From positions 1-64,000 of the forward strand of contig JAGWLO010000006.1 in NCBI GenBank assembly GCA_028872015.1: a stretch of DNA of 64,000 nucleotides, written 5' to 3'. A program made the position numbers and the translations under genes. Source of the DNA: Burkholderiales bacterium. GTDB taxonomy: Bacteria; Pseudomonadota; Gammaproteobacteria; Burkholderiales; Burkholderiaceae_C. Below, piece by piece: positions 1 through 64,000 of the stretch. The notes under the pieces are model-generated. The model made no database searches, had not been told where the DNA came from, and saw only the letters and a program-made list of their open reading frames with translations. The stretch's first letter is position 1; the number at the start of each line of letters is the position of its first letter.

Positions 1-222
1 CGCCGACGCGGGGGCGGGCGCGGGGGCCGGGGCCGCAGGCGCGTGCACGGGCGCGAGCGCGCAGGCCGAGAGCAGCAGGGCGGTCCCGGTGGACAGCGCC
101 AGCAGCGCGGTCAGTGCCGAACGCGCCGACCTCGCCCTGGGCGCCGTGGGTGCCAGGCGTGCGGTGGGGTGGCGCGTCGGCGGCAGGGCCGGGCGGCGGC
201 AGCGGTCAGTCGAGGCTGGCAT
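1..222 (-). CDS. QseG-like lipoprotein, 3' part cut by window edge
   Basis: Only the first 74 codons are in the window, reading leftwards from an ATG at 222 that lies 17 bp inside the end of the kinase gene. After a long, basic, proline-rich N-region there is a hydrophobic stretch (about residues 36-51) ending in a lipobox, L51-S52-A53-C54, followed by an Ala/Pro-rich linker, so the product should be a lipoprotein with Cys54 as the lipidated residue. The 34-residue N-region is long for a signal peptide, but no other ATG or GTG lies in frame. Gene order kinase then lipoprotein matches qseE-qseG-qseF (glrK-qseG-glrR), in which QseG is an outer-membrane lipoprotein modulating the kinase; that assignment is by position only. 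A response regulator would be expected just outside the window. Confidence 0.6.
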   Translation of the reverse strand, partial: MPASTDRCRRPALPPTRHPTARLAPTAPRARSARSALTALLALSTGTALLLSACALAPVHAPAAPAPAPAPASA

Positions 223-1656
223 GCGGGAGTTCGATGCGGAAACAGGCGCCGGGGGCCTGGGGGTCGGCGGGCAGGAGTTCGATGCGGCCGCCGTGTGCGG
301 TCATGGTCTCGGCCACGATGGACAGGCCGATGCCGGTGCCGGGCAGGGTGGTGTCGGGCTGGCGCTCGCCGCGGTAGAAGGGCTCGAACAGCCGGGCACG
401 GTCGGCATCGGCCACGCCCGGGCCCTGGTCGGCCACCTCGATCCACACCGCCTGCGGCCGGCGCAACAGACGCAGTTCGATGGTAGCGCCCGGGGGGCTG
501 AAGCGGATCGCGTTGGACAGCAGGTTGGCCAGCGCGCGGCCCAGCAGCGCCGCGTCCACCTCGGCCTGCAGCGGCGCGCCCTCGACGCGGATGCGCAGCC
601 CGCGGGCGCGCCACTGCAGCTGCTGCTCGGCCACCAGGCCGTCGACGAGCGCGCCCAGCTCGGTGGCGCGGCGCACCAGGCGCTGGGCATCGAAGGCGGC
701 GGCGTTGATGCGCAGCAGGTCCTCGATGCGCGCCTGCAGCGAGGCCGAGTTCTGGGCCAGGATGCGCACCACCTCGCGCTGGTCGTCGCCCAGCGGGCCG
801 GTGACGCCGTCCTCGAGCAGCCCCACCCCTTCGCGCAGCGCGGCCAGCGGCGTCTTCAGCTCGTGCGAGACGTGACGCAGCACGCGGGCGCGGTCGGCGT
901 CCAGCGCGGCCAGGCGCTGGCGCAGCCAGTCCAGCCGGCGTCCCAGGCGGCGCACGTCGCTCGGGCCGCGGATCTCCACCCGCCGGTCGAGCCGGTTCTC
1001 GCCCAGGTCGACGATCGCCGCCTCCACCCGCTGCAGCGGCCGCGCCAGCCAGATGCCGAACGCCAGTGCCATGGCCAGCGCCACGCCGCAGGCCGCCAGG
1101 ACCTGCCGGCCCAGGGCCAGGCGCCCGGCCTCGAGCTCGGCCTGCAGCGCCTCGTTGCGCAGCTCGGTGGCGCGGTTGACGGCCTCGGCGACGCCGGCCT
1201 GCAGGGCGTCGAGCTCGCGGAAGGCCAGCTCCAGCCGCCGATCGCGCAGCAGGTCGGGCACGGCCACGGCGTCGACCTCGCGGTCGATCAGCGCCTGCTG
1301 CTCGTGCCAGGCGGATACCAGCGCCGGGGGCAGGCTGTCGGCGCCCAGGGACTGCAGCTGGGCTGCGGCGTCGGCGGCCGCGCGGCGGTAGGTCTGGCGC
1401 AGCCCCGGGTCGCCCAGCACCACGTACTGGCGCGCCGCGCGCTGCATCGTCACCAGCTGTTCGCGCAGGTGCTGGGCGTCGGCGCTCAGGCGCAGCGCGC
1501 GCCCGGCGCCGGCGCGGCTTTGCGCCAGCAACTGCTCCAGCGTCTGCAGCCCGCGCAGCGACACCGCCGCCATCAGTGCCGCGATGGCCAGGAAGGCCAC
1601 CACCAGCCACTGCCGGAACGAGGGCCGGAACGACCAGCGCGACAGGCCGGCCGCGA

Positions 1657-1660
<4 letters not shown>
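206..1660 (-). CDS. Membrane sensor histidine kinase, GlrK/QseE-like
   Basis: A 484-residue two-component sensor kinase. Two membrane segments (about residues 18-35 and 188-207) flank a helical periplasmic domain of about 150 residues; a HAMP-like linker follows. The H-box is HVSHELKTPL with the phospho-His near residue 265; the ATPase domain shows an N-box (NLLSNAIRFSP), G1 (DQGPG) and G2 (GTGIGLSI). The start is GTG at 1660, forming a GTGA overlap with the ETF-QO stop, so translation is probably coupled. The all-helical sensor and a following lipoprotein gene resemble the GlrK/QseE-QseG arrangement; the ligand cannot be told from sequence. Confidence is high for the class and moderate for the GlrK assignment. 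Confidence 0.85.
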
Positions 1661-3330
<1,670 letters not shown>

Positions 3331-3451
3331 TCGGGGTCTCCGCGGGGGCTGGGGCCGGTCGGTCGACGGGCGGCGCGATTCTATGAAACGGGGCGGCCCC
3401 GCACGCGCTTCGGTACCATCCCCGCTCTGCCGGGATGCAGGAGCGGTCGCG

Positions 3452-4264
3452 ATGGCGATGGATGTGGTGGACTACGAGATCAAGGGCGCGGAGATGCAGT
3501 TCGTCGAGGTCGAGCTCGACCCCGGCGAGGCTGCCATCGGCGAGGCCGGCAGCATGTTCTTCATGGACGACGGCATCGCCATGGACACCGTGTTCGGCGA
3601 CGGCAGCGCCGGCAACGGCGGCTTGTTCGGCAAGCTGCTCAGCGCCGGCAAGCGGCTCGTCACGGGCGAGTCGCTGTTCACCACCGTCTTCGTCAACCAG
3701 GCCGCGACCAAGCGCCGCGTGGCCTTCGCCGCGCCCTACCCGGGCAAGATCGTCGCGATGGAACTGCGCCGCCTGGGCGGCACGCTGATCTGCCAGCGCG
3801 ACGCCTTCCTGTGCGCGGCGCGCGGCGTGCAGCTCGGGCTGGCTTTCCAGCGCCGGCTGGGCACGGGCTTCTTCGGCGGCGAAGGCTTCATCATGCAGCG
3901 CCTGGACGGCGACGGCCTGGCCTTCGTGCATGCCGGCGGCACCATCGTGCAGCGCGAGCTGCAGCCAGGCGAGACGCTGCGCGTGGACACCGGCTGCGTG
4001 GTGGCCTACACCACCGGCGTGGACTTCGACATCCAGTACGTGGGCAAGATCAAGACCGCGCTGTTCGGCGGCGAGGGCCTGTTCCTGGCCCAGCTGCGCG
4101 GGCCGGGCACGGTGTGGCTGCAGAGCCTGCCGTTCTCGCGCCTGGCCTCGCGCGTGTTCGCCGCCGCGCCGCAGCGCGGCGGCCGCAGCGAAGAGAGCAC
4201 CCTCGGCGGCCTGCTGCCGGCCGGTGGCGTGCTGGGCACGCTGCTGGGTGGCGACGACGAATAG
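3452..4264 (+). CDS. AIM24/TIGR00266-family protein
   Basis: A 270-residue protein of the AIM24 (DUF124, TIGR00266) family, a beta-rich fold of poorly known function named after a yeast mitochondrial protein. Recognisable stretches are [13 protein letters not shown] near residue 30, a glycine-rich [13 protein letters not shown] in the middle and [19 protein letters not shown] near residue 205, the last two being the internal duplication typical of the family. No signal peptide or membrane segment is present. The start is ATG at 3452 because AGGAG lies 8 bases upstream. It is divergent from the ETF-QO gene with a 121-bp gap and is followed after one base by the creatininase-like gene. Confidence 0.85.
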
Positions 4265-4265
4265 C

Positions 4266-5102
4266 GTGCGTGCCGGCGCCGGGATCGTGGCACTGGTGCT
4301 GCTGGCCGCGGCCGGGGCGGGCGTGGCCCCGCGGCCCGCGCGTGCCGCAGCCGCATCGAGCTCGGTGCAGCTCGAAGACCTGACCTGGCCCGAGCTGCAG
4401 GCGCGCGTGCGCGCCGGCGCCACCACCGCGCTGGTGCCCATCGGCGGCACCGAGCAGAGCGGGCCGCAGATCGCGCTGGGCAAGCACAACGCCCGCGTGC
4501 GCGTGCTGGCCGAGCGCATCGCGCTGCGCCTGGGCGATGCGATCGTCGCGCCCGTCGTGGCCTACGTGCCCGAGGGCAGCATCGACCCGCCGACCCAGCA
4601 CATGCGCTGGCCGGGCACGATCTCGATCCCGGTGCCGGCCTTCGAGGCCACCCTGGCCGGCGCCGCGCGCAGCCTGCTGGCGCACGGCTTCTGCCACGTC
4701 GTGTTCCTGGGCGACCACGGCGGCTACCGCGAGAGCCTGGTGCGCGCCGCGGCCGCGGTCGCCCGCGGCCGCCCGGCACCGCGGCCGGGCTGCGGCGCGC
4801 TGGCGCTGCCCGCGTACTACCGTGCCGCCGACACCGATTTCGCGCAGGCGCTGAAGGCGCAGGGCTTCAGCGCGGCCGAGATCGGCACCCACGCCGGCCT
4901 GGCCGATACCGCGCTCACGCTGGCCACCGCGCCGGCGCTGGTGCGCACCGACCCCGCCACGCTGGCGCGCGGCGTCGATGCCGAGGGCGGCAACGGCGAC
5001 CCGCGCCGCGCCACGGCGGCGCTGGGCCGCGCCGGCGCCGACCACGTGGTCGACGTCAGCGTGGCCGCCATCCGCGCCGCCTTGCGCGGTGCACGCCGCT
5101 GA
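4266..5102 (+). CDS. Exported creatininase-family protein
   Basis: A 278-residue protein with an N-terminal signal peptide (hydrophobic residues about 7-20, then ARPARAAAA). The body matches the creatininase/amidohydrolase family: GGTEQSGPQIALGKHN near residue 60, VPEGSIDPPTQHMRWPGT in the middle, then LGDHGGYRES. Classical creatininase has EQHGPH followed by GTD as metal ligands; here those His positions are Ser and Gln and GTD is replaced by GKHN, so substrate and perhaps metal set differ. GTG at 4266 starts one base after the AIM24 stop, suggesting coupling. It is probably a periplasmic hydrolase; substrate unknown. Confidence 0.72.
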   Translation: MRAGAGIVALVLLAAAGAGVAPRPARAAAASSSVQLEDLTWPELQARVRAGATTALVPIGGTEQSGPQIALGKHNARVRVLAERIALRLGDAIVAPVVAYVPEGSIDPPTQHMRWPGTISIPVPAFEATLAGAARSLLAHGFCHVVFLGDHGGYRESLVRAAAAVARGRPAPRPGCGALALPAYYRAADTDFAQALKAQGFSAAEIGTHAGLADTALTLATAPALVRTDPATLARGVDAEGGNGDPRRATAALGRAGADHVVDVSVAAIRAALRGARR

Positions 5103-5183
5103 AGCCGCGCCGGCCGATCGCCTCTGCCCGACGCCCCTGCCCGACGCCGCTGTTCCAACATCGCCCCCGACGGAGACTCCCGC

Positions 5184-6440
5184 ATGAAATCGGCAACCCA
5201 GGCGCGCCGCGCCACCCTCGGGGGCCTGGCCGTCGGCCTGGCCCTCGCGGGCGTGCTGTTCTGGGGCGTGCACGCCCGCAGCCAGACCCCGGCCGCGGCG
5301 CCGCCGGCCCGGCCCGCGGTCGACATCTATGCCCACACCGGCCCCAACCAGCTCAGCCCCGCGGTGGCGGGCGACCCGGTGCGGGTGTACGTGCCCAACC
5401 TGCGCTCCGACGCGGTCTACGTCATCGACCCGGCCACGATGCAGGTGGTGCAGCGCTTCAAGGTGGGCCTGTCGCCGCAGCACATCGTGCCGTCCTGGGA
5501 CCTGAAGACGCTGTGGGTGACCAACAACGCCGAAGGCAGCACCCACGGCAGCCTCACCCCCATCGACGCCCGCACCGGCCAGGCCGGCGCCCCGGTGCCG
5601 GTGGACGACCCGTACAACATGTATTTCACGCCCGACGGCAAGTCGGCCATCGTGGTGGCCGAGGCGCGCAAGCGGCTGGATTTCCGCGACCCGCACACGA
5701 TGGCGCTGCAGTTCTCGCTCGACGTGCCCGGCTGCCCGGGCATCAACCACGCCGAGTTCGCCGCCGACGGCCGCTACGCCATCTTCACCTGCGAGTTCTC
5801 GGGCGCGCTGGCCAAGATCGACCTCGTCTCGCACAAGGTACTGGGCTACCTGCAGCTGAAGATGCCGGCCACGCGCCTGCGCGAGAAGCCCCGCGCCGCA
5901 CGCGCCGGCCAGACCTGGGAGCCGGGCGCCACCGAGGTGTGCACCGCCACCCACGGCATGCCGCAGGACATCCGCAGCTCACCCGACGGCACGCGCTTCT
6001 TCGTCGCCGACATGCATGCCGACGGCGTGCACGTGATCGACCCGGCGGCCTTCAAGCAGGTGGGCTACATCGTCACCGGCCTGGGCGCGCACGGGCTGTA
6101 CCCCAGCCGCGACGGCAAGCGCCTGTACGTGGCCAACCGCGGTTCGCACCAGATCCACGGCCCGCGCCACGGTGAGGGCGGCGTGACGGTGATCGACTTC
6201 GCCACCGAGAAGGTGGTGGCGCGCTGGCCCGTGCCCGGCGGCGGCAGCCCCGACATGGGCAACGTCAGCGCCGACGGCAAGTGGCTGTGGCTGTCGGGCC
6301 GCTACGACGACGTGGTCTACCGCTTCGACACCGCCAGCGGCGCGGTCACGCAGATCGCGGTCGGCCAGGAGCCGCACGGCCTGACCGTGTGGCCGCAGCC
6401 CGGCCGCTACTCGCTCGGGCACACCGGCAACATGCGCTGA
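5184..6440 (+). CDS. YncE-like beta-propeller protein, exported or membrane-anchored
   Basis: A 418-residue protein with an N-terminal hydrophobic segment (about residues 13-33, signal peptide or anchor) and a repeat body of YVTN/cytochrome-cd1-type propeller blades, visible as VRVYVPNLRSDAVYVIDPATMQVV, RFFVADMHADGVHVIDP and RLYVANRGSHQIHG-type units. No CxxCH haem site is present, so it is not itself a cytochrome. A GGAG-containing leader precedes the ATG. It follows the creatininase gene by 81 bp and precedes the EI24 gene by 10 bp, so it may share their transcript. Function is unknown; propellers of this kind often bind partners or ligands in the periplasm. Confidence 0.75.
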   Translation: MKSATQARRATLGGLAVGLALAGVLFWGVHARSQTPAAAPPARPAVDIYAHTGPNQLSPAVAGDPVRVYVPNLRSDAVYVIDPATMQVVQRFKVGLSPQHIVPSWDLKTLWVTNNAEGSTHGSLTPIDARTGQAGAPVPVDDPYNMYFTPDGKSAIVVAEARKRLDFRDPHTMALQFSLDVPGCPGINHAEFAADGRYAIFTCEFSGALAKIDLVSHKVLGYLQLKMPATRLREKPRAARAGQTWEPGATEVCTATHGMPQDIRSSPDGTRFFVADMHADGVHVIDPAAFKQVGYIVTGLGAHGLYPSRDGKRLYVANRGSHQIHGPRHGEGGVTVIDFATEKVVARWPVPGGGSPDMGNVSADGKWLWLSGRYDDVVYRFDTASGAVTQIAVGQEPHGLTVWPQPGRYSLGHTGNMR

Positions 6441-6450
6441 CGATGCCGCC

Positions 6451-7350
6451 ATGAGCGCGGTCTTCGATGCCTTCTGGCGTGCGGTGGCGTACTGCCTGCA
6501 CCCGCGGGTGATCGTGCTGTCGCTGCTGCCGCTCGGCGTGGCCGGCGGCGCGGCCGCGCTGCTGGGCTGGGCCTACTGGGAAAGCGCCGTCGCGGCGGTG
6601 CGCGCGACGCTGGAGAATCGCGCACTGATCGCCGCGCTGCTGCAGTGGCTGGACTCGAACGGCTGGCAGCAGCTGCACGCCCTGATCGCGCCCCTGATCG
6701 TGGTGGCGCTGGCGGTGCCGGTGGTGGTGGTGGCGACGCTGCTGCTGGTGGCGCTGCTGGCCACCCCGGCGATGGTGCGCCTGGTGGCGACGCGGCGCTT
6801 CGGTGCGCTGCAGGCGCGCCGCGGCGGGAGCTGGTGGCAGAGCCTGGCCTGGTCGCTGGTGTGCACGCTGGCGGCCGCAGCGGCCCTGGTGCTCAGCCTG
6901 CCGCTGTGGTTCGTGCCGCCGCTGGCGCTGGTGCTGCCGCCGCTGATCTGGGGCTGGCTCACCTACCGCGTGCTGGCCTTCGACGTGCTGGCCCAGCATG
7001 CCAGCGCGGCCGAGCGGCGCCACCTGCTGCGCCGCGAGCGCTGGCCGCTGCTGGCGATGGGCGTGGTCTGTGGCTACCTCGGGGCGGTGCCGTCGTTGCT
7101 GTGGGCGCTGAGCGCGCTGACGCTGATCGTCGCGCCGCTGTTGATGGTGGTGTCGGTGTGGCTGTACACGCTCGTGTTCGCCTTCGCCGCCTGCTGGTTC
7201 GCGCATTTCCTGCTGGCGGCGCTGCAGCGCCTGCGCCTGGTGGAGGCGGCCGCGGCCGCGGTGGTGGCGCCGCCCGCGCCCGATGTGCCGCTGCCGCTGC
7301 CGTCGCTGCCACCGCCCGGGCCGCCGGCGCTGCTGCCGCCCGCAACCTGA
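6451..7350 (+). CDS. EI24-domain (CysZ-like) integral membrane protein
   Basis: A 299-residue inner-membrane protein with about five to six hydrophobic segments (around residues 20-45, 80-110, 135-170, 205-245) and a proline-rich cytoplasmic tail of about 30 residues. The pattern fits the EI24 domain family, which includes the CysZ sulfate channel. No cys genes are nearby, so a sulfate role is only a possibility. It begins 10 bp after the propeller gene and ends 11 bp before the MoaB/CinA-domain gene, implying one transcript. The Pro-rich tail (PPAPDVPLPLPSLPPPGPP) is low complexity and probably disordered. Confidence 0.75.
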   Translation: MSAVFDAFWRAVAYCLHPRVIVLSLLPLGVAGGAAALLGWAYWESAVAAVRATLENRALIAALLQWLDSNGWQQLHALIAPLIVVALAVPVVVVATLLLVALLATPAMVRLVATRRFGALQARRGGSWWQSLAWSLVCTLAAAAALVLSLPLWFVPPLALVLPPLIWGWLTYRVLAFDVLAQHASAAERRHLLRRERWPLLAMGVVCGYLGAVPSLLWALSALTLIVAPLLMVVSVWLYTLVFAFAACWFAHFLLAALQRLRLVEAAAAAVVAPPAPDVPLPLPSLPPPGPPALLPPAT

Positions 7351-7361
7351 AGACCCCGTAC

Positions 7362-8153
7362 ATGGACATCGGACTCATCATCGTCGGCGACGAGATCCTC
7401 TCGGGCAAGCGCCAGGACAAGCACCTGGCCAAGGTGCTCGAACTGCTCGCCGCGCGCGGCCTGATGCTGGCCTGGGCGCGTTACGTGGGCGACGACCGGC
7501 CGCGCATCACCGCCGCGCTGCGCGACGCGTTCGCCAGCGGCGACCTGGTGTTCTCGTGCGGCGGCATCGGCGCCACGCCCGACGACCACACGCGCCAATG
7601 CGCCGCCGCCGCGCTGGGCGTGCCGCTGGCGCTGCACCCGCAGGCGCGCGAGCTGATCCTGGCGCGGATGCGCGAGCTCGCCGCCGAGCAGGGCCTGCCC
7701 TACGAGCCCGATCGCGCCGACAACCAGCACCGGCTGAACATGGGGGTGTTCCCCGAGGGGGCCACGCTCGTCCCCAACCCCTACAACAAGATCCCCGGCT
7801 TCAGCGTCGGCGACGTGCACTTCGTGCCCGGATTCCCGGTCATGGCCTGGCCGATGATCGAGTGGGTGCTGGACCAGCGCTACGCCCGCCTGCACGGCGG
7901 CGCGCGGCAGGTCGAACGCTCGGTGATCGTGTTCGGGGCCATGGAGGCCAGCCTGACGCCGCTGATGGAGACGCTGGAAGCGCGCTTCGCCGGGGTGAAG
8001 GTGTTCAGCCTGCCCAGCGTGGACCACCCGCAGTACGGCCGCCACATCGAACTGGGCGTGAAGTCGGTGCACGACCCGGTGGAGGCTTTCGATGCGCTGC
8101 GCCAGGGCCTGCTGCAGTTTGGCGCCAAGCTCGGCCCCGAGATGGTGCGTTGA
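7362..8153 (+). CDS. MoaB/CinA N-terminal (molybdopterin-binding) domain protein
   Basis: A 263-residue protein with an N-terminal MoCF/CinA-type domain: GLIIVGDEILSGKRQDKH at residues 3-20 and the loop CGGIGATPDDHTRQ near residue 67. The C-terminal third is short and lacks the CinA deamidase domain. Relatives are annotated as competence/damage-inducible CinA-like or molybdopterin-binding proteins; substrate is unknown. ATG at 7362 is chosen because the preceding frame is antisense-like low-complexity sequence and the conserved domain begins at once. It ends the plus-strand run that starts at 3452; glnA follows after 159 bp with its own promoter. Confidence 0.82.
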   Translation: MDIGLIIVGDEILSGKRQDKHLAKVLELLAARGLMLAWARYVGDDRPRITAALRDAFASGDLVFSCGGIGATPDDHTRQCAAAALGVPLALHPQARELILARMRELAAEQGLPYEPDRADNQHRLNMGVFPEGATLVPNPYNKIPGFSVGDVHFVPGFPVMAWPMIEWVLDQRYARLHGGARQVERSVIVFGAMEASLTPLMETLEARFAGVKVFSLPSVDHPQYGRHIELGVKSVHDPVEAFDALRQGLLQFGAKLGPEMVR

Positions 8154-8211
8154 GGCGCGCGCGGCCGCCCGCATTTGGTGCTGCCTGGCGGCAACAGCCG
8201 CGGCGGGAGCC

Positions 8212-8225
8212 GGCATGCTTTCTGC
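8212..8225 (+). promoter_or_regulatory. Candidate sigma-54 (-24/-12) promoter of glnA
   Basis: GGCATGCTTTCTGC fits the sigma-54 rule GG-N10-GC (GG at 8212-8213, GC at 8224-8225) and resembles TGGCACG-N4-TTGCA. It lies 87 bp before the glnA ATG, giving a leader of about 75 bases. A TTGGTGC half-site resembling an NtrC half-site lies upstream near 8175. NtrC is encoded 3 kb downstream, which supports nitrogen control of glnA, but this is motif evidence only. Confidence 0.55.
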
Positions 8226-8312
8226 TAAATTTTGATGCGCCTTGTTGGGGTTTGCCCCGCCGGCCCACACCACACACACACCGATCCACGAGCCCTGCTA
8301 GGAGAAACCTGA

Positions 8313-9728
8313 ATGTCGAAAACCGTTGCCGACGTGATGAAGATGGTGAAGGAGCATGAGGTCAAGTTCGTCGACTTCCGCTTCACCGACACCCGCGGCA
8401 AAGAGCAGCACGTGTCGGTGCCGGTCTCGCACTTCGATGAGGACAAGTTCAGCGCCGGCCACGCCTTCGACGGCTCGTCCATCGCCGGCTGGAAGGGCAT
8501 CGAAGCCTCGGACATGCTGCTGATGCCCGACCCCAACACCGCCAACATCGATCCCTTCTTCGAGGAGCCCACGCTCATCCTGTCGTGCGACGTGCTCGAG
8601 CCCGGCGACGGCAAGCCGTACGAGCGCGACCCGCGCAGCCTGGCGCGCCGCGCCGAGGCCTACCTCAAGAGCAGCGGCATCGGCGACGCGGCCTACTTCG
8701 GCCCCGAGCCCGAGTTCTTCATCTTCGACCAGGTGAAGTGGAACATCGACATGTCGGGTGCCTCGTACTCGATCAGCTCCGAAGAAGCGCCCTGGTCCAC
8801 CGGCGCCAGCTTCGAAAGCGGCAACATGGGCCACCGGCCGGGGGTCAAGGGCGGCTACTTCCCCGTGCCCCCGGTGGACAGCTTCCAGGACATGCGCAGC
8901 GAGATGTGCCTGATCCTCGAATCGCTGGGCATCCCGGTGGAAGTCCACCACCACGAGGTGGCGGCGCCCGGCCAGTGCGAGATCGGCACCAAGTTCAGCA
9001 CCCTGGTGCAGCGTGCCGACTGGCTGATCCTGCAGAAGTACGTCATCCACAACGTGGCCCAGGCCTACGGCAAGACGGCCACCTTCATGCCCAAGCCCGT
9101 GGTCGGCGACAACGGCAGCGGCATGCACGTGCACCAGTCGGTGTGGAAGGGCGGCACCAACCTGTTCGCGGGCGACGGCTACGCGGGCCTGAGCGATTTC
9201 GCGCTGCACTACATCGGCGGCATCATCAAGCACGCGCGCGCCCTGAACGCCATCACCAACCCCGGCACCAACAGCTACAAGCGCCTGGTGCCCGGCTTCG
9301 AAGCGCCGGTGAAGCTGGCGTACAGCTCGCGCAACCGCTCGGCCTCCATCCGCATCCCCTACGTGCCCAGCCCGAAGGGCCGCCGCATCGAAGTGCGCTT
9401 CCCCGACCCCACCTGCAACCCGTACCTGGCCTTCAGCGCCATGCTGATGGCGGGGCTGGACGGCGTCGAGAACAAGATCCACCCGGGCGAGGCGGCCACC
9501 AAGGACCTGTACCACCTGCCGCCGGAAGAAGACGCCAAGATCCCCACCGTGTGCTCGAGCCTGGACCAGGCGCTGGAGTACCTGGACAAGGACCGCGCGT
9601 TCCTGACCAAGGGCGGCGTGTTCACCGATGCCTACATCGACGCCTACATCGAGCTGAAGATGCAGGAGGTGACGCGGTTCCGCATGACCACGCACCCGGT
9701 CGAGTTCGACATGTACTACTCGCTCTGA
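8313..9728 (+). CDS. glnA: Glutamine synthetase type I
   Basis: A 471-residue class I glutamine synthetase, making glutamine from glutamate, ammonia and ATP as a dodecamer. Signature stretches are FDGSSIAGW near residue 55, the ATP/metal region [10 protein letters not shown] near residue 268, and NRSASIRIP near residue 345. The adenylylation loop is [10 protein letters not shown] with the target Tyr at about 400, so activity should be controlled by GlnE. ATG at 8313 follows AGGAG at 8300-8304. A sigma-54-like promoter lies upstream and a strong terminator follows, so glnA appears monocistronic although ntrBC lie just downstream, as is common in Burkholderiales. Confidence 0.98.
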
Positions 9729-9748
9729 ACCGGCATCCGGCTTGCCAG

Positions 9749-9769
9749 CGGGCCTGCGGGCCCGTTTTT
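9749..9769 (+). terminator. Rho-independent terminator after glnA
   Basis: Perfect 6-bp stem CGGGCC/GGCCCG (9749-9754 and 9759-9764) with loop TGCG, followed directly by five T (9765-9769). It lies 21 bp past the glnA stop and should separate glnA from the DUF4124-ntrBC unit. Confidence 0.85.
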
Positions 9770-9818
9770 CGTGGACGCTGCGCCGCTGCCGGCGGGCGGC
9801 CTGCGCCACAATGGCCGC

Positions 9819-10337
9819 ATGCCGACCTTGCGATCGACCCCGGCCTTGCTGGCCCTGTCCGTGACCGCGGCGCTGTTGCCGGCGCTGGCCCCGCTGCCGG
9901 CGCTGGCCCAGGACGGTGGCAAGCCGGTCTATCGCTGTCCCGGGCCGCCGGTGCTCTACACCGACACGCTGTCGCTGCAGGAGGCGCGCGCACGCGGCTG
10001 CCGCACCATCGACGCCGCCCCCGTGACCGTGATCTCGTCGCCGCGGCCGCGTCCGGCCGCGGCGGCCGCCTCGCGCGCCAGCGACGCGCGCGTCGACCCG
10101 GCGGCCCAGCGCAGCCGCGACAACGAGGCGCGCAAGATCCTGAGCGACGAGCTCCAGAGCGAGCAGTCCAAGCTCGACGCGCTGCGCCAGGAATACAACA
10201 ACGGCCAGCCCGAGCGCCTGGGCAGCGAACGCAACTACCAGCGCTACCTCGACCGCGTCGCCGAGCTCAAGGCCGCGATCGAGCGCAAGCAGGCCGACAT
10301 CGAATCGATCAAGCGCGAACTGGCCAAGATGCAGTGA
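9819..10337 (+). CDS. Exported DUF4124-domain protein with C-terminal coiled coil
   Basis: A 172-residue secreted protein. Residues 1-31 are a signal peptide ending PALAQ; a DUF4124-like segment follows (GGKPVYRCPGPPVLYTDTLS with the conserved Tyr/Cys pattern), then a charged helical region from about residue 95 (DNEARKILSDELQSEQSKL onwards) that should form a coiled coil. DUF4124 proteins of unknown function sit between glnA and ntrB in many Burkholderiales. ATG at 9819 is chosen since the signal peptide begins there; a CACAAT box at 9807-9812 lies only six bases upstream, so the mRNA may be leaderless. ntrB follows by 16 bp. Confidence 0.8.
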   Translation: MPTLRSTPALLALSVTAALLPALAPLPALAQDGGKPVYRCPGPPVLYTDTLSLQEARARGCRTIDAAPVTVISSPRPRPAAAAASRASDARVDPAAQRSRDNEARKILSDELQSEQSKLDALRQEYNNGQPERLGSERNYQRYLDRVAELKAAIERKQADIESIKRELAKMQ

Positions 10338-10353
10338 GTGCCGCGGGGCCCGC

Positions 10354-11430
10354 GTGAGCAACGAGCCGCTGCTGCCGGGCTTCGAGCCCTTCGACCAGCT
10401 CGCCAGCATGGTGGCGGTGGTGGCGCCCGACGGTCGTTGCCTGCTGGCCAACTCGGCCCTGGAGAACGTGCTCGGCGTCTCGCGCCGCGCCTTGCAGCGT
10501 GGCAGCCTGCTCGACTGGATGGCCGACCCGGCGCAGCTGCGCGAGACGCTGTGGCTGGTGGCGCGCAACCAGGTCGCCAGCAGCCGCTTCGACGCCCACC
10601 TCACGCGCATGCCGGCCGGCAGCCCCGAGCTGCCGGTGCACCTGATCGTCAGCCAGACCGAGTGGCCCGACCGCGTGCTGGTGGAGATGATCGAGATCGA
10701 GCAGCAGACCCGGCTCGAGCGCGAGGAGCGCACCCACGGTCTGGCGCAGGCCAACAAGGAGCTGGTGCGCAACCTGGCGCACGAGATCAAGAACCCGCTG
10801 GGGGGCATCCGCGGCGCCGCGCAGCTGCTGGCGATGGAGGTGACCTCCCGGGAGCTGACCGAATACACGCGCATCATCATCCAGGAGGCCGACCGGCTGC
10901 AGGCCCTGGTCGACCGGCTGCTGGCCCCGCACCGCCGGCCGCAGGTGGTGGCCGAGGTGAACATCCACGAGGTCTGCGAGCGCGTGCGCTCGCTGATCCT
11001 GGCCGAGTTTCCGCGCGGGCTCGACGTGGCGCGCGACTACGACACCTCGATCCCCGAGTTCCGCGGCGACCGCGAGCAGCTCATCCAGGCGGTGCTCAAC
11101 ATCGCGCACAACGCCACCCACGCGCTGGCCGAGCGCATCGCCGCCGGTGACGCCAGGCTGGCGCTGCGCACGCGGGTCGCGCGCCAGGCCACCTTCAGCC
11201 GCCAGCGCTATCGCCTGGCACTGGAATTGCATATCGAGGACAACGGGCCTGGCGTGCCCGAGGACATCCGCGATCGCATCTTCCACCCGCTGATTTCGGG
11301 TCGCGAGGGCGGCTCCGGCCTCGGGCTGACGCTGGCGCAGACTTTCGTGCAGCAACACCAGGGCACGATCGAATGCGACAGCGTGCCGGGCCGCACCGTC
11401 TTCAAGATCCTCATCCCACTGCCTTCGTGA
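10354..11430 (+). CDS. ntrB: Nitrogen regulation sensor histidine kinase NtrB
   Basis: A 358-residue cytoplasmic sensor kinase/phosphatase of NtrC. An N-terminal PAS domain spans about residues 10-120; the H-box NLAHEIKNPLGGIRGAAQLL places the phospho-His at about 143; the ATPase domain shows an N-box (NIAHNATHAL), G1 (DNGPGVP) and a GSGLGLTLAQ lid. Lack of membrane segments and the NPLGGIRGAAQLL form are diagnostic for NtrB (GlnL), which responds to PII and glutamine. The start is GTG at 10354. It precedes ntrC by 13 bp. Confidence 0.96.
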   Translation: MSNEPLLPGFEPFDQLASMVAVVAPDGRCLLANSALENVLGVSRRALQRGSLLDWMADPAQLRETLWLVARNQVASSRFDAHLTRMPAGSPELPVHLIVSQTEWPDRVLVEMIEIEQQTRLEREERTHGLAQANKELVRNLAHEIKNPLGGIRGAAQLLAMEVTSRELTEYTRIIIQEADRLQALVDRLLAPHRRPQVVAEVNIHEVCERVRSLILAEFPRGLDVARDYDTSIPEFRGDREQLIQAVLNIAHNATHALAERIAAGDARLALRTRVARQATFSRQRYRLALELHIEDNGPGVPEDIRDRIFHPLISGREGGSGLGLTLAQTFVQQHQGTIECDSVPGRTVFKILIPLPS

Positions 11431-11443
11431 TCGCGCCGCTCGC

Positions 11444-12949
11444 ATGAAACCCATCTGGATCGTCGACGACGATCAATCGATCCGCTTCGTGCTCGAGAAG
11501 GCGCTGACGCGGGAGCAGTTCAGCGTGCGCACCTTCGCCAACCCGCGCGAAGTCATCAAGGCCCTGGAAGACGACGCACCGCAGGTGCTGGTGAGCGACA
11601 TCCGCATGCCCGGCGGCAGCGGCATCGACCTGCTGGCCGAGGTGAAGAGCCGCCAGCCCGGGCTGCCGGTCATCATCATGACGGCGTTCTCCGATCTCGA
11701 GAGCGCCGTGTCGGCCTTCCAGGGCGGTGCCTTCGAGTACCTGCCCAAGCCCTTCGACCTGACCACCGCGGTCGACCTGATCCGCCGGGCCGTGCAAGAG
11801 AGCCTGCGCGAGGAAGTGGCCGAGGCCGCCCCCGCCCCCGCGCCCGAAATGCTGGGTCAGGCGCCGGCGATGCAGGACGTGTTCCGCGCCATCGGCCGGC
11901 TGAGCCAGAGCCAGGTCACGGTGCTGATCACCGGCGAGAGCGGCACCGGCAAAGAGCTGGTGGCGCGCGCCCTGCACAAGCACAGCCCGCGCGTGGGCGG
12001 CCCGTTCATCGCCATCAACACCGCCGCGATCCCGAAAGACCTGCTCGAGAGCGAGCTGTTCGGCCACGAGCGCGGCGCCTTCACCGGCGCCCAGACCACG
12101 CGCCGCGGCCGCTTCGAGCAGGCCGACGGGGGCACGCTGTTCCTGGACGAGATCGGCGACATGCCGTTCGACCTGCAGACGCGGCTGCTGCGCGTGCTCA
12201 GCGACGGCCAGTTCTACCGCGTCGGCGGCCATCAGCCGCTGAAGAGCAACGTGCGCGTGATCGCCGCCACGCACCAGAACCTCGAGGAGCGGGTGCGCCA
12301 GGGCGCCTTCCGCGAAGACCTGTTCCACCGCCTGAACGTGATCCGGCTGCGCCTGCCCGCGCTGCGCGAGCGCCGCCACGACATCCCGATGCTGACCCGC
12401 TTCTTCCTCGGCAAGAGCGCGCGCGAGCTGGGCGTGGAGGCCAAGCGCATCAGCGACGGTGCGCTCGACCGGCTGGCCCAGTTCGACTTTCCGGGCAACG
12501 TGCGCCAGCTCGAGAACCTGTGCCATTGGCTCACCGTGATGGCGCCGGCGCAGGTGGTCGAGCCCAAGGACCTGCCGCCCGAAGTGAGTGGAGCCTCGAT
12601 CGCTGCCACGACCGCGCCGGCCGCGGCACCGGCGCCCACCGTGCAGCCACCCGCCCCCGGCCCGTTGCCGCTGCCCGACAGCGGCGGGGCCCTGCCGGCC
12701 GCCGCCGCCCTGGTGCCGGCGACCGAGGCGCCGCCTTCGTGGCAGGCCGATCTCGAGCGCGAGGCCCGGCGCCGGCTCGATGCCGGCGACCGCGCAGTCT
12801 GGGACGGCCTGACGCGGCAGTTCGAGGCCTGCCTGATCCAGACCGCGCTCGAACTCACGCGCGGACGCCGCATCGAGGCGGCGCAGCGCCTGGGCATCGG
12901 CCGCAACACCATCACACGCAAGATCCAGGAGCTGGGGCTGGAGGATTGA
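11444..12949 (+). CDS. ntrC: Nitrogen regulator NtrC, sigma-54 activator
   Basis: A 501-residue NtrC response regulator. The receiver domain has the acidic pocket DDD near residues 8-10 and phospho-Asp at about 52 (VSDIRMPG). The AAA+ domain has Walker A GESGTGKE at about 164, the sigma-54-contacting GAFTGA loop at about 211 and Walker B LFLDEIGDM. After an Ala/Pro-rich linker (about residues 385-420) the Fis-type helix-turn-helix AAQRLGIGRNTITRKIQEL ends the protein. It should activate sigma-54 promoters such as the one proposed before glnA. Confidence 0.97.
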   Translation: MKPIWIVDDDQSIRFVLEKALTREQFSVRTFANPREVIKALEDDAPQVLVSDIRMPGGSGIDLLAEVKSRQPGLPVIIMTAFSDLESAVSAFQGGAFEYLPKPFDLTTAVDLIRRAVQESLREEVAEAAPAPAPEMLGQAPAMQDVFRAIGRLSQSQVTVLITGESGTGKELVARALHKHSPRVGGPFIAINTAAIPKDLLESELFGHERGAFTGAQTTRRGRFEQADGGTLFLDEIGDMPFDLQTRLLRVLSDGQFYRVGGHQPLKSNVRVIAATHQNLEERVRQGAFREDLFHRLNVIRLRLPALRERRHDIPMLTRFFLGKSARELGVEAKRISDGALDRLAQFDFPGNVRQLENLCHWLTVMAPAQVVEPKDLPPEVSGASIAATTAPAAAPAPTVQPPAPGPLPLPDSGGALPAAAALVPATEAPPSWQADLEREARRRLDAGDRAVWDGLTRQFEACLIQTALELTRGRRIEAAQRLGIGRNTITRKIQELGLED

Positions 12950-13006
12950 GCCGGCCCGAGGCGGTCGCGTGCGCGGTCCGACGCGGGCCCGGGCGGCCGG
13001 GCGCCG

Positions 13007-13771
13007 TCATGCCAGCGCCACCACCACCGGGGCGTGGTCGCTGGGGCGTTCGTTCTTGCGCGGCAGCCGGTCGATGACGCAGGCCTGCACCCGCGGGCGC
13101 AAGGCCTCGCTGAGCAGGATGTGGTCGATGCGCAGGCCCTGGTTCTTGCGAAACGCCAGGTTGCGGTAATCCCACCAGCTCCACGATTTGGGCGGCTGCT
13201 CGAACAGCCGGAAGGCATCCAACAGGCCCGCCGCGATCAGTCCCTGGAAGTGCGCGCGCTCTTGCGGCGTGCAGTGGATCTGCCCGGCCCAGGCCACGGG
13301 GTCGTAGACGTCGCGGTCCTCGGGCGCGATGTTGAAGTCGCCCATCAACACCAGCTGCGGGTGCACGGCCAGTTCGGCCTGCACCCAGGCGCGCAAGGCC
13401 GCCAGCCAACGCATCTTGTAGGTGAACTTGTCGCTGTCGGGCGCCTGGCCGTTGGGGAAGTAGGCGCCGATCACGCGCAGGCCCTGGATCGTGCCGGCGA
13501 TCACGCGCGCCTGCTCGTCGTCGAAGCCAGGGATGTTCTTCACCACGTCGCTGGCGGCCACCCGCGTGAGCAGCGCGACCCCGTTGTACGTCCTCTGCCC
13601 GAAGCACTGTACCGCGTAGCCCAGCGCTTCGAGTTCGGCCTGCGGAAACTTCTCGTCCACGAGCTTGGTCTCTTGCAGCGTCAGCACATCCACGGGGTTC
13701 GCCGCCAGCCAGTCCAGCACCTGCGGCAGCCGCACGGCCAGTGAATTGACGTTCCAGGTGGCGAGTTTCAA
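13007..13771 (-). CDS. xth: Exodeoxyribonuclease III
   Basis: A 254-residue exonuclease III/AP endonuclease of base-excision repair. Conserved stretches of the EEP fold are WNVNSL at residues 6-11, LQETKL near residue 35 (metal Glu), GDFNIAPEDRDVYDP near residue 150, WWDYRN near 207, RIDHILLS near 222 and a final PSDHAPVV with the catalytic Asp-His. The start is probably TTG at 13771, giving KLATWNVNSL, with AGGA just upstream. It is convergent with ntrC. The upstream 176 bp are AT-richer than the surroundings and contain short direct repeats. Confidence 0.95.
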   Translation of the reverse strand: MKLATWNVNSLAVRLPQVLDWLAANPVDVLTLQETKLVDEKFPQAELEALGYAVQCFGQRTYNGVALLTRVAASDVVKNIPGFDDEQARVIAGTIQGLRVIGAYFPNGQAPDSDKFTYKMRWLAALRAWVQAELAVHPQLVLMGDFNIAPEDRDVYDPVAWAGQIHCTPQERAHFQGLIAAGLLDAFRLFEQPPKSWSWWDYRNLAFRKNQGLRIDHILLSEALRPRVQACVIDRLPRKNERPSDHAPVVVALA

Positions 13772-13824
13772 AGAAGTCCTAAGTTGCTGTTTTTATTGAA
13801 GTTTATTTCTTGCGTTCTGGTCGG

Positions 13825-13845
13825 TACCCCCACGCATACCCCCAC
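13825..13845. repeat. Direct repeat TACCCCCAC x2, possible integrase-site scar
   Basis: TACCCCCAC occurs at 13825-13833 and again at 13837-13845, one helical turn apart (12-bp period). On the other strand this reads as tandem GTGGGGGTA units. From memory, such tandem GTGGGGGTA motifs occur near tyrosine-integrase genes of genomic islands. The 13772-13947 interval is AT-richer than the window, holds no gene, and sits beside a degraded defence locus; association with a lost island is inference. Confidence 0.4.
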
Positions 13846-13947
13846 ATTTTTCCGCTGCGAGCCCAGGCGATGGCGCTGGGCGGCAATCTGTTGTCGCCAT
13901 CCTACAAGCGGTCGTCGGCACGCGTTCTTGGGTCCGGGGGCAGAGCG

Positions 13948-14166
13948 TCATGCGGACATCCGCACCGCCGCGTTCACCTTGAGCGCAAGCGCCTGGCAAC
14001 GCTGCAGCAGGACGTCGAAGGGTTCGGCGTCGTCCAAGAGCAGGCCGTCCTCAACCATGCGCTGGTAGTCGTCGGCCAGCGTCTTCCGCGCTTGGCCCGA
14101 ACGCTCTGCAGCTACAAGCAGCGCCTCGCGCTGATCCTCGCGCGGCAGGGCGAAGTATTCAGGCAC
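13948..14166 (-). pseudogene. Internally deleted AbiEii-type nucleotidyltransferase toxin remnant
   Basis: A 72-codon frame whose first 25 residues (MPEYFALPREDQREALLVAA...) look like the N-terminus of the nucleotidyltransferase (AbiEii/DUF1814) partner of DUF6088 antitoxins, and whose residues 30-70 (ADDYQRMVEDGLLLDD, FDVLLQRCQALALKVN) look like that family's C-terminus. The central catalytic domain, normally about 200 residues with the GGT-S-type nucleotidyltransferase motif, is absent, so an in-frame deletion has apparently joined the two ends. The ATG overlaps the antitoxin stop by 8 bp, the normal arrangement for such pairs. No catalytic activity is expected. The family assignment of each end is from memory of related sequences and should be tested by alignment. 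Confidence 0.6.
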
Positions 14167-14755
14167 GGGTCACCAGGCTGCTGACCTGGCTCGCAAGCCA
14201 GGTGGGCAGGCGCGCGCGTGCGTTGGCGACGGCCAGCAGTTCCGACGCCGGCAGCCTTTGCCTGAGCTGACCGAGCGCCGCTTCGGATCCCGACGGCCCT
14301 ACCCAGGCCAGCGAGCGGATGACTTCGCCCGCGGCCTGCCCTGGGTAGAGCAGTTGCCACGGCGGGGCATGCTTCAACTCGACCGTCTGCGCGCCGAGCT
14401 TGAGCTTGCGGCTGCGGCCCGATGTCAGGAAGACCTGGCGCACCGGCACCTGAGTCGTCAGACCCAGCGCATTCGCGGCAGCCGCGCCGTTGCCGACGAC
14501 GGTTTCGCCGCGCTGGCTGGCCCATTCCTGGACCACCTTGGCGACTTCCGGTGCCCGTGCGCCGAACTTGCCCTTCACCGGCAGGACGTAGACGCCCCGC
14601 CCGGCGCGCAGCAGCTCGCCGCTGCGCGCCAGGCGCGACAGCGCCTGATCCACCGCAGCCCGGCTGCCCAGGTGCAGCAGGGCCTTGGCGGACAGGCTGG
14701 CGCCCTCCGGCATCGAGGCGGCGTGCGCGAGGACTTGCTGGGCGAGGTTGGACAC
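14159..14755 (-). CDS. DUF6088/AbiEi-type antitoxin (transcriptional regulator)
   Basis: A 198-residue protein of the DUF6088 family related to AbiEi, the antitoxin and autorepressor of type IV toxin-antitoxin abortive-infection systems. The N-terminal winged-helix part (about residues 1-70: ALLHLGSRAAVDQALSRLARSGELLRAGRGVYVLP) is followed by the typical VQEWASQRGETVVGNGAAAANALGL and a basic SGRSRKLKLG segment. The frame is intact. The start is GTG at 14755 with an AAGGAA ribosome site. A perfect 8-bp inverted repeat lies 14 bp upstream and is a likely autoregulatory operator. Its toxin partner downstream is apparently internally deleted. Confidence 0.78.
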   Translation of the reverse strand: MSNLAQQVLAHAASMPEGASLSAKALLHLGSRAAVDQALSRLARSGELLRAGRGVYVLPVKGKFGARAPEVAKVVQEWASQRGETVVGNGAAAANALGLTTQVPVRQVFLTSGRSRKLKLGAQTVELKHAPPWQLLYPGQAAGEVIRSLAWVGPSGSEAALGQLRQRLPASELLAVANARARLPTWLASQVSSLVTRA

Positions 14756-14769
14756 GGTGATTCCTTTGA

Positions 14770-14797
14770 TGTCAGAAGTATGAGTCTAGTTCTGACA
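14770..14797. promoter_or_regulatory. Candidate antitoxin operator (perfect inverted repeat)
   Basis: TGTCAGAA (14770-14777) and TTCTGACA (14790-14797) form a perfect 8-bp inverted repeat with a 12-bp spacer, immediately upstream of the antitoxin start at 14755. AbiEi proteins autorepress by binding inverted repeats in their own promoter, so this is the likely operator. The surroundings are AT-rich compared with the window. Confidence 0.6.
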
Positions 14798-15191
14798 ACT
14801 CTCAAGGGCTGGGGGCGCGGAGCGTGGGGGAGGGTGCTTGGATGGTCCGGGCAGGATGCCCGGAATCCCAGCAAGGCGCCCGCCGTACTTGCACGCGGGT
14901 AGAGACAGGCACTCCCTTTCATCGTCATCGATCTCCCTTCAAGGCCTTGTCGTCAGGACTTAAACGCGTTTATCTGACAGGATTCGGCGCGGTACACCGA
15001 AAGAAGACTCATGTCCTTGAAAGAACTCGCGCGCCCTGCGCGGCACACCCTCCACACGCGAGCCGGCTGTCGCGTCAAGCGCAGTCACGTGCACGAGCGC
15101 CTCCATTCAATGGACAGTTCAGGGTCGGGTCGCTCGAAGATCTTGGACGACAGCACGATGCCCCCGCCAGCTGCGTAATGGGTGCACTGCG
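14798..15191. other. Gene-free lower-GC interval with a 12-bp palindrome
   Basis: This 394-bp stretch has no convincing gene; the open frames present are low in family-like features. It contains the perfect palindrome TAAACGCGTTTA at 14961-14972 flanked by GTCAG on the left and CTGAC on the right, echoing the TGTCAG/CTGACA arms of the antitoxin operator. It may be a second regulator site or residue of an acquired segment. Confidence 0.5.
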
Positions 15192-15410
15192 ATGAACGAC
15201 GAGTTGCTGCAATCCGTCCTCACCTGCCCGGTGTGCGGCCACGCCAGGCAGGAGACGATGCCCACCGATGCCTGCCAATGGTTCTACGAATGCCGGCAGT
15301 GCAAGACCGTGCTGCGCCCGCGGGCCGGCGACTGCTGCGTCTTCTGCTCGTACGGCACGCGCAGATGCCCGCCGGTGCAGGCCGCCGACGCGCCCTGCTG
15401 CGGGCGCTGA
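15192..15410 (+). CDS. GDCCVxC-domain small Cys-rich protein
   Basis: A 72-residue protein with CPVCGHAR (residues 12-19), CRQCK (about 34-38) and the signature GDCCVFCSYG (about 46-55), then a Cys-containing tail. It belongs to the GDCCVxC group, in which some members carry selenocysteine at one of the signature positions; here both are Cys codons. The cysteines suggest metal binding or thiol redox; function is unknown. The ATG at 15192 lies 2 bp after an ATGGGTGCACTGCG leader. It is followed by crcB after 117 bp. Confidence 0.72.
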   Translation: MNDELLQSVLTCPVCGHARQETMPTDACQWFYECRQCKTVLRPRAGDCCVFCSYGTRRCPPVQAADAPCCGR

Positions 15411-15527
15411 AGCCGCCCCCGGGCGACGGCCTGCCGGCGGGCCGCGCTGCGCTAAAGTGCGCGGCCTGGAGCTGGCATGCCTCCTTCGCGTCGGCCTGGG
15501 GGGCTGCACCCTGAAAGCACCGACCTC

Positions 15528-15920
15528 ATGACCCTGTCCCTGCTCGCGATCAGCCTGGGCGCCGCCCTGGGCGCCATCCTGCGCTGGGTGCTGAGCACGC
15601 AGCTCAACGCGCTGTTCCCGATCATTCCGCCGGGCACGCTGGCCTCCAACCTGATCGGCGGCTACCTCATCGGCCTGGCGATGGCCTTCTTTGCCAGCCA
15701 CGCCGCGCTGCCGCCCGAGTGGCGGCTGCTCACCGTCACCGGTTTCCTGGGCGGCCTCACCACGTTCTCCACCTTCTCGGCCGAGGTCTCCGCCCAGCTG
15801 CTGGCGGGGCGCCTGGGCTGGGCGCTGGCGGGCATCGCGCTGCACGTGGTGGGCAGCCTGGTGATGACGCTGCTGGGCGTGGCCACCGTCGCCGGGCTGA
15901 CCTCGTTGCTGCGGGCCTGA
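15528..15920 (+). CDS. crcB: Fluoride exporter CrcB/Fluc
   Basis: A 130-residue four-helix membrane protein of the CrcB (FluC) fluoride-channel family, which forms an antiparallel dimer exporting F-. Recognisable are [10 protein letters not shown] at residues 9-18, the pore Asn in [13 protein letters not shown] near residue 43 and [12 protein letters not shown] near residue 75 (TM3 break and phenylalanines of the fluoride path). ATG at 15528 is chosen because TM1 begins right after it; an in-frame ATG at 15477 would add 17 polar residues. The MFS gene starts 1 bp after its stop. No convincing fluoride riboswitch was seen upstream. Confidence 0.95.
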
Positions 15921-15921
15921 G

Positions 15922-17154
15922 GTGCAGCGCCGCGCCGTGGCCTGGATCGTGTTCGCCCAGCTGTGCGGCACCTCGCTCTGGTTCAGCGCCAACAGCGCGG
16001 CCGACGATCTGCGGCGGCTGTGGGGCCTGTCGGCGGGCGACATCGGCTGGCTCACCAACGCCGTGCAGCTGGGCTTCATCGCCGGCACCCTGGGCTTCGC
16101 GCTCACCGGCGTGGCCGACCGCTACCCGGCCAGCCGCATCTTCGCCACCTGCGCCGTGCTCGGGGCGCTGTTCAACGCCGGCTTCGCGCTCTTCAGCGGC
16201 GGCCTGGGCAGCGCGATGGCGCTGCGCTTCGCCGTCGGCCTGTGCCTGGCCGGCATCTACCCGCTGGGCATGAAGCTGATCGTGAGCTGGGCGCCGGCGC
16301 GCGCCGGCCGCAGCCTGGGCTGGCTGGTGGGCATGCTCACGCTGGGCACGGCGCTGCCGCACGGCCTGCGCATGGCCGGCAGCGCGCTGCCATGGCAGGC
16401 CGTGATCGGCGCCTCGTCGTTGCTGGCGCTGGTGGGTGCCGCGGTCATCGCCCGGCTCGGCGACGGCCCGCACCTGCGGCGCGGGGGCGCGGATGCCACG
16501 GCCGGTGCGGCTCGGGCGGCGGGCGCCGGCCGGCCCGGCGCGCAGGTGCTGCGGGCCTTCCGGCTGCCCGACTTCCGCGCCTCGGCCTTCGCCTACTTCG
16601 GCCACATGTGGGAGCTGTACGCCTTCTGGACCCTGGTGCCGCTGCTGCTGCTGCCGGTGCTGGGCCGCGCCGGGGCGGCCGATCCGCGGGCGGTGTCGGG
16701 CTGGGCCTTCGCCATCATCGCGATCGGCACGCTGGGCTGCGTGCTCGGCGGCCAGCTCAGCAGCCGCTTCGGCAGTGCCAAGGTCGCGTGGGCGGCGCTG
16801 TTCACCTCGGGCCTGGTCTGTGCCGTCTACCCGCTGCTGGCGCCGCTGCCCACCGCCGCGGTGCTGGCCGTGCTGCTGGTGTGGGGCCTGGCGGTGGTGG
16901 CCGATTCACCGCAGTTCTCGGCCCTGTCGGTGCAGGCCTGCCCGCCCGAGCTGGTGGGCAGTGCGCTGACGATCCAGAACAGCGCCGGCTTCCTGCTCAC
17001 CACGTTCTCGATCCAGCTGACGACCTCGGCCCTGCCCGCGCTCGGCAGCCAGGTCGCCTGGCTCCTGCTGCCCGGCCCCATCGTGGGGCTGGTCTGCCTG
17101 CGCCGGCTGGCGTTTCCGGCCGCGGCCGCCACGGCCGTGCGGCCGGCGGCCTGA
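15922..17154 (+). CDS. MFS transporter
   Basis: A 410-residue major facilitator superfamily permease with about 12 membrane helices. The loop 2-3 motif appears as [12 protein letters not shown] (about residues 62-73, form of G-x-x-x-D-R) and is followed by [18 protein letters not shown]. The central loop around residues 180-205 is Gly/Ala-rich and Arg-rich. It starts with GTG at 15922, a single base after the crcB stop, so the two are likely translated together. The substrate cannot be predicted. Confidence 0.88.
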
Positions 17155-17196
17155 CCACCACCCCACGGCGACGTTCATCCACCCACGCACCCCACC

Positions 17197-18192
<996 letters not shown>

Positions 18193-18228
18193 GCTCGCGC
18201 GGCCCGGGCGGTGCCGCGGCCGGCGCCG

Positions 18229-18990
18229 TCAGCGGAACTGGTCGAGCAGCCGGTCCAGCGCCATCACGAAGGGCTGCTGCATCAGCGGCAGCGTCAGCAC
18301 CAGCCCGAGCAGGCCCACGCCGAGCGTGACCGGGAACCCGACGGCGAAGATGTTGATCTGCGGCGCCACGCGCGAGATCGCGCCCAGCACCAGGTTGACG
18401 AACAGCAGCATCGTGATCAGCGGCAGCGCGATCCACAGCCCGGTGGAGAAGATCTCGGCGCCCCAGTGCTGCGGCTGCACCTGGTGCAGAAAGGCGAACG
18501 GCTCGGGCCCGACCGGGAACGCCGCGAAGCTCTGCGCCAGCGCGGCGATCACCAGCAGGTGGCCGTTGATGACGATGAACAGCCACGCCACCAGGGTGCC
18601 GAAGAGGCGGCTCACCGCGGTGGCGGTGCCGGCCGACAGGGGGTCGAAGAAGGCGGCGAAGTTCAGGCCCATCTGCAGCCCGATCAGCTCGCCCGCGAAC
18701 TCGACCGCGGCGAACACCAGCCGCACCGCGAAGCCCAGCGACAGGCCGATCACGGCCTGCTGTGCCACCAGCATCAGTGCCACCGGCGAATCCAGCGCCA
18801 CCACCGGCGGGGCCGGCAGACTGGGCAGCGCAGCGTAGGCGATCAGCCCGGCCAGCCCGATGCGCACCCGTGCCGGCACCGGCGAGGTGCCCAGCACCGG
18901 CATCGCGCCCAGCAGCGCCAGCGCGCGCAGGAAGGGCCACAGCAGCGGCGTGATCCAGCCCAGCAGCTGGGCGTCGGTGAAGGTGATCAC
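18229..18990 (-). CDS. fliR: Flagellar export apparatus protein FliR
   Basis: A 253-residue FliR, a helical membrane protein of the FliPQR export gate. Family features are VRIGLAGLIAY near residue 40, the NFAAFFDPLSAGTATAVSRLFG loop near 120 and ALPLITMLLFVNLVLGAISRVAPQINIFAVGFP near 180, the last being highly conserved. The start is GTG at 18990 (VITFTDAQLL); extending further would read into fliQ-overlapping sequence without FliR features. It is the last gene of the fliL-R run, 50 bp after fliQ, and convergent with acuI. Confidence 0.95.
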   Translation of the reverse strand: MITFTDAQLLGWITPLLWPFLRALALLGAMPVLGTSPVPARVRIGLAGLIAYAALPSLPAPPVVALDSPVALMLVAQQAVIGLSLGFAVRLVFAAVEFAGELIGLQMGLNFAAFFDPLSAGTATAVSRLFGTLVAWLFIVINGHLLVIAALAQSFAAFPVGPEPFAFLHQVQPQHWGAEIFSTGLWIALPLITMLLFVNLVLGAISRVAPQINIFAVGFPVTLGVGLLGLVLTLPLMQQPFVMALDRLLDQFR

Positions 18991-19040
18991 GGGCGCCGCC
19001 TGGCGGGCCCCGGGGCGCGCTTCATGGCTGCACGGCCCGC

Positions 19041-19310
19041 TCAGCCCACGGCCGAGGGTATGGCCATCAGCATCTGCCGGATGTAGTCGACCAGCGTCGT
19101 GACCATCCACGGCCCGGCGATCGCCAGCACCGCCACCGCGGCCAGCACCTTGGGCACGAAGCTCAGCGTGGCCTCGTTGATCTGGGTCGCGGCCTGGAAG
19201 ATGCTGACCACCAGCCCCACCACGAGGGCCGTCAGCAGCACCGGCGCCGACACCGTCAACATCAGCATCAGGGCCCGCTGGCCGATGGTCAGGACTTGCT
19301 GTGCATCCAT
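19041..19310 (-). CDS. fliQ: Flagellar export apparatus protein FliQ
   Basis: An 89-residue two-helix FliQ of the FliPQR gate. The central QAATQINEATLSFVPK loop between the helices (about residues 40-55) is the family hallmark. Length is typical. It starts with ATG at 19310, 16 bp after fliP. Confidence 0.96.
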   Translation of the reverse strand: MDAQQVLTIGQRALMLMLTVSAPVLLTALVVGLVVSIFQAATQINEATLSFVPKVLAAVAVLAIAGPWMVTTLVDYIRQMLMAIPSAVG

Positions 19311-19326
19311 GAGGGCCGGGGTGTCG

Positions 19327-20103
19327 TCAGGTCGCGAAAGAGGCGGCCAGCGAGCCGAGCAGCAGGTTCCAGCCGTCGGCCAGCACGAACAGCATCAGCT
19401 TGAAGGGCAGCGCCACCAGCACCGGGCTCAGCATCATCATGCCCAGGCTCATCAGCACGCTGGCCACGATCATGTCGATGACCATGAAGGGGATGAAGAT
19501 CATGAAGCCGATCTGGAACGCGCTCTTCAGCTCGCTCGTCACGAAGGCCGGCACCAGCACCGACAGCGGCACGTCGGCGCCGCGCGTCTGCGGCGGCAGC
19601 TTGGCCAGCTTGGTGAACAGCTGCACGTCGCTCTGGCGCGTCTGCTTGAGCATGAAGCTGCGCAGCGGCAGCACGCCTTTCTGCAGCGCCTCCTCGGCGC
19701 TCATCGTGCCGGCGCTGTAGGGCGCATACGCCTGCTGGTAGATCTGGTCGAAGGTGGGCGACATCACGAAGAAGGTCAGGAATAGGCTCAGGCCCACGAT
19801 CACCTGGTTCGGCGGCGCGGTCTGCGTGCCCAGGGCCTGGCGCATCAGCGACAGCACGATCACGATGCGGGTGAAGCCCGTCATCAGCAGCAGCACCGCG
19901 GGCAGGAACGACAGCGCGGTGAAGAACAGCAGGGTCTGGATCGGCACCGAGTAGCTGGTGCCGCCAGGGCCCTGGCCGATCAGCAGCGGCAGCGTGCCCG
20001 GGGCCTGCTGCGCGAGCGCCGCGCCGGCGCCGGCGGCCAGCAGCGCGAAGACGAGGCCGCGGCGGCCTGCGGCCGTCGCGGTGCGCAGCGCGGGCTCACG
20101 CAC
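19327..20103 (-). CDS. fliP: Flagellar export apparatus protein FliP
   Basis: A 258-residue FliP with a cleavable signal peptide (residues 1-31, ending GAALAQ) as known for FliP, then membrane helices. Conserved stretches are [39 protein letters not shown] near residue 75 and [43 protein letters not shown] near 185, including the methionine-rich ring. It starts with GTG at 20103, overlapping the fliO end by 8 bp. Confidence 0.96.
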
Positions 20104-20479
20104 CGGGGGCCTCGCGGTCTCGGCGGCGCCGGCCGAGCAGCTGCGCGAAGGCGCTGCCGGGGGTGGCGGGCGTGGTGGCGTGGGCGGGGTTGCCGGGCGC
20201 CGCCGCGGCGCCGTCCTGCGGGGCCATCTGGTGCAGCGTGCGCAGGCCGTGCGGCGAGACGCCCAGCACCAGCCATTGCCGCTGCTCGCCCTGGCCGACC
20301 TCCACCGTGACCAGCCGGTGCTGCGCCGACAGCGGCAGCACCGCCACCGTGCGCGGGGCCCCGGGCCGGCCGCTGCCGCCGCCGGCCAGCGGCGTGCGCT
20401 TGAGCAGCCACAGCGCCAGCGGGATGAGCGCGATGACGACGACGAACCACAGCACCGAAGTGCCCAGACCGGGTTGCAT
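20096..20479 (-). CDS. fliO: Flagellar protein FliO
   Basis: A 127-residue FliO, a helper for FliP assembly. One membrane helix lies at residues 8-26 ([18 protein letters not shown]), then a short soluble domain with [32 protein letters not shown], typical of the family, and an Ala/Pro-rich tail. Sequence conservation in FliO is weak, so position between fliN and fliP carries part of the call. ATG at 20479 is 12 bp after the fliN stop. Confidence 0.9.
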
Positions 20480-20490
20480 CGAGGTTCGCC

Positions 20491-20943
20491 TCAGGCCTTG
20501 GACAGCCGGCGCATGCGCTCGCTGGGGGTGACGATGTCGGTCAGGCGGATGCCGAACTTGTCGTTCACCACCACCACCTCGCCCTGCGCGATGAGGTAGC
20601 CGTTGACGAGCACGTCCATCGGCTCGCCGGCCAGCGTCTCGAGCTCGACCACCGAGCCCTGCGCCAGCTGCAGGATGTGCTTGATCGGGATCCGCGTGCG
20701 CCCCAGTTCCACCGTGAGCTGGACCGGGATGTCCAGGATCATGTTGATGTCGTTGCCGGCACCGGCGCCGCCGGTGCCGGTGGGCGCGAAGTTGGTGAAG
20801 GCCGCCGGTGCCACCGTCTCGGCCGGCCCGCTGACCTCGCTGGCCACCTCGGCGCCGGGGCCGGGCTTGCTCTCGGCCAGCGCGGCGGCCCACTCGGCGG
20901 CCATCTTGTCTTCTTCGCTCATCTGTTCTGCAGGTTCAGCCAT
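20491..20943 (-). CDS. fliN: Flagellar motor switch protein FliN
   Basis: A 150-residue FliN. The C-terminal SpoA domain (about residues 65-150) shows ILDIPVQLTVELGRTRIPIKHILQL and VNGYLIAQGEVVVVNDKFGIRLTDIV, close to textbook FliN. The N-terminal 60 residues are acidic, Ala/Pro-rich and probably disordered. It forms the C-ring base with FliM and FliG. Its ATG overlaps the fliM stop by 8 bp. Confidence 0.97.
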   Translation of the reverse strand: MAEPAEQMSEEDKMAAEWAAALAESKPGPGAEVASEVSGPAETVAPAAFTNFAPTGTGGAGAGNDINMILDIPVQLTVELGRTRIPIKHILQLAQGSVVELETLAGEPMDVLVNGYLIAQGEVVVVNDKFGIRLTDIVTPSERMRRLSKA

Positions 20944-21940
20944 GGTTCGATCCTTGGAGCCAGCCGAGGTTGTTGCCGGTGAGCAGGCGGTCGATCTTGA
21001 CCGCGTAGCGGTTGTTGCTGGTGCCGTAGTGGGCGTCGAAGACGGGCACGCCGGCCACCTTGGTCTGGATCAGCGGCTCGAGGTCGAGCTCGATGAAGTC
21101 GCCGGGCTTGAACGAGAGCAGCTGCTCGACGGTGGCGCCGGCATGGCCGAGCTCGGCCACGAGCTCGACCTCGGCGTCCTGGATCTGGTGCTTGAGCAGG
21201 TTGATCCAGCGCCGGTCGGGCTCGACCGCGTCGCCCTGGATGGTCGAGTACAGCACGTCGCGGATCGGCTCCAGCGTCGAGTACGGCATGCAGAAGTGCA
21301 CCGTGCCCGTGGTCTCGCCGATCTCGAGCGTGAAGCTGGTGGTCACCACCACCTCGCTGGGCGTGGCGATGCTGGCGAACTGCGGCTGCATCTCGCTGCG
21401 CTGGTACTCCAGCTCCACCGGGTAGATGCCGGTCCAGGCCTTCTTGTACTCGGCGCTGATGACCTCCACCAGGCGCAGGATCACGCGCAGCTCGGTCGGG
21501 CTGAAGTCGCGGCCTTCGATCCGCGTGTGGTACTTGCCCACGCCGCCGAACAGGGCGTCGATCACCGCGAACACCAGGCTCGGATCGCACACGATCAGGC
21601 CCGCGCCGCGCAGCGGCTTGATGTTGACGATGTTGAAGTTGGTGGGCACCACGACCTCGCGCAGGAAGGCGCTGAACTTCTGCACCTTGATGCCGCCGAT
21701 CGCCACCTCGGGGCTGCGCCGGATCAGGTTGAACAGGCCGATGCGGATGTTGCGGGCGAAGCGCTCGTTGATGACCTCCATCGTCGGCATGCGGCCGCGG
21801 ACGATGCGCTCCTGGCTGGCCAGGTCGTAGTCGCGGATGCCTTCGGTGGGGGCCTCGCCCTCGTCGAGCTTCTGGCTCTCGCCGGTGATGCCCTGCAGCA
21901 GGGCATCGACCTCGTCCTGCGAAAGGATCTGCTGGTTCAT
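20936..21940 (-). CDS. fliM: Flagellar motor switch protein FliM
   Basis: A 334-residue FliM. The N-terminal CheY-P-binding peptide (ILSQDEVDALLQGI, residues 5-18) is intact, followed by the CheC-like middle domain (DYDLASQERIVRGRMPTMEVINERFAR) including the GGVGK region near residue 135 and a C-terminal SpoA domain (about 250-320). The ATG at 21940 overlaps the fliL stop in an ATGA arrangement. Confidence 0.98.
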   Translation of the reverse strand: MNQQILSQDEVDALLQGITGESQKLDEGEAPTEGIRDYDLASQERIVRGRMPTMEVINERFARNIRIGLFNLIRRSPEVAIGGIKVQKFSAFLREVVVPTNFNIVNIKPLRGAGLIVCDPSLVFAVIDALFGGVGKYHTRIEGRDFSPTELRVILRLVEVISAEYKKAWTGIYPVELEYQRSEMQPQFASIATPSEVVVTTSFTLEIGETTGTVHFCMPYSTLEPIRDVLYSTIQGDAVEPDRRWINLLKHQIQDAEVELVAELGHAGATVEQLLSFKPGDFIELDLEPLIQTKVAGVPVFDAHYGTSNNRYAVKIDRLLTGNNLGWLQGSNHG

Positions 21941-22542
21941 TGGATGATGAAGTTCGAGAACTGCACCGCCTTCACCGGGAGCTCGGCGTCCTTCGCCTTC
22001 TTGCGCCCGCCGTGCTCGGCGGCGCTGGCCGACTCGCCGGCCTCGGGCGGCAGGGCGTAGCCCAGCGCGCGCAGCGTCTCGCGCCGGATGCGCGCGGCGA
22101 GCTGGGCCTTGCCCTCGCGGCTGCCCAGGTCGGCCGCGGTGCGGTCGGCGATCGCCATCAGCACGTTGTTGCGGATCGCGGGCATGAAGGCCTTGATCTC
22201 CTCGGCCACCTTGGCGTCGGTCACCTCCAGCGTGATGCCCACCTGGGCGTAGCGCTCGGCGTCGCGGTCGGCCAGGTTCACCGTGAACGGGTCCAGCGGC
22301 ACGAAGGTGGGCGGGGCCTCGGGCGCGTGCTTGGCCTCGGCCGCCGGCGCCGGCGTGCTGCCGTCGCCGCTGTCCGCGGCCTGCTGCCGCTTCTTCAGCA
22401 CCAGCAAGCCGCCCACGGCGGCGAGCGCGAGCACGAGCAGGACCACGCCGCCGATCAGGATGATCTTCTTCTTGCCCCTGGCGGGCGGTGCGGCGGCTGC
22501 GCTGGCAGCGTTGGCGGGGGCAGTGGCGGCGGCCGTGGACAT
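21937..22542 (-). CDS. fliL: Flagellar basal body-associated protein FliL
   Basis: A 201-residue FliL, a single-pass inner-membrane protein associated with the stator. The membrane segment is at about residues 27-48 (ILIGGVVLLVLALAAVGGLLVL) and the periplasmic domain has FVPLDPFTVNLADRD and the C-terminal VKAVQFSNFIIQ, both characteristic. The Ala-rich N-terminus is low complexity. An AGGAG ribosome site precedes the ATG at 22542. A sigma-70-like box pair lies upstream, so fliL may head the fliLMNOPQR transcript. Confidence 0.95.
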   Translation of the reverse strand: MSTAAATAPANAASAAAAPPARGKKKIILIGGVVLLVLALAAVGGLLVLKKRQQAADSGDGSTPAPAAEAKHAPEAPPTFVPLDPFTVNLADRDAERYAQVGITLEVTDAKVAEEIKAFMPAIRNNVLMAIADRTAADLGSREGKAQLAARIRRETLRALGYALPPEAGESASAAEHGGRKKAKDAELPVKAVQFSNFIIQ

Positions 22543-22599
22543 CGGGGGCTCCTGGGGTGCGGCGAAGTCGATGACGCCCGCACTCGGCGGGTTGCAACG

Positions 22600-22627
22600 A
22601 TTATTGAGAGCCCCCCCTGCGCCGCAA
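22600..22627 (-). promoter_or_regulatory. Candidate sigma-70-type promoter before fliL
   Basis: On the minus strand TTGCGG (22627-22622) and AATAAT (22605-22600) are 16 bp apart, about 58 bp upstream of the fliL ATG, in an otherwise GC-rich gap. The spacer contains a run of seven identical bases (22611-22617). Motif evidence only; the gap could also be read through from fliK. Confidence 0.35.
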
Positions 22628-22687
22628 GCCGGGATAAGGGACGCGAAAGCCGCTCTTCACTGCACCGGCGCGGCGGCCGCGCCCGGG

Positions 22688-24079
22688 TCAGGCCACCAGG
22701 TCGACCACGCCGCGGCGCACCACCGCGGGGGGCGCGGCGCGGGGCGGGGCCCCGTCGCCGCTGCCCAGGGCCTGGACGCCGAGCGCGCCGCCCCGGCTTC
22801 CGCCACGGCCGTCGTCGCGGCCGGCGCCGTCGCCACCGCTCTGGCGCGGCTGGTCGAACACGCCGCCACCGGCGAGCGTGAGGCCGGCCTCGCGCAGGCT
22901 GCCGGCCAGCTGCGGCATCGCCTGCTCGAGCGCGCTGCGGGTGCCGGCGTGGGCGGCGGCCAGGTGCAGCTGCGCGTTCTGGCCGTTGAGCTCGATCTGC
23001 ACCGTCAGCGGCCCCATCTGCGCCGGGTTGAGCTCGAGCGTGGCGTGCTGCACGCCGTCGCGGATGAAGGTGGTGATGCGGCTGCCCAGCTCGGCGGCGA
23101 AGGCCGCGCTGCCCGGGCTGGCGGCCAGGCCCGCGGGCGTGGCCGTGGCTGGGGCGCCGGGCACTGCGGCGGACGAGAGCGGCGACGCCGATGCGGCGGC
23201 CAGCAGGCCGCCGACGTCGGCCGCGGCGATGCTGCTGCCGTTGCCGGGGCTGCTGCCGTGGCCCCGCGGGGCGTCGGCCGCCAGGCCTGCGAAAGCGAGC
23301 GCCGACGGGTCGCCGGCCGCGCCGCCTGCCGCCGGCGAGCCACCGGCGCCGAGGGCCGGCAGCGACAGCCCTGCGGGGCCCGACGACGCGGCCTGGGCCC
23401 GGGCCTGGGCCGCACCCAGGCCGCGACCGCCGGCATCCGCGGCGGTATCGGCGGCGGTATCGGCGGCCGTGCCGCCGGTGGGCGCGGCCGCGGGTTGCGC
23501 GGCGGTGTGCACCGCGGCCAGCCCGAGCAGCGCCGCGGCCGTGGTGCTGTCATCGGCTCGCGCGGCGACCTTGCGCGACCCGCGGCCGGCCGCACGGCCG
23601 TGGGCTTCGTCCGTGCCCGGCACCGACTTCGTCGCCGGGTCGGCGGGGGTGGTGGCCGGGGAGGCCGGGTCGGCAGCGGCACCGTCGGCCGCCGTCGTGC
23701 CGTTGGCCGGGTCGCCGCCGGCGGCCCCGGGCTTGCCCTTCGCGCCGGACCGGGAGGCGGCCTGGGTTGCTGCCTGGTTGGCAGCCTGGTTGGACGCCTG
23801 GACCGCAGCCTGGTGGCCGGCTTGCGCATCGGCCGCGGCCGGCGCCGGGTTGGCCTTCGGGCCCGGCGGTGGCGCGGGGGTGCTGCCGAGCTCGGGGCCG
23901 GAGGGAGCGGCGGCGATCGGGGCCGGCCCCTGCGCCTGGCCGAGCAACTGCGCAAAGGGCGACGCGGCGCCGGCGCCATCGCTCGCCGGGGCGCGGCCGC
24001 CGCTCGGCGAAGCCGGCGCCGCCGGAGGCGGCACGGGGGCCGGACGTGGAGCGGTCGAGGCCAGGGTGTTCAGCGCCAT
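22688..24079 (-). CDS. fliK: Flagellar hook-length control protein FliK
   Basis: A 463-residue FliK. The first 330 residues are Ala/Pro/Gly-rich low-complexity sequence, as expected for the ruler part; the C-terminal Flg_hook domain (about residues 345-430) has the conserved ATLELNPAQMGPLTVQIELNGQNAQLHLAAAHAGTRSALEQAMPQL, then a Gly/Arg-rich tail. It sits downstream of fliJ (72-bp gap). Repeats such as ADTAADTAADAGG and AVQASNQAANQAATQAA in the ruler show recent short duplications. Confidence 0.93.
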   Translation of the reverse strand: MALNTLASTAPRPAPVPPPAAPASPSGGRAPASDGAGAASPFAQLLGQAQGPAPIAAAPSGPELGSTPAPPPGPKANPAPAAADAQAGHQAAVQASNQAANQAATQAASRSGAKGKPGAAGGDPANGTTAADGAAADPASPATTPADPATKSVPGTDEAHGRAAGRGSRKVAARADDSTTAAALLGLAAVHTAAQPAAAPTGGTAADTAADTAADAGGRGLGAAQARAQAASSGPAGLSLPALGAGGSPAAGGAAGDPSALAFAGLAADAPRGHGSSPGNGSSIAAADVGGLLAAASASPLSSAAVPGAPATATPAGLAASPGSAAFAAELGSRITTFIRDGVQHATLELNPAQMGPLTVQIELNGQNAQLHLAAAHAGTRSALEQAMPQLAGSLREAGLTLAGGGVFDQPRQSGGDGAGRDDGRGGSRGGALGVQALGSGDGAPPRAAPPAVVRRGVVDLVA

Positions 24080-24151
24080 GGGCAGGTCTGCATCACGAGC
24101 AGCGGTGGGGGATGAGGGCGGTGGCGTGGAGGCGGTGGGGTGGCGCCGCGT

Positions 24152-24625
24152 TCAGAGCACGGCCGGCTGCGTCTCGAGCGCCCAGCCTGGCGCCTGGCCT
24201 TCGCGGCGCCGGCGCGGGTGGGCATCGTCGCTGCGCCGCTGCTCCTGGCGCTGCACCAGCAGCTGCGCGGCGGCACCGCGCCGCGCCTGCAGCCGGGCTA
24301 CCGAGGCCACGCGCAGCTCCAGCGCCAGCAACTCGGCGCGCAGCATGGGCACCCGGGTCTCGGCCGCGTGCAGCTGCAGCTGCAGCTGGGCCACGGCCTG
24401 CTCCAGGCGCTGCATGAAGGCGCTGTGGCAGCGCAGCAGCTCCACCGTGGCGCTGCGCCCGCCCAGCGCGGGGTGGCGGCCGGCGTACTCGTCGCGGTAG
24501 CCATGCAGCTGCTGCGCCTGCTGGCGCAGGCTGCGCACGGCGTCCTCGGCCTGCAGCAACGCGGCCTGGGCGGCATCCCGGGCGTGTTCGGCGTGCTCGA
24601 GCAGGGTCTGCAGGGCTTGTGTCAT
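24152..24625 (-). CDS. fliJ: Flagellar export chaperone FliJ
   Basis: A 157-residue, almost wholly helical coiled-coil protein matching FliJ, the stalk-like partner of the FliI ATPase. The AARDAAQAALLQAEDAVRSLRQQAQQLHGYRDEY segment and RVPMLRAELLALELRVASVARL are typical heptad stretches. It begins 13 bp after the fliI stop. FliJ sequences are weakly conserved, so the call rests on length, coiled coil and position. Confidence 0.92.
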   Translation of the reverse strand: MTQALQTLLEHAEHARDAAQAALLQAEDAVRSLRQQAQQLHGYRDEYAGRHPALGGRSATVELLRCHSAFMQRLEQAVAQLQLQLHAAETRVPMLRAELLALELRVASVARLQARRGAAAQLLVQRQEQRRSDDAHPRRRREGQAPGWALETQPAVL

Positions 24626-24638
24626 GGCGCGGGGCGGA

Positions 24639-26057
24639 TCAAGGGTTCATCAGCTCGCACAGCTGGGCCTGGCTGCGGGCCAGCGGCGCGCGCTCGTGCA
24701 TGTCCTGCTGCAGCAGCTCGTTCATCTGCGGCTGCAGCCGCACGGCCAGGTCGAGCTCGGCGTCGTGGCCGGGCTGGTAGGCGCCGAGCTGGATCAGGTC
24801 GCGCGCCTTGTTCACCTTGGCCAGCAGCTGGCGCAGGCGGCGCGCGGCCTGCAGATGCTCGCGCGGCGCCACCGCAGTCATCACGCGCGAGATCGAACGC
24901 TCGACGTCGATGGCCGGGTAATGCCCGGCCTCGGCCAGTTCGCGCGAGAGCACGATGTGGCCGTCGAGGATGCCGCGCGCGGCGTCGGCGATCGGGTCCT
25001 GCGGGTCGTCGCCCTCGCTCAGCACGGTGTAGAAGGCGGTGATCGAGCCGTGGCCGTTCAGGCCGTTGCCGCTGCGCTCCACCAGCTGCGGCAGCTTGGC
25101 GAAGCAGCTCGGCGGGTAGCCCTTGGTGGCGGGCGGCTCGCCGATCGCCAGCGCGATCTCGCGCTGCGCCATCGCGTAGCGCGTCAGGCTGTCCATCAGC
25201 AGCAGCACATGCTGGCCGCGGTCGCGGAAATGCTCGGCGATCGCGGTGGCATAGCTGGCACCCTGCATGCGCAGCAGCGGCGGCGCGTCGGCCGGGGCGG
25301 CGACGACGACGCTGCGCGCGCGCCCCTCCTCGCCCAGGATGTCCTCGATGAACTCCTTCACCTCGCGCCCGCGCTCGCCGATCAGGCCGACCACGATGAC
25401 GTCGGCCGCGGTGTAGCGCGCCATCATGCCCAGCAGCACGCTCTTGCCCACGCCGGTGCCGGCGAACAGGCCGATGCGCTGGCCGCGGCCCACCGTGAGC
25501 AGGCTGTTGATGGCCCGCACCCCGGTGTCCAGCGGGGTGCGGATCGGATCGCGGTCCATCGCGTTGATGGGGCGCCGCACCATGGGCTCGGTGTGCACGC
25601 CCTGCAGCGGGCCCAGGCGGTCCATCGGGGCGCCGCGCGAGTCGACCACGCGGCCCAGCAGCCCGTCGCCCATCGGCAGGTGCAGGCCGCGGTCTTCGCT
25701 GCGGCGCCAGGGATGGTTCTCGCGCCCGAAGCGCGGCGGCGCGGTCGGCGCCGGCCGCGGCACCACGCGTGCGCCGCTGGCCAGGCCGTGCAGCTCGCCG
25801 GTGGGCATGAGGTAGGCGCGGTCGCCGTTGAAGCCCACCACCTCGGCCTGCACCGGCGCCTGCCCGTCGCACACCACCTCGCACACCGAGCCCACGGGCA
25901 CGCGCACCCCGGCGGCCTCGAGCACCAGGCCGGTGACGCGCAGCAGGCTGCCCACCGACTCCAGCGGCTGCGGCAGCGCGGCGTAGCCGGGCAGGTCGCC
26001 GAGGTAGCGGCGCCAGCGCTCGCCGCGCGCCTGCAGCCGCTCGGACAGCGTCGTCAT
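24639..26057 (-). CDS. fliI: Flagellum-specific ATPase FliI
   Basis: A 472-residue FliI, the F1-beta-like ATPase of flagellar export. Walker A is AGTGVGKS at residues 199-206, followed by [16 protein letters not shown] and the Walker B region [37 protein letters not shown], diagnostic for type III ATPases. Length is slightly longer than the E. coli protein. The ATG at 26057 overlaps the fliH stop in an ATGA arrangement. Confidence 0.98.
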
Positions 26058-26779
26058 GGGGGCGACTCCTCCAGCGGCAGCGTCGAGCCCAGCGCCGCCG
26101 CGGCCTGCGCCCAGCGCGCGCCGATGCGGGCATCGATGTCGCCCACGTCGCTGTGCACCAGCACGCCGCCGCGGGCGATCGCCGGGTTGGCCTGGAGCCG
26201 AGCGCCACGCGCGGCCAGGGCCTCCTGGGCGCCCTCGGCCACCAGCGGCAGATCCTGCGGATGCACCTGCACCGCGATGTGGCGCGCGCTCAGCATCACG
26301 GCGCCCACGGCCTCGGTGGCCACGGCGGCCACCAGCTCGGGCCGCGTCGCCAGCTCGGTGCGCAGCACCTGGCGCGCCAGCTGCACCGCGGTGGCCGTGA
26401 GGGCCGCCGCGATCTCGCCGTCCAGCCCCTGCAGCTGGCGGTCGAAGCCTTCGAGCAGCGCCCCCACCTGGGCCATGGCCTGCTGGGCGAAGCTCTGCTT
26501 GAAGCTCTCCAGCGCCACGAGTCCGTCGCGGTAGCCGTCCTGGTAGCCGCTGTGGCGCGCCGCGGCGACGCGCTCCTGCCAGTCCTGCGCGCTGGGCTCG
26601 GCGGCCGGTGCCGGCGCGGCGGCGGCCGGCGGCGCGGCGCCGAAGGTGCCGGGCTGCCAGCTCGCGAAATCGCCCAGCTCCTCGCGCGGGATGAAGCGCT
26701 GGTAGGGCGAGCTCGCCTTCGAGCCCGCCGGGGGCGGCACGTTGCGGAAGCCGCCGGACTTAGACGAACTGCTCATCAC
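26054..26779 (-). CDS. fliH: Flagellar assembly protein FliH
   Basis: A 241-residue FliH, the regulatory partner of FliI. The N-terminus has the conserved [22 protein letters not shown] (about residues 26-47), then an Ala/Pro linker and a helical region containing [10 protein letters not shown] (a GxxxG-type segment near residue 98), and the C-terminal FliI-binding part. The gene overlaps fliG by 20 bp and fliI by 4 bp, implying coupled translation. Confidence 0.93.
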
Positions 26780-27767
26780 CGCCTCCAGCCAGCACGATCT
26801 GCCCTTCGTCCACCAGGCGGCGCACGATCTTCAACAGCTCCTTCTGCTCGGACTCGACCTCGGACAGCCGCACCGGGCCACGCGATTCGAGATCCTCGCG
26901 CAGCGTCTCGGCGGCGCGGGTGGACATGTTGCGGAAGATCTTGTCGCGCAGCGCCGGCGTGGCGCCCTTCAGCGCGATCACCAGCGACTCGCTCTGCACT
27001 TCCTTCATCAGCGCCTGGATGCCCTTGTCGTCGATCTTCTCGACGTCGTCGAAAGTGAACATGTTGTCCATGATCTTCTGCGCCAGGTCGTGGTCGGTCT
27101 CGCGCACGAAGTCGAGCACCGAGGTCTCCACCGCGCTGCCCATCAGGTTGATGATCTCGGCCGCGGTCTTGGCGCCGCCCAGGCTGCTCTTGCGGCTGCG
27201 ATCGCCGCCGGCGAGCACCTTGCTCATCACCTCGTTGAGGTCGCGCAGCGCCAGCGGCTGGATGCCGTCCAGCGTGGCGATGCGCACCATCACCTCGTTG
27301 CGCTGGCGCTCGTTGAAGATCTTCAGCACGTCGGCGGCCTGGTCGAACTCCAGGTGCACCAGGATCGCGGCCACGATCTGCGGGTGCTCGTTGCGCAGCA
27401 GCTCGGCCACCGAGGTCGGGTCCATCCATTTCAGGCTCTCGATGCCGGTGACGTCGCTGCCCTGCAGGATGCGGTCGATCAGCAGCGCCGCCTTGTCCTC
27501 GCCCAGGGCCTTGCGCAGCACGCTCTTGACGTACTCGTTGCTGTCGGCCACCAGCATGCGCTCGCTGGCGGCCAGCTTCTCGAAGCTGTCCATCACCGCC
27601 TCGACGCGCTCGCTGGTGACCGACTTCATGCGCGCGATGGTCTCGCCCAGGCGCTGCACTTCCTTCGGCGCGAGGTGCTTGAAGACCTCGGCCGCCTCTT
27701 CCTCGCCCAGCGTCATGAGCAGGATGGCGGCCTTGTCCAGGCCATCGTCGTCCATCGAGGCAGACAC
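26760..27767 (-). CDS. fliG: Flagellar motor switch protein FliG
   Basis: A 335-residue FliG, the rotor protein that contacts the stator. The N-terminal FliF-binding domain (DKAAILLMTLGEEEAAEVFKHL), the middle domain with the EHPQ-type motif (LLRNEHPQIVAAILVHL near residue 120) and the C-terminal torque domain with charged helix (ALKGATPALRDKIFRNMSTRAAETLREDLESRGPVR near 265) are all present. It follows fliF by 45 bp. Confidence 0.98.
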   Translation of the reverse strand: MSASMDDDGLDKAAILLMTLGEEEAAEVFKHLAPKEVQRLGETIARMKSVTSERVEAVMDSFEKLAASERMLVADSNEYVKSVLRKALGEDKAALLIDRILQGSDVTGIESLKWMDPTSVAELLRNEHPQIVAAILVHLEFDQAADVLKIFNERQRNEVMVRIATLDGIQPLALRDLNEVMSKVLAGGDRSRKSSLGGAKTAAEIINLMGSAVETSVLDFVRETDHDLAQKIMDNMFTFDDVEKIDDKGIQALMKEVQSESLVIALKGATPALRDKIFRNMSTRAAETLREDLESRGPVRLSEVESEQKELLKIVRRLVDEGQIVLAGGGDEQFV

Positions 27768-27812
27768 GGTGTGCGGGCTCCGGCGTTCAGCGGGCGAGGG
27801 CGCGGGCGGGGC

Positions 27813-29522
27813 TCACGCGGCCTCGCCGTTGACCCAGCCGCGCACGATGTGGGCCACCGCGGCCGGGTTGCTCTTGGCCAGGGCGCGTGCGGCTTCGGCG
27901 CGGTCGGTGTGGCCCGCGGCCAGCGCCAGCGGCGCCACCGGGCGCGGGGCGCCGTCGCCGCCGCTGACCACCTCGCTCAGCTGGCTGCCGGGCTCGGGCG
28001 GCGCGGGCGGGGCCAGCACCGCGGTCAGGGCGGGGCGGATCAGCTTGAGCACGATCACCAGCGCCACCAGGGCCAGCGCCACCGGTGCCGCGGCGCTCCT
28101 GAGCAGGTCGAGCAGCCAGGGCTGCTGCCAGATCGGCGTGGCGTCGGCCGCCGGGGCGGCCTCGACCCGGAACGGCACGTTCACCACCTTGACCTGGTCG
28201 CCGCGCTGCGCGTTGTAGCCGATGCCTTCCTGCACCAGCGCCGTCAGTTGCTCGAGCTCCTTGGGCGTGAGCGGCGTCGACACCGTCTTGCCCTTGGCGT
28301 CGACGCTGACGTGGTTGTTGACCACCACCGCCGCCGTCAGCCGGCGCACGGTGCCCACCGCGTTGCGGGTGACGGTGACGGTCTTGTCCAGGGCGTAGCG
28401 CGTGGCGGCCTCGCGCCGCGCGGAGCCGCCGGTGGCGGTGCTGCCGGGCGGGCCCTGCAGCGGCGCGGCGCTGCCGTTGACCGGGGCCGTGGCCGGCACC
28501 GGCGGCTGGTTGCTCGTGGCGCCGGGCACGCCGCCCACGGCCACGCCGCCGGGCTGCGTGGAGTCGTCGGTGCGCTGCTCCTGCACCGAGGCCTTGGCGC
28601 CATCACCTTGGTTCGGGCTGTAGGCCTCGGCCGTCTGCATCACCTGCGAGAAATCGATGTCGGCGCTGATGCTGGCGCGCACGTTGTCGCGCCCCAGCAC
28701 CGGCTCGAGCAGGCCCAGCACGCGCTTGAGCTGGGTCGCCTCGACCTCGCGCCGGTACTGCAGCTGGGCCGAATCCAGGCCGTCGGCGCTGTCGTCGCCG
28801 GCGCCGGTGAGCAGCGTGCCGCTGCTGTCGACCACGCTCACGCCCTTGGCGGCCAGATCGGGCACGCTGCCGGCCACCACGCGCACGATGCCGGCGATCT
28901 GCGCCCGGTCCAGGGTGTGGCCCGGCTGCAGCGTCAGCACCACCGAGGCCGAGGGCTTCTGCTGTTCGCGGAAGAAGCCGTTGGCCTGCGGCAGCGCCAG
29001 GTGCACGCGGGCGGCCTTCACCGAGTCCAGCGACTCGATGGTCTTGGTCAGCTCGCCTTCGATGGCGCGCTGCATCTTCATGCGTTCCTGGCCCTGGGTC
29101 TGGCCGAAGCTGCTCTTGTCCAGCAGCTCGTAGCCCATCACGCCGCCGGCGCCGGTGGAGGGCAGGCCGGCGGCGGCCAGCTTCATGCGCAGCTCGTGCA
29201 CGCGCTCGGCGGGCACCAGGATCAGGCTGCCGCCTTCGGCGAAGCGGTAGGGCACGTTCATCTGCGTGAGCTTGTCGATGACGGCGCCGCCGTCCTTCTC
29301 GGACAGGCTCGCGAAGAGCGGCCGGTAGTCGGCGTCGCGCGCACCCATGAACATCACCGCCAGCACCGCCACCAGCGCCGCCACGCCCAGCAGCGCCATC
29401 AGCTGGGTGCGGCCGGGCAGGGCCTGCCAGCGCGCGGCCAGGCCGCCGGCCGGGACGACGGTGCCCGGCGCGCCGGGGGCGAGCAGCGGTGTGGGGGCGA
29501 TGGTGGCGACAGCGTTGTCCAT
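27813..29522 (-). CDS. fliF: Flagellar MS-ring protein FliF
   Basis: A 569-residue FliF that forms the MS ring. An N-terminal membrane helix (about residues 39-58, LMALLGVAALVAVLAVMFMG) is followed by the YscJ/FliF ring-building domains (DYRPLFASLSEKDGGAVIDKL; VHLALPQANGFFREQQKPSASV), a Gly/Pro-rich linker and a second membrane helix near residue 470 (APVALALVALVIVLKLI), with the FliG-binding tail at the end. ATG at 29522 is chosen; an in-frame TTG at 29564 would add 14 Pro/Ser residues. Divergent from fliE. Confidence 0.96.
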   Translation of the reverse strand: MDNAVATIAPTPLLAPGAPGTVVPAGGLAARWQALPGRTQLMALLGVAALVAVLAVMFMGARDADYRPLFASLSEKDGGAVIDKLTQMNVPYRFAEGGSLILVPAERVHELRMKLAAAGLPSTGAGGVMGYELLDKSSFGQTQGQERMKMQRAIEGELTKTIESLDSVKAARVHLALPQANGFFREQQKPSASVVLTLQPGHTLDRAQIAGIVRVVAGSVPDLAAKGVSVVDSSGTLLTGAGDDSADGLDSAQLQYRREVEATQLKRVLGLLEPVLGRDNVRASISADIDFSQVMQTAEAYSPNQGDGAKASVQEQRTDDSTQPGGVAVGGVPGATSNQPPVPATAPVNGSAAPLQGPPGSTATGGSARREAATRYALDKTVTVTRNAVGTVRRLTAAVVVNNHVSVDAKGKTVSTPLTPKELEQLTALVQEGIGYNAQRGDQVKVVNVPFRVEAAPAADATPIWQQPWLLDLLRSAAAPVALALVALVIVLKLIRPALTAVLAPPAPPEPGSQLSEVVSGGDGAPRPVAPLALAAGHTDRAEAARALAKSNPAAVAHIVRGWVNGEAA

Positions 29523-29606
29523 GGGTGGTGGAGCGGGCGATGGAACGGGCGACTGAGCAGGCAACCGGGCGAGCCACGGAACGGGCAGGGGCCCGCCGGC
29601 TTCGAT

Positions 29607-29622
29607 GTCATTGTTGGATGAC
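29607..29622. promoter_or_regulatory. Inverted repeat in the fliF-fliE divergent region
   Basis: GTCAT-N6-ATGAC (29607-29611 and 29618-29622) is a perfect 5-bp inverted repeat in the 251-bp gap between divergent fliF and fliE, in the most AT-rich part of that gap. It is a plausible site for a flagellar master regulator, with some resemblance to GTCAA-type activator sites, but five-base arms are weak evidence. I found no clear sigma-54 or sigma-28 promoter in this gap. Confidence 0.3.
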
Positions 29623-29773
29623 GCCCCGGCCGCCGTGGGCCCGAGAAGCTCGGCAAACCGCCGCCAGATCGGCGCTTACGCACGGCCCGCCGCCGCCTAC
29701 AGTGCGGGCACGCCGGAGTAGTACTTGCCGCCCCTGCCTTTCGGTGCGGCCCCGGCGCTGCACGGGGAGCGCC

Positions 29774-30130
29774 ATGAACGACCTCAGCCTCAAGCCCTTC
29801 GATTTCCAGGCCGCGCTGGCCCGCGCCGGGCTGCGGGCGGATGGCACGCCGCGGGCGCAGGGCGCTTCAGGCACTTCAGGCGCCGCAGGCGCGGTCGGTG
29901 CGGCCGGCGGTGGCTTCGGCGCCGCCATGGCCAGCGCGCTGCACGACGTGAGCCAGAGCCAGCTGCAGGCGCAATCGCTGCAGCGCGAGCTGACGCTGGG
30001 CAACCCGAACGTGAGCGTCGAGCAGACGATGCTGGCCATGCAGAAGGCGCAGATCGGCTTCCAGGCCGTGGTGCAGGTGCGCAACCGCTTCGCGCAGGCC
30101 TACACCGACATCATGAACATGCAGGTGTAG
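29774..30130 (+). CDS. fliE: Flagellar hook-basal body protein FliE
   Basis: A 118-residue FliE, the adaptor between MS ring and rod. The conserved C-terminal half reads LTLGNPNVSVEQTMLAMQKAQIGFQAVVQVRNRFAQAYTDIMNMQV, a near-textbook FliE end. The N-terminal half contains a Gly/Ala/Ser-rich insert. ATG at 29774 follows GGGGAG. It is the only flagellar gene on the plus strand here and is convergent with the pseudopilin gene at 30161. Confidence 0.96.
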   Translation: MNDLSLKPFDFQAALARAGLRADGTPRAQGASGTSGAAGAVGAAGGGFGAAMASALHDVSQSQLQAQSLQRELTLGNPNVSVEQTMLAMQKAQIGFQAVVQVRNRFAQAYTDIMNMQV

Positions 30131-30160
30131 CCGCCCGCGCCGCAGCGGCGCAGCGGCGCG

Positions 30161-30685
30161 TCAGCAGGCCGGCATCGTCGGCCAGGCGCCGGTGGGCGCG
30201 CACAGGCGCGCCCGGCCGAGCGGCGACAGCGCCACCGCCACGCGCTGGCCCGCCGCCGACTCGAACAGCGCCGGCTGCTGGGCCACGGCGACGGCGCTGC
30301 CGTCGGGCTCCAGCCGCACGGCCATCGCCTGCACCAGCCGCACCCCGGGGTGGTCGGCGGCGGTCACGCGCTGCAGCTGGCAGGGCTGGGCCTGGCCGCA
30401 GGGGCAGGCCGGCGTGGTCGTGACGGCCCAGCACCAGTCGGCACCGGCCTGCGCCTGCAGGTGCAGCGTCAGGCCGCGCTGCGCGGCCTGGAAGCGGGCC
30501 TCGGCCAGATCGCCGGCCAGGGCCTCGGCCGCGAACTGCAGGCGGCCGCGCTGCAGCCGCGCCGCCACGCTGGGCACCGCCAGCGTGCTCAGCACCGCCA
30601 GCACGGCCAGCACCATCGCCACCTCGAGCAGGGTCAGGCCGCGCGGCCGGCCGGCGCGCTGCGGGCGGCCCGGGTCGGGGCGCAT
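30161..30685 (-). CDS. GspH/FimT-like pseudopilin
   Basis: A 174-residue type IV pilin-like protein. The prepilin-peptidase site is PRGLTLLEVAMVLAVLAVLSTLAVPSVAARL (about residues 14-45): Gly before the cleavage, hydrophobic +1, Glu at +5. The globular part carries Cys residues (DWCWA, ACPCGQAQPCQL) and a C-terminal Cys. It fits the GspH/FimT minor pseudopilin group. ATG at 30685 overlaps the stop of the upstream pilin gene by 1 bp (TGATG). Confidence 0.82.
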   Translation of the reverse strand: MRPDPGRPQRAGRPRGLTLLEVAMVLAVLAVLSTLAVPSVAARLQRGRLQFAAEALAGDLAEARFQAAQRGLTLHLQAQAGADWCWAVTTTPACPCGQAQPCQLQRVTAADHPGVRLVQAMAVRLEPDGSAVAVAQQPALFESAAGQRVAVALSPLGRARLCAPTGAWPTMPAC

Positions 30686-31143
30686 CAGCGGCCCCAGCAG
30701 GCCGGGCTCGGGCCGACCTGCGTGAACCCCAGCGCGACCTGCAGCGTGATCGTGGCGCAACGGCCGTCCTGGGCCTGCGGGCCCACGGCCCAGGCGCTGG
30801 CGCGGTAGCCGTCGGGGCCGTTGGCGGCCAGCGTGATGCGGTAGTGGCCCTGGGCGCTGGTGGCGGCGATGCCGTGCAGGCTGGCCAGGTCGGCCGCGTA
30901 CAGGCCGAGCGCGGCGCGGCGCTGCTCCTGCGCGGCCTGCACGCGGGTCAGCGCTTGCACCGCATCGAGCCGGCCGATGCGCAGGAGGTGCTGCCGGTAC
31001 GAAGGCAGGGCCACGCTGGCGAAGATGCCGGCCACGGCGCAGACGATGGCGCATTCGACGAGGGTGTAGCCGCGCCCGCGCGGCGGCGCCGGCCGGGGCA
31101 CGGGGTGGGGCACGAGGCAGGGCGACAAGGCCGCGTGACGCAT
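30685..31143 (-). CDS. PilE-like type IV pilin/minor pilin
   Basis: A 152-residue type IV pilin-like protein with prepilin site GRGYTLVECAIVCAVAGIFASVALPSYRQHL (about residues 23-53), Glu at +5 as required. The globular part has LDAVQALTRVQAAQEQRRAALGLYAADL, typical of PilE-like minor pilins, and two cysteines (GRCAT and PACW) placed for a C-terminal disulfide loop. The 20-residue leader is long but basic. ATG at 31143 lies 18 bp after the PilZ gene. Confidence 0.82.
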   Translation of the reverse strand: MRHAALSPCLVPHPVPRPAPPRGRGYTLVECAIVCAVAGIFASVALPSYRQHLLRIGRLDAVQALTRVQAAQEQRRAALGLYAADLASLHGIAATSAQGHYRITLAANGPDGYRASAWAVGPQAQDGRCATITLQVALGFTQVGPSPACWGR

Positions 31144-31160
31144 GGTGCAGGCCCGGTGCG

Positions 31161-31925
31161 CTACAGCGTCAGGCGCCGGCGCTGCTGCTGGGTGCGGTCG
31201 ATCCAGCGCTGCAGCACGCGCTCGGCGCTGCCGGGCAGCGCGCCCCACTCGCAGCCCAGGCGCGTGCCGCGCGCCGCGTCGCCGCCGCCCAGGGCGCTGA
31301 CATGCTGCAGCACGGCCGGGCAGGCGAAGCGGGTTTCGGCATCGAGCGCGACCGCCAGTTCGCCCAGCCGCGTGCCGGCGCGCAGCGGCGGCACGTCGTG
31401 CGGCAGCCAGAGCGCGCAGCCGCCGATGCTGATGTCGATGATGCGCAGCGCCAGTGCCATCTCGGGCAGCGCCGGGTGGCGCAGCCGGGCGGTGGGCGCG
31501 TGGCGCTCGGGCGGCCGCACGCGGTAGGCGCTGCGGCGCTGGAAGCGGTAGATCTCGCTGGGCAGCGCGCATTGCAGGGCGCTGGCTTGCGCGCCGCGCA
31601 CGAGGGTGAAGCCGTGCAGGTCGAACTGCAGCTTCACGCTTTGCAGGTAGGCCACCGCCACGGCCTCGTCGGCGTCGATCAGGCGCGGCAGCAGGCCCTC
31701 CAGGCCGTCGGTGCTGAAGTTCAGGCGCGACTGCGCCGTGTCCACGGCCCAGATCTGGCTGGGCAGGGCGGCGCCGTCGGGCGCATTCAGGATCACGGGC
31801 ACGCTGCCGTCGCGCAGCTCGCGCAGCAGCCGCAGCCGCTCGGCCGGCGCGCCGACGCGGAACTCGGCCCAGGGGTCGGCCCCGCCCAGGGGGTCGAGCT
31901 CGGCCGGCCGGGTGTGCTGGAACAT
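31161..31925 (-). CDS. YcgR-like PilZ-domain protein
   Basis: A 254-residue protein with an N-terminal YcgR domain (about residues 30-115) and a C-terminal PilZ domain (about 120-235) bearing the c-di-GMP signature RRSAYR (RxxxR) and DISIGG (DxSxxG). YcgR acts as a flagellar brake when c-di-GMP is high. Location next to fliT-fliS-fliD fits that role. ATG at 31925, 13 bp after fliT. Confidence 0.9.
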   Translation of the reverse strand: MFQHTRPAELDPLGGADPWAEFRVGAPAERLRLLRELRDGSVPVILNAPDGAALPSQIWAVDTAQSRLNFSTDGLEGLLPRLIDADEAVAVAYLQSVKLQFDLHGFTLVRGAQASALQCALPSEIYRFQRRSAYRVRPPERHAPTARLRHPALPEMALALRIIDISIGGCALWLPHDVPPLRAGTRLGELAVALDAETRFACPAVLQHVSALGGGDAARGTRLGCEWGALPGSAERVLQRWIDRTQQQRRRLTL

Positions 31926-31938
31926 CGCGCGCCGCCGC

Positions 31939-32262
31939 TCAGTGCAGCGTCTTGCTGCGGCCGGCCAGGGTGTCGTCCAGATCCTGCAGCCAGGGCTCGG
32001 CGAGGTGCCGGATCTCGGCATCGTTGACGAGGATGCGCCGCATGATGCGCGACTTGGCGCGCACCGCCTCCTGCGCCTGCGGGTCGCGCGCCGGCGCTGG
32101 CGGCTCGGGCTCCTGCGCCGCGTGCTTGAGCTGGCTGATCAGCAGCACGCAGGCGCCTTCGAGCTTGAGCACTTCGTCCCAGTTGCCGCTGCGGGCGGCG
32201 GCCAGCATGTCGGCGCTGGCGCGCTCGATGGCTTCGTAGTAGGTCAGCAGTCGCGGGTCCAT
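31939..32262 (-). CDS. fliT: Flagellar export chaperone FliT
   Basis: A 107-residue helical protein matching FliT, the chaperone for the FliD cap. YYEAIERASADMLAAARSGNWDEVLKLEGACVLLISQLK is typical of its first helices. ATG at 32262 (MDPRLLTYYEAIE) follows an AGGAC-like site; an upstream ATG at 32304 would add 14 residues of Pro/Arg-rich sequence and start right after the fliS stop. Position after fliS supports the call. Confidence 0.85.
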   Translation of the reverse strand: MDPRLLTYYEAIERASADMLAAARSGNWDEVLKLEGACVLLISQLKHAAQEPEPPAPARDPQAQEAVRAKSRIMRRILVNDAEIRHLAEPWLQDLDDTLAGRSKTLH

Positions 32263-32304
32263 GGGGGGCGTCCTGTCGGCGGCGGGGCGGCTCGGGGGCG
32301 GCAT

Positions 32305-32736
32305 TCAGGCGCGGGCCGCGGGGCGGCTGCCGATCTCGCGCCACGCATCCTGCAGCGGGCGCATCAGGCGCTGGCACTCGTCGAGCGCCGATTCGTCGTT
32401 GTGCAGGTTGGCCAGCGTCAGGCGCTGGCAGAGGTAGAGGTACAGCGCGTCGAGGTCGCGTGCCAGCGTGCCGCCGGCGCGCAGGTCGAGCCCGCCGCGC
32501 AGGCCTTCCTCGACGATGCTGGTGGCGCGCCGGATGGCCCGGCCCTTGAGCTCGAACTGCCGCTCGCGCATCGCGCCCCGGGCCTGGGCCAGCGCTTCCA
32601 TGAAGCCCTCGAACAGCATCGCCACCAGGTGGTGCGGCGTGGCGCCGTCGAGCTGCGACTCGATGCCCACCTGCTGGTACAGGTCGCCGAACGACTGGGC
32701 GGCGGTGCTGCGGCGGGCGTAGGGGCTGGTGAACAT
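32305..32736 (-). CDS. fliS: Flagellar export chaperone FliS
   Basis: A 143-residue FliS, the flagellin chaperone. Family-typical are AQSFGDLYQQVGIESQLDGATPHHLVAMLFEGFMEAL near the N-terminus, KGRAIRRATSIVEEGLRGGLD in the middle, and DLDALYLYLCQRLTLANLHND. It follows fliD by 117 bp and precedes fliT. Confidence 0.96.
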   Translation of the reverse strand: MFTSPYARRSTAAQSFGDLYQQVGIESQLDGATPHHLVAMLFEGFMEALAQARGAMRERQFELKGRAIRRATSIVEEGLRGGLDLRAGGTLARDLDALYLYLCQRLTLANLHNDESALDECQRLMRPLQDAWREIGSRPAARA

Positions 32737-32853
32737 GCTGCGGCGCGTGCGATGGACTGTGATGCCTGGTTATCGGCCCGCGCCGGGCCCCACTTGAGAC
32801 GGGTGCGACAGGCTCGACGGGCGCGACGGGCGCGACGAGTGCCCGGCCGCGGG

Positions 32854-34284
32854 TCAGGCCTTGGGCGTGGCCGACATTGCGGCCAGCTGCTGCGTCACGT
32901 AGGCGCTGAGCGCGTTGAGCTGGGCCAGGTTGGTGTCCATGGCCGTGAATTGCTTGGTCAGCTGCGCCTGGTAGTTGGCGACCTGCAGGTTCAGCGCGTC
33001 CTGGTTGGCGGCGTTCTGCTGCAGCTGGGTCTGCAGGCCGGCGGTGTAGGTCGTCAGGTTGCCGTCGACGCCGGTGAGGTTGCTGGCCAGCCCCGAGAAG
33101 CGCTGGGCGAAGCCTTCGGCCGAGAGGTTGCTGCTGTTGAAGGTGGCAAAGGCCTTCTGCAGCTCGGGCAGGTTGGCGGTGGCGGTGGCCAGCTGGGTCT
33201 GGTTGATGGCCAGCGTGCCGTCGCGCTGCAGCTGGATGCCGACGTCGGACAGCGTCTTGTAGGTACCGGAGGCCGAGCTCGGCATCACCAGCATCGCGCG
33301 CAGCTGCTGCTGCAGGCCGACGACCGTGCTGTTGCCCTGCAGCGGCCCGCCCACCTTGGCCGTGGGGTCGTACTTGGTCTGGGTGGTGATGTAGCCCTGC
33401 AGCGCGTTGTAGGCGTCCACGAAGCCCTGGATCGCCTTCGTCACGCCAGCCTGGTCGGGCGTGACCGACACCGTCACCGGCGCCGTCGTCACCTGGCTCA
33501 GGCGGATCGTCAGGCCGCTGACGACGCCGCTCAGGTCGTTGGTGGCCGAGCTGACGGCGATGCCGTTGATGGTGGCCGCCGCGTTCGCCGCCGATTGCGT
33601 GAGCTGCATCCCCGTGCCGCCGTTGGGCGGGTCGTAGGCCAGCGTCGACAGGCCGCTGGTGGCGCCGACGCGAAAGCCGTTGGCCGCACCGGTGCTGGTC
33701 GACTGCAGCGACAGCCGCACGCCGTTGGCGTCGGTCACCAGGGCGGCGGTGACGCCGGCGCCGGCGGCGTTGATCTTGTCGCGCACGTTGGCCAGCGTGT
33801 CGGTGGAGGCGATCGACACCGTCAGGGCACTGCTGCCGCTGGCGGCCGTGAAGGCGGTGGCGCCCGTGTTCCAGCTGCCGAGCTGGATCGTCAGCGTGCC
33901 GCTGCCGACCGTCGCGCTGCTGTCGCTGAAGGCCGCCGCGGAGGCCAGGGTCTGCCCGCTGGCCAAGGCGCTCACGTTGACGGCGTAGTTGCCGGCGGCC
34001 GCACTGCTCGAGCCCACCGTGCTCACGGCGGCGCTGTTGGTCGAGCTCGCGACCGAGCTGTTCCACAGGCCGGGGGCGTCGATGGCGTCGGCCGCCGTCT
34101 GCAAGTTGCTCACCATGCCGGTGATCTGGCCGATCATCGACACCTTGGTCTGCAGCGCGCTCGCGTCGGCCTGCATCTGCACCAGCGGCTGGCGCTCGAC
34201 CGCCACCAGCTGCGTGAGCATGCTGTTGAGATCGAGCCCGCTGCCCACGCCGAGCGAGGTGATGGTGGGTCCGGAGGTGGCCAT
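32854..34284 (-). CDS. fliD: Flagellar filament cap protein FliD
   Basis: A 476-residue FliD cap. The N-terminal coiled-coil region has ITSLGVGSGLDLNSMLTQLVAVERQPL; the centre is Ser/Thr/Ala-rich; the C-terminal conserved part contains TYKTLSDVGIQLQRDGTLAINQTQL near residue 335. ATG at 34284 (MATSGPTITSLG) is chosen over one nine codons upstream because the family motif starts there. A sigma-28-like promoter with an exact GCCGATAA -10 lies about 90 bp upstream. Confidence 0.96.
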   Translation of the reverse strand: MATSGPTITSLGVGSGLDLNSMLTQLVAVERQPLVQMQADASALQTKVSMIGQITGMVSNLQTAADAIDAPGLWNSSVASSTNSAAVSTVGSSSAAAGNYAVNVSALASGQTLASAAAFSDSSATVGSGTLTIQLGSWNTGATAFTAASGSSALTVSIASTDTLANVRDKINAAGAGVTAALVTDANGVRLSLQSTSTGAANGFRVGATSGLSTLAYDPPNGGTGMQLTQSAANAAATINGIAVSSATNDLSGVVSGLTIRLSQVTTAPVTVSVTPDQAGVTKAIQGFVDAYNALQGYITTQTKYDPTAKVGGPLQGNSTVVGLQQQLRAMLVMPSSASGTYKTLSDVGIQLQRDGTLAINQTQLATATANLPELQKAFATFNSSNLSAEGFAQRFSGLASNLTGVDGNLTTYTAGLQTQLQQNAANQDALNLQVANYQAQLTKQFTAMDTNLAQLNALSAYVTQQLAAMSATPKA

Positions 34285-34370
34285 GCGTTGCTCCCGTCGT
34301 GGCTGTGCCATCGGCCGCCACCCGCGTGCGCACCCGTGCCGGGGGCGGCGCGCAGCGACTCGATAGGGCC

Positions 34371-34397
34371 TTATCGGCCGTCTGCGGCGCGGCTTGA
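34371..34397 (-). promoter_or_regulatory. Candidate sigma-28 (FliA) promoter of fliD
   Basis: On the minus strand TCAAGCCG (34397-34390), an 11-bp spacer and GCCGATAA (34378-34371). The -10 is an exact match to the enterobacterial FliA consensus GCCGATAA and the spacer has the expected length; the -35 is weak (4/8). Its position about 87 bp before the fliD ATG fits a class III transcript for fliDST. Confidence 0.6.
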
Positions 34398-34402
34398 GGG
34401 TT

Positions 34403-34424
34403 GCGCGGCCGCGGCGGGCCGCGC
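34403..34424 (-). terminator. GC-rich hairpin after downstream flagellin
   Basis: Perfect 8-bp inverted repeat GCGCGGCC/GGCCGCGC (34403-34410 and 34417-34424, 6-base loop) just past the flagellin stop on the minus strand. No T-run follows, so it may act as an mRNA 3' stabiliser or weak terminator. It abuts the fliD -35 region. Confidence 0.4.
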
Positions 34425-34429
34425 GGGCG

Positions 34430-35284
34430 CTACTTCAGCAGCGACAGCACCTGCTGCGGCAGCTGGTTGGCCTGGGCGACCATGGCGTTGCCGGCCTGCT
34501 GCAGGATCTGGGCGCGCGACAGGCTGGCGGTTTCGGCGGCGTAGTCGGCGTCCATGATGCGGCTGCGCGCGGCCGTCTGGTTCTCGGCCGAGACCTGCAG
34601 GTTCGACACCACGCTGGCGAAGCGGTTCTGCACCGCGCCGTAGGTGGCGCGCTGGCTGTTGATGGCCGTGATCGCGGCGTCGATGTTGGTGATGGCGGCC
34701 GTGGCACCGGTGCCGTCGGTGCCCGAGATGCCCGAGACGGCAACGCCCATCGCGTTGCCGACCGCACCGGTGACGGCGTTGGTCGACCACGAGAAGCCGG
34801 CGATCGTGATCTGGTCCAGCGTGGCGCTGGTGTTGGCGCCGATCTGGAACGTCGACGTCGCCGTGCTGGCCAGGATGGTCTGGCCGTTGAACTGGGTGCC
34901 GGCCAGGGTGCGCTTGGCTTCTTCGGCCAGCTGCTGGTATTCGGCATCGAGGCTGGTGCGGTCGGTGCTGGAGTTGGTGCCGTTGGCGGCCTGCACGGCC
35001 AGCTCGCGCATGCGCTGCAGCATGTTGGTGACGTTGCCCAGGGCGCCTTCGGCCGTCTGCGCCATCGAGATGCCGTCGTTGGCATTGCGCATGGCCACGT
35101 TCATGCCGCGCACCTGCGAATCCATGCGGGTGGCGATGGCCAGGCCGGCGGCGTCGTCCTTGGCGCTGTTCACGCGCAGGCCCGAGGACAGGCGCTGCAT
35201 CGAGGTGGCCAGCGACGCCTGGCTCATGCTCAGGTTGCGCTGGGCATCCAGCGAGATCAGGTTCGTGTTGATGGTCTGGGGCAC
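34430..35284 (-). CDS. fliC: Flagellin (downstream copy)
   Basis: A 284-residue flagellin with conserved D0/D1 ends (TINTNLISLDAQRNLSMSQASLATSMQRLSSGLR and the C-terminal NQLPQQVLSLLK) and only a short Ser/Thr/Gly-rich centre, so it lacks the bulky outer domains. By my count it differs from the neighbouring copy at 25 positions with no indels, about 91% identical. The start is GTG at 35284 with AAGGAG upstream. I see no sigma-28 match in its 214-bp leader, and a strong terminator of the other copy lies in that gap. Probably glycosylated, given the adjacent glycosyltransferase island. Confidence 0.96.
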   Translation of the reverse strand: MPQTINTNLISLDAQRNLSMSQASLATSMQRLSSGLRVNSAKDDAAGLAIATRMDSQVRGMNVAMRNANDGISMAQTAEGALGNVTNMLQRMRELAVQAANGTNSSTDRTSLDAEYQQLAEEAKRTLAGTQFNGQTILASTATSTFQIGANTSATLDQITIAGFSWSTNAVTGAVGNAMGVAVSGISGTDGTGATAAITNIDAAITAINSQRATYGAVQNRFASVVSNLQVSAENQTAARSRIMDADYAAETASLSRAQILQQAGNAMVAQANQLPQQVLSLLK

Positions 35285-35442
35285 GGGGTTCTCCTTGCGG
35301 TAGCGGCAGTCGATTCGGGCGCGTTTCGAACCGCCGGGGGACCGAAGCGCTGGCCGTCAGATTAGCCCCGCCGCGCCGGGCCGCTCGGCGGATAAGCCGC
35401 CCCGAATCCAGCCAATTCGCCCCCGATCCCGGCCCCGACAAC

Positions 35443-35474
35443 GAAACAGGGCCCGCCGTCGCCGGCGGGCCCTG
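35443..35474 (-). terminator. Rho-independent terminator of upstream flagellin
   Basis: Perfect 12-bp stem CAGGGCCCGCCG/CGGCGGGCCCTG (35447-35458 and 35463-35474) with loop TCGC; on the minus strand it is followed by TTTCGTT. It begins 25 bp after the stop of the upstream flagellin and should separate the two flagellin transcripts. Confidence 0.85.
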
Positions 35475-35498
35475 GGTGACAACGGACGTGCGGTTCGG

Positions 35499-36353
35499 TC
35501 AGCGCAGCAGCGACAGCACCTGGTTGGGCAGCTGATTGGCCTGCGCCACCATCGCGTTGCCGGCCTGCTGCAGGATCTGCGAGCGCGAGAGGTTGGACGT
35601 CTCGGCCGCGTAGTCGGCGTCCATGATGCGGCTGCGTGCGGCCGTCTGGTTCTCGGCCGAGAGCTGCAGGTTCGACACCACGTTGGCGAAGCGGTTCTGC
35701 ACCGCACCGTAGGTGGCGCGCTGGCTGTTGATGGCCGTGATCGCGGCGTCGATGTTGGTGATGGCGGCCGTGGCGCCGGTGCCGTCGGTGCCCGAGATGC
35801 CCGAGACCGCGGTGCCCAGCGCGCTGCCGACGGCGCCGGTGACGGCGTTGGTCGACCAGTTGAAGCCGGCCACCGTGATCTGGTCCAGCGTGGTGCTGGT
35901 GTTGGCGCCGATCTGGAAGGTGGAGGTCGCGGTCGTGGCCAGCACGTTCTGGCCGTTGAACTGCGTGCCGGCCATCGTGCGCTTGGCTTCCTCGGACAGC
36001 TGCTGGTATTCGGCATCCAGGCTGGCGCGGTCGGTGCTGGAGTTGGTGCCGTTGGCGGCCTGCACGGCCAGTTCACGCATGCGCTGCAGCATGGTGGTGA
36101 CGTTGCCCAGGGCGCCTTCGGCCGTCTGCGACAGCGAGATCGCGTCGTTGGCGTTGCGCATGGCCACGTTCATGCCGCGCACCTGCGAATCCATGCGGGT
36201 GGCGATGGCCAGGCCGGCGGCGTCGTCCTTGGCGCTGTTGATGCGCAGGCCCGAGGACAGGCGCTGCATCGAGGTGGCCAGCGACGCCTGGCTCATGCTC
36301 AGGTTGCGCTGGGCATCCAGCGAGATCAGGTTGGTATTGATGGTCTGGGACAT
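35499..36353 (-). CDS. fliC: Flagellin (upstream copy)
   Basis: A 284-residue flagellin, paralogue of the copy at 34430-35284, with intact D0/D1 regions and a short central domain. The block around GTDGTGATAAITNIDAAIT is identical in both. Of the 25 differences I count, 15 involve Ser or Thr, relevant if these are O-glycan sites. It has an ATG start with AGGAGA-like leader, two sigma-28-like promoters upstream and a strong terminator downstream, so it looks like the main independently expressed copy. Confidence 0.96.
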   Translation of the reverse strand: MSQTINTNLISLDAQRNLSMSQASLATSMQRLSSGLRINSAKDDAAGLAIATRMDSQVRGMNVAMRNANDAISLSQTAEGALGNVTTMLQRMRELAVQAANGTNSSTDRASLDAEYQQLSEEAKRTMAGTQFNGQNVLATTATSTFQIGANTSTTLDQITVAGFNWSTNAVTGAVGSALGTAVSGISGTDGTGATAAITNIDAAITAINSQRATYGAVQNRFANVVSNLQLSAENQTAARSRIMDADYAAETSNLSRSQILQQAGNAMVAQANQLPNQVLSLLR

Positions 36354-36418
36354 GAAGAAATCTCCGAACGGTTAAGGACCACAGGCAAAGCCCTGACAGG
36401 CCTCGCAGTCGGGGACAT

Positions 36419-36445
36419 CGATCGACGTTGCCTGCCTGCACTTTT
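36419..36445 (-). promoter_or_regulatory. Candidate sigma-28 promoter P1 of upstream flagellin
   Basis: Minus strand AAAAGTGC (36445-36438), 11-bp spacer, GTCGATCG (36426-36419). Ten of 16 positions match TAAAGTTT-N11-GCCGATAA. About 66 bp before the flagellin ATG, the more usual leader length. Confidence 0.4.
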
Positions 36446-36596
36446 TCCGCCTTGCGCGATGGCCATCGGCCCCTTGCACTGCGGACTCGCCCGGGCCGTG
36501 GGCGGTGGACGCGCCGCTACCCGATGGCCGGGCGGCGGGCACGCCACCCTCGGTGGTCCGGACCCCGCGGCCACCTCCGTGTCCGCGTTGAAGCCG

Positions 36597-36623
36597 TTTT
36601 CGTCAGCCGCTGCCAAACCTTTA
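36597..36623 (-). promoter_or_regulatory. Candidate sigma-28 promoter P2 of upstream flagellin
   Basis: Minus strand TAAAGGTT (36623-36616), 11-bp spacer, GACGAAAA (36604-36597). Thirteen of 16 positions match the FliA consensus, better than P1, but it would give a leader of about 235 bases. The rest of the 36354-36773 gap shows no gene; it also carries the promoter of the GT41 gene on the other strand, which I could not locate. Confidence 0.45.
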
Positions 36624-36773
36624 GGGCCTTGTGCACCGGCGCCCGGCCTGTCAGCCCGAATTGCGTGGCCGCCGGCCTGCTATTTCCGGCCTGACCGCCC
36701 GCGGGGCGCGCGCAGCATCGCCCCTGCGGCGCCGCAGTCGGTGCCCGCCCTGCACCCTGCCCGAGGAAGAACG

Positions 36774-38717
36774 ATGACCTGTCCCGACCCCGTGCCCGCA
36801 CCCGCGTCCCCGGCCGTCCAGGCCAGCGACCGTTGGCAGCAAGGCCTGGCGTTCGCCGAGCGCGACGACTGGGCGGCCGCCGCCCAGGCCTTCGGCGACG
36901 CGGTCTCGGCCGCACCGCAGGACCTGCTGTACTGGTTGAACCTGGCCAACGCGCGCCGCCACGAGCACGCCTGGGAGGCCGCCATCGCGGCGGCCGAGGC
37001 CTGCCTGCGCATCGCGCCCGAAGACCCGATCGCGCTGCGCCTGATCGGCGACTGCCTGACCCAGCTGCACCGCTACGCCGAGGCGGTGGCGGTGTTCGAA
37101 CGGCTGGCCGCGACAGGGGCCGAAGAGGCCGACGCCATGCTGCAGCACGGTGGCAACCTGCTGGCGCTGCGGCGCCCGCGCGAAGCCCTGGCCGTGCTGC
37201 TGCGGGCCAGCGCCGTGGAGCCCACCCGGATCCAGGTGCACGCGATGCTGGCCACCGCCTTTCGCGATCTGGCGCTGCAGCACGAGGCCGTGGAGTGCCT
37301 GCGCACCGTGCTGGCGCTGGACCCGCACAACCTGCAGGCCCGCTCGCACCTGTCGTACGAGCGCCGGCACATCTGCGACTGGGCCGATCTGGCCCAGGCT
37401 GTGGCCGATCTCGAGCAGGCGCTCGCGGCCGGCGGGCCCGACACCGCGCGCATGGCCAGCGTGTTCAGTCTGCACTCGCTGCCGATCGACCCGATGCTGC
37501 TGCTGGCCGCCGCGCGCGGCGAGGCGCTGGTGGCCGCGCGCGGCGTGCGGCGGCTGCCGGCGCTGCAGCCGGCGGCCTTCTCGGATCGCCGGCTGCGGCT
37601 GGGGCTGCTGTCGTACGACTTCCACGAGCACCCGGTGTCGCAGCTGCTGGTCGAGGTGCTGGAGCGGCTGGACCCGCAGCGCATCGAGCTGCGGCTGTAC
37701 TCCACCGGCCCCGACGACGGCTCGGCCCTGCGCGCCCGCGTGCGCGCAGCGGCCCACGCCTTCGTCGACCTGCGCGGCCTGAGCGACGAGCAGGCTGCCG
37801 CGGCCATCCGGGCGGACGGCGTGGAGCTGCTGGTCGACCTGCAGGGCCACACCCGCGGCCAGCGCCTGGGCATCCTGGCGCGGCGGCCGGCGCCGCTGCA
37901 GGTGGCCTTCCTCGGGTTCCCCGGCAGCACGGGCGCGCCGTTCATCGACTACCTGATCGGCGACCCGCTGGTCACGCCGCTGGCCTTGCAGCCGCAGTAC
38001 AGCGAACGGCTGGCGCAGATGCCGCGGTGCTTCCAGCCCAACGGCCGCTGGCGTCCGCTGCCGCAGCCGATGGCCCGCGCCGAGGCCGGGCTGCCCGAGG
38101 ACGCGTTCGTGATGTGTGCCTTCAACCACACCTACAAGATCCTGCCCGCGGCCTTCGACGCCTGGTGCGCGGTGCTGCGCGAGGTGCCGCGCGCCGTGCT
38201 GTGGCTGAAGGAGACGAACGCGCAGCTGCATGCCAACGTCGCGCGCGAGGCCGCCGCGCGCGGCGTGGCCGCCGGGCGCATCCTGTACGCGCGCGGCGTG
38301 CCCTATGCCGAGCACTTCTCGCGCCTGGCGCTGGCCGACGTGTTCGTCGACACCTGGCCGTACAACGCGCACACCACCGCCAGCGATGCCTTGTGGGCCG
38401 GCGTGCCGGTGGTCACGGTCTACGGCAACAGCTTCGCCTCGCGCGTGGCCGCCAGCGTGCTCAGCGCCGCCGGCCTGGGCGAGCTGGCCTTCGCCGATGC
38501 CGAGTCCTACCGCACCGCGATCCTGGCGCTGGCGCTGGATGCCGAGCTCCTGGCCGGCTACCGGCGCCACCTCAACGCGCAAAGGCTGGCCTTGCCGCTG
38601 TTCGACAGCGCGGGCTATGCCCGCGACTTCGAGAACCTGCTGTGGCGCATGGGCGAACGCTGGCGCGCCGGCCTGCCGCCCGAGGCTCTGCCGGCCCAGC
38701 CATGCGCATCGGCCTGA
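36774..38717 (+). CDS. TPR-GT41 (SPINDLY/OGT-like) protein O-glycosyltransferase, copy 1
   Basis: A 647-residue protein with tetratricopeptide repeats over about residues 20-205 and a C-terminal GT41 catalytic domain. The catalytic half is recognised by LRLGLLSYDFHEHPVSQLLVEVLE, VDLQGHTRGQRLGILARRPAPLQVAFLGFPGSTG and DVFVDTWPYNAHTTASDALWAGVPVV, all typical of bacterial OGT/SPINDLY-like enzymes that glycosylate Ser/Thr (flagellins or adhesins). ATG at 36774 follows GAGGAAG. It is divergent from the flagellins and overlaps the next gene by 16 bp. A paralogue lies at 44803. Target (flagellin) is inferred from location. Confidence 0.88.
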   Translation: MTCPDPVPAPASPAVQASDRWQQGLAFAERDDWAAAAQAFGDAVSAAPQDLLYWLNLANARRHEHAWEAAIAAAEACLRIAPEDPIALRLIGDCLTQLHRYAEAVAVFERLAATGAEEADAMLQHGGNLLALRRPREALAVLLRASAVEPTRIQVHAMLATAFRDLALQHEAVECLRTVLALDPHNLQARSHLSYERRHICDWADLAQAVADLEQALAAGGPDTARMASVFSLHSLPIDPMLLLAAARGEALVAARGVRRLPALQPAAFSDRRLRLGLLSYDFHEHPVSQLLVEVLERLDPQRIELRLYSTGPDDGSALRARVRAAAHAFVDLRGLSDEQAAAAIRADGVELLVDLQGHTRGQRLGILARRPAPLQVAFLGFPGSTGAPFIDYLIGDPLVTPLALQPQYSERLAQMPRCFQPNGRWRPLPQPMARAEAGLPEDAFVMCAFNHTYKILPAAFDAWCAVLREVPRAVLWLKETNAQLHANVAREAAARGVAAGRILYARGVPYAEHFSRLALADVFVDTWPYNAHTTASDALWAGVPVVTVYGNSFASRVAASVLSAAGLGELAFADAESYRTAILALALDAELLAGYRRHLNAQRLALPLFDSAGYARDFENLLWRMGERWRAGLPPEALPAQPCASA

Positions 38718-39412
38718 TCCAGACCCGCGGCATCGGCGACATCGTCATCGCGCTGCCGATCGCGGCCTGGCATCTGCGCCAGGGCCACGAAGTGCTGTGG
38801 CCGGTGGATGCGCAATGGCTGCCCTTCCTGCAGGCCGCGGCGCCGCAGGTGAGCTTCCTGCCGGTGGACGCTGCCCTGCGCGGCACGCTGGCCTACATGC
38901 TGGACGAGCCGCGGCGGCTCCTGCAGGCCCAAGGCTGCGACAAGATCGTGTCGCTGTACTCGTACGTCAATGGGCGCGCCGACCTGGTCGAGCCGCGGCT
39001 GGCCAGTTCGCTCAAGTTCGACGAATACAAGTACGCGGTGGCCGGCGTGCCCTTCGCCGAGAAGTGGGCCCTGCAGCTGGTGCGCGACCGCCCCGCCGAG
39101 CAGCGCCTGATCGAGCGGCTGCGACTGGGCGGGCCGTATGCGGTGGTGCACGACCAGGGTTCGAACTTCAGATTCGACATCCAGATCCCGGCCGCGGTCA
39201 GTGCGCAGCTGCAGGTGGTGCGCATCGAGCCGCTGACTGCCAACCCGTTCGACTGGATCGGGGTGCTGGAAGGCGCCAGCATGCTGGCCATGATCGACAG
39301 CTGCTTCTCCAATCTGGTCGAGCAGATGGACCTGGGGCGCAACCGCCACTTCTTCCTGCGCTCGGCCGTGGGATTCACGCCCGTATTCCGCAACGCCTGG
39401 ACGTTCTACTGA
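38702..39412 (+). CDS. Short GT9/heptosyltransferase-like protein
   Basis: A 236-residue protein starting MRIGLIQTRGIGDIVIALPIAAWHLRQGHEVLWPV, the N-terminal nucleotide-sugar glycosyltransferase pattern of GT9 (heptosyltransferase-like) proteins. The later part (PYAVVHDQGSNFRFDIQ and WIGVLEGASMLAMIDSCFSNLVEQM) resembles the GT9 C-terminal nucleotide-binding half in abbreviated form; ordinary heptosyltransferases are about 100 residues longer. ATG at 38702 overlaps the GT41 gene by 16 bp. It could be a glycosyltransferase acting with the GT41 protein; activity uncertain. Confidence 0.65.
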   Translation: MRIGLIQTRGIGDIVIALPIAAWHLRQGHEVLWPVDAQWLPFLQAAAPQVSFLPVDAALRGTLAYMLDEPRRLLQAQGCDKIVSLYSYVNGRADLVEPRLASSLKFDEYKYAVAGVPFAEKWALQLVRDRPAEQRLIERLRLGGPYAVVHDQGSNFRFDIQIPAAVSAQLQVVRIEPLTANPFDWIGVLEGASMLAMIDSCFSNLVEQMDLGRNRHFFLRSAVGFTPVFRNAWTFY

Positions 39413-39429
39413 CCCCGCACCCGCCGGGA

Positions 39430-40443
39430 TCAGGCCGCGCGCAACGACCCCAGCCCTTCGGCCAGCACCGCCAGGTTGTGCGCCGCCAGGTGGCTGCCGC
39501 GGCCGGCGACGCTGCCCGGCTGATCGGGCTGCTCGCCGATCTCCAGGCAGCGCTGCCAGGCCCACTGTGCCATCGGCAGCAGCTCGAGGTGGCGCGCCGG
39601 CTCGGTGGCCGCCCAGTCCAGCAGCAGGTCGCCGAGCGCGAAGTAGAAGTCGGGCGAGTCGGCGCAGTCGGCCAGGCGCGGCTGCGCGAACTGCAGGGCT
39701 TCGGCATGCCGCCCCAGCCGCTTCAGCGCGTAGAGCTGGCGCGCCGCGAGCTCGTGGCGCCAGGGGCAGCCGGCCGGACGCAGGGCCTCGGCGCGCGCGA
39801 AAGCCTGCGCGGCCTCGGCCTGCTCGTCGTAGGCGGCGCAGTCCTTGCCCAGGTGGAACCACAGGTAGGCATCGTCGGGCGCAGCGGCCAGCGCCTGCAC
39901 CAGCAGCGGGCGGTTGCGGTGGCGCTTGCGCGCCAGGCCGGCCGCGTCGTAGCCGTCGTGGGCCACGCGCAGCGGCAGGCGCCGCACCGGCCGGCGGTGC
40001 TGCGGCTGTTCGTGGATGGTGCCGGCGTAGCGCACCTCGCCCGGCAGCACGCGGCTCAACCAGTTGCGCGCCGTGCCGGCGGCGGCTCCTTCGTCCTCCA
40101 GCCGGAGGGCACCCACGAAATCGGGCGCCTGGTGCCGCAGCGCCGCCAGCGCGGGGCCGCCGTCGAGCAGCCACTCGTCGGCGTCCAGCACCAGATGCCA
40201 GTCGGCCGCGGCCCGGTCCAGCGCAGCGTTGCGCGCGGCGGCGAAATCGTCGCACCAGTCGAAGTGCGCCACCCGCGCGCCGCAGGCCCGCGCGACGGCC
40301 ACCGTGTCGTCGCGCGAGCCGGTGTCCAGCACCAGCATCTCGTCGACCCAGGGCGCCACGCTGCGCAGCAGCCGCGCGATGCGCGGCGCCTCGTCGCGCG
40401 CGATCACGGCCAGGGCGATGCGGCGGGCCGCGACCGACGTCAC
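39430..40443 (-). CDS. GT2 glycosyltransferase with C-terminal TPR-like region
   Basis: A 337-residue protein. Residues 1-210 form a GT-A fold: IALAVIARDEAPRIARLLRSVAPWVDEMLVLDTGSRDDT, then ALDRAAADWHLVLDADEWL with the metal-binding DAD. Helical repeats with TPR-like spacing follow (YLWFHLGKDCAAYDEQAEAAQAFARAEAL; FYFALGDLLLDW). This is the SunS/TPR-type GT2 architecture. The start is GTG at 40443, a GTGA overlap with the upstream acetyltransferase stop. Last gene of the minus-strand island, convergent with the GT9-like gene. Confidence 0.82.
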   Translation of the reverse strand: MTSVAARRIALAVIARDEAPRIARLLRSVAPWVDEMLVLDTGSRDDTVAVARACGARVAHFDWCDDFAAARNAALDRAAADWHLVLDADEWLLDGGPALAALRHQAPDFVGALRLEDEGAAAGTARNWLSRVLPGEVRYAGTIHEQPQHRRPVRRLPLRVAHDGYDAAGLARKRHRNRPLLVQALAAAPDDAYLWFHLGKDCAAYDEQAEAAQAFARAEALRPAGCPWRHELAARQLYALKRLGRHAEALQFAQPRLADCADSPDFYFALGDLLLDWAATEPARHLELLPMAQWAWQRCLEIGEQPDQPGSVAGRGSHLAAHNLAVLAEGLGSLRAA

Positions 40444-41084
40444 TTGATGCTCCGCGCCGGCACGCCGGCATAGGTTCCGGGCTCGGCGATGTTGCGCGTC
40501 ACCACGGCGCCTGCACCGATGATGACGTCGGCGCACAGGCTGCGACCTTCGAGCACCTGGCTGCCGGTGCCCAGCAGGCAGGCGTCGCCCAGCACCACAC
40601 CGCCCGAGACGTTGGCGCCGGGGTTGACGACGCCGTACGAGCCGATGCGCGCATCGTGGCCGACGGTGCAGTTGAGGTTGAAGACGTTGAAGTCGCCGAC
40701 TTCGATGTCGCAGGTGAACTGCGCACCGCTGGCCACGAGGTTGCCGAGGCCGAGGCGGACCCGGCGCGGATCGAGACCGGCGGCCGGGTGCACCAGGTTC
40801 GGCGCCTGCAGGTGCGGCCAAGCGGCCAGCCGCTGCGCAATCGTGCGGCGCAGGCCCGGATGGCCGATGCCGATGGCCACGTCCGCCGGTCGATCCAGGT
40901 TCGACAGCAGCGCGTCCGTGCCGGCCACCCGCCCGAACGTCAGCATGCGGCCGATCTCGGCCTCGCCCTGCGCCAGGAATTCGATGTCGCGCCAGCGCGG
41001 CGGACCGGCTTCCTGGATCGCCGTCGCCACCTGGGCCACCTCTTTGGCGAAGCCGCCGGTGCCCAGGATGTAAAGGATGCGCAT
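40440..41084 (-). CDS. NeuD/PglD-family sugar O/N-acetyltransferase
   Basis: A 214-residue enzyme with an N-terminal nucleotide-binding part (ILYILGTGGFAKEVAQVA) and a C-terminal left-handed beta-helix with hexapeptide repeats (IEVGDFNVFNLNCTVGHDARIGSYGVVNPGANVSGGVVLGDACLLGTGSQVL), ending NIAEPGTYAGVPAR. NeuD/PglD enzymes acetylate nucleotide-linked amino sugars such as the UDP-4-amino sugar of bacillosamine synthesis. It fits with the DegT aminotransferase two genes upstream. ATG at 41084, 12 bp after the GT gene. Confidence 0.85.
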   Translation of the reverse strand: MRILYILGTGGFAKEVAQVATAIQEAGPPRWRDIEFLAQGEAEIGRMLTFGRVAGTDALLSNLDRPADVAIGIGHPGLRRTIAQRLAAWPHLQAPNLVHPAAGLDPRRVRLGLGNLVASGAQFTCDIEVGDFNVFNLNCTVGHDARIGSYGVVNPGANVSGGVVLGDACLLGTGSQVLEGRSLCADVIIGAGAVVTRNIAEPGTYAGVPARSIK

Positions 41085-41095
41085 CGGTGAAGGCT

Positions 41096-42289
41096 TCAGT
41101 GGATGCCGCAGACGGCCAGGTAGCGGTCCATGCCCTTGAGCTGCTGCACGAGCGGCGCGTGCGAGCGCGCGCAGCGCCGCGCCGGCTGCCAGTCGGCGGG
41201 CGCCAGCGCCAGCACGGCCAGCACGCTGGCCAGGTCGTAGCCGGCGGCGACGAAGGCCCCGGGCGCGTGGCGCTCGAGGAATTCCTGGATCGCCACGCAG
41301 CCCTCGGCCACCAGCACCGGCTTGCCCAGGCTCAGCGCCTCGGGGACGATGCCGCTCATCTTGTCGCCGTAGTGCAGCGGGTCGTACAGCGCCCACACCG
41401 CATCGACGTCGGCCATCTCGGCCAGGTACTCGGCGTTGCTGGTGCCGCGGCTTTGCGCGTCGATCCACGGCGCGATCTGTTGCAGATGCTGGCACAGCCC
41501 CGCATAGCCCTGCGGCAGCCGGATGCGCAGCCGGCAGGCCGGGGTGCGCCCGGCCGCGGCGAGCGCTTGCGCGGCCTGCTGCAGCAACTGGATGCCCTTG
41601 CTGCCGAAGGGCGTGCCGAAGAACCCCAGCGTGGGTGGCCCACGGTCGTCGCGCGCGGCCGAGGCCGCCGCCAGCCCGGCCAGCCGGCCGGCATTGGCCG
41701 TGGCCAGCGGCGGCAGCAGCGTGGCCAGGGCCACGCGCTGCGCACCGAAGTGGAAGTGTCCGGTTTCCGAATAGGCGAAGGCCTGCGTCGTGGCAGCCAG
41801 GCCCTGCACGCCTGCCGCAAAGGCCTCGCCCACGCGCTGCTGTGAAGCCGCGTCGTCGGCCCAGAAGGCGCAGGGCAACAGCATGCCCAGTACCGACCGC
41901 AGGGCCGGGGGCACGCGCTGGTGTTCGGCGCTGCGGGCCAGTGCCAGCAGGTGCAGCGGGTAGACGGTGGGCATGAGCCAGGCGTCGAAGCCCGCCAGCT
42001 GCGCGGGCGGCAGGTCCTCGGCCACCGTCTGCAGCAAGCGGTCGAGGCGCGCCGGGTCGGCCAGGTCGGCGGCGGCCGGCCGGGCGTAGCCGTCGAGACG
42101 GCAGGCAGGCCGCAGTTCGGCGCGCAGGTCGGCGAACTCACGCGGGTCGAGCCGCGCGGAGCCGAACACCGTCAGTGCATGGCCGCGTTCGCCCACCAGG
42201 GCCTCGTCGAACTCGGCCAGCATGGCCGCGTTGTGACCGCTGCGGCGGCTGAGGCCGGGGTCGATGTAGGCGATCTTCATCCGCGGCAT
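41096..42289 (-). CDS. GT4-like glycosyltransferase
   Basis: A 397-residue GT-B-type glycosyltransferase. The N-terminal Rossmann part begins MKIAYIDPGLSRRSGHNAAML; the C-terminal half has LGFFGTPFGSKGIQLLQQAAQAL and YDPLHYGDKMSGIVPEALSLGKPVLVAEG, the nucleotide-sugar E-x7-E-like region of GT4. Two in-frame ATGs, 42289 and 42280; the ribosome site does not decide between them. It sits between the acetyltransferase gene and another GT, separated from the latter by a 72-bp gap holding a hairpin. Confidence 0.75.
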   Translation of the reverse strand: MPRMKIAYIDPGLSRRSGHNAAMLAEFDEALVGERGHALTVFGSARLDPREFADLRAELRPACRLDGYARPAAADLADPARLDRLLQTVAEDLPPAQLAGFDAWLMPTVYPLHLLALARSAEHQRVPPALRSVLGMLLPCAFWADDAASQQRVGEAFAAGVQGLAATTQAFAYSETGHFHFGAQRVALATLLPPLATANAGRLAGLAAASAARDDRGPPTLGFFGTPFGSKGIQLLQQAAQALAAAGRTPACRLRIRLPQGYAGLCQHLQQIAPWIDAQSRGTSNAEYLAEMADVDAVWALYDPLHYGDKMSGIVPEALSLGKPVLVAEGCVAIQEFLERHAPGAFVAAGYDLASVLAVLALAPADWQPARRCARSHAPLVQQLKGMDRYLAVCGIH

Positions 42290-42320
42290 GTCAACCGCAC
42301 TTGGTCCGAAGCCGCCGACC

Positions 42321-42357
42321 GCCCCCTCGTGGGGCAGGAGCGGAGCGATGCGGGGGC
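42321..42357. repeat. Intergenic palindromic element
   Basis: GCCCCC at 42321-42326 pairs with GGGGGC at 42352-42357 (6 bp); an inner alternative is GCCCC (42321-42325) with GGGGC (42331-42335). It fills most of the 72-bp gap between two glycosyltransferase genes. It may be a dispersed repeat or transcript-processing hairpin; copy number cannot be judged here. Confidence 0.35.
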
Positions 42358-42361
42358 TGGT

Positions 42362-43558
42362 TCATCCCAGGGCCGATCGCAGCGTGGCCAGCATCTCCAG
42401 CCCGCTGGCCAGGCTCAGGTACTCGATCTGCTCGAGGTCGAAGGGCCGGCGGTCGGCCGCGCTGCCCGGTGTCGAGGCGGCCACGGCATCGAAGGCCTGC
42501 GCCAGCGCACCGGGGCGCTGGGGGTCGAACAGGTGCACGGCGCCGAATTTCAGCTCGCGGTTGGTGTCGATGTCGCTGGCGATCACGGGCGTGCCCAGCA
42601 GCGCCGCCTCCAGCGTGCCGCTGGCCCCCGGGCCGCCCTCGAACTGGCTTGCCTGCACCACCGCGCATGCGCCGGCCACCAGCTGCAACTGCTCGTCGCG
42701 CGGCAGCAGCCCGAGCTGGCGCACCTGCGGACGCAGCGCCAGCGCGTCGATCTGGCGCTCGATCGCCTGGGCATAGCCGGGGTTGCGGTGGTCGGTCAGC
42801 TCGCCGGTGAACACGAGCTGCAGCGCCGCGTTCGCTTGCGAGCGCCGGTGCTCGGCGTAGGCTGCGATGACGAGTTCATGCTGCTTGTGCTGCCAGCGCT
42901 GGCTGCAGCTGAGCAGGTAGGGTGCGGTGATGCCGTGGCGCGCCTGAACCTCGGCGCGACGGTCCTCGAAGGCCGAGCCCAGGTCGGGGTAGAGCTGTGG
43001 GATGCGGTGGATGCGGCGGCTGCGTGCCGCTGCCGGGTAGAAGCGCTGCACGTCGGCGGCCACCGCCGCGGCATTGACGAACACGGCGTGGGCGCCCTCG
43101 ACCATGGCGCGCAGGTGGGCGTCACGCGCATGGCGTTCGGCGGCCGAGAAGAAGTGCGGCAGGTACTGGTGCTGGAAGTCGGGCAGGTAGGCGAACCAGG
43201 GCTGCCGGACCGCGGCCCCGGGGTGGCTGCCGGTGGGTCCGATGACCTGCACCTCCAGCGCCGCCAGCGTGGCCGCCAGATCCTTGTGGAAGATCAGGGT
43301 CTGCAGCCCCGGCACGCCCTCGATCAAGGCGCGCATCGGGCCGGTGGCCTGCACCTGCTCGCGCCGCAGCGGCAGGAAGTCGCGCGTCTCGCGCTGCAGC
43401 TCGGGCGGCAGGTGGCGGGCGCTGAACAGCACGTGGATGCCGGCGTTCTGCGCCGGCGCGGCGCGCAGCACGCTGTTGAGCATGGCCGCCAGGATGGCGG
43501 CACCGCCCATCCAGGCAATGTAGTAGTCGGCCAGGTAGGCGACCGAAAGGCGGCGCAT
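42362..43558 (-). CDS. GT4-family glycosyltransferase
   Basis: A 398-residue GT-B glycosyltransferase. Near the C-terminus QLVAGACAVVQASQFEGGPGASGTLEAALLGTPVIASD is the GT4 donor-binding signature (E-F-G-G-P...E), and APYLLSCSQRWQHKQHELVIAAYAEHR the typical interdomain linker start. N-terminal acceptor domain begins LSVAYLADYYIAWMGGAAILAAML. ATG at 43558 is 25 bp after the aminotransferase gene. Acceptor and sugar unknown; context suggests a flagellin glycan or surface polysaccharide. Confidence 0.88.
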   Translation of the reverse strand: MRRLSVAYLADYYIAWMGGAAILAAMLNSVLRAAPAQNAGIHVLFSARHLPPELQRETRDFLPLRREQVQATGPMRALIEGVPGLQTLIFHKDLAATLAALEVQVIGPTGSHPGAAVRQPWFAYLPDFQHQYLPHFFSAAERHARDAHLRAMVEGAHAVFVNAAAVAADVQRFYPAAARSRRIHRIPQLYPDLGSAFEDRRAEVQARHGITAPYLLSCSQRWQHKQHELVIAAYAEHRRSQANAALQLVFTGELTDHRNPGYAQAIERQIDALALRPQVRQLGLLPRDEQLQLVAGACAVVQASQFEGGPGASGTLEAALLGTPVIASDIDTNRELKFGAVHLFDPQRPGALAQAFDAVAASTPGSAADRRPFDLEQIEYLSLASGLEMLATLRSALG

Positions 43559-43583
43559 CGTGCAGGGACCCCGGGCGCCGGGT

Positions 43584-44720
43584 TCAGGCGGCCAGCGCCA
43601 GGCCGGGACGCCGTGCCGCGAAGTCGCCGTAGTAGCCGTGCACGGCGGCGCAGACCTCGCCCACCTCGGCATCGCTCAGGCCGGGAAAGCTGGGCAGGTT
43701 GATGCCGCGCCAGGCGATGCCCTCGGCCACCGGGTTGCGCTGGAAGCGGTGCGAGTACATCGGCATCGTGTGGATCGGGTTGAAGGCCGGGCGCGTCTCG
43801 ATGCCGCGTTCGGAGAGGTGGCGGCGCAGCGCGTCGCGCTCGGCCGGGTCGTCCACCAGCACCGTCACCATCCAGTAGCTGTGGGTGGCGTCGGCCGCCT
43901 CGGCATGCACCGTCACCGGCGCGCCCCGCAGCCCGGCGCGGTACAGCGCCGCGATCTGGCGCTTGCGCTCGATGAAGGTCTCCAGCCGTTCGAGCTGCGC
44001 TACGCCGAGGGCGGCGCAGATGTTGGTCATGCGGTAGTTGAAGCCGACCACGTCGTGCCAGTACTCGCGGTGCGCGGCCAGCCCCTGGCCGCGAAAGTGC
44101 CGTGCGCGTTCGATGATGGTGCGGTCGCTGCTGAGGACCATGCCGCCTTCGCCGGTGGTCAGCGTCTTGTTTCCGAAGAAGCTGAAGGTGGCGACGTCGC
44201 CGAAGGTGCCGACGTTGCGGCCCTTGTAGGCGGTGCCGATGGCCTCGGCGCAGTCCTCGACCAGGAACAACCGGTGGCTGCGGCACAGCGCCATCAGCGC
44301 GTCCATGTCGCAGGGGTGGCCGTACAGGTGCACCGCCATGATGGCCTTGGTGCGCGGCGTGATCTTGCGCGCCACGTCCTCGGGGTCGATCTGCCAGGTG
44401 GAGGCCAGCGAGTCGGCGAACACCGGCGTGGCGCCGGTGTAGGCCACCGCGTTGGCCGAGGCGATGTAGGTGAGCGTGGGCACGATCACCTCGTCGCCGG
44501 GACCGATGCCCAGCGCCACCAGGGCCAGGTGCAGCGCCACCGTGCCGTTGCACACGCTGGCCGCGTGCGCCGTGCCCACGCGCCGCGCGAAGCCCTGCTC
44601 GAACTCGCCGATGAAGCGCCCCTTGGACGAGATCCACGACGACTCCAGGCACTCCATCACGTAGGCCTTCTCGTTGCCGCCGAGGTCGGGACGGTAGACC
44701 GGGATGTGGTGCTCGTTCAT
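43584..44720 (-). CDS. DegT/DnrJ/EryC1/StrS-family sugar aminotransferase
   Basis: A 378-residue PLP-dependent sugar aminotransferase. Signature elements are NGTVALHLALVALGIGPGDEVIVPTLTYIASANAV near residue 60, FLVEDCAEAIGTAYKGRNVGTFGDVATFSFFGNKTLTTGEGGM near 155 with Lys as the PLP-binding residue, and GFNYRMTNICAALGVAQLE. Closest in pattern to perosamine/4-amino-4-deoxy sugar synthases (PglE-like), which act on 4-keto-6-deoxy nucleotide sugars. It is in a minus-strand run with the NeuD/PglD acetyltransferase. ATG at 44720. The 4,6-dehydratase needed to make its substrate is not in the window. Confidence 0.93.
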   Translation of the reverse strand: MNEHHIPVYRPDLGGNEKAYVMECLESSWISSKGRFIGEFEQGFARRVGTAHAASVCNGTVALHLALVALGIGPGDEVIVPTLTYIASANAVAYTGATPVFADSLASTWQIDPEDVARKITPRTKAIMAVHLYGHPCDMDALMALCRSHRLFLVEDCAEAIGTAYKGRNVGTFGDVATFSFFGNKTLTTGEGGMVLSSDRTIIERARHFRGQGLAAHREYWHDVVGFNYRMTNICAALGVAQLERLETFIERKRQIAALYRAGLRGAPVTVHAEAADATHSYWMVTVLVDDPAERDALRRHLSERGIETRPAFNPIHTMPMYSHRFQRNPVAEGIAWRGINLPSFPGLSDAEVGEVCAAVHGYYGDFAARRPGLALAA

Positions 44721-44754
44721 GGCGGCGTGCGGGGTTGGAGGCGAACCCATTCTT

Positions 44755-44769
44755 GGGGGCGCGGCCCCC
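44755..44769. repeat. Small GC-rich hairpin between island genes
   Basis: GGGGGC (44755-44760), loop GCG, GCCCCC (44764-44769): perfect 6-bp stem in the 82-bp gap between the second GT41 gene and the aminotransferase gene. No T-run; possible attenuating or processing hairpin. Confidence 0.35.
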
Positions 44770-44802
44770 GCCCGATCGCCGGAAAAGCAGGCCCTCGGGC
44801 CC

Positions 44803-46770
44803 TCAGATGGCCGGCAGGTGCCCCGGCGGCAGGCCCTGGGCGCGGCGCGTCGCCATGCGCAGGAACAGGGCTTCCAGGTCGCGCGCGAAGCGCCGGCTGT
44901 CGAACAGCGGCGCCTGCGTGCGGGCCGCGGCGAGCTGCGCGCGCAGGGCCCGGCGCCGCGGCGCATCGCCGGCCAGCGCCAGCACCAGGGCCTCGTAGCC
45001 GGCCCGGTCGGCGGCCACCAGCTCGGGCAGGCCCACCGCGTTCAGCAGGCTCGCCCCCACCCGCGAGGCGAAGGTGGGGCCCAGCGTCGTGACCACCGGC
45101 ACGCCGGCCCACAGCGCGTCGCTGGCGGTGGTGTGGGCGTTGTAGGGCCAGGTGTCGATGAACAGGTCGGCCAGCTGCAGCCGGGCCATGTGCGCGGCCA
45201 GGGGCACGCGCGGCGCACCGATCAGGCGCTGCGGTGCAATGCCTCGGGCCGCGGCCTCGCGCTGCAGGTTCGGCAACGCCTGGGTGCCCCAGGCGAAGAG
45301 CCAGAGCACCGCGTTCGGCAAGCCGGCGAGCAGCCGGCACCAGCTGTCCATCACCTCGGCGGAGATCTTGTAGGGCTGGTTGAAGCAGCACAGCACCAGC
45401 GCGTCGTCGGGCAGGCCCTGCGAGGCGCGGCTGGGCGCCGGCGGCAGGGGGCGCTGGCGGTCGTTGGGCTGGTACGAGGCCGGCAGCTGGGCGATCTTCT
45501 CGCTGTAGTCGGCGGCATGGGCCAGCGGCGTGACGATGGTGTCGCCGATCACGTAGTCCATCCAGGCGGCGCCGGTGGTGCCGGGGAAGCCCAGGAAGGT
45601 GGCCTGCAGCGGCGCCGGGCGCTGGGCGAAGATGCCCAGGCGGTGGTCCTTGGTGTGGCCCTTCAGGTCGATCAGCAGGTCGATGCCGTCGGCGCGGATG
45701 CGCCGTGCGGCTTCGTGGTCGCTGCTGCGGGCCAGGTCGATGAAGCGGCCGCCGCCGGCCTGCAGCCGGGCCCGCATCGTGCTGCCGTCGTCGGGGCCGT
45801 GCGAGTACAGGTGCACGTCGAAGGCGCTGCGGTCGTGCAGTTCCAGCACCTCGGCCATCAGGTTGGCCGTGGCGTGGTCGTGGAAGTCGGCCGAGACGTA
45901 GCCCAGGCGCAGGGGCCGCGTGCCGGGCCGCCAGGCGCCGTGCCCCGGCGCTGGCGGAGCGAGCGGCAGGCCCGGCAGCGAGGCCACTTCGGCCGTGATG
46001 AAGCGGGCGGCGCTGGCGGCGGCGCGGTGCTGCTCGGCCCGGCTGTCGGTGAACGCGGCATGGGCGAAGGGCGCGGTGCGCAGCGCGGCCGCGTCGGGCA
46101 GCAGCTGCACCTCGGCGCGCAAGGTGGCCAGGCTGGCCTCGAGCTCGCGGCCCCAGTGGCAGCCGCTGCGGGCCGCGAACAGGGCCAGGCCGCGCGTGGC
46201 CAGCGCCTGGTCGCCCACGCCCAGCATCAGCGCGGTCTCGAAGCAATGCGCCGCCTCCTGGTACATCTGCAGATCGTCGAAGCACTGCCCCAGGTTGTGG
46301 TGGCTGGCCGCATCCTGTGGCACCAGCGCCAGGGCATCGAAGAAGGCGCCCACGGCCTCGCTGGGCCGGTGCAGGCGCTGCAGGGCGCGGCCGAGTGCCG
46401 CGTGGGCGGCGTGGTCGCGTGGCTGACCAGGCCGGGCGAGCAGGGCCACGGCTTCATCGCTGCGCTGCAGTTGCAGCAGACCCTGTACAGCCAGCTCGCG
46501 CGCGGCGGCCAGCTGCGGATCCAGCCCATGGGCGCGCAGCGCCTCGGCGGTGGCGCGCTCGACGTCGCCCTGGGCCCACAGCGCCCGTGCGTGGTTCACG
46601 GCGTACAGCGCGTCCTGCGGCTGCAGCCGGGCGGCCTGCGCGTGAGAGCGCGCCGCCGCATCCCAACGCGCGGCCCGGGCATGGGCCTGGCCGAGCTGCC
46701 AGTGGTGCTGCGCCTCGCGGGCCCGGCGGCTGACTTTGACGGGGGGTGCGGCGCGGGCAGCAACAGGCAT
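44803..46770 (-). CDS. TPR-GT41 (SPINDLY/OGT-like) protein O-glycosyltransferase, copy 2
   Basis: A 655-residue paralogue of the protein at 36774. TPR repeats cover about residues 15-210 (HWQLGQAHARAARWDAAARSHAQAARLQPQDAL; SHHNLGQCFDDLQMYQEAAHCFETAL). The GT41 domain has LRLGYVSADFHDHATANLMAEVLE, LIDLKGHTKDHRLGIFAQRPAPLQATFLGFPGTTG and DLFIDTWPYNAHTTASDALWAGVPVVT. It matches bacterial OGT/SPINDLY enzymes more closely than copy 1 (YVSADFHDHA form). It probably starts the island transcript on the minus strand, 107 bp after argE. Target inferred to be flagellin. Confidence 0.9.
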   Translation of the reverse strand: MPVAARAAPPVKVSRRAREAQHHWQLGQAHARAARWDAAARSHAQAARLQPQDALYAVNHARALWAQGDVERATAEALRAHGLDPQLAAARELAVQGLLQLQRSDEAVALLARPGQPRDHAAHAALGRALQRLHRPSEAVGAFFDALALVPQDAASHHNLGQCFDDLQMYQEAAHCFETALMLGVGDQALATRGLALFAARSGCHWGRELEASLATLRAEVQLLPDAAALRTAPFAHAAFTDSRAEQHRAAASAARFITAEVASLPGLPLAPPAPGHGAWRPGTRPLRLGYVSADFHDHATANLMAEVLELHDRSAFDVHLYSHGPDDGSTMRARLQAGGGRFIDLARSSDHEAARRIRADGIDLLIDLKGHTKDHRLGIFAQRPAPLQATFLGFPGTTGAAWMDYVIGDTIVTPLAHAADYSEKIAQLPASYQPNDRQRPLPPAPSRASQGLPDDALVLCCFNQPYKISAEVMDSWCRLLAGLPNAVLWLFAWGTQALPNLQREAAARGIAPQRLIGAPRVPLAAHMARLQLADLFIDTWPYNAHTTASDALWAGVPVVTTLGPTFASRVGASLLNAVGLPELVAADRAGYEALVLALAGDAPRRRALRAQLAAARTQAPLFDSRRFARDLEALFLRMATRRAQGLPPGHLPAI

Positions 46771-46877
46771 GGCGGCGTTCGGCTGAAAGCGAGGGTTGCG
46801 GTCCAGTCTAGGCCGCAGCCTCAGCTACCGAAGCCTCGATCAGCCGGCCGGATGCCCCGCTTCTCGCAGCGGCCCAT

Positions 46878-48068
46878 TCAATCCAGCGCCGCCGCCAACC
46901 CCCGCAGAAACCCCTCGGCCCGCGCCAGTTGCTCCAGGCTCACGTACTCGTCGGCCTGGTGCGCCTGCTGGATCGAGCCCGGGCCGCAGACCACGGTGGA
47001 GCAGCCGGCGCGCTGGAACAGGCCGGCCTCGGTGCCGAAGGCCACCAGCGTGGTCCGCGCGCTGCCCGCCAGGCGCTGCGCCAGGCGCACCGCGGGCTCG
47101 TCGGCGCTGGCCAGGAACGAGGGCATGTGCGCGGTCTGCTCGAAGCGGAAGCCGGCGCCGGGATCGACGGCGCGCATCGCCGGCTCCAGGCTCGCGGCGT
47201 AGGCCGCCACGCGCTGCTGCAGCGCCGCCGCGTCGGCGCCCGGCAGGTCGCGGAATTCGTAGTGGAAGCGGCAGTCCTCGGGCACCACGTTGTCGGCGAT
47301 GCCGCCTTCGATCACGCACACCGCGGCCGTGCTGTGCGGCACGTCGAAGCCGGCCTGGCGCGGGCCCTGCTCGCGCAGCTCGTCGGCGATGCCGGCGATG
47401 CGCGAGACCACGCGCGCCGCGGCCTCCACCGCGTTCACCGCCTGCGGCGCCAGCGAAGAATGTGCGGCCCGGCCGCGCACGCAGCAGCGCCAGCGGTGCA
47501 CCCCCTTGTGGGCCGTGGCCGGCACCATCGAGGTGGGCTCGCCCACGATGCACAGCCGCGGCGCGCTGCCGGTGCGGCCCAGCAGGCCGGCCTGCTCGAG
47601 GTCGGCGATCAGGCGCCGGGCGCCGAAGCCGCCCACCTCCTCGTCGTAGCTGAACGCGAAGTGGATGGCGTGCGGCAGGTCGGCTTCCAGCCAGGCCTGC
47701 GCCTGCGCCACGACGAGGCCGATCCAGCCCTTCATGTCGGCGCTGCCGCGGCCGTACAGGCGCTGGTCGCGCAGCTCGGCACCCAGGGGCTCGCAGGTCC
47801 AGGCCTGGCCGTCCCAGGGCACGGTGTCGGTGTGGCCCGACAGCAGCACGCCGGCCGGCTTGCCCAGGCCGATGGTGGCGCACAGATTGGCCTTGGCGCG
47901 CGCGTCGTCCCAGGTCAGGCGCAGCGGCAGGCCCAGGCTGCGCAGGTGGTCGGCGATGGTCTCGATCAGCGCCAGGTTGCTGCGGTGGCTGACGGTGTCC
48001 AGGCGCACCAGGCGCTGCGCCCATTGCAGCCCGGCGGCCGAGACCTCGGAGGTGGCGGTGGCAGTCAT
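46878..48068 (-). CDS. argE: Acetylornithine deacetylase (ArgE, M20 family)
   Basis: A 396-residue M20 metallopeptidase-family enzyme matching acetylornithine deacetylase of arginine synthesis. Metal-site features are LLSGHTDTVPWDGQ near residue 80, GRGSADMKGW near 110, AFSYDEEVGGFGARRLI near 140 and a GVHRWRCCVRGRAAHSS dimerisation-domain segment near 190; the C-terminus has AFGTEAGLFQRAGCSTVVCGPGSIQQAHQADEYV. Divergent from a dehydratase gene with only 29 bp between starts; a TACAGT box lies six bases before its ATG. Confidence 0.93.
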   Translation of the reverse strand: MTATATSEVSAAGLQWAQRLVRLDTVSHRSNLALIETIADHLRSLGLPLRLTWDDARAKANLCATIGLGKPAGVLLSGHTDTVPWDGQAWTCEPLGAELRDQRLYGRGSADMKGWIGLVVAQAQAWLEADLPHAIHFAFSYDEEVGGFGARRLIADLEQAGLLGRTGSAPRLCIVGEPTSMVPATAHKGVHRWRCCVRGRAAHSSLAPQAVNAVEAAARVVSRIAGIADELREQGPRQAGFDVPHSTAAVCVIEGGIADNVVPEDCRFHYEFRDLPGADAAALQQRVAAYAASLEPAMRAVDPGAGFRFEQTAHMPSFLASADEPAVRLAQRLAGSARTTLVAFGTEAGLFQRAGCSTVVCGPGSIQQAHQADEYVSLEQLARAEGFLRGLAAALD

Positions 48069-48074
48069 CGCTGC

Positions 48075-48091
48075 ACTGTAGCGGCTAGCAT
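48075..48091. promoter_or_regulatory. Back-to-back -10 boxes of argE and dehydratase gene
   Basis: Minus strand TACAGT (48080-48075) and plus strand TAGCAT (48086-48091), five bases apart, each followed by exactly six bases before the ATG of its own gene (48068 minus, 48098 plus). If these are -10 elements, transcription would start at or next to the start codons. No clear -35 boxes are visible. Confidence 0.5.
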
Positions 48092-48097
48092 GGGCCG

Positions 48098-49111
48098 ATG
48101 CGCCCCGGACCCGCCGCCGACCCTGCTGCCGATCCCGCGGCCGATCCCGCGGCCGACGATGCCGCGGACGATGCCGTGGTGGATGCCGCCGCCGTGCGGC
48201 GCGCGGCCGTGCGCATCGCCGGCCACGTGCGGCGCACGCCGCTGTGGCGGCTGCCCGGCGCCGAGCTCGGCCTGCCCTGCGCCGAGGTCTGGCTCAAGCT
48301 CGAGCATCTGCAGCGCGGCGGCAGCTTCAAGGCGCGCGGCATGTTCAACGCGCTGCTGGCGCAGCCGGCGCCGCCGGCCGGCGTGGTCATCGCCTCCGGC
48401 GGCAACGCCGGCATCGCCGCGGCCACCGCGGCGCAGGCGCTGGGCTTGCCGTGCGAGGTGTTCGTGCCGGCCCTCACCGGCCCGGCCAAGCGCGCGGCGC
48501 TGGCCGCGCTGGGCGCGCGCGTGGTGGTGGGCGGGGCCGACTACGCCGAGGCCCTGGCCGCCTGCCGGCAGCGCCAGCACGGCAGCGGCGCGTTGATGCT
48601 GCATGCCTACGACCAGCCGGCGGTGGTGGCCGGCGCGGGCACCCTGGCGCTGGAGATCGAGGCGCAGTCGGGCCGGGGCCTGCCCGACCGGCTGCTCGTC
48701 AGCGTGGGCGGCGGCGGCCTGGTGGCCGGCATCGCGGCCTGGACCGCCGGCCGCTGCCGTGTCGAGGCCCTCGAGCCGCCCGGCGCGCCCACGCTGCAGG
48801 CCGCCCTGGCCGCCGGCCAGCCGGTGGACGTGGCCGTGTCGGGCCTGGCCGCCGACGCGCTGGGGGCGCGCCGCCTGGGCGGCATCGCCTGGCCGATCTG
48901 CCGGCGCTGGGTGGCGGCGGCGCATCTCGTGCCCGAGCCGGCCATCCGCGCCGCGCAGCAGCAGCTGTGGCAGGTGCTGCGGCTGGCGGTGGAGCCCGCG
49001 GCGGCACTGCCGCTGGCGGCGCTGGCGGCCGGCATCGTGGCGCCCGCCGCGCACGAGCGCGTGGCGCTGGTGCTGTGCGGGGCGAACCTCGACCCGGCCG
49101 GGCTGGCGTGA
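48098..49111 (+). CDS. Threonine/serine dehydratase-like PLP enzyme
   Basis: A 337-residue fold-type II PLP enzyme of the serine/threonine dehydratase group. The PLP lysine is in QRGGSFKARGMFNAL (near residue 82) and the phosphate-binding loop is SVGGGGLVAGIAAW near residue 207; ASGGNAGIAAATAAQALG is the Asn-Gly loop. No ACT regulatory domain, so biosynthetic IlvA is unlikely; a catabolic dehydratase or racemase is possible. Residues 6-25 are an acidic Ala/Asp/Pro repeat encoded by a 12-bp tandem repeat, unusual for the family; a later start is possible. Probably leaderless. Confidence 0.82.
   Translation: MRPGPAADPAADPAADPAADDAADDAVVDAAAVRRAAVRIAGHVRRTPLWRLPGAELGLPCAEVWLKLEHLQRGGSFKARGMFNALLAQPAPPAGVVIASGGNAGIAAATAAQALGLPCEVFVPALTGPAKRAALAALGARVVVGGADYAEALAACRQRQHGSGALMLHAYDQPAVVAGAGTLALEIEAQSGRGLPDRLLVSVGGGGLVAGIAAWTAGRCRVEALEPPGAPTLQAALAAGQPVDVAVSGLAADALGARRLGGIAWPICRRWVAAAHLVPEPAIRAAQQQLWQVLRLAVEPAAALPLAALAAGIVAPAAHERVALVLCGANLDPAGLA
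48117..48166 (+). repeat. Tandem 12-bp repeat in the dehydratase gene start
   Basis: The unit CCGATCCCGCGG occurs at 48129-48140 and 48141-48152, flanked by decayed copies (ccgaccctgctg before; ccgacgatgccg and cggacgatgccg after). It encodes the DPAA/DDAA repeat at the N-terminus. In-frame copy-number changes would lengthen or shorten the N-terminal tail only. Confidence 0.65.
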
Positions 49112-49139
49112 GCCTGGGGCGGGCACAATCCGCGCGGCC

Positions 49140-49517
49140 ATGCGCAAAGGCCTGATCGCCCTCGCTCTGCCGCTGCTGCTGCTGTGCGCGCAGCAGGGCG
49201 CGCTGCGCCACGTGCTGGGCCACGACCTGGCGCAGATGCGCGCGGCCGAGCAAGCGGCCGTGGCCCTGTCGGTGCCTGCCGCCGGCCAGGGCGGTGCCGC
49301 GCCGCGCGGCCAGCCGCATGCGGCCGACAAGCTGTGCCAGATCTGTCTGGCCTATGCCGGCATGGCCGCACCGCTGCAGGCCACGCTGCCGCTGCTGGTG
49401 CTGCTGGAGGCGCACGACGCCCAGCCGCAGCCCCCGGGCCGGCCACGGCTCGGGGGCAGCGCCCCGGCGCCGCGCAGCCGCGGCCCGCCGCGGGCCCTCG
49501 AGCCGACCGCAACCTAG
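49140..49517 (+). CDS. Small exported DUF2946-like protein with CxxC
   Basis: A 125-residue protein with a signal peptide (residues 1-20, KGLIALALPLLLLCAQQG), a His-containing segment (GALRHVLGHDL), then ADKLCQICLAYAGMAAP near residue 65. The CxxCLAY pattern and position resemble DUF2946-type proteins found beside TonB-dependent receptor genes and sometimes linked to copper; that link is inference. The C-terminus is Pro/Arg-rich. A CACAAT box lies ten bases upstream of the ATG. It precedes the TonB receptor gene by 90 bp on the same strand. Confidence 0.62.
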   Translation: MRKGLIALALPLLLLCAQQGALRHVLGHDLAQMRAAEQAAVALSVPAAGQGGAAPRGQPHAADKLCQICLAYAGMAAPLQATLPLLVLLEAHDAQPQPPGRPRLGGSAPAPRSRGPPRALEPTAT

Positions 49518-49607
49518 CCGGTTGCCCCAGCGCCCGCCCGCTGCCCGCCGCCCGCCCCCGGGTCGCGGCGAGGGTGGCCGTTCCATCCTGCCCGAGAAGC
49601 TTCGTTC

Positions 49608-51794
49608 ATGTCGTACTTCAACTCTGCCCCGTCGCGGGTACGCCTGCGCCGGTGCGCAGCCGCCTGGTCCATCGCCATCGCGGCGCCGTGGCTGGCGCCG
49701 ACCGCGCGCGCCGACGCACCGGCCGCCCCCGCCTCTGCCCCTGCCCCCGCCGCTGCGGCCTCCGCCGCCGCCCCGGCCCAAACGGTACAGATCACCTCGG
49801 CCCGGCTGCGGCTGGACGCCGCGCGCAACGGGCTCTCGCCCGCCACCGGCAGCACCGTCTACCGCGTCGAGCAGCAGGACATCGCCAACCTGCCGCTGGG
49901 CGACGCCACGCCGCTGAACCAGGTGCTGCTGCAGACACCCGGCGTGGTGCAGGATTCGTACGGCGCGATCCACGTCCGCGGCGACCACGGCAACGTGCAG
50001 TACCGCATCAACGGCGTGATCATTCCCGAATCGATCGGCGGCTTCGGCCCATCGCTGCAGACGCGCTTCGCCGATCACCTCACCGTGCTCACCGGCGCGC
50101 TGCCGGCGCAGTACGGCTACCGTACCGCCGCCGTGGTCGACATCCAGACCAAGGGCGAGAAGATGCGCAACGGCAGCAGCGTCGATCTCAGCGCCGGCAC
50201 GCAGGGCCATGCCGAGGCCAGCGTCGAGACCAGCGGCAGCCGCGACGGCTTCAGCGGCTACCTCACCGGCTCGGTGCTGCGCGACCGCATCGGCATCGAG
50301 AACCCGACGCCCGCGCGCAGCGCGCTGCACGACACCACGAACCAGGCCAAGGCCTTCGGCTACCTGTCGTCCCTGCTGGGCAACGACAGCCTGGTGAGCC
50401 TGCTGTTCGGCGTCAGCGACAGCCGCTTCCAGATTCCCGACGTGCCGGGCCGCACGCCCAGCTACGCGCTGGCCGGCAGCCCGGCGGTGAACTCGGCCGC
50501 GCTGGACGCCAACCAGCGCGAGCGCAACCGCTATGCCGTGCTGTCGTACCAGGCCTCGCTGGGGTCGAAGGTCGACTACCAGGCCTCGCTGTTCACGCGC
50601 AGCAGCGACGTCCACTACCAGCCCGATCCGGTGGGCGACCTGGTGTTCAACGGGGTGGCCGCCGACATCCTGCGCAGCAACCGCGCCAGCGGCGTGCAGG
50701 CCGACCTGAGCTGGCGCCTGGACCCGCGGCACACCGTGCGCGCCGGGCTGTTCGGCCAGGCCGAGACCTACGACGCCGGCAACAACGCCTCGGTGTTCGC
50801 CGCCATCGGCGGGCAGCAGGCCAGCACCGTGCCGCTGCGGATCCAGGACCACACCCGCATCGCCGGCCAGCAATGGGGTCTGTACGTCCAGGATGAGTGG
50901 CGTGCGACGCGCGCCCTGACGCTGAACTACGGCCTGCGCTTCGACCAGGTGCGCACCGTTGTCGACGAGCACCAGGCCAGCCCGCGCCTGGGCCTGGTCT
51001 ACACGCTGTCGCCCACGCTGCGCCTGCATGCCGGCTATGCGCGCTACTTCACGCCGCCGCCCACCGAGCTGATCGACACCGCCTCGGTGCAGAAATTCCA
51101 GGGCACCACGAATGCCCTGCCCTCGGACGCGAACACCGCGGTGCGTTCCGAGCGCTCGAACTACCTCGACGCCGGCATCGCCTGGCAGCTCACGCCGCGC
51201 TGGACGCTGGGCCTGGACGGCTACCACCGCCGCGTGGCACACCTGCAGGACGAAGGCCAGTTCCGCAACGCCCTCATCTACTCCGCCTTCAACTACGCCC
51301 AGGGCCGCATCTACGGCCTGGACCTGTCGGCCACCTACAGGTCCGGCGCGCTCTCGGGCTACATCAACTTCGGCTTCCTGCACGCGATGGCCCAGGGGCT
51401 GGAGACGGGCCAGTTCAACTTCGACCCGGCCGAGCTCGACTACATCGCCGGCCACTGGGTGCACCTCGACCACGAGCAGCGCTACAGCGGCTCGGCCGGG
51501 CTCACCTGGCACCTGGATGCCGGCAGCAGCCTGAGCGTGGACGGCCTGTTCGGCACCGGCCTGCGCCGGGCCTTCGCCAACACGGGGCAGCTGCCGGGCT
51601 ATGCCACGCTGAACCTGTCGGCCACGCACGATTTCGACCTCGGCGCTGCGCTCGGCAAGCTGCAGGGCCGCCTGGCGCTCATCAACGCCCTCGACCGCGT
51701 CTACCTGCTGCGCGACGGCTCGGGCATCGGTGTCGGCGCACCCCAGTACGGCCAGCGCCGCAGCGTGGTGGTGACGATGAGCAAGTCGTTCTAG
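49608..51794 (+). CDS. TonB-dependent outer-membrane receptor
   Basis: A 728-residue TonB-dependent receptor. It has a signal peptide (to about residue 36, ARADAPAA), a TonB-box-like TVQITSARL near residue 60, a plug domain (LNQVLLQTPGVVQDSYGAIHVRGDHGNVQYRINGVIIPE near 105 to GALPAQYGYRTAAVVDIQTK) and a beta-barrel ending in Phe (VVVTMSKSF), as needed for Bam assembly. GAGAAG precedes the ATG. No siderophore genes are adjacent, so the ligand is unknown; the CxxC exported protein upstream might be functionally linked, for example in metal handling. Confidence 0.93.
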   Translation: MSYFNSAPSRVRLRRCAAAWSIAIAAPWLAPTARADAPAAPASAPAPAAAASAAAPAQTVQITSARLRLDAARNGLSPATGSTVYRVEQQDIANLPLGDATPLNQVLLQTPGVVQDSYGAIHVRGDHGNVQYRINGVIIPESIGGFGPSLQTRFADHLTVLTGALPAQYGYRTAAVVDIQTKGEKMRNGSSVDLSAGTQGHAEASVETSGSRDGFSGYLTGSVLRDRIGIENPTPARSALHDTTNQAKAFGYLSSLLGNDSLVSLLFGVSDSRFQIPDVPGRTPSYALAGSPAVNSAALDANQRERNRYAVLSYQASLGSKVDYQASLFTRSSDVHYQPDPVGDLVFNGVAADILRSNRASGVQADLSWRLDPRHTVRAGLFGQAETYDAGNNASVFAAIGGQQASTVPLRIQDHTRIAGQQWGLYVQDEWRATRALTLNYGLRFDQVRTVVDEHQASPRLGLVYTLSPTLRLHAGYARYFTPPPTELIDTASVQKFQGTTNALPSDANTAVRSERSNYLDAGIAWQLTPRWTLGLDGYHRRVAHLQDEGQFRNALIYSAFNYAQGRIYGLDLSATYRSGALSGYINFGFLHAMAQGLETGQFNFDPAELDYIAGHWVHLDHEQRYSGSAGLTWHLDAGSSLSVDGLFGTGLRRAFANTGQLPGYATLNLSATHDFDLGAALGKLQGRLALINALDRVYLLRDGSGIGVGAPQYGQRRSVVVTMSKSF

Positions 51795-51815
51795 GCCTGC
51801 GGTGGGCGCGCGGCA

Positions 51816-53612
51816 TCAGGCCGTGTGGTGCACCTCGGCCTGGCCGTAGACCGGCGTGGGCAGCCCCTCCAGCCGGGCCTTGAGCTGCAGCGACAGGAAC
51901 TGCGAGTAGTGCCGGCTCTGGTGCAGGTTGCCGCCGTGCACCCACAGGTGCGGCACCTGGGTCGGCTTCCACATGTTGCGCAGCTCGCCTTCCCAGGGCC
52001 CGGGGTCCTTGGGCGTGTCCGAGCCCAGGCCCCAGACCTTGCCCAGCCGGTCGGCGACCTCGGGCGAGATCAGGTCGGCCAGCCAGCGGTTCATCGAGCC
52101 GTAGCCGGTGGCGTAGACCAGCACGTCGGCGGGCAGCTCGGTGCCGTCGGTCAGCGTCACGCTCTTCGGGTTGATGCGCTCGATGTTGACGCCGCTCTTG
52201 AGCTTGATGCTGCCGTTGGCCACCAGCTCGCTGGCGCCGACGTCGATGTAGTAGCCCGAGCCGCGGCGCAGGTACTTCATGAACAGGCCGGAGCCGTCGG
52301 CGCCGAAGTCGAGCAGGAAGCCGGCACCCTCGAGCCGGCCGTACAGATCCGCCTCGCGCCGCTTCATCTCCTCGTACACCGGGATGTGGAACGTGTGCAT
52401 GATCTTGTACGGCACGCTGGCGAAGATCAGGTCGGCCTTGTGGTGGTCGATGCCGCTCTTCACGGCCTGCTCGCTGTACAGGCCGCCCAGCGCCAGCTCC
52501 ATCAGCGCCTTCGACGGCGCGATGTGGGTCGACGAGCGCTGCACCATCGTCACGTCGACGTCGTTCTCCCACAGCGCGGCACAGATGTCGTGGGCCGAGT
52601 TGTTCGAGCCCAGCACCACCACCTTCTTGCCCTTGCACGCATCGGGGCCCGGATGCTGGCTGGAGTGGTGCTGGTCGCCGAGGAAGGTCTCGGCGCCGGG
52701 GATCTTGGGCACGTTGGCGTAGCCCGAGACGCCGAGCGCGATGACCAGCTCCTTCGGCCGCAGCACCACGGTCTTGCCGTCGCGCTCGACCGTCACGTCC
52801 CAGCGCTGCGCGGCCTCGTCCCAGCGGCAGTTCTTGGCCAGCGTCGAGCCCCAGTAGTTGATCTCCATGATCTCGACGTAGGCCTCGAGCCAGTCGCCGA
52901 TCTTGTCCTTGGGCGAGAACACCGGCCAGTCGTCGGGGAAGGGCAGGTAGGGCAGGTGGTCGTACCAGACCGGGTCGTGCAGGCACAGGCTCTTGTAGCG
53001 CTTGCGCCAGCTGTCGCCGGGGCGCGCGTTCTTCTCGACCACCAGGGTGGGCACGCCCAGCCGCCGCAGCCGCGCGCCGAGGGCGATGCCGCCCTGGCCG
53101 CCGCCGATCACCACCACGTCGGGCTGCACCGTGTGGCCCAGCGTGGCCCGCTCCTGGGCGCGCAGCTCGGCCCAGCTCTTGCGGTGCTTGTGCACGCCAT
53201 GCTCGGCGCCGGCGATGCGGCGCTCGCCGGTCTTCTCCTCGAAGCCCTTGAGCTCGACCATCGTCGTCAGCAGCGTCCAGGCCTTGCCTTCCTTCAGCCG
53301 CAGCAGGCCCTTGCCGCGCGCGACCCGGGTCTCGAAGGTGAACCAGGCTTCGGTGACGCCGTCGGTGGTGCTGGCCTCGCCGTCGAGCCGCCAGTTCGAC
53401 GGTGCCACGTCGGCCAGCCGGGCCTCGAGCATCGCGCGCACGGCGGTCGGGCTTTCCTGGGTGCAGATGTTCCAGGTGAAGGCGACCAGGTCGCGCCAGT
53501 AGCACTCGGGGCCGAACAGGGCCACGGCGGCGTCGAGGTCGCGCCGGCCCAGGGCCTGCTCGAAGCCGGTCAGCCAGCCCTGGGCCAGCGCGCTGGGGGA
53601 GGTCTCGTTCAT
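51816..53612 (-). CDS. SnoaL-like/FMO-type flavin monooxygenase fusion
   Basis: A 598-residue protein. Residues 10-135 form an NTF2/SnoaL-like domain (ALGRRDLDAAVALFGPECYWRDLVAFTWNICTQE). From about residue 165 an FMO-like flavoprotein follows with FAD motif VVVIGGGQGGIALGARLRRLGVPTLVVEKN, NADPH motif KVVVLGSNNSAHDICAALWEN near 345 and a preceding FLGDQHHSSQHPG resembling the FMO fingerprint. Start 53612 is chosen because GGAG lies six bases upstream; METR at 53624 is the alternative. Substrate unknown; N-hydroxylation or Baeyer-Villiger activity is possible. Confidence 0.86.
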   Translation of the reverse strand: MNETSPSALAQGWLTGFEQALGRRDLDAAVALFGPECYWRDLVAFTWNICTQESPTAVRAMLEARLADVAPSNWRLDGEASTTDGVTEAWFTFETRVARGKGLLRLKEGKAWTLLTTMVELKGFEEKTGERRIAGAEHGVHKHRKSWAELRAQERATLGHTVQPDVVVIGGGQGGIALGARLRRLGVPTLVVEKNARPGDSWRKRYKSLCLHDPVWYDHLPYLPFPDDWPVFSPKDKIGDWLEAYVEIMEINYWGSTLAKNCRWDEAAQRWDVTVERDGKTVVLRPKELVIALGVSGYANVPKIPGAETFLGDQHHSSQHPGPDACKGKKVVVLGSNNSAHDICAALWENDVDVTMVQRSSTHIAPSKALMELALGGLYSEQAVKSGIDHHKADLIFASVPYKIMHTFHIPVYEEMKRREADLYGRLEGAGFLLDFGADGSGLFMKYLRRGSGYYIDVGASELVANGSIKLKSGVNIERINPKSVTLTDGTELPADVLVYATGYGSMNRWLADLISPEVADRLGKVWGLGSDTPKDPGPWEGELRNMWKPTQVPHLWVHGGNLHQSRHYSQFLSLQLKARLEGLPTPVYGQAEVHHTA

Positions 53613-53750
53613 CCGCGTCTCCATCGTCGGTTGCGGGCGGTCCGGCGTTCGCCCGGACCCGCGTTCCAGCCCCACTGTGCGGCCATCGGCCGCGTCTGAC
53701 GACCCCGGGCAAACGTGGAGGAACCGACCGCGCCCCTGCGCAGTGCCCGC

Positions 53751-55085
53751 TCAGCCGGTGCGCGTGTCGGCGCCGGCGTCGATCTCTACGTCGTCTTCCT
53801 GGCGCAGGTGGATCAGGCCGTTGGTGTAGTTGTATTCGAAGACCTCGCCGTGGCGGCCCCACTCGATGGCGGTGCGCATCACGCGCTCGGCCTCGGCGCC
53901 GTCCAGGCTTTCGCGCAGCAGGCGCAGGAAGGGCTCTTCGGGCAGCTCGCGCGAGGGCTCCTGGTCCAGGCTGTGGCGGATGTGCGCCACCAGCGGCACG
54001 CGTGCCAGCAGCTGGCGGCCGAAGATCTGCTGCCGCTCGGTGTAGGGCCGCTCGACGTACTCGCGCCCCAGCGGCGTGATGTGCAGGTCGCCGTCGGCCA
54101 GGCGCGACAGCTCCAGCAGCGACAGCGCCTGCACCAGCGGCAGCAGCTCGTCGTCGGTGAGCTCGGTCACCTCGGCCAGCTTGGGCAGGTCGGCGCGGCC
54201 CGCGAACTGGTCGTCCAGCAGCATCTCGAGCAGGCCTTCCATGCGCGCCACGTCGGCCTCGGGCAGACGCTCGGCCAGGTTGATCTTGACGGGCTCGGCC
54301 GCCGGGCGGCCGGCCCGCGTGTGGCCGGCCGTCATCAGCGCGTAGACCTCGTCGACCAGCATCCGCACCTCGGCGCTGTCGGCGCTGCGCGGCCGGGGCA
54401 GCCGCACCGCCAGCTGGAAGCGCACGCGCCCGGGGTCGCTGGCGAAGACCAGGATGCGGTCGGCCATCAGCACCGCCTCTTCGATGTTGTGCGAGACCAC
54501 CAGCATCGCCTTGGTGGGCATGCTGCCGCCGGCCCACAGCTCGAGGATGTCCTCGCGCAGGCGCTCGCCGGTCAGCACGTCCAGCGCCGAGAAGGCCTCG
54601 TCCATCAGCAGCACCTCGGGCTCGACCACCAGCGCGCGCGCGATGCCCACGCGCTGGCGCATGCCACCCGAGAGCTCGCGCGGCAGCGCGCCCTCGAAGC
54701 CGGCCAGGCCGATGAGCTCGATCGCCTGCCCGGCGCGCTTCTCGCGCTCGGCCTGCGGCATGCCGCGGGCCTCCAGGCCGAGCTCCACGTTCTGCTGCAC
54801 CGTCAGCCACGGGAAGAGCGCGAACGACTGGAACACCATGCTCACCCCGCGCGCCGGGCCGTACAGCGGCTGGCCGCGGTAGCTCACCTCGCCGGCGTCG
54901 ACGCCGATCAGGCCCGCCAGGATGCGCAGCAGCGTCGACTTGCCCGAGCCCGACTGCCCGAGCAGGGCCACGATCTCGCCCTCGGCCAGGCGCAGGTCCA
55001 CGCCCTCCAGCACCGAGCGCGCGCGGCCGTCGGCCGAGCGGAAGGATTTGCCGACCCCCTTCAACTCGACGATGGCGTCCGACAT
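53751..55085 (-). CDS. ABC transporter ATPase with C-terminal AAA-associated domain
   Basis: A 444-residue nitrate/sulfonate/taurine-type ABC ATPase. The first 240 residues hold Walker A LGQSGSGKS (near 42), Q-loop FQSFALFPW, signature LSGGMRQRVGIARAL (near 140) and Walker B VLLMDEAFSALD. Residues about 270-430 form the AAA-associated C-terminal domain (AERLPEADVARMEGLLEMLLDDQFAGRADLPKLAEV), winged-helix-like and common in this subgroup. It follows the permease gene by 25 bp. No substrate-binding protein gene is nearby. Confidence 0.9.
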   Translation of the reverse strand: MSDAIVELKGVGKSFRSADGRARSVLEGVDLRLAEGEIVALLGQSGSGKSTLLRILAGLIGVDAGEVSYRGQPLYGPARGVSMVFQSFALFPWLTVQQNVELGLEARGMPQAEREKRAGQAIELIGLAGFEGALPRELSGGMRQRVGIARALVVEPEVLLMDEAFSALDVLTGERLREDILELWAGGSMPTKAMLVVSHNIEEAVLMADRILVFASDPGRVRFQLAVRLPRPRSADSAEVRMLVDEVYALMTAGHTRAGRPAAEPVKINLAERLPEADVARMEGLLEMLLDDQFAGRADLPKLAEVTELTDDELLPLVQALSLLELSRLADGDLHITPLGREYVERPYTERQQIFGRQLLARVPLVAHIRHSLDQEPSRELPEEPFLRLLRESLDGAEAERVMRTAIEWGRHGEVFEYNYTNGLIHLRQEDDVEIDAGADTRTG

Positions 55086-55110
55086 GGCGCAGGCTCCCGC
55101 TGGATGGTGT

Positions 55111-56838
55111 TCAGAAGTGGATCCGGTCTTCGGCCAGCCGGTACAGCCGGCGCCAGACGAAGTGGTTCATGCTCATCACGAAGACGCACATCACGCCGAT
55201 GCCCAAGGCGATGCGCGGAAAGTCGCCCGCCGTGGTCATCTGCCGGATGTAGCTGCCCAGGCCCTGCGCCTGCACGGTGGTGTCGCCCCAGCTCACGTAC
55301 TCGGCCACGATGCTGGCGTTCCACGAGCCGCCGCTGGCGGTGATGGCGCCGGTGACGAAGCTCGGAAACACCGCCGGCAGCAGGTAGCGCCGCCACTTCA
55401 GCCAGCCCGCCAGGCCCAGGTTCTGCGCCGCATAGCGCAGCTCGGTGGGCACGGTGGAGGCACCGGCGATGACGTTGAACAGGATGTACCACTGCGTGCC
55501 CAGCACCATCAGCGGCGACAGCCAGATGCTCGGGTTGAGATGCCAGTGCACGATGCCGGCCACCGCCAGCGGGAACACCAGGTTGACCGGAAACGCGGCC
55601 AGGAACTGCGCCGTCGCCTGCAGCCGCCCGGCCCAGGCCGGGTTCATGCCGATCCACACGCCGATCGGCACCCACACCAGCGCCGCGATCGCGATCAGCA
55701 CCAGCACCCGCGTCATGGTGTAGCAGCCGAGCACGAACACGTGCAGCACCTCGGCCGGGCCGACCTCGGCGCTGACGAAGGTGACCAGCCGCCAGATCGC
55801 CAGCAGCACCGCGGCGGCGACGAAGGCGTCCCAGGCGCGCGACCAGGCGTTGTTGACGGGCCGGCTGCGGGCCCGGATGGAGGTGCCGTCGTGGCGGCGG
55901 ATGAAGACGCGGAACGAGCGCTGCAGCAGCGCCACGCCCTGCAGCCCCAGCGCCTGCAGGCGGTCGGTGCGGCGCAGCCAGGTCAGCAGCCACGAGCTGG
56001 GCGCGTCTTCCTGGCTGCCTTCCTCGAAGCGGAACTTGTCGGCCCAGGCCAGCAGCGGGCGGAAGAACAGCTGGTCGTACAGCGAGATGCCCACGAGCAT
56101 GCCGAAGATGGCCCAGCCGATGGCGCCCAGGTCCTTGCGCTCGATGGCCAGCGCGATGTACGAGCCCACGCCGGGCAGCTTGATGTCCTGGTTGCTGACC
56201 GAGATGGCCTCGGAGGCGACGACGAAGAACCAGCCGCCCGACATCGACATCATCATGTTCCACAGCAGCCCGGGCATGGCGAAGGGCAGCTCCAGGCGCC
56301 AGAAGCGCTGCCAGCCCGAGAGCTGGAACACCTGGGCCGCCTCGTGCAGCTCGGCCGGCACGGTGCGCAGCGACTGGTACATGCTGAAGGCCATGTTCCA
56401 GGCCTGCGAGGTGAAGATGGCGAAGATGGCCGCGCACTCCACGCCCAGCAGGTTGCCCGGGAACAGCAGGATGAACGGCGCCACCGCGATGGCCTGGAAA
56501 CCCAGCACCGGGATCGACTGCAGGATGTCGAGCAGCGGCACCAGCACCTTCTCGGCCGCGCGGTACTTGGCCGCCAGCACCGCGAAGACGCAGGCGAACA
56601 CGAGCGAGCAGCCCAGCGCCAGGAACATGCGCAGCGTGGTGCGCATCAGGTAGTAGGGCAGCACCGCCGGGTCCAGCGTCAGCGGCAGCGCGTCGCCCAC
56701 CTGGTAGGGCCGCGCCATCTGCGAGCCGCCCCAGGCCAGCAGCACCAGCAGCGAGAGCACCAGCGGCAGCAGCGCCCAGTCCCAGCGGTTGCCGCCGGCC
56801 TCGACCACCTGGCGCGGGAAAAAGGGCTTGTTGAACAT
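55111..56838 (-). CDS. ABC transporter double permease (two BPD domains in one chain)
   Basis: A 575-residue membrane protein in which two binding-protein-dependent permease domains are fused: one with EAA-like loop HEAAQVFQLSGWQRFWRLELPFAMPGLLW (near residue 165), a second with LRYAAQNLGLAGWLKWRRYLLPAVFPSFVTGAI (near 475). About 12 membrane helices in total. The pair with the AAA-associated ATPase is a known full-length arrangement for NitT/TauT-like systems, but substrate specificity is unknown. ATG at 56838, divergent from egtD by 139 bp. Confidence 0.88.
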   Translation of the reverse strand: MFNKPFFPRQVVEAGGNRWDWALLPLVLSLLVLLAWGGSQMARPYQVGDALPLTLDPAVLPYYLMRTTLRMFLALGCSLVFACVFAVLAAKYRAAEKVLVPLLDILQSIPVLGFQAIAVAPFILLFPGNLLGVECAAIFAIFTSQAWNMAFSMYQSLRTVPAELHEAAQVFQLSGWQRFWRLELPFAMPGLLWNMMMSMSGGWFFVVASEAISVSNQDIKLPGVGSYIALAIERKDLGAIGWAIFGMLVGISLYDQLFFRPLLAWADKFRFEEGSQEDAPSSWLLTWLRRTDRLQALGLQGVALLQRSFRVFIRRHDGTSIRARSRPVNNAWSRAWDAFVAAAVLLAIWRLVTFVSAEVGPAEVLHVFVLGCYTMTRVLVLIAIAALVWVPIGVWIGMNPAWAGRLQATAQFLAAFPVNLVFPLAVAGIVHWHLNPSIWLSPLMVLGTQWYILFNVIAGASTVPTELRYAAQNLGLAGWLKWRRYLLPAVFPSFVTGAITASGGSWNASIVAEYVSWGDTTVQAQGLGSYIRQMTTAGDFPRIALGIGVMCVFVMSMNHFVWRRLYRLAEDRIHF

Positions 56839-56977
56839 GGGCAGCGGGCGGGCGGGTGTGGGCAGGCGGTTCGTCGCGCGCCGGATTGTGGCTGCTGTCG
56901 CGGTCAGGGCCGTGACGGCGCAGGCGCTAGGATCGGCCGCCATCGACGCCCGCCCAAGCCGCCCCGTGATCACCCCG

Positions 56978-57988
56978 ATGCCGCCCCTGACGCCCGACGC
57001 GCCGCCCGACGCGCCGCCTCGCGCGCCCACCTTCGTCAGCCGGGCCGGTGCGGGCACCGACCCGGTGGCCGGCCCGGCCGCCGAGCTGGCGGCGGGCCTG
57101 CAGGCGCAGCCGGCCGCCATCGCGCCCAAGTACTTCTACGACCCGCTCGGCTCGGCGCTGTTCACCGCCATCACCGAGCTGCCCGAGTACTACCCCACGC
57201 GCACCGAGGCCGCCATCCTGCAGGCCTGCGGCGCCGAGATCGCCGGCGTGCTGCGCGCCGCGCTGCCGCCGGGCTTCGACCTCGTCGACCTGGGCGCCGG
57301 CGACGGCGCGAAGGCGGCCCGCCTGTTCGGGCCGCTGGCGCCCGGCCGCTACATCGCGGTCGACATCTCCGAGGCTTACCTGCGCCAGGCGCTCGACGCG
57401 CTGCAGCGGCGCTTTCCGGCGCTGCCGATGGTGGGCGTGGGGCTCGACTTCGCGGCCCGCCTGGCCCTGCCCGAGGGCCTGCCGGCGGGCCCGGCGCTGG
57501 TGTTCTACCCCGGTTCGAGCATCGGCAACTTCGCGCCGCCGCAGGCGCTGCGGCTGCTGCGCGAGGCGCGTGCGCTGGCGCGCGGCGGCGCGCTGCTGAT
57601 CGGCGCCGACCTCGTCAAGCCGCCCGCCGTGCTGGAGGCGGCCTACGACGACGCGCTGGGCGTCACCGCGGCTTTCAACCGCAACCTGCTCAGCCACGTC
57701 AACCGGCTGCTGGGCAGCGATTTCGAGCTCGCCGACTGGAAGCACCGGGCGCTGTTCAACGCCGCCGAGTCGCGCATCGAGATGCACCTGCAGGCGCAGC
57801 GCGCGCTGACCGTGCGCTGGCCGGGCGGCGAGCGCCGCTTCGGCGCCGGCGAACGCATCCACACCGAGAGCTCGTACAAGTGGCAGCCGGCCGCCTTCGA
57901 GGCCCTGCTGCGCCAGGCCGGCTGGCGCCAGGTGCAGTGCTTCAGCGACCCGCTTGCGTGGTTCGGCGTCTTCTTGGCGCAGGGCTGA
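56978..57988 (+). CDS. egtD: L-histidine N-alpha-methyltransferase EgtD
   Basis: A 336-residue methyltransferase that makes hercynine (trimethylhistidine) from histidine and SAM, first step of ergothioneine synthesis. Conserved stretches are IAPKYFYDPLGSALFTAITELPEYYPTRTEAAIL (about residues 48-81), the SAM-binding DLVDLGAGDGAKAARL near 103, YPGSSIGNFAP near 183 and HTESSYKW near 293. An in-frame GTG 12 bp upstream could also serve. EgtB, the usual partner, is not adjacent; only an unrelated ABC permease and hydrolase flank it. Confidence 0.92.
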   Translation: MPPLTPDAPPDAPPRAPTFVSRAGAGTDPVAGPAAELAAGLQAQPAAIAPKYFYDPLGSALFTAITELPEYYPTRTEAAILQACGAEIAGVLRAALPPGFDLVDLGAGDGAKAARLFGPLAPGRYIAVDISEAYLRQALDALQRRFPALPMVGVGLDFAARLALPEGLPAGPALVFYPGSSIGNFAPPQALRLLREARALARGGALLIGADLVKPPAVLEAAYDDALGVTAAFNRNLLSHVNRLLGSDFELADWKHRALFNAAESRIEMHLQAQRALTVRWPGGERRFGAGERIHTESSYKWQPAAFEALLRQAGWRQVQCFSDPLAWFGVFLAQG

Positions 57989-58017
57989 AATGCAAGCGCC
58001 CGCGGGGCGCCCGGCGC

Positions 58018-58971
58018 CTACCGCAGGCCCAGAAAATCGAGCACCGGCTGCACGCTGCGCACCGGGTCTTCTTCCTGCGGCACATGCCCGAGCGCGTCGA
58101 AGACGACGACCCGGCTGCCCGCGATGCGCTGCGCGAACGCCTGCGCGGTGGCGGGCGGGATCAGGCGGTCGCGCCCGCCCCACAGGATCAGCGTGGGCAG
58201 CTTCAGCGCGGCGATGCGCTCGGCGCCCGCGTCGGCGCCCAGGTGCTGCAGGCGCAGCGCCAGCGCGCGGCGGTTGCCGGCGCGCAGCGCCAGCTCGAAG
58301 TAGCGGTCGACCAGCGCCGGCGTGACCCGGCGCGGATCGCCGTAGGCCTGCGCCAGGCCCTGCTCGACGAGCGAGCGCGGCAGCACCCATTCGGTGATGC
58401 GGTTGAGCACCGGCACGCGGGCGAGCATCCAGCCCAGCGGCCGCACGCCGGGCTTGGACGGCAGGCCCGAGGCGTCCACCAGGATCAGCCCGGCCACCCG
58501 TTGCGGGGCCAGGCTCGCCACGCGCCAGGCCACCTCGCCCCCGAGCGAGTTGCCGCCGATGACGACGCGCGGCAGGCGCAGCGCCTCGAGCAGGTCGAGC
58601 GTGAAGCGGGCCAGCGCGTCGCCGCTGTAGTCGTCGGGCGCGTAATCGCCCGTGAACGGGCCCGTGAGGCCGAAGCCCGGCAGGTCGAAGGTGATGACGC
58701 GGCGCCGGCCCTGCAGCGCGCCCACCCAGCCTTCCCAGGTGTGCAGGCTGGCCGAAGTGCCGTGGATCAGCACCACGGGCTGCGGGTCCTCGCGCGGGCC
58801 CTGGTCGCGAAAGTGCACGAGCTGGCCGCGCACGTCCATGAAGTCCGAGGGCGGCAGCGCCCAGCGCGCCACCAGCGACTGTGCCGGCCGGTCGGGGGCG
58901 TAGGAGACGGCCAGCGCCAGCGCGCTCAGCAGCAGGAGCACGCCGACGCCGCGCAGCAGCCATTCGCCCAT
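58018..58971 (-). CDS. Membrane-anchored alpha/beta hydrolase
   Basis: A 317-residue alpha/beta hydrolase. A hydrophobic N-terminal segment (residues 7-22, LRGVGVLLLLSALALAV) anchors or exports it. The nucleophile elbow is GGNSLGGEVAW (Ser near residue 142), the oxyanion strand PVVLIHGTSASLHTW near 67, Asp in LILWGGRDRLIPP and the catalytic His in FDALGHVPQEEDP near 292. Divergent from dnaE across a 12-bp inverted repeat; a TAGAAT box lies eight bases before its ATG. Confidence 0.88.
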   Translation of the reverse strand: MGEWLLRGVGVLLLLSALALAVSYAPDRPAQSLVARWALPPSDFMDVRGQLVHFRDQGPREDPQPVVLIHGTSASLHTWEGWVGALQGRRRVITFDLPGFGLTGPFTGDYAPDDYSGDALARFTLDLLEALRLPRVVIGGNSLGGEVAWRVASLAPQRVAGLILVDASGLPSKPGVRPLGWMLARVPVLNRITEWVLPRSLVEQGLAQAYGDPRRVTPALVDRYFELALRAGNRRALALRLQHLGADAGAERIAALKLPTLILWGGRDRLIPPATAQAFAQRIAGSRVVVFDALGHVPQEEDPVRSVQPVLDFLGLR

Positions 58972-58978
58972 CGGCGCG

Positions 58979-59020
58979 GATTCTAGGCAGGGCGGTGCAA
59001 GGGGGGGGCTGCCTAGAATC
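58979..59020. promoter_or_regulatory. Mirrored divergent promoter: 12-bp inverted repeat
   Basis: GATTCTAGGCAG (58979-58990) and CTGCCTAGAATC (59009-59020) are perfect inverted copies separated by 18 bp containing a G8 run (59001-59008). Each arm holds TAGAAT reading outward, five bases from the dnaE ATG and eight from the hydrolase ATG, so each arm may be the -10 of one gene. The symmetry also suits a dimeric regulator or cruciform. Confidence 0.6.
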
Positions 59021-59024
59021 CGGC

Positions 59025-62000
59025 ATGAGCTTCGTCCACCTGCGCATCCACACCGAATACTCCGTCGTCGACGGCACGCTGCGCATCGATGCCGCCGCCG
59101 CCGCCGCGAGCGCGGACGACCAGCCGGCGCTGGCCATCACCGACCTGAACAACCTGTTCGGCGCGGTCAAGTTCTACCGCGCCTGCCGCGGCGCCGGCGT
59201 CAAGCCGCTGCTGGGCGTGGACGCGTGGATGGAGCCCGCGCCGGGCACCACCGGCGCCGAGCGCCAGCCCAGCCGGCTGCTGCTGCTGGCGCAGAGCCAC
59301 GCGGGCTACCTGAACCTGTGCCAGCTGCTGGCGCGGGCCTGGGTGACGAACGCGCAGCGCTCGCAGGCGTGGCTGAAGTGGGAGTGGCTGGGCGAGCTGG
59401 GCGCGGGCCTGATCGCGCTGTCGGGCGCCGACCTGGGCAGCGTCGGCATGGCCCTGCTGGCCGGCGACGACGATCGCGCCGAGGCCGCCGCGCGCCAGCT
59501 CGCGGCGCTGTTCCCGGGCCGCTTCTACCTCGAGCTGCAGCGCGCCGGCCATCCCGGCAACGAAGCCCAGGTGCGCGGCGCAGTGACGCTGGCCGCGCGC
59601 CTGGGCCTGCCGGTGGTGGCCACGCACCCGGTGCAGTTCCTGCAGGCCGACGACTTCGACGCCCACGAGGCGCGCGTGTGCATCGCCGAGGGCGAGCTGC
59701 TGGCCAACCCGCGGCGCATCAAGCGCTTCACGCGCGAGCAGCACTTCAAGACCGCGGCCGAGATGGCCGCCTTGTTCGCCGACGTGCCCTCGGCGCTGGC
59801 CAACGCGGTGGAGATCGCGCGCCGCTGCAACCTGAGCCTGGTGCTGGACAAGCCGCAACTGCCCGATTTTCCAACGCCCGAAGTGGGTGGCGTGCGGATG
59901 CCGATCGAGGCCTACTTCCGCCAGGCCTCGCACGACGGGCTGGCGCGGCGCCTGGCCGCGCTCTATCCCGATGACACCGTGCGCCAGCAGCAGCGGCCGC
60001 GCTACCTGGAGCGCCTCGAGTTCGAGCTCGACACCATCGTCAAGATGGGCTTCCCGGGCTACTTCCTCATCGTCTCCGACTTCATCGTCTGGGCCAAGGA
60101 GCATGGCTGCCCGGTGGGGCCCGGGCGCGGCTCGGGCGCGGGCTCGCTGGTGGCCTACGCGCTGTTCGTGACCGACCTCGACCCGCTGCGGTACAAGCTG
60201 CTGTTCGAGCGCTTCCTGAACCCCGAGCGGGTGTCGATGCCCGACTTCGACATCGACTTCTGCCAGGCCAACCGCGACCGCGTGATCGAGTACGTGAAGG
60301 CCAAGTACGGGCGCGACGCGGTGAGCCAGATCGCCACCTTCGGCACCCTGGCCAGCAAGGCCGCGCTGCGCGACGTGGGCCGCGTGCTGGGCCTGGGCTA
60401 CGGCCAGGTCGACAGCGTCGCCAAGCTGGTGCCCGGGCTGCCGGGCAAGACCTACACGCTGGCCCGCCTGCCCGAGCCGCCGGCCCGGCCCGACCCGGGC
60501 CTCATCTACGTGCGCAAGGAGGTGCCCGAGCTGGAGCAGCGCGAGGCGGCGGAAGAGGAGGTGGCCGAGCTGCTGAGCCTGGCCACGCGCGTCGAGGGCC
60601 TGGTGCGCAACGTCGGCATGCACGCTGGTGGCGTGCTCATCGCCCCGGGCAAGATCACCGACTTCTGCCCGCTGTACCAGCAGCCCGGCAGCGACAGCGC
60701 GGTGAGCCAGTTCGACAAGGACGACGTCGAGGCCATCGGCCTCGTCAAGTTCGACTTCCTGGGCCTGGCCACGCTGACCATCCTCGAGCTGGCCAAGGAC
60801 TTCATCCGTGCCCGCCGGCCCGGGCGCCAGGACTTCGACTATGACCGCCTGCCGCTCGACGACCCGCGGGTCTACAAGCTGTTCAGCGACGGCCTGACCG
60901 AGGCGGTGTTCCAGTTCGAAAGCCGCGGCATGCAGGGCATGCTGCGCGAGGCGCGGCCGCAGCGGCTGGAGGACCTGATCGCGCTGAACGCGATGTTCCG
61001 CCCGGGGCCGATGGAGAACATCCCCTCGTTCTGCGCGCGCAAGAACGGCAAGGAGGACATCGTCTACCCGCACCCGCTGCTGGCGCCGGTGCTGGAGGAG
61101 ACCTACGGCATCTTCGTCTACCAGGAGCAGGTGATGCAGGCCGCGCAGCTGCTGGGCGGCTACAGCCTGGGCGGCGCCGACCTGCTGCGCCGCGCGATGG
61201 GCAAGAAGAAGGCCGAGGAGATGGCCCGGCACCGCGCGATCTTCCGCGACGGCGCCGCCAAGCAGGGCATCGCGGCCGAGAAGGCCGACGAGGTCTTCGA
61301 CCTGATGGAGAAGTTCGCCGGCTACGGCTTCAACAAGAGCCATGCCGCCGCGTATTCGCTGCTCGCGTACCACACCGGCTGGCTGAAGGTGCACTGCACG
61401 GCCGAGTTCTACGCCGCCAACATGACGGTGGAAGCCGACAACACCGACAAGCTGAAGGTGCTGCTGGCCGACGCCCAGCTGTTCGGCATCCGCTTCGAGC
61501 CACCCGACATCAACCGCGGCACGGCGCGCTTCGAGCCCATCGACGACCGCACCATCCGCTACGGCCTGGCGGCGGTGAAGGGCACGGGGCAGGGCGCGAT
61601 CGAGGCCATCGTCGGCGCGCGCGAAGGCCGCGGCCCGCGCGAAGGCGTGGGCGGCGGGCCGTTCCGCAGCCTGTTCGACTTCTGCGCCCGCGTCGACCGC
61701 AAGGCGGTGAACAAGCGCGCCGTCGAGGCGCTGGTGAAGGCCGGTGCCTTCGACGCGCTGCAGCCCGATCGCGCGGCGCTGCTGGCCAGCGTGGCCCTGG
61801 CGTTCGACTGGGCCGAGACCCAGGAGGCCAACGCGCTGCAGGGCGGTCTGTTCGACGACGGCGACCTGGGCGACGGCCATGGCAGCAGCACGCAGGAGCC
61901 GGCGCTGGTGCATACCGCACCCTGGGGCGTGCACGAGCGGCTGCTGCAGGAAAAGGCGGCGCTGGGCTTCTTCCTGTCGGGCCATCTGTTCGATGCCTGG

Positions 62001-62579
62001 CGCGACGAGGTGCGCCGCTTCGCGCCGCGGGCGCTGGCCGACGTGGTGGACAGCCGCGAGCCGCAGCTGCTGGCCGGCCTGGTGACCGAGGGCCGCAGCG
62101 TCAACGGCCAGCGCGGCAAGGTCTTCATCTTCAAGCTCGACGACGGCAGCGAAGCGATCGAGGCGGTGGTGCCCGACGAGCTGTTCGAAGGCCGGCGCGA
62201 GCTGATGCAGGAGGACCAGCTCCTGATCGTGCAGGGCCGGGTGCAGCCCGACCGCTTCTCGGCCGGACTGCGCCTGAACGTGAGCCAGGTGTGGGACCTG
62301 GCGGCGGCGCGCGCGCGCTTCGGGCGCTGGCTGGCGGTGGACATCCACGGCGGCCTGCCGCCCGTGGGCGACGTGCTGCGGCTGTGGCCGGCGCGGCGCG
62401 TGGAGACCGAGCAGGGCGAGCTGCAGCAGGGCCTGGCGATCCGGCTGCGGCTGCTGCGCGGCGCGGCCACGGCCGAGATCGAGCTGGGCGAGGAGGCGCG
62501 GTTCTGGCCCTGCGACGAGGCGCTCGGCCGCTGGCGCAGCATCGCCCAGGGCGGCTCTGCAACGATTGTGTATGAATGA
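59025..62579 (+). CDS. dnaE: DNA polymerase III alpha subunit
   Basis: A 1184-residue replicative polymerase subunit of the DnaE1 type. The N-terminal PHP domain begins FVHLRIHTEYSVVDGTLRID; the polymerase core has PGRGSGAGSLVAYAL near residue 365, the catalytic MPDFDIDFCQ near residues 405-413, and GGVLIAP...SQFDKDDVEAIGLVKFDFLGL; later a HhH region, then a C-terminal OB fold (LLAGLVTEGRSVNGQRGKVFIFKLDDGS near 1025). Length matches DnaE1. A -10-like TAGAAT only five bases before the ATG suggests a leaderless message; no Shine-Dalgarno is visible. Confidence 0.97.
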   Translation: MSFVHLRIHTEYSVVDGTLRIDAAAAAASADDQPALAITDLNNLFGAVKFYRACRGAGVKPLLGVDAWMEPAPGTTGAERQPSRLLLLAQSHAGYLNLCQLLARAWVTNAQRSQAWLKWEWLGELGAGLIALSGADLGSVGMALLAGDDDRAEAAARQLAALFPGRFYLELQRAGHPGNEAQVRGAVTLAARLGLPVVATHPVQFLQADDFDAHEARVCIAEGELLANPRRIKRFTREQHFKTAAEMAALFADVPSALANAVEIARRCNLSLVLDKPQLPDFPTPEVGGVRMPIEAYFRQASHDGLARRLAALYPDDTVRQQQRPRYLERLEFELDTIVKMGFPGYFLIVSDFIVWAKEHGCPVGPGRGSGAGSLVAYALFVTDLDPLRYKLLFERFLNPERVSMPDFDIDFCQANRDRVIEYVKAKYGRDAVSQIATFGTLASKAALRDVGRVLGLGYGQVDSVAKLVPGLPGKTYTLARLPEPPARPDPGLIYVRKEVPELEQREAAEEEVAELLSLATRVEGLVRNVGMHAGGVLIAPGKITDFCPLYQQPGSDSAVSQFDKDDVEAIGLVKFDFLGLATLTILELAKDFIRARRPGRQDFDYDRLPLDDPRVYKLFSDGLTEAVFQFESRGMQGMLREARPQRLEDLIALNAMFRPGPMENIPSFCARKNGKEDIVYPHPLLAPVLEETYGIFVYQEQVMQAAQLLGGYSLGGADLLRRAMGKKKAEEMARHRAIFRDGAAKQGIAAEKADEVFDLMEKFAGYGFNKSHAAAYSLLAYHTGWLKVHCTAEFYAANMTVEADNTDKLKVLLADAQLFGIRFEPPDINRGTARFEPIDDRTIRYGLAAVKGTGQGAIEAIVGAREGRGPREGVGGGPFRSLFDFCARVDRKAVNKRAVEALVKAGAFDALQPDRAALLASVALAFDWAETQEANALQGGLFDDGDLGDGHGSSTQEPALVHTAPWGVHERLLQEKAALGFFLSGHLFDAWRDEVRRFAPRALADVVDSREPQLLAGLVTEGRSVNGQRGKVFIFKLDDGSEAIEAVVPDELFEGRRELMQEDQLLIVQGRVQPDRFSAGLRLNVSQVWDLAAARARFGRWLAVDIHGGLPPVGDVLRLWPARRVETEQGELQQGLAIRLRLLRGAATAEIELGEEARFWPCDEALGRWRSIAQGGSATIVYE

Positions 62580-62655
62580 AAACGCGGGCCGGCCCTGCCA
62601 TCCGGCCGCAGGCCGCAGGCGTTACAACGCGGCCATCCACTTCGAGAGGACTCCC

Positions 62656-63138
62656 ATGAAGCGACTGCCCGTTGCCACCGCCCTTGCGGCCCCGATGCTC
62701 CTGGCGCTGCTGGCCGTGCAACCCGCCCGCGCGGCCGACGTCGGGGTCTCCGTCTCGATCAGCCAGCCCGGCGTCTATGGCCGCATCGACATCGGTCGCT
62801 TCCCGCAGCCCGAGCTGGTGCTGCAGCAGCCGGTGCTGATCCAGGCCCCGGTGGTGCCGGTGCAGCCGGTGTACATGTGGGTGCCGCCGGGCCAGCGGCA
62901 GCACTGGGCGCGCTACTGCGGCCAGTACCGGGCCTGCGGCGTGCCGGTGTACTTCGTGCGCGACCAGTGGTACGAGCAGCGGGTGCGGCCGCACGAACAC
63001 GATCACGACGAGCGGCGCCCGGACTGGCGCCGCGACCGCCATGAGGACCGGGGCGACCGGGGCGATCACGGCGACCGCGGCCGCGGCCACGGTCGGGGCC
63101 ACGGCGGCGACCGGGGCGGCGACCACGGGGGTGATTGA
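62656..63138 (+). CDS. Exported protein with Asp/Arg/His/Gly-rich tail
   Basis: A 160-residue secreted protein of unknown function. Signal peptide residues 1-27 end PARAAD; a short conserved-looking part follows (VGVSVSISQPGVYGRIDIGRFPQPELV and PVYMWVPPGQRQHWARYCGQYRACGVPVYFVRDQWY with two Cys), and the last 50 residues are a repetitive Asp/Arg/His/Gly tail. Proteins with this core are widespread in Burkholderiales as hypothetical exported proteins. GAGAGG precedes the ATG. The His/Asp tail could bind metal ions; this is inference. Confidence 0.8.
   Translation: MKRLPVATALAAPMLLALLAVQPARAADVGVSVSISQPGVYGRIDIGRFPQPELVLQQPVLIQAPVVPVQPVYMWVPPGQRQHWARYCGQYRACGVPVYFVRDQWYEQRVRPHEHDHDERRPDWRRDRHEDRGDRGDHGDRGRGHGRGHGGDRGGDHGGD
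63040..63136 (+). repeat. Imperfect GGCGACCGGGGC-type repeats in the tail
   Basis: Degenerate units of GGGGCGACCGG, GGCGATCACGG, GGCGACCGCGG and GGCCACGG type repeat in frame through the 3' end of the gene and encode RGDRGDHGDRGRGHGRGHGGD. Such GC-rich repeats often vary in copy number between strains. Confidence 0.55.
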
Positions 63139-63178
63139 GCTCGGCCGGGCGCCGGCGCCCTGGCGATAGAGTCGGGGC

Positions 63179-64000
63179 ATGTTCGAGACGCCGCTGACCG
63201 CCCTCGTTCTCAGCGGCGGCGGGGCCCGCGCGGCGTACCAGGTGGGCGTGCTGCGCGCGCTGGCGCGGCTGCGGCGCGAGGCGCTGTCGCCGGCGGCGCG
63301 CCTGCGCAACCCGTTCGGCGTGATCTGCGGCACCTCGGCCGGCGCCATCAACGCCGCGGCGCTGGCCTGCCATGCCGACCGCTTCGACGCCGCGGTCGAA
63401 GTGATCGCCAAGGTCTGGCAGAACTTCAGCGCCGAGCAGGTGTACCGGGCCGATTCGCTGGGCGTCATCCGCAGCGGCGCGCGCTGGCTGACCATGCTGT
63501 CGGTGGGCTGGGTGCTGGCGCGCTGGCGCCGCGCCCATCCGCGATCGCTGCTGGACAACGCGCCGCTGGCCGATCTGCTGCAGCGCCTGGTGCCGCTGGA
63601 CCGGCTGCCGCGGATGCTGGCGCATGGCCACCTGCATGCGCTGGCGGTCACGGCGTCGAGCTACACCACCGGCGAGCACTACACCTTCTACGACTGCGCC
63701 GCCGCGGTGGCGCCCTGGGAACGCTCGCAGCGCATCGCCTGCCCGGGCCCGCTGACGCACGCGCACCTGCTGGCCTCGTCGGCGATCCCGTTCGTGTTTC
63801 CCGCCACGCCGCTGGTGGTGCCGGGTCGCGACGGCCCCGAGCCGGGCTGGTTCGGCGACGGCTCGATGCGCCAGACCGCGCCCCTGTCGCCGGCGGTCCA
63901 CCTGGGCGCGCAGCGGCTGTTGATCATCGGCGCCGGGCGCATGCAGGAGCCGGCGCGCCACGGTCTGGCCGCCGACACCTACCCCAACCTGGCGCAGATC
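63179..64000 (+). CDS. Patatin-like phospholipase, 3' end beyond window
   Basis: The first 274 codons of a patatin-family lipid acyl hydrolase. The oxyanion glycine motif [16 protein letters not shown] (residues 9-24) and the Ser nucleophile [14 protein letters not shown] near residue 60 are intact; the dyad Asp is in [11 protein letters not shown] near residue 225 (DGS instead of the common DGG). No signal peptide, so probably cytoplasmic or membrane-associated. The frame is open to the window end. A TAGAGT box lies six bases before the ATG, hinting at a leaderless transcript. Confidence 0.9.

Follow-up and report, generated by a model that had tools for sequence, protein, structure and literature searches.

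Known flagellin glycosylation systems

The closest described systems are the flagellin glycosylation islands of Enterobacteriaceae, in which SPINDLY/GT41, NeuD and DegT genes are reported at flagellin loci (PMC4875605), and two proteins that combine TPRs with a glycosyltransferase (GT) domain: Caulobacter FlmG (TPR + GT-B), which is required for flagellin modification and binds flagellins through its TPR domain (PMC7591256), and Listeria GmaR (GT + TPR), which places GlcNAc on flagellin (PMC9638930). A literature search over titles and abstract openings returned no publication on GT41 flagellin islands of Burkholderiales or Rubrivivax, a result that does not prove there to be none.

The locus

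The window analysed here is a stretch of 64,000 nucleotides (contig JAGWLO010000006.1, positions 1 to 64,000) from the 3.8 Mb draft genome of a Burkholderiales bacterium (GCA_028872015.1). Two TPR-GT41 genes, OGT1 and OGT2, flank six sugar genes and adjoin two flagellin genes together with fliD and fliS. Pfam matches and a genome-wide search, which found no further GT41 gene, confirmed the initially annotated arrangement. The features are the following.

32305..32736, minus strand: fliS, encoding the flagellin chaperone; served as a marker of synteny (Pfam FliS 118.1 bits, cut-off 26.7)
32854..34311, minus strand: fliD, filament cap, start uncertain (Pfam FliD_C 157.6 and FliD_N 70.3 bits, above cut-offs)
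34430..35284, minus strand: flagellin A, 284 aa (Pfam Flagellin_N/C)
35499..36353, minus strand: flagellin B, 284 aa (Pfam Flagellin_N/C)
36774..38717, plus strand: OGT1, TPR-GT41, divergent from the flagellins (Pfam Glyco_transf_41)
38702..39412, plus strand: short GT9-like protein, 236 aa, by motif resemblance; overlaps the OGT1 stop by 16 nt
39430..40443, minus strand: GT2, GmaR/SunS-like, with a weak TPR-like C-terminus (Pfam GT2, PDB matches)
40440..41084, minus strand: NeuD/PglD/PerB-like sugar N-acetyltransferase (PglD_N and Hexapep above cut-off)
41096..42289, minus strand: GTx, GT4-like (GT-B) by motif only, no family match
42362..43558, minus strand: GT4 glycosyltransferase (Pfam Glycos_transf_1 41.6 bits, cut-off 26.4)
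43584..44720, minus strand: DegT aminotransferase, GDP-perosamine-synthase-like (Pfam 431 bits)
44803..46770, minus strand: OGT2, second TPR-GT41 (Pfam Glyco_transf_41), in another branch of the flagellin-linked clade
46878..48068, minus strand: argE-like gene for an M20 deacetylase, delimiting the extra block on the right (TIGR01892 343 bits, cut-off 297.7)
48098..49111, plus strand: serine/threonine dehydratase-like gene, conserved flank (NF006094 399 bits, cut-off 331)

Starts refined from the sequence are ATG 38702 (GT9-like), GTG 40443 (GT2), ATG 41084 (NeuD), ATG 43558 (GT4) and ATG 44720 (DegT). FliD matched NCBIfam PRK08032 with 229 bits, under its cut-off of 387. A third Flagellin_N match, on contig C44, scored 89 bits versus about 148 for the window flagellins, and presumably is FlgL.

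As in the Enterobacteriaceae islands described by De Maayer & Cowan (2016, PMC4875605), glycosyltransferase and sugar-modification genes are inserted at a flagellin locus, here between OGT1 and argE, and they vary between relatives. The SPINDLY-domain GT41, NeuD and DegT/FdtB families are shared, with FkbM found here in relatives. The site differs (flagellin/argE here, fliC-fliA there), as does the mix of GT families, since that description gives each island a single GT family, as a tendency rather than a definition, whereas the window island combines GT41 (two enzymes), GT2 and GT4 (one each) and a further pair of GT-like proteins without family assignment. As far as that description goes, the locus is a known kind of system with an unusual make-up, and the term ‘undescribed’, initially applied to it, is too strong given the SPINDLY/GT41, NeuD and DegT islands already known.

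The two GT41 enzymes

Both proteins carry Glyco_transf_41 (290.5 bits for OGT1, 324.1 bits for OGT2, cut-off 25) after N-terminal TPRs, and the residues invariant in a 21-sequence GT41 alignment include H286, K455 and H533-T534-T535, which we take to be the counterparts of the human OGT active-site residues. Both frames are intact, with a host-like GC3 of 0.94–0.95. A recent duplication of one GT41 is rejected, the two being 45% identical and lying in different supported branches. The sister of OGT2, L052 (62% identical, support 0.999/100), itself sits at a flagellin locus, and the 12 relatives of OGT1 (58–65% identity) adjoin flagellin except L116, on a 3.2 kb contig.

The proposal that the two enzymes differ in their core motifs was borne out: OGT1 has HPVS and DLQGHT, versus the HAT- and D-KG-type motifs of OGT2 and of 18 of the 19 other aligned clade members, the exception being L042. 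Within the OGT1 lineage, motif expressions, for which some rows gave nothing, recovered the HPV- motif in L042/L120, L118, L119 and L121 and the DLQG- motif in L042/L120, L110, L111, L113, L114 and L115, while L118 and L119 carry DLAGHT.

The scores obtained with OGT as opposed to SPINDLY structures in the PDB (334 versus 160 and 323 versus 190 bits) would mildly favour UDP-GlcNAc as the donor, the argument being weak because the OGT scores contain TPR matches. By domain layout (TPR N-terminus, GT-B-type C-terminus) both enzymes resemble FlmG, which is likewise soluble and modifies several flagellins (PMC7591256), as is proposed for the window GT41s. According to the same source FlmG needs pseudaminic acid, whereas no neuB or pse gene above cut-off lies within the island; the best match of the PseB model in the genome scored 157 bits (cut-off 407.75).

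Linkage to flagellin and variation at the site

The GT41 clade that holds OGT1 and OGT2 is tied to flagellin, which lies within 3 kb in 33 of its 34 loci (35 of 36 sequences), as compared with two of 28 GT41 sequences outside the clade found in a flagellin-holding locus. In a second collection of 80 GT41 loci, partly overlapping the family set, 62 have flagellin within 3 kb; several, not all, of the other 18 are at contig ends. By taking into account the clade linkage and the absence of clear membrane segments in the island proteins (top 19-residue hydropathy mean 1.96, in GTx), the initial annotation of an island probably serving flagellin O-glycosylation is upheld.

Most commonly, a single GT41 is accompanied by two or three full-length flagellins. 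Exactly one GT41 with at least two full-length flagellin matches was found in 18/33 family and 37/62 second-collection loci, the remainder having one or no full-length match or at least two GT41s. Flagellins A and B are identical at 258 of 284 positions (91%). Both observations leave the suggestion of one GT41 per flagellin unsupported. GT41 lies downstream of flagellin, on the same strand and within 250 bp, in six of the 33 family loci.

Sigma28-like sites were found for fliS (32770-32796, three mismatches), fliD (34371-34397, one mismatch) and flagellin B (36597-36623, two mismatches). In a scan of 50 intergenic regions, run without a shuffled control, the best flagellin-ward score was at least 10/13 in 48, and GT41-ward scores were 7–10 (mode 8). 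Neither in the window nor in relatives was a sigma28 promoter of GT41 genes found at the flagellin level, so that co-regulation of the two receives no support.

OGT1 keeps the same place in relatives, and what follows it varies. In the Rubrivivax-type L111, L112, L113, L115 and L117 it has flagellin on one side and an argE-like gene on the other, and the block is absent; in L111, L112 and L115 no second GT41 accompanies it in the stretch from two flagellins to argE. The OGT1–argE gap measures 28–660 bp in these five, 3.8 kb in L114, where the site holds FkbM-domain proteins, 6.2 kb in L119, where it holds a GT41-FkbM fusion, and 8.2 kb in the window, where it is filled by seven genes including OGT2. 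FkbM proteins are also found downstream of OGT1 in L120 and L121 (argE not in view), flhDC follows OGT1 instead of argE in L110 (directly) and L120, other genes are found in L167, and the L118 protein at 6990-8510, downstream of OGT1, matched no Pfam family. The site also turns over within the genus, G094, G269 and G195 all differing. The dehydratase-like flank is conserved in relatives. The gap sizes and FkbM contents amount to variable content at the same site in related genomes. OGT1 is the resident enzyme and the remainder an extra block at a site that in relatives holds nothing or other genes; thus, the filament is probably sugar-coated in a lineage-specific way.

A foreign or mobile origin of the block was rejected, as its GC3 (0.89–0.96) is near the values of its neighbours. 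Among the 20 of 57 direct and 25 of 91 inverted repeats listed, the long ones reflect only the mutual similarity of the GT41 genes, and not a mobile element.

Proteins of the extra block and the short GT9-like protein

The protein annotated as ‘GT2-TPR’ is sound in its GT2 part (Pfam GT2 53.1 bits, above cut-off) and weak in its TPR part, where matches fall under the Pfam cut-off, the refined 337-aa protein keeping one at E ≤ 0.001 (20.1 versus 42 bits). Its best PDB matches are GmaR (2.6e-15) and SunS (4.7e-15). As in GmaR, the GT domain comes first; GmaR has 637 residues (PMC9638930), and the 337 of the window protein leave no room for its C-terminal antirepressor domain. Homologues were found within the fetched stretch of 12/33 and 21/62 flagellin-GT41 loci, and in G195, of the same genus, the GT2 is present with no GT41 beside the flagellins. 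By analogy with GmaR and SunS, which are protein/peptide glycosyltransferases, the GT2 may be a protein-priming enzyme, the third protein-modifying one of the island. The view that the other glycosyltransferases extend the glycan thus needs revision for its GT2 part.

Two GT4-like enzymes had been proposed, of which that at 42362-43558 is a clear Pfam GT4 and GTx is one by motif only. Similarly, the short gene next to OGT1 is present as annotated, and its GT9 label lacks a model match, even at E 10. Neither protein matched a relevant Pfam or NCBIfam model, so both labels denote a motif resemblance, which for the 236-aa protein is, in our assumption, to GT9 autotransporter/LPS heptosyltransferases; a typical GT9 is about 100 aa longer. 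Its single-sequence AlphaFold model (pLDDT 38) was unusable. The gene occurs in three of 299 family genomes, its own included; a class-wide search of 369 genomes with a 3-row model returned only the own copy, and a plasmid search with the protein gave zero matches. In L199 it overlaps another GT41 by the same 16 nt. In G162 the GT41 that it overlaps belongs to a different clade; a GT2 and an ALTTAQV-repeat protein of >2300 residues are close by, whereas flagellin is not. GTx has, besides itself, one clear homologue (38%) among the 299 genomes and weak matches in two more (E 1e-6 to 1e-7). The clear homologue adjoins an 1844-residue MBG-domain ORF; it and one of the two GT9-like homologues are near long repeat/adhesin-like ORFs rather than flagellin. 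In the other flagellin-near loci that were examined, GT9-like, GTx, GT4 and NeuD had no match, and the matches to DegT (4/33 and 11/62) were all distant.

The same 16-nt overlap behind GT41s of two clades, one at a flagellin locus and one near a giant Thr-repeat adhesin-like protein, led to a tentative, and rather doubtful, proposal that a GT41 and the overlapping GT9-like protein are a pair of enzymes that can be transferred together and form a unit of protein O-glycosylation not described before; with OGT2 and the GmaR-like GT2, three independent protein-priming enzymes would then decorate one short flagellin.

The annotated DegT aminotransferase and NeuD/PglD acetyltransferase proved correct, DegT, PglD_N and Hexapep all being above cut-offs. 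The closest solved relative of DegT is GDP-perosamine synthase (383 bits for PDB 3bn1/3dr7, followed by 7b0m with 284), and the LegC model TIGR04181 scored 381.7 (cut-off 420). NeuD is just below the TIGR03570 cut-off (156.3 versus 160.8 bits), its best PDB matches including pilin-glycosylation and perosamine N-acetyltransferases. The pair may thus act as a perosamine synthase and N-acetyltransferase. This route would need gmd, and the gmd gene of the genome appears short by about 60 residues near the N-terminus in this assembly and may serve fucose, since the gene next to it resembles GDP-L-fucose synthase (472.5 bits, cut-off 500).

Proposed mechanism and alternatives

The reading that we consider probable is a two-layer flagellin O-glycosylation island, with OGT1 as the core and the block as accessory. 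Comparison shows the tie of the GT41 clade to flagellin, the constant place of OGT1 and the variable block site, whereas action in the cytoplasm ahead of export, the sugars donated, the sites that accept them, the sequence of steps and the division of labour we infer from the genes. The TPRs of OGT1 would bind flagellin in the cytoplasm ahead of export, and the enzyme would glycosylate Ser/Thr in the exposed region of each of the two near-identical flagellins, UDP-GlcNAc being the most likely donor and GlcNAc the sugar transferred. The GT9-like protein, whose gene overlaps that of OGT1, would work with it and probably add a second sugar. In the accessory layer (OGT2, GmaR-like GT2, GT4, GTx and the DegT/NeuD pair, between OGT1 and argE), the pair would make a 4-acetamido-4,6-dideoxyhexose, at best guess N-acetylperosamine from GDP-mannose, and the block would add linkage sites and/or extend and cap the glycan. 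Counting against this reading are the lack of flagellin-level sigma28 sites for GT41 genes, the lack of close matches to GT9-like, GTx, GT4, NeuD and DegT at other flagellin loci, the weak TPR part of the GT2, the short gmd, the GT2 without GT41 in G195, flhDC in place of argE in L110 and L120, and the 18 of 80 second-collection loci with no flagellin within 3 kb.

It is unlikely that OGT1 acts on flagellin while some or all of the block merely sits here and has a different secreted target, for instance a Thr-rich adhesin. The G162 and MBG-domain neighbourhoods point that way, but no such adhesin was noticed in the annotated part of the window, OGT2 is a member of the flagellin-linked clade with its sister at a flagellin locus, and homologues of the GT2 are found repeatedly beside flagellin genes. 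Less probable still, the block would have no connection with flagellin and would serve the synthesis of LPS, capsule or EPS: O-antigen clusters, too, commonly contain GT4, DegT and NeuD genes, and further sugar genes are present elsewhere in the genome, but Pfam/NCBIfam and hydropathy analyses recognized no membrane protein in the block, be it a flippase, a polymerase, a ligase or another, which has two kinds of candidate protein glycosyltransferase and a flagellin-linked position. We give equally little credence to OGT2 and the block as a replacement island that leaves one GT41 as a relic without present flagellin function, which the turnover in the genus would suit, but not the intact frames, kept invariant residues and GC3 of both enzymes. 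That each GT41 is dedicated to one flagellin is highly improbable, for although the window has two of each and three genomes (G078, G116, G127) have two separate flagellin loci with a GT41 at both, the flagellins are nearly identical and one GT41 commonly accompanies several, as OGT1 does in L111, L112 and L115.

The two-layer island, as we read it, draws attention to a GT9-like protein without family assignment that would partner GT41 enzymes. It also provides a natural comparison of core and accessory functions at one site, with OGT1 alone, with FkbM-domain proteins or with a second GT41 block, which makes it testable which enzyme starts the flagellin glycan, whether bacterial OGT-type enzymes use UDP-GlcNAc or more exotic donors, and how the work on one small substrate is divided among several protein glycosyltransferases.

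Organization of the locus

The locus is probably a flagellin glycosylation island. The window corresponds to contig C88 of a draft genome totalling 3.8 Mb, where minus-strand flagellar genes (a fliI-type ATPase, fliH, fliG, fliF and fliT) are followed by fliS, fliD and two flagellin genes. OGT1, encoded on the plus strand, starts 420 bp past flagellin B, and its stop is overlapped by 16 nt by a 236-codon GT9-like gene. This pair is faced by a compact minus-strand run comprising OGT2, DegT, GT4, GTx, NeuD and GT2, with a 4-nt overlap between the NeuD stop and the GT2 start; argE-like and threonine-dehydratase-like genes lie beyond OGT2.

36774-38717, plus strand: OGT1, TPR-GT41 enzyme
38702-39412, plus strand: GT9-like protein, so labelled by motif resemblance
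41096-42289, minus strand: GTx, GT4-like by motif
44803-46770, minus strand: OGT2, second TPR-GT41 enzyme

The initial annotation of two distinct GT41 enzymes beside two flagellins was confirmed, with TPRs and a GT41 domain found in both proteins, which are the sole GT41 genes detected on searching the 3.8 Mb draft genome. Two overlapping ORFs between fliF and a ycgR-like gene (30164-31572, minus strand) exhibit weak similarity, below cut-off, to minor pseudopilins/type IV pilins.

Linkage of GT41 enzymes to flagellin

OGT1 matches at E<=1e-20 are present in 85 of the 150 family genomes searched. The 59 regions taken cover the listed relatives' matches down to E 3e-90, with exclusion of the C50 region of the window's own genome, and were chosen by OGT1 similarity, flagellin presence playing no part. 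A flagellin gene is found within 3 kb of a GT41 in 33 of them. In the midpoint-rooted GT41 tree, both window enzymes belong to a clade (support 0.94) whose other 36 sequences, all from relatives, represent 34 loci; flagellin is present at 33 of these, the exception being a 6.3 kb contig (L063); among the 28 GT41 sequences outside this flagellin-linked clade, 2 are in flagellin-holding loci. In a second collection, formed by the best 80 of 582 confirmed relatives and partly repeating the first set, flagellin is within 3 kb in 62 loci and absent from that distance in 18.

Flagellin and the nearest GT41 are divergently oriented in 22/33 family loci and in 57/62 of those from the best 80 of 582; in 6/33 and 5/62, respectively, the GT41 comes after flagellin in the same orientation, no more than 250 bp away. 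Counting against a flagellin role, no sigma28-like promoter of flagellin-level score was found at the GT41 genes, and the 18 loci without nearby flagellin weigh the same way. In L045, L055, L059, L062, L068 and L071 the flagellin is of a second type, which diverges from the window's (38-43% identity) and is followed at a distance of up to 250 bp, in the same orientation, by a GT41 of its own that belongs to the flagellin-linked clade.

The proposal of one GT41 per flagellin is unlikely: flagellins A and B are near-identical (26 differences in 284 positions), and a single GT41 commonly accompanies at least two full-length flagellins (18/33 family loci; 37/62 from the best 80 of 582), at least two GT41s being present in 2/33 and 4/62 of the same loci.

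Conserved and variable parts of the site

The order flagellin-OGT1-argE-dehydratase is found in L111, L112, L113, L115 and L117, where the matches to OGT1 and argE are 28-660 bp apart. This gap widens to 3.8 kb in L114, where it contains two FkbM-domain proteins, to 6.2 kb in L119, where a GT41-FkbM fusion is accompanied by a GDP-mannose-dehydratase-like protein, and to 8.2 kb in the window. The L119 fusion (L119:10965-13763), from a beta-proteobacterial MAG, is a GT41-FkbM methyltransferase adjoining OGT1. In six more OGT1 loci (L110, L118, L120, L121, L167 and L116, the last a 3.2 kb contig) argE is out of view. FkbM proteins are downstream of OGT1 in L120 and L121, the corresponding L118 protein gave no Pfam match, and flhDC comes directly after OGT1 in L110 and after the FkbM gene in L120. 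FkbM and GT41-methyltransferase proteins are reported among the contents of enterobacterial flagellin islands (PMC4875605).

OGT1 groups with its orthologues (support 87-90) and OGT2 with L052 (support 100). Site contents differ in each of three same-genus genomes: a different GT41, a GT2 homologue (69%) and an argE-like match of 135 residues in G094; a GT41 and a GT2 homologue (68%) in G269; a GT2 homologue (47%) and the dehydratase, without a GT41 beside flagellin, in G195. GT9-like, GTx, GT4 and NeuD gave no match at the other flagellin-near loci examined, likewise a point against a flagellin role.

The GT9-like gene is rare: 3 of 299 family genomes carry it, the present one included, and a search of the class (369 genomes) yielded this copy alone. 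The G162 homologue shows the same 16-nt overlap with a GT41, but the tree neighbours of that GT41 lie outside the flagellin-linked clade. About 2 kb from the pair, past a GT2 gene, lies an ORF of >2300 residues, with Thr-rich repeats in the first 1000 residues read; the flagellins are on the same contig, approximately 0.9 Mb away.

L199:84-7061 and 9033-11671 (G162): GT41 and GT9-like pair, GT2, >2300-residue ALTTAQV-repeat adhesin-like ORF

L199 is a possible locus for the O-glycosylation of a non-flagellar protein. The fixed overlap supports the GT41/GT9-like pairing but falls short of proving joint transfer, because the GT9-like start sequence may simply supply the stop codon. G162 also contains, approximately 5 kb from its flagellins, a long open frame (L217:3061-10200) in which several GT41 segments stand in tandem; these segments group outside the flagellin-linked clade. 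In G255 (L200:8250-15784), a GTx homologue lies beside a weak GT-like ORF and an MBG-domain ORF of 1844 residues, perhaps an adhesin accompanied by glycosyltransferases of its own.

Proposed action of the enzymes and nature of the sugar

The residues that we equate with the OGT active site are invariant in the GT41 alignment, and both enzymes score higher against OGT than against SPINDLY structures, in totals that include TPR matches, so that UDP-GlcNAc would be the likeliest donor. The lack of sugar-nucleotide genes between OGT1 and argE in the compact relatives is consistent with a housekeeping donor for OGT1. By analogy with FlmG (PMC7591256), the GT41 TPRs may bind flagellin prior to export. 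The GT2 protein is a candidate third protein-modifying enzyme beside the two GT41s, because it resembles GmaR in having the GT domain first and its best solved matches are GmaR and SunS; its TPR part is below the Pfam cut-off. GmaR transfers GlcNAc to Listeria flagellin (PMC9638930).

Among solved structures, DegT comes closest to GDP-perosamine synthase (383 bits, against 284 for the next other entry), and NeuD is near pilin-glycosylation and perosamine acetyltransferases of solved structure, which suggests an N-acetylated 4-amino-4,6-dideoxyhexose as their product. In the same genome a gmd was found by model search (426.7 bits, cut-off 415).

L106:9060-10998 (same genome, contig C98): gmd-like ORF and GDP-L-fucose-synthase-like neighbour

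The gmd match sets in only at position 84 of the model and residue 23 of the protein, and approximately 60 residues near the N-terminus seem to be missing, through a real deletion or an assembly error; its neighbour scored 472.5 bits (cut-off 500). Contig C50 encodes a dehydratase related to PseB, which at 156 bits does not reach the cut-off, together with another DegT. The latter comes closest to the models for ArnB (389.5 bits) and PseC (384.1 bits), reaching neither cut-off.

Concluding remarks

The initial annotation's suggestion of an undescribed system goes too far, flagellin glycosylation islands being an already known kind of system. What is probably new, from the comparison of gene contents, is the layered make-up, in which a conserved GT41 is joined by a block that is specific to the lineage and combines a second GT41 with GTs of mixed families.
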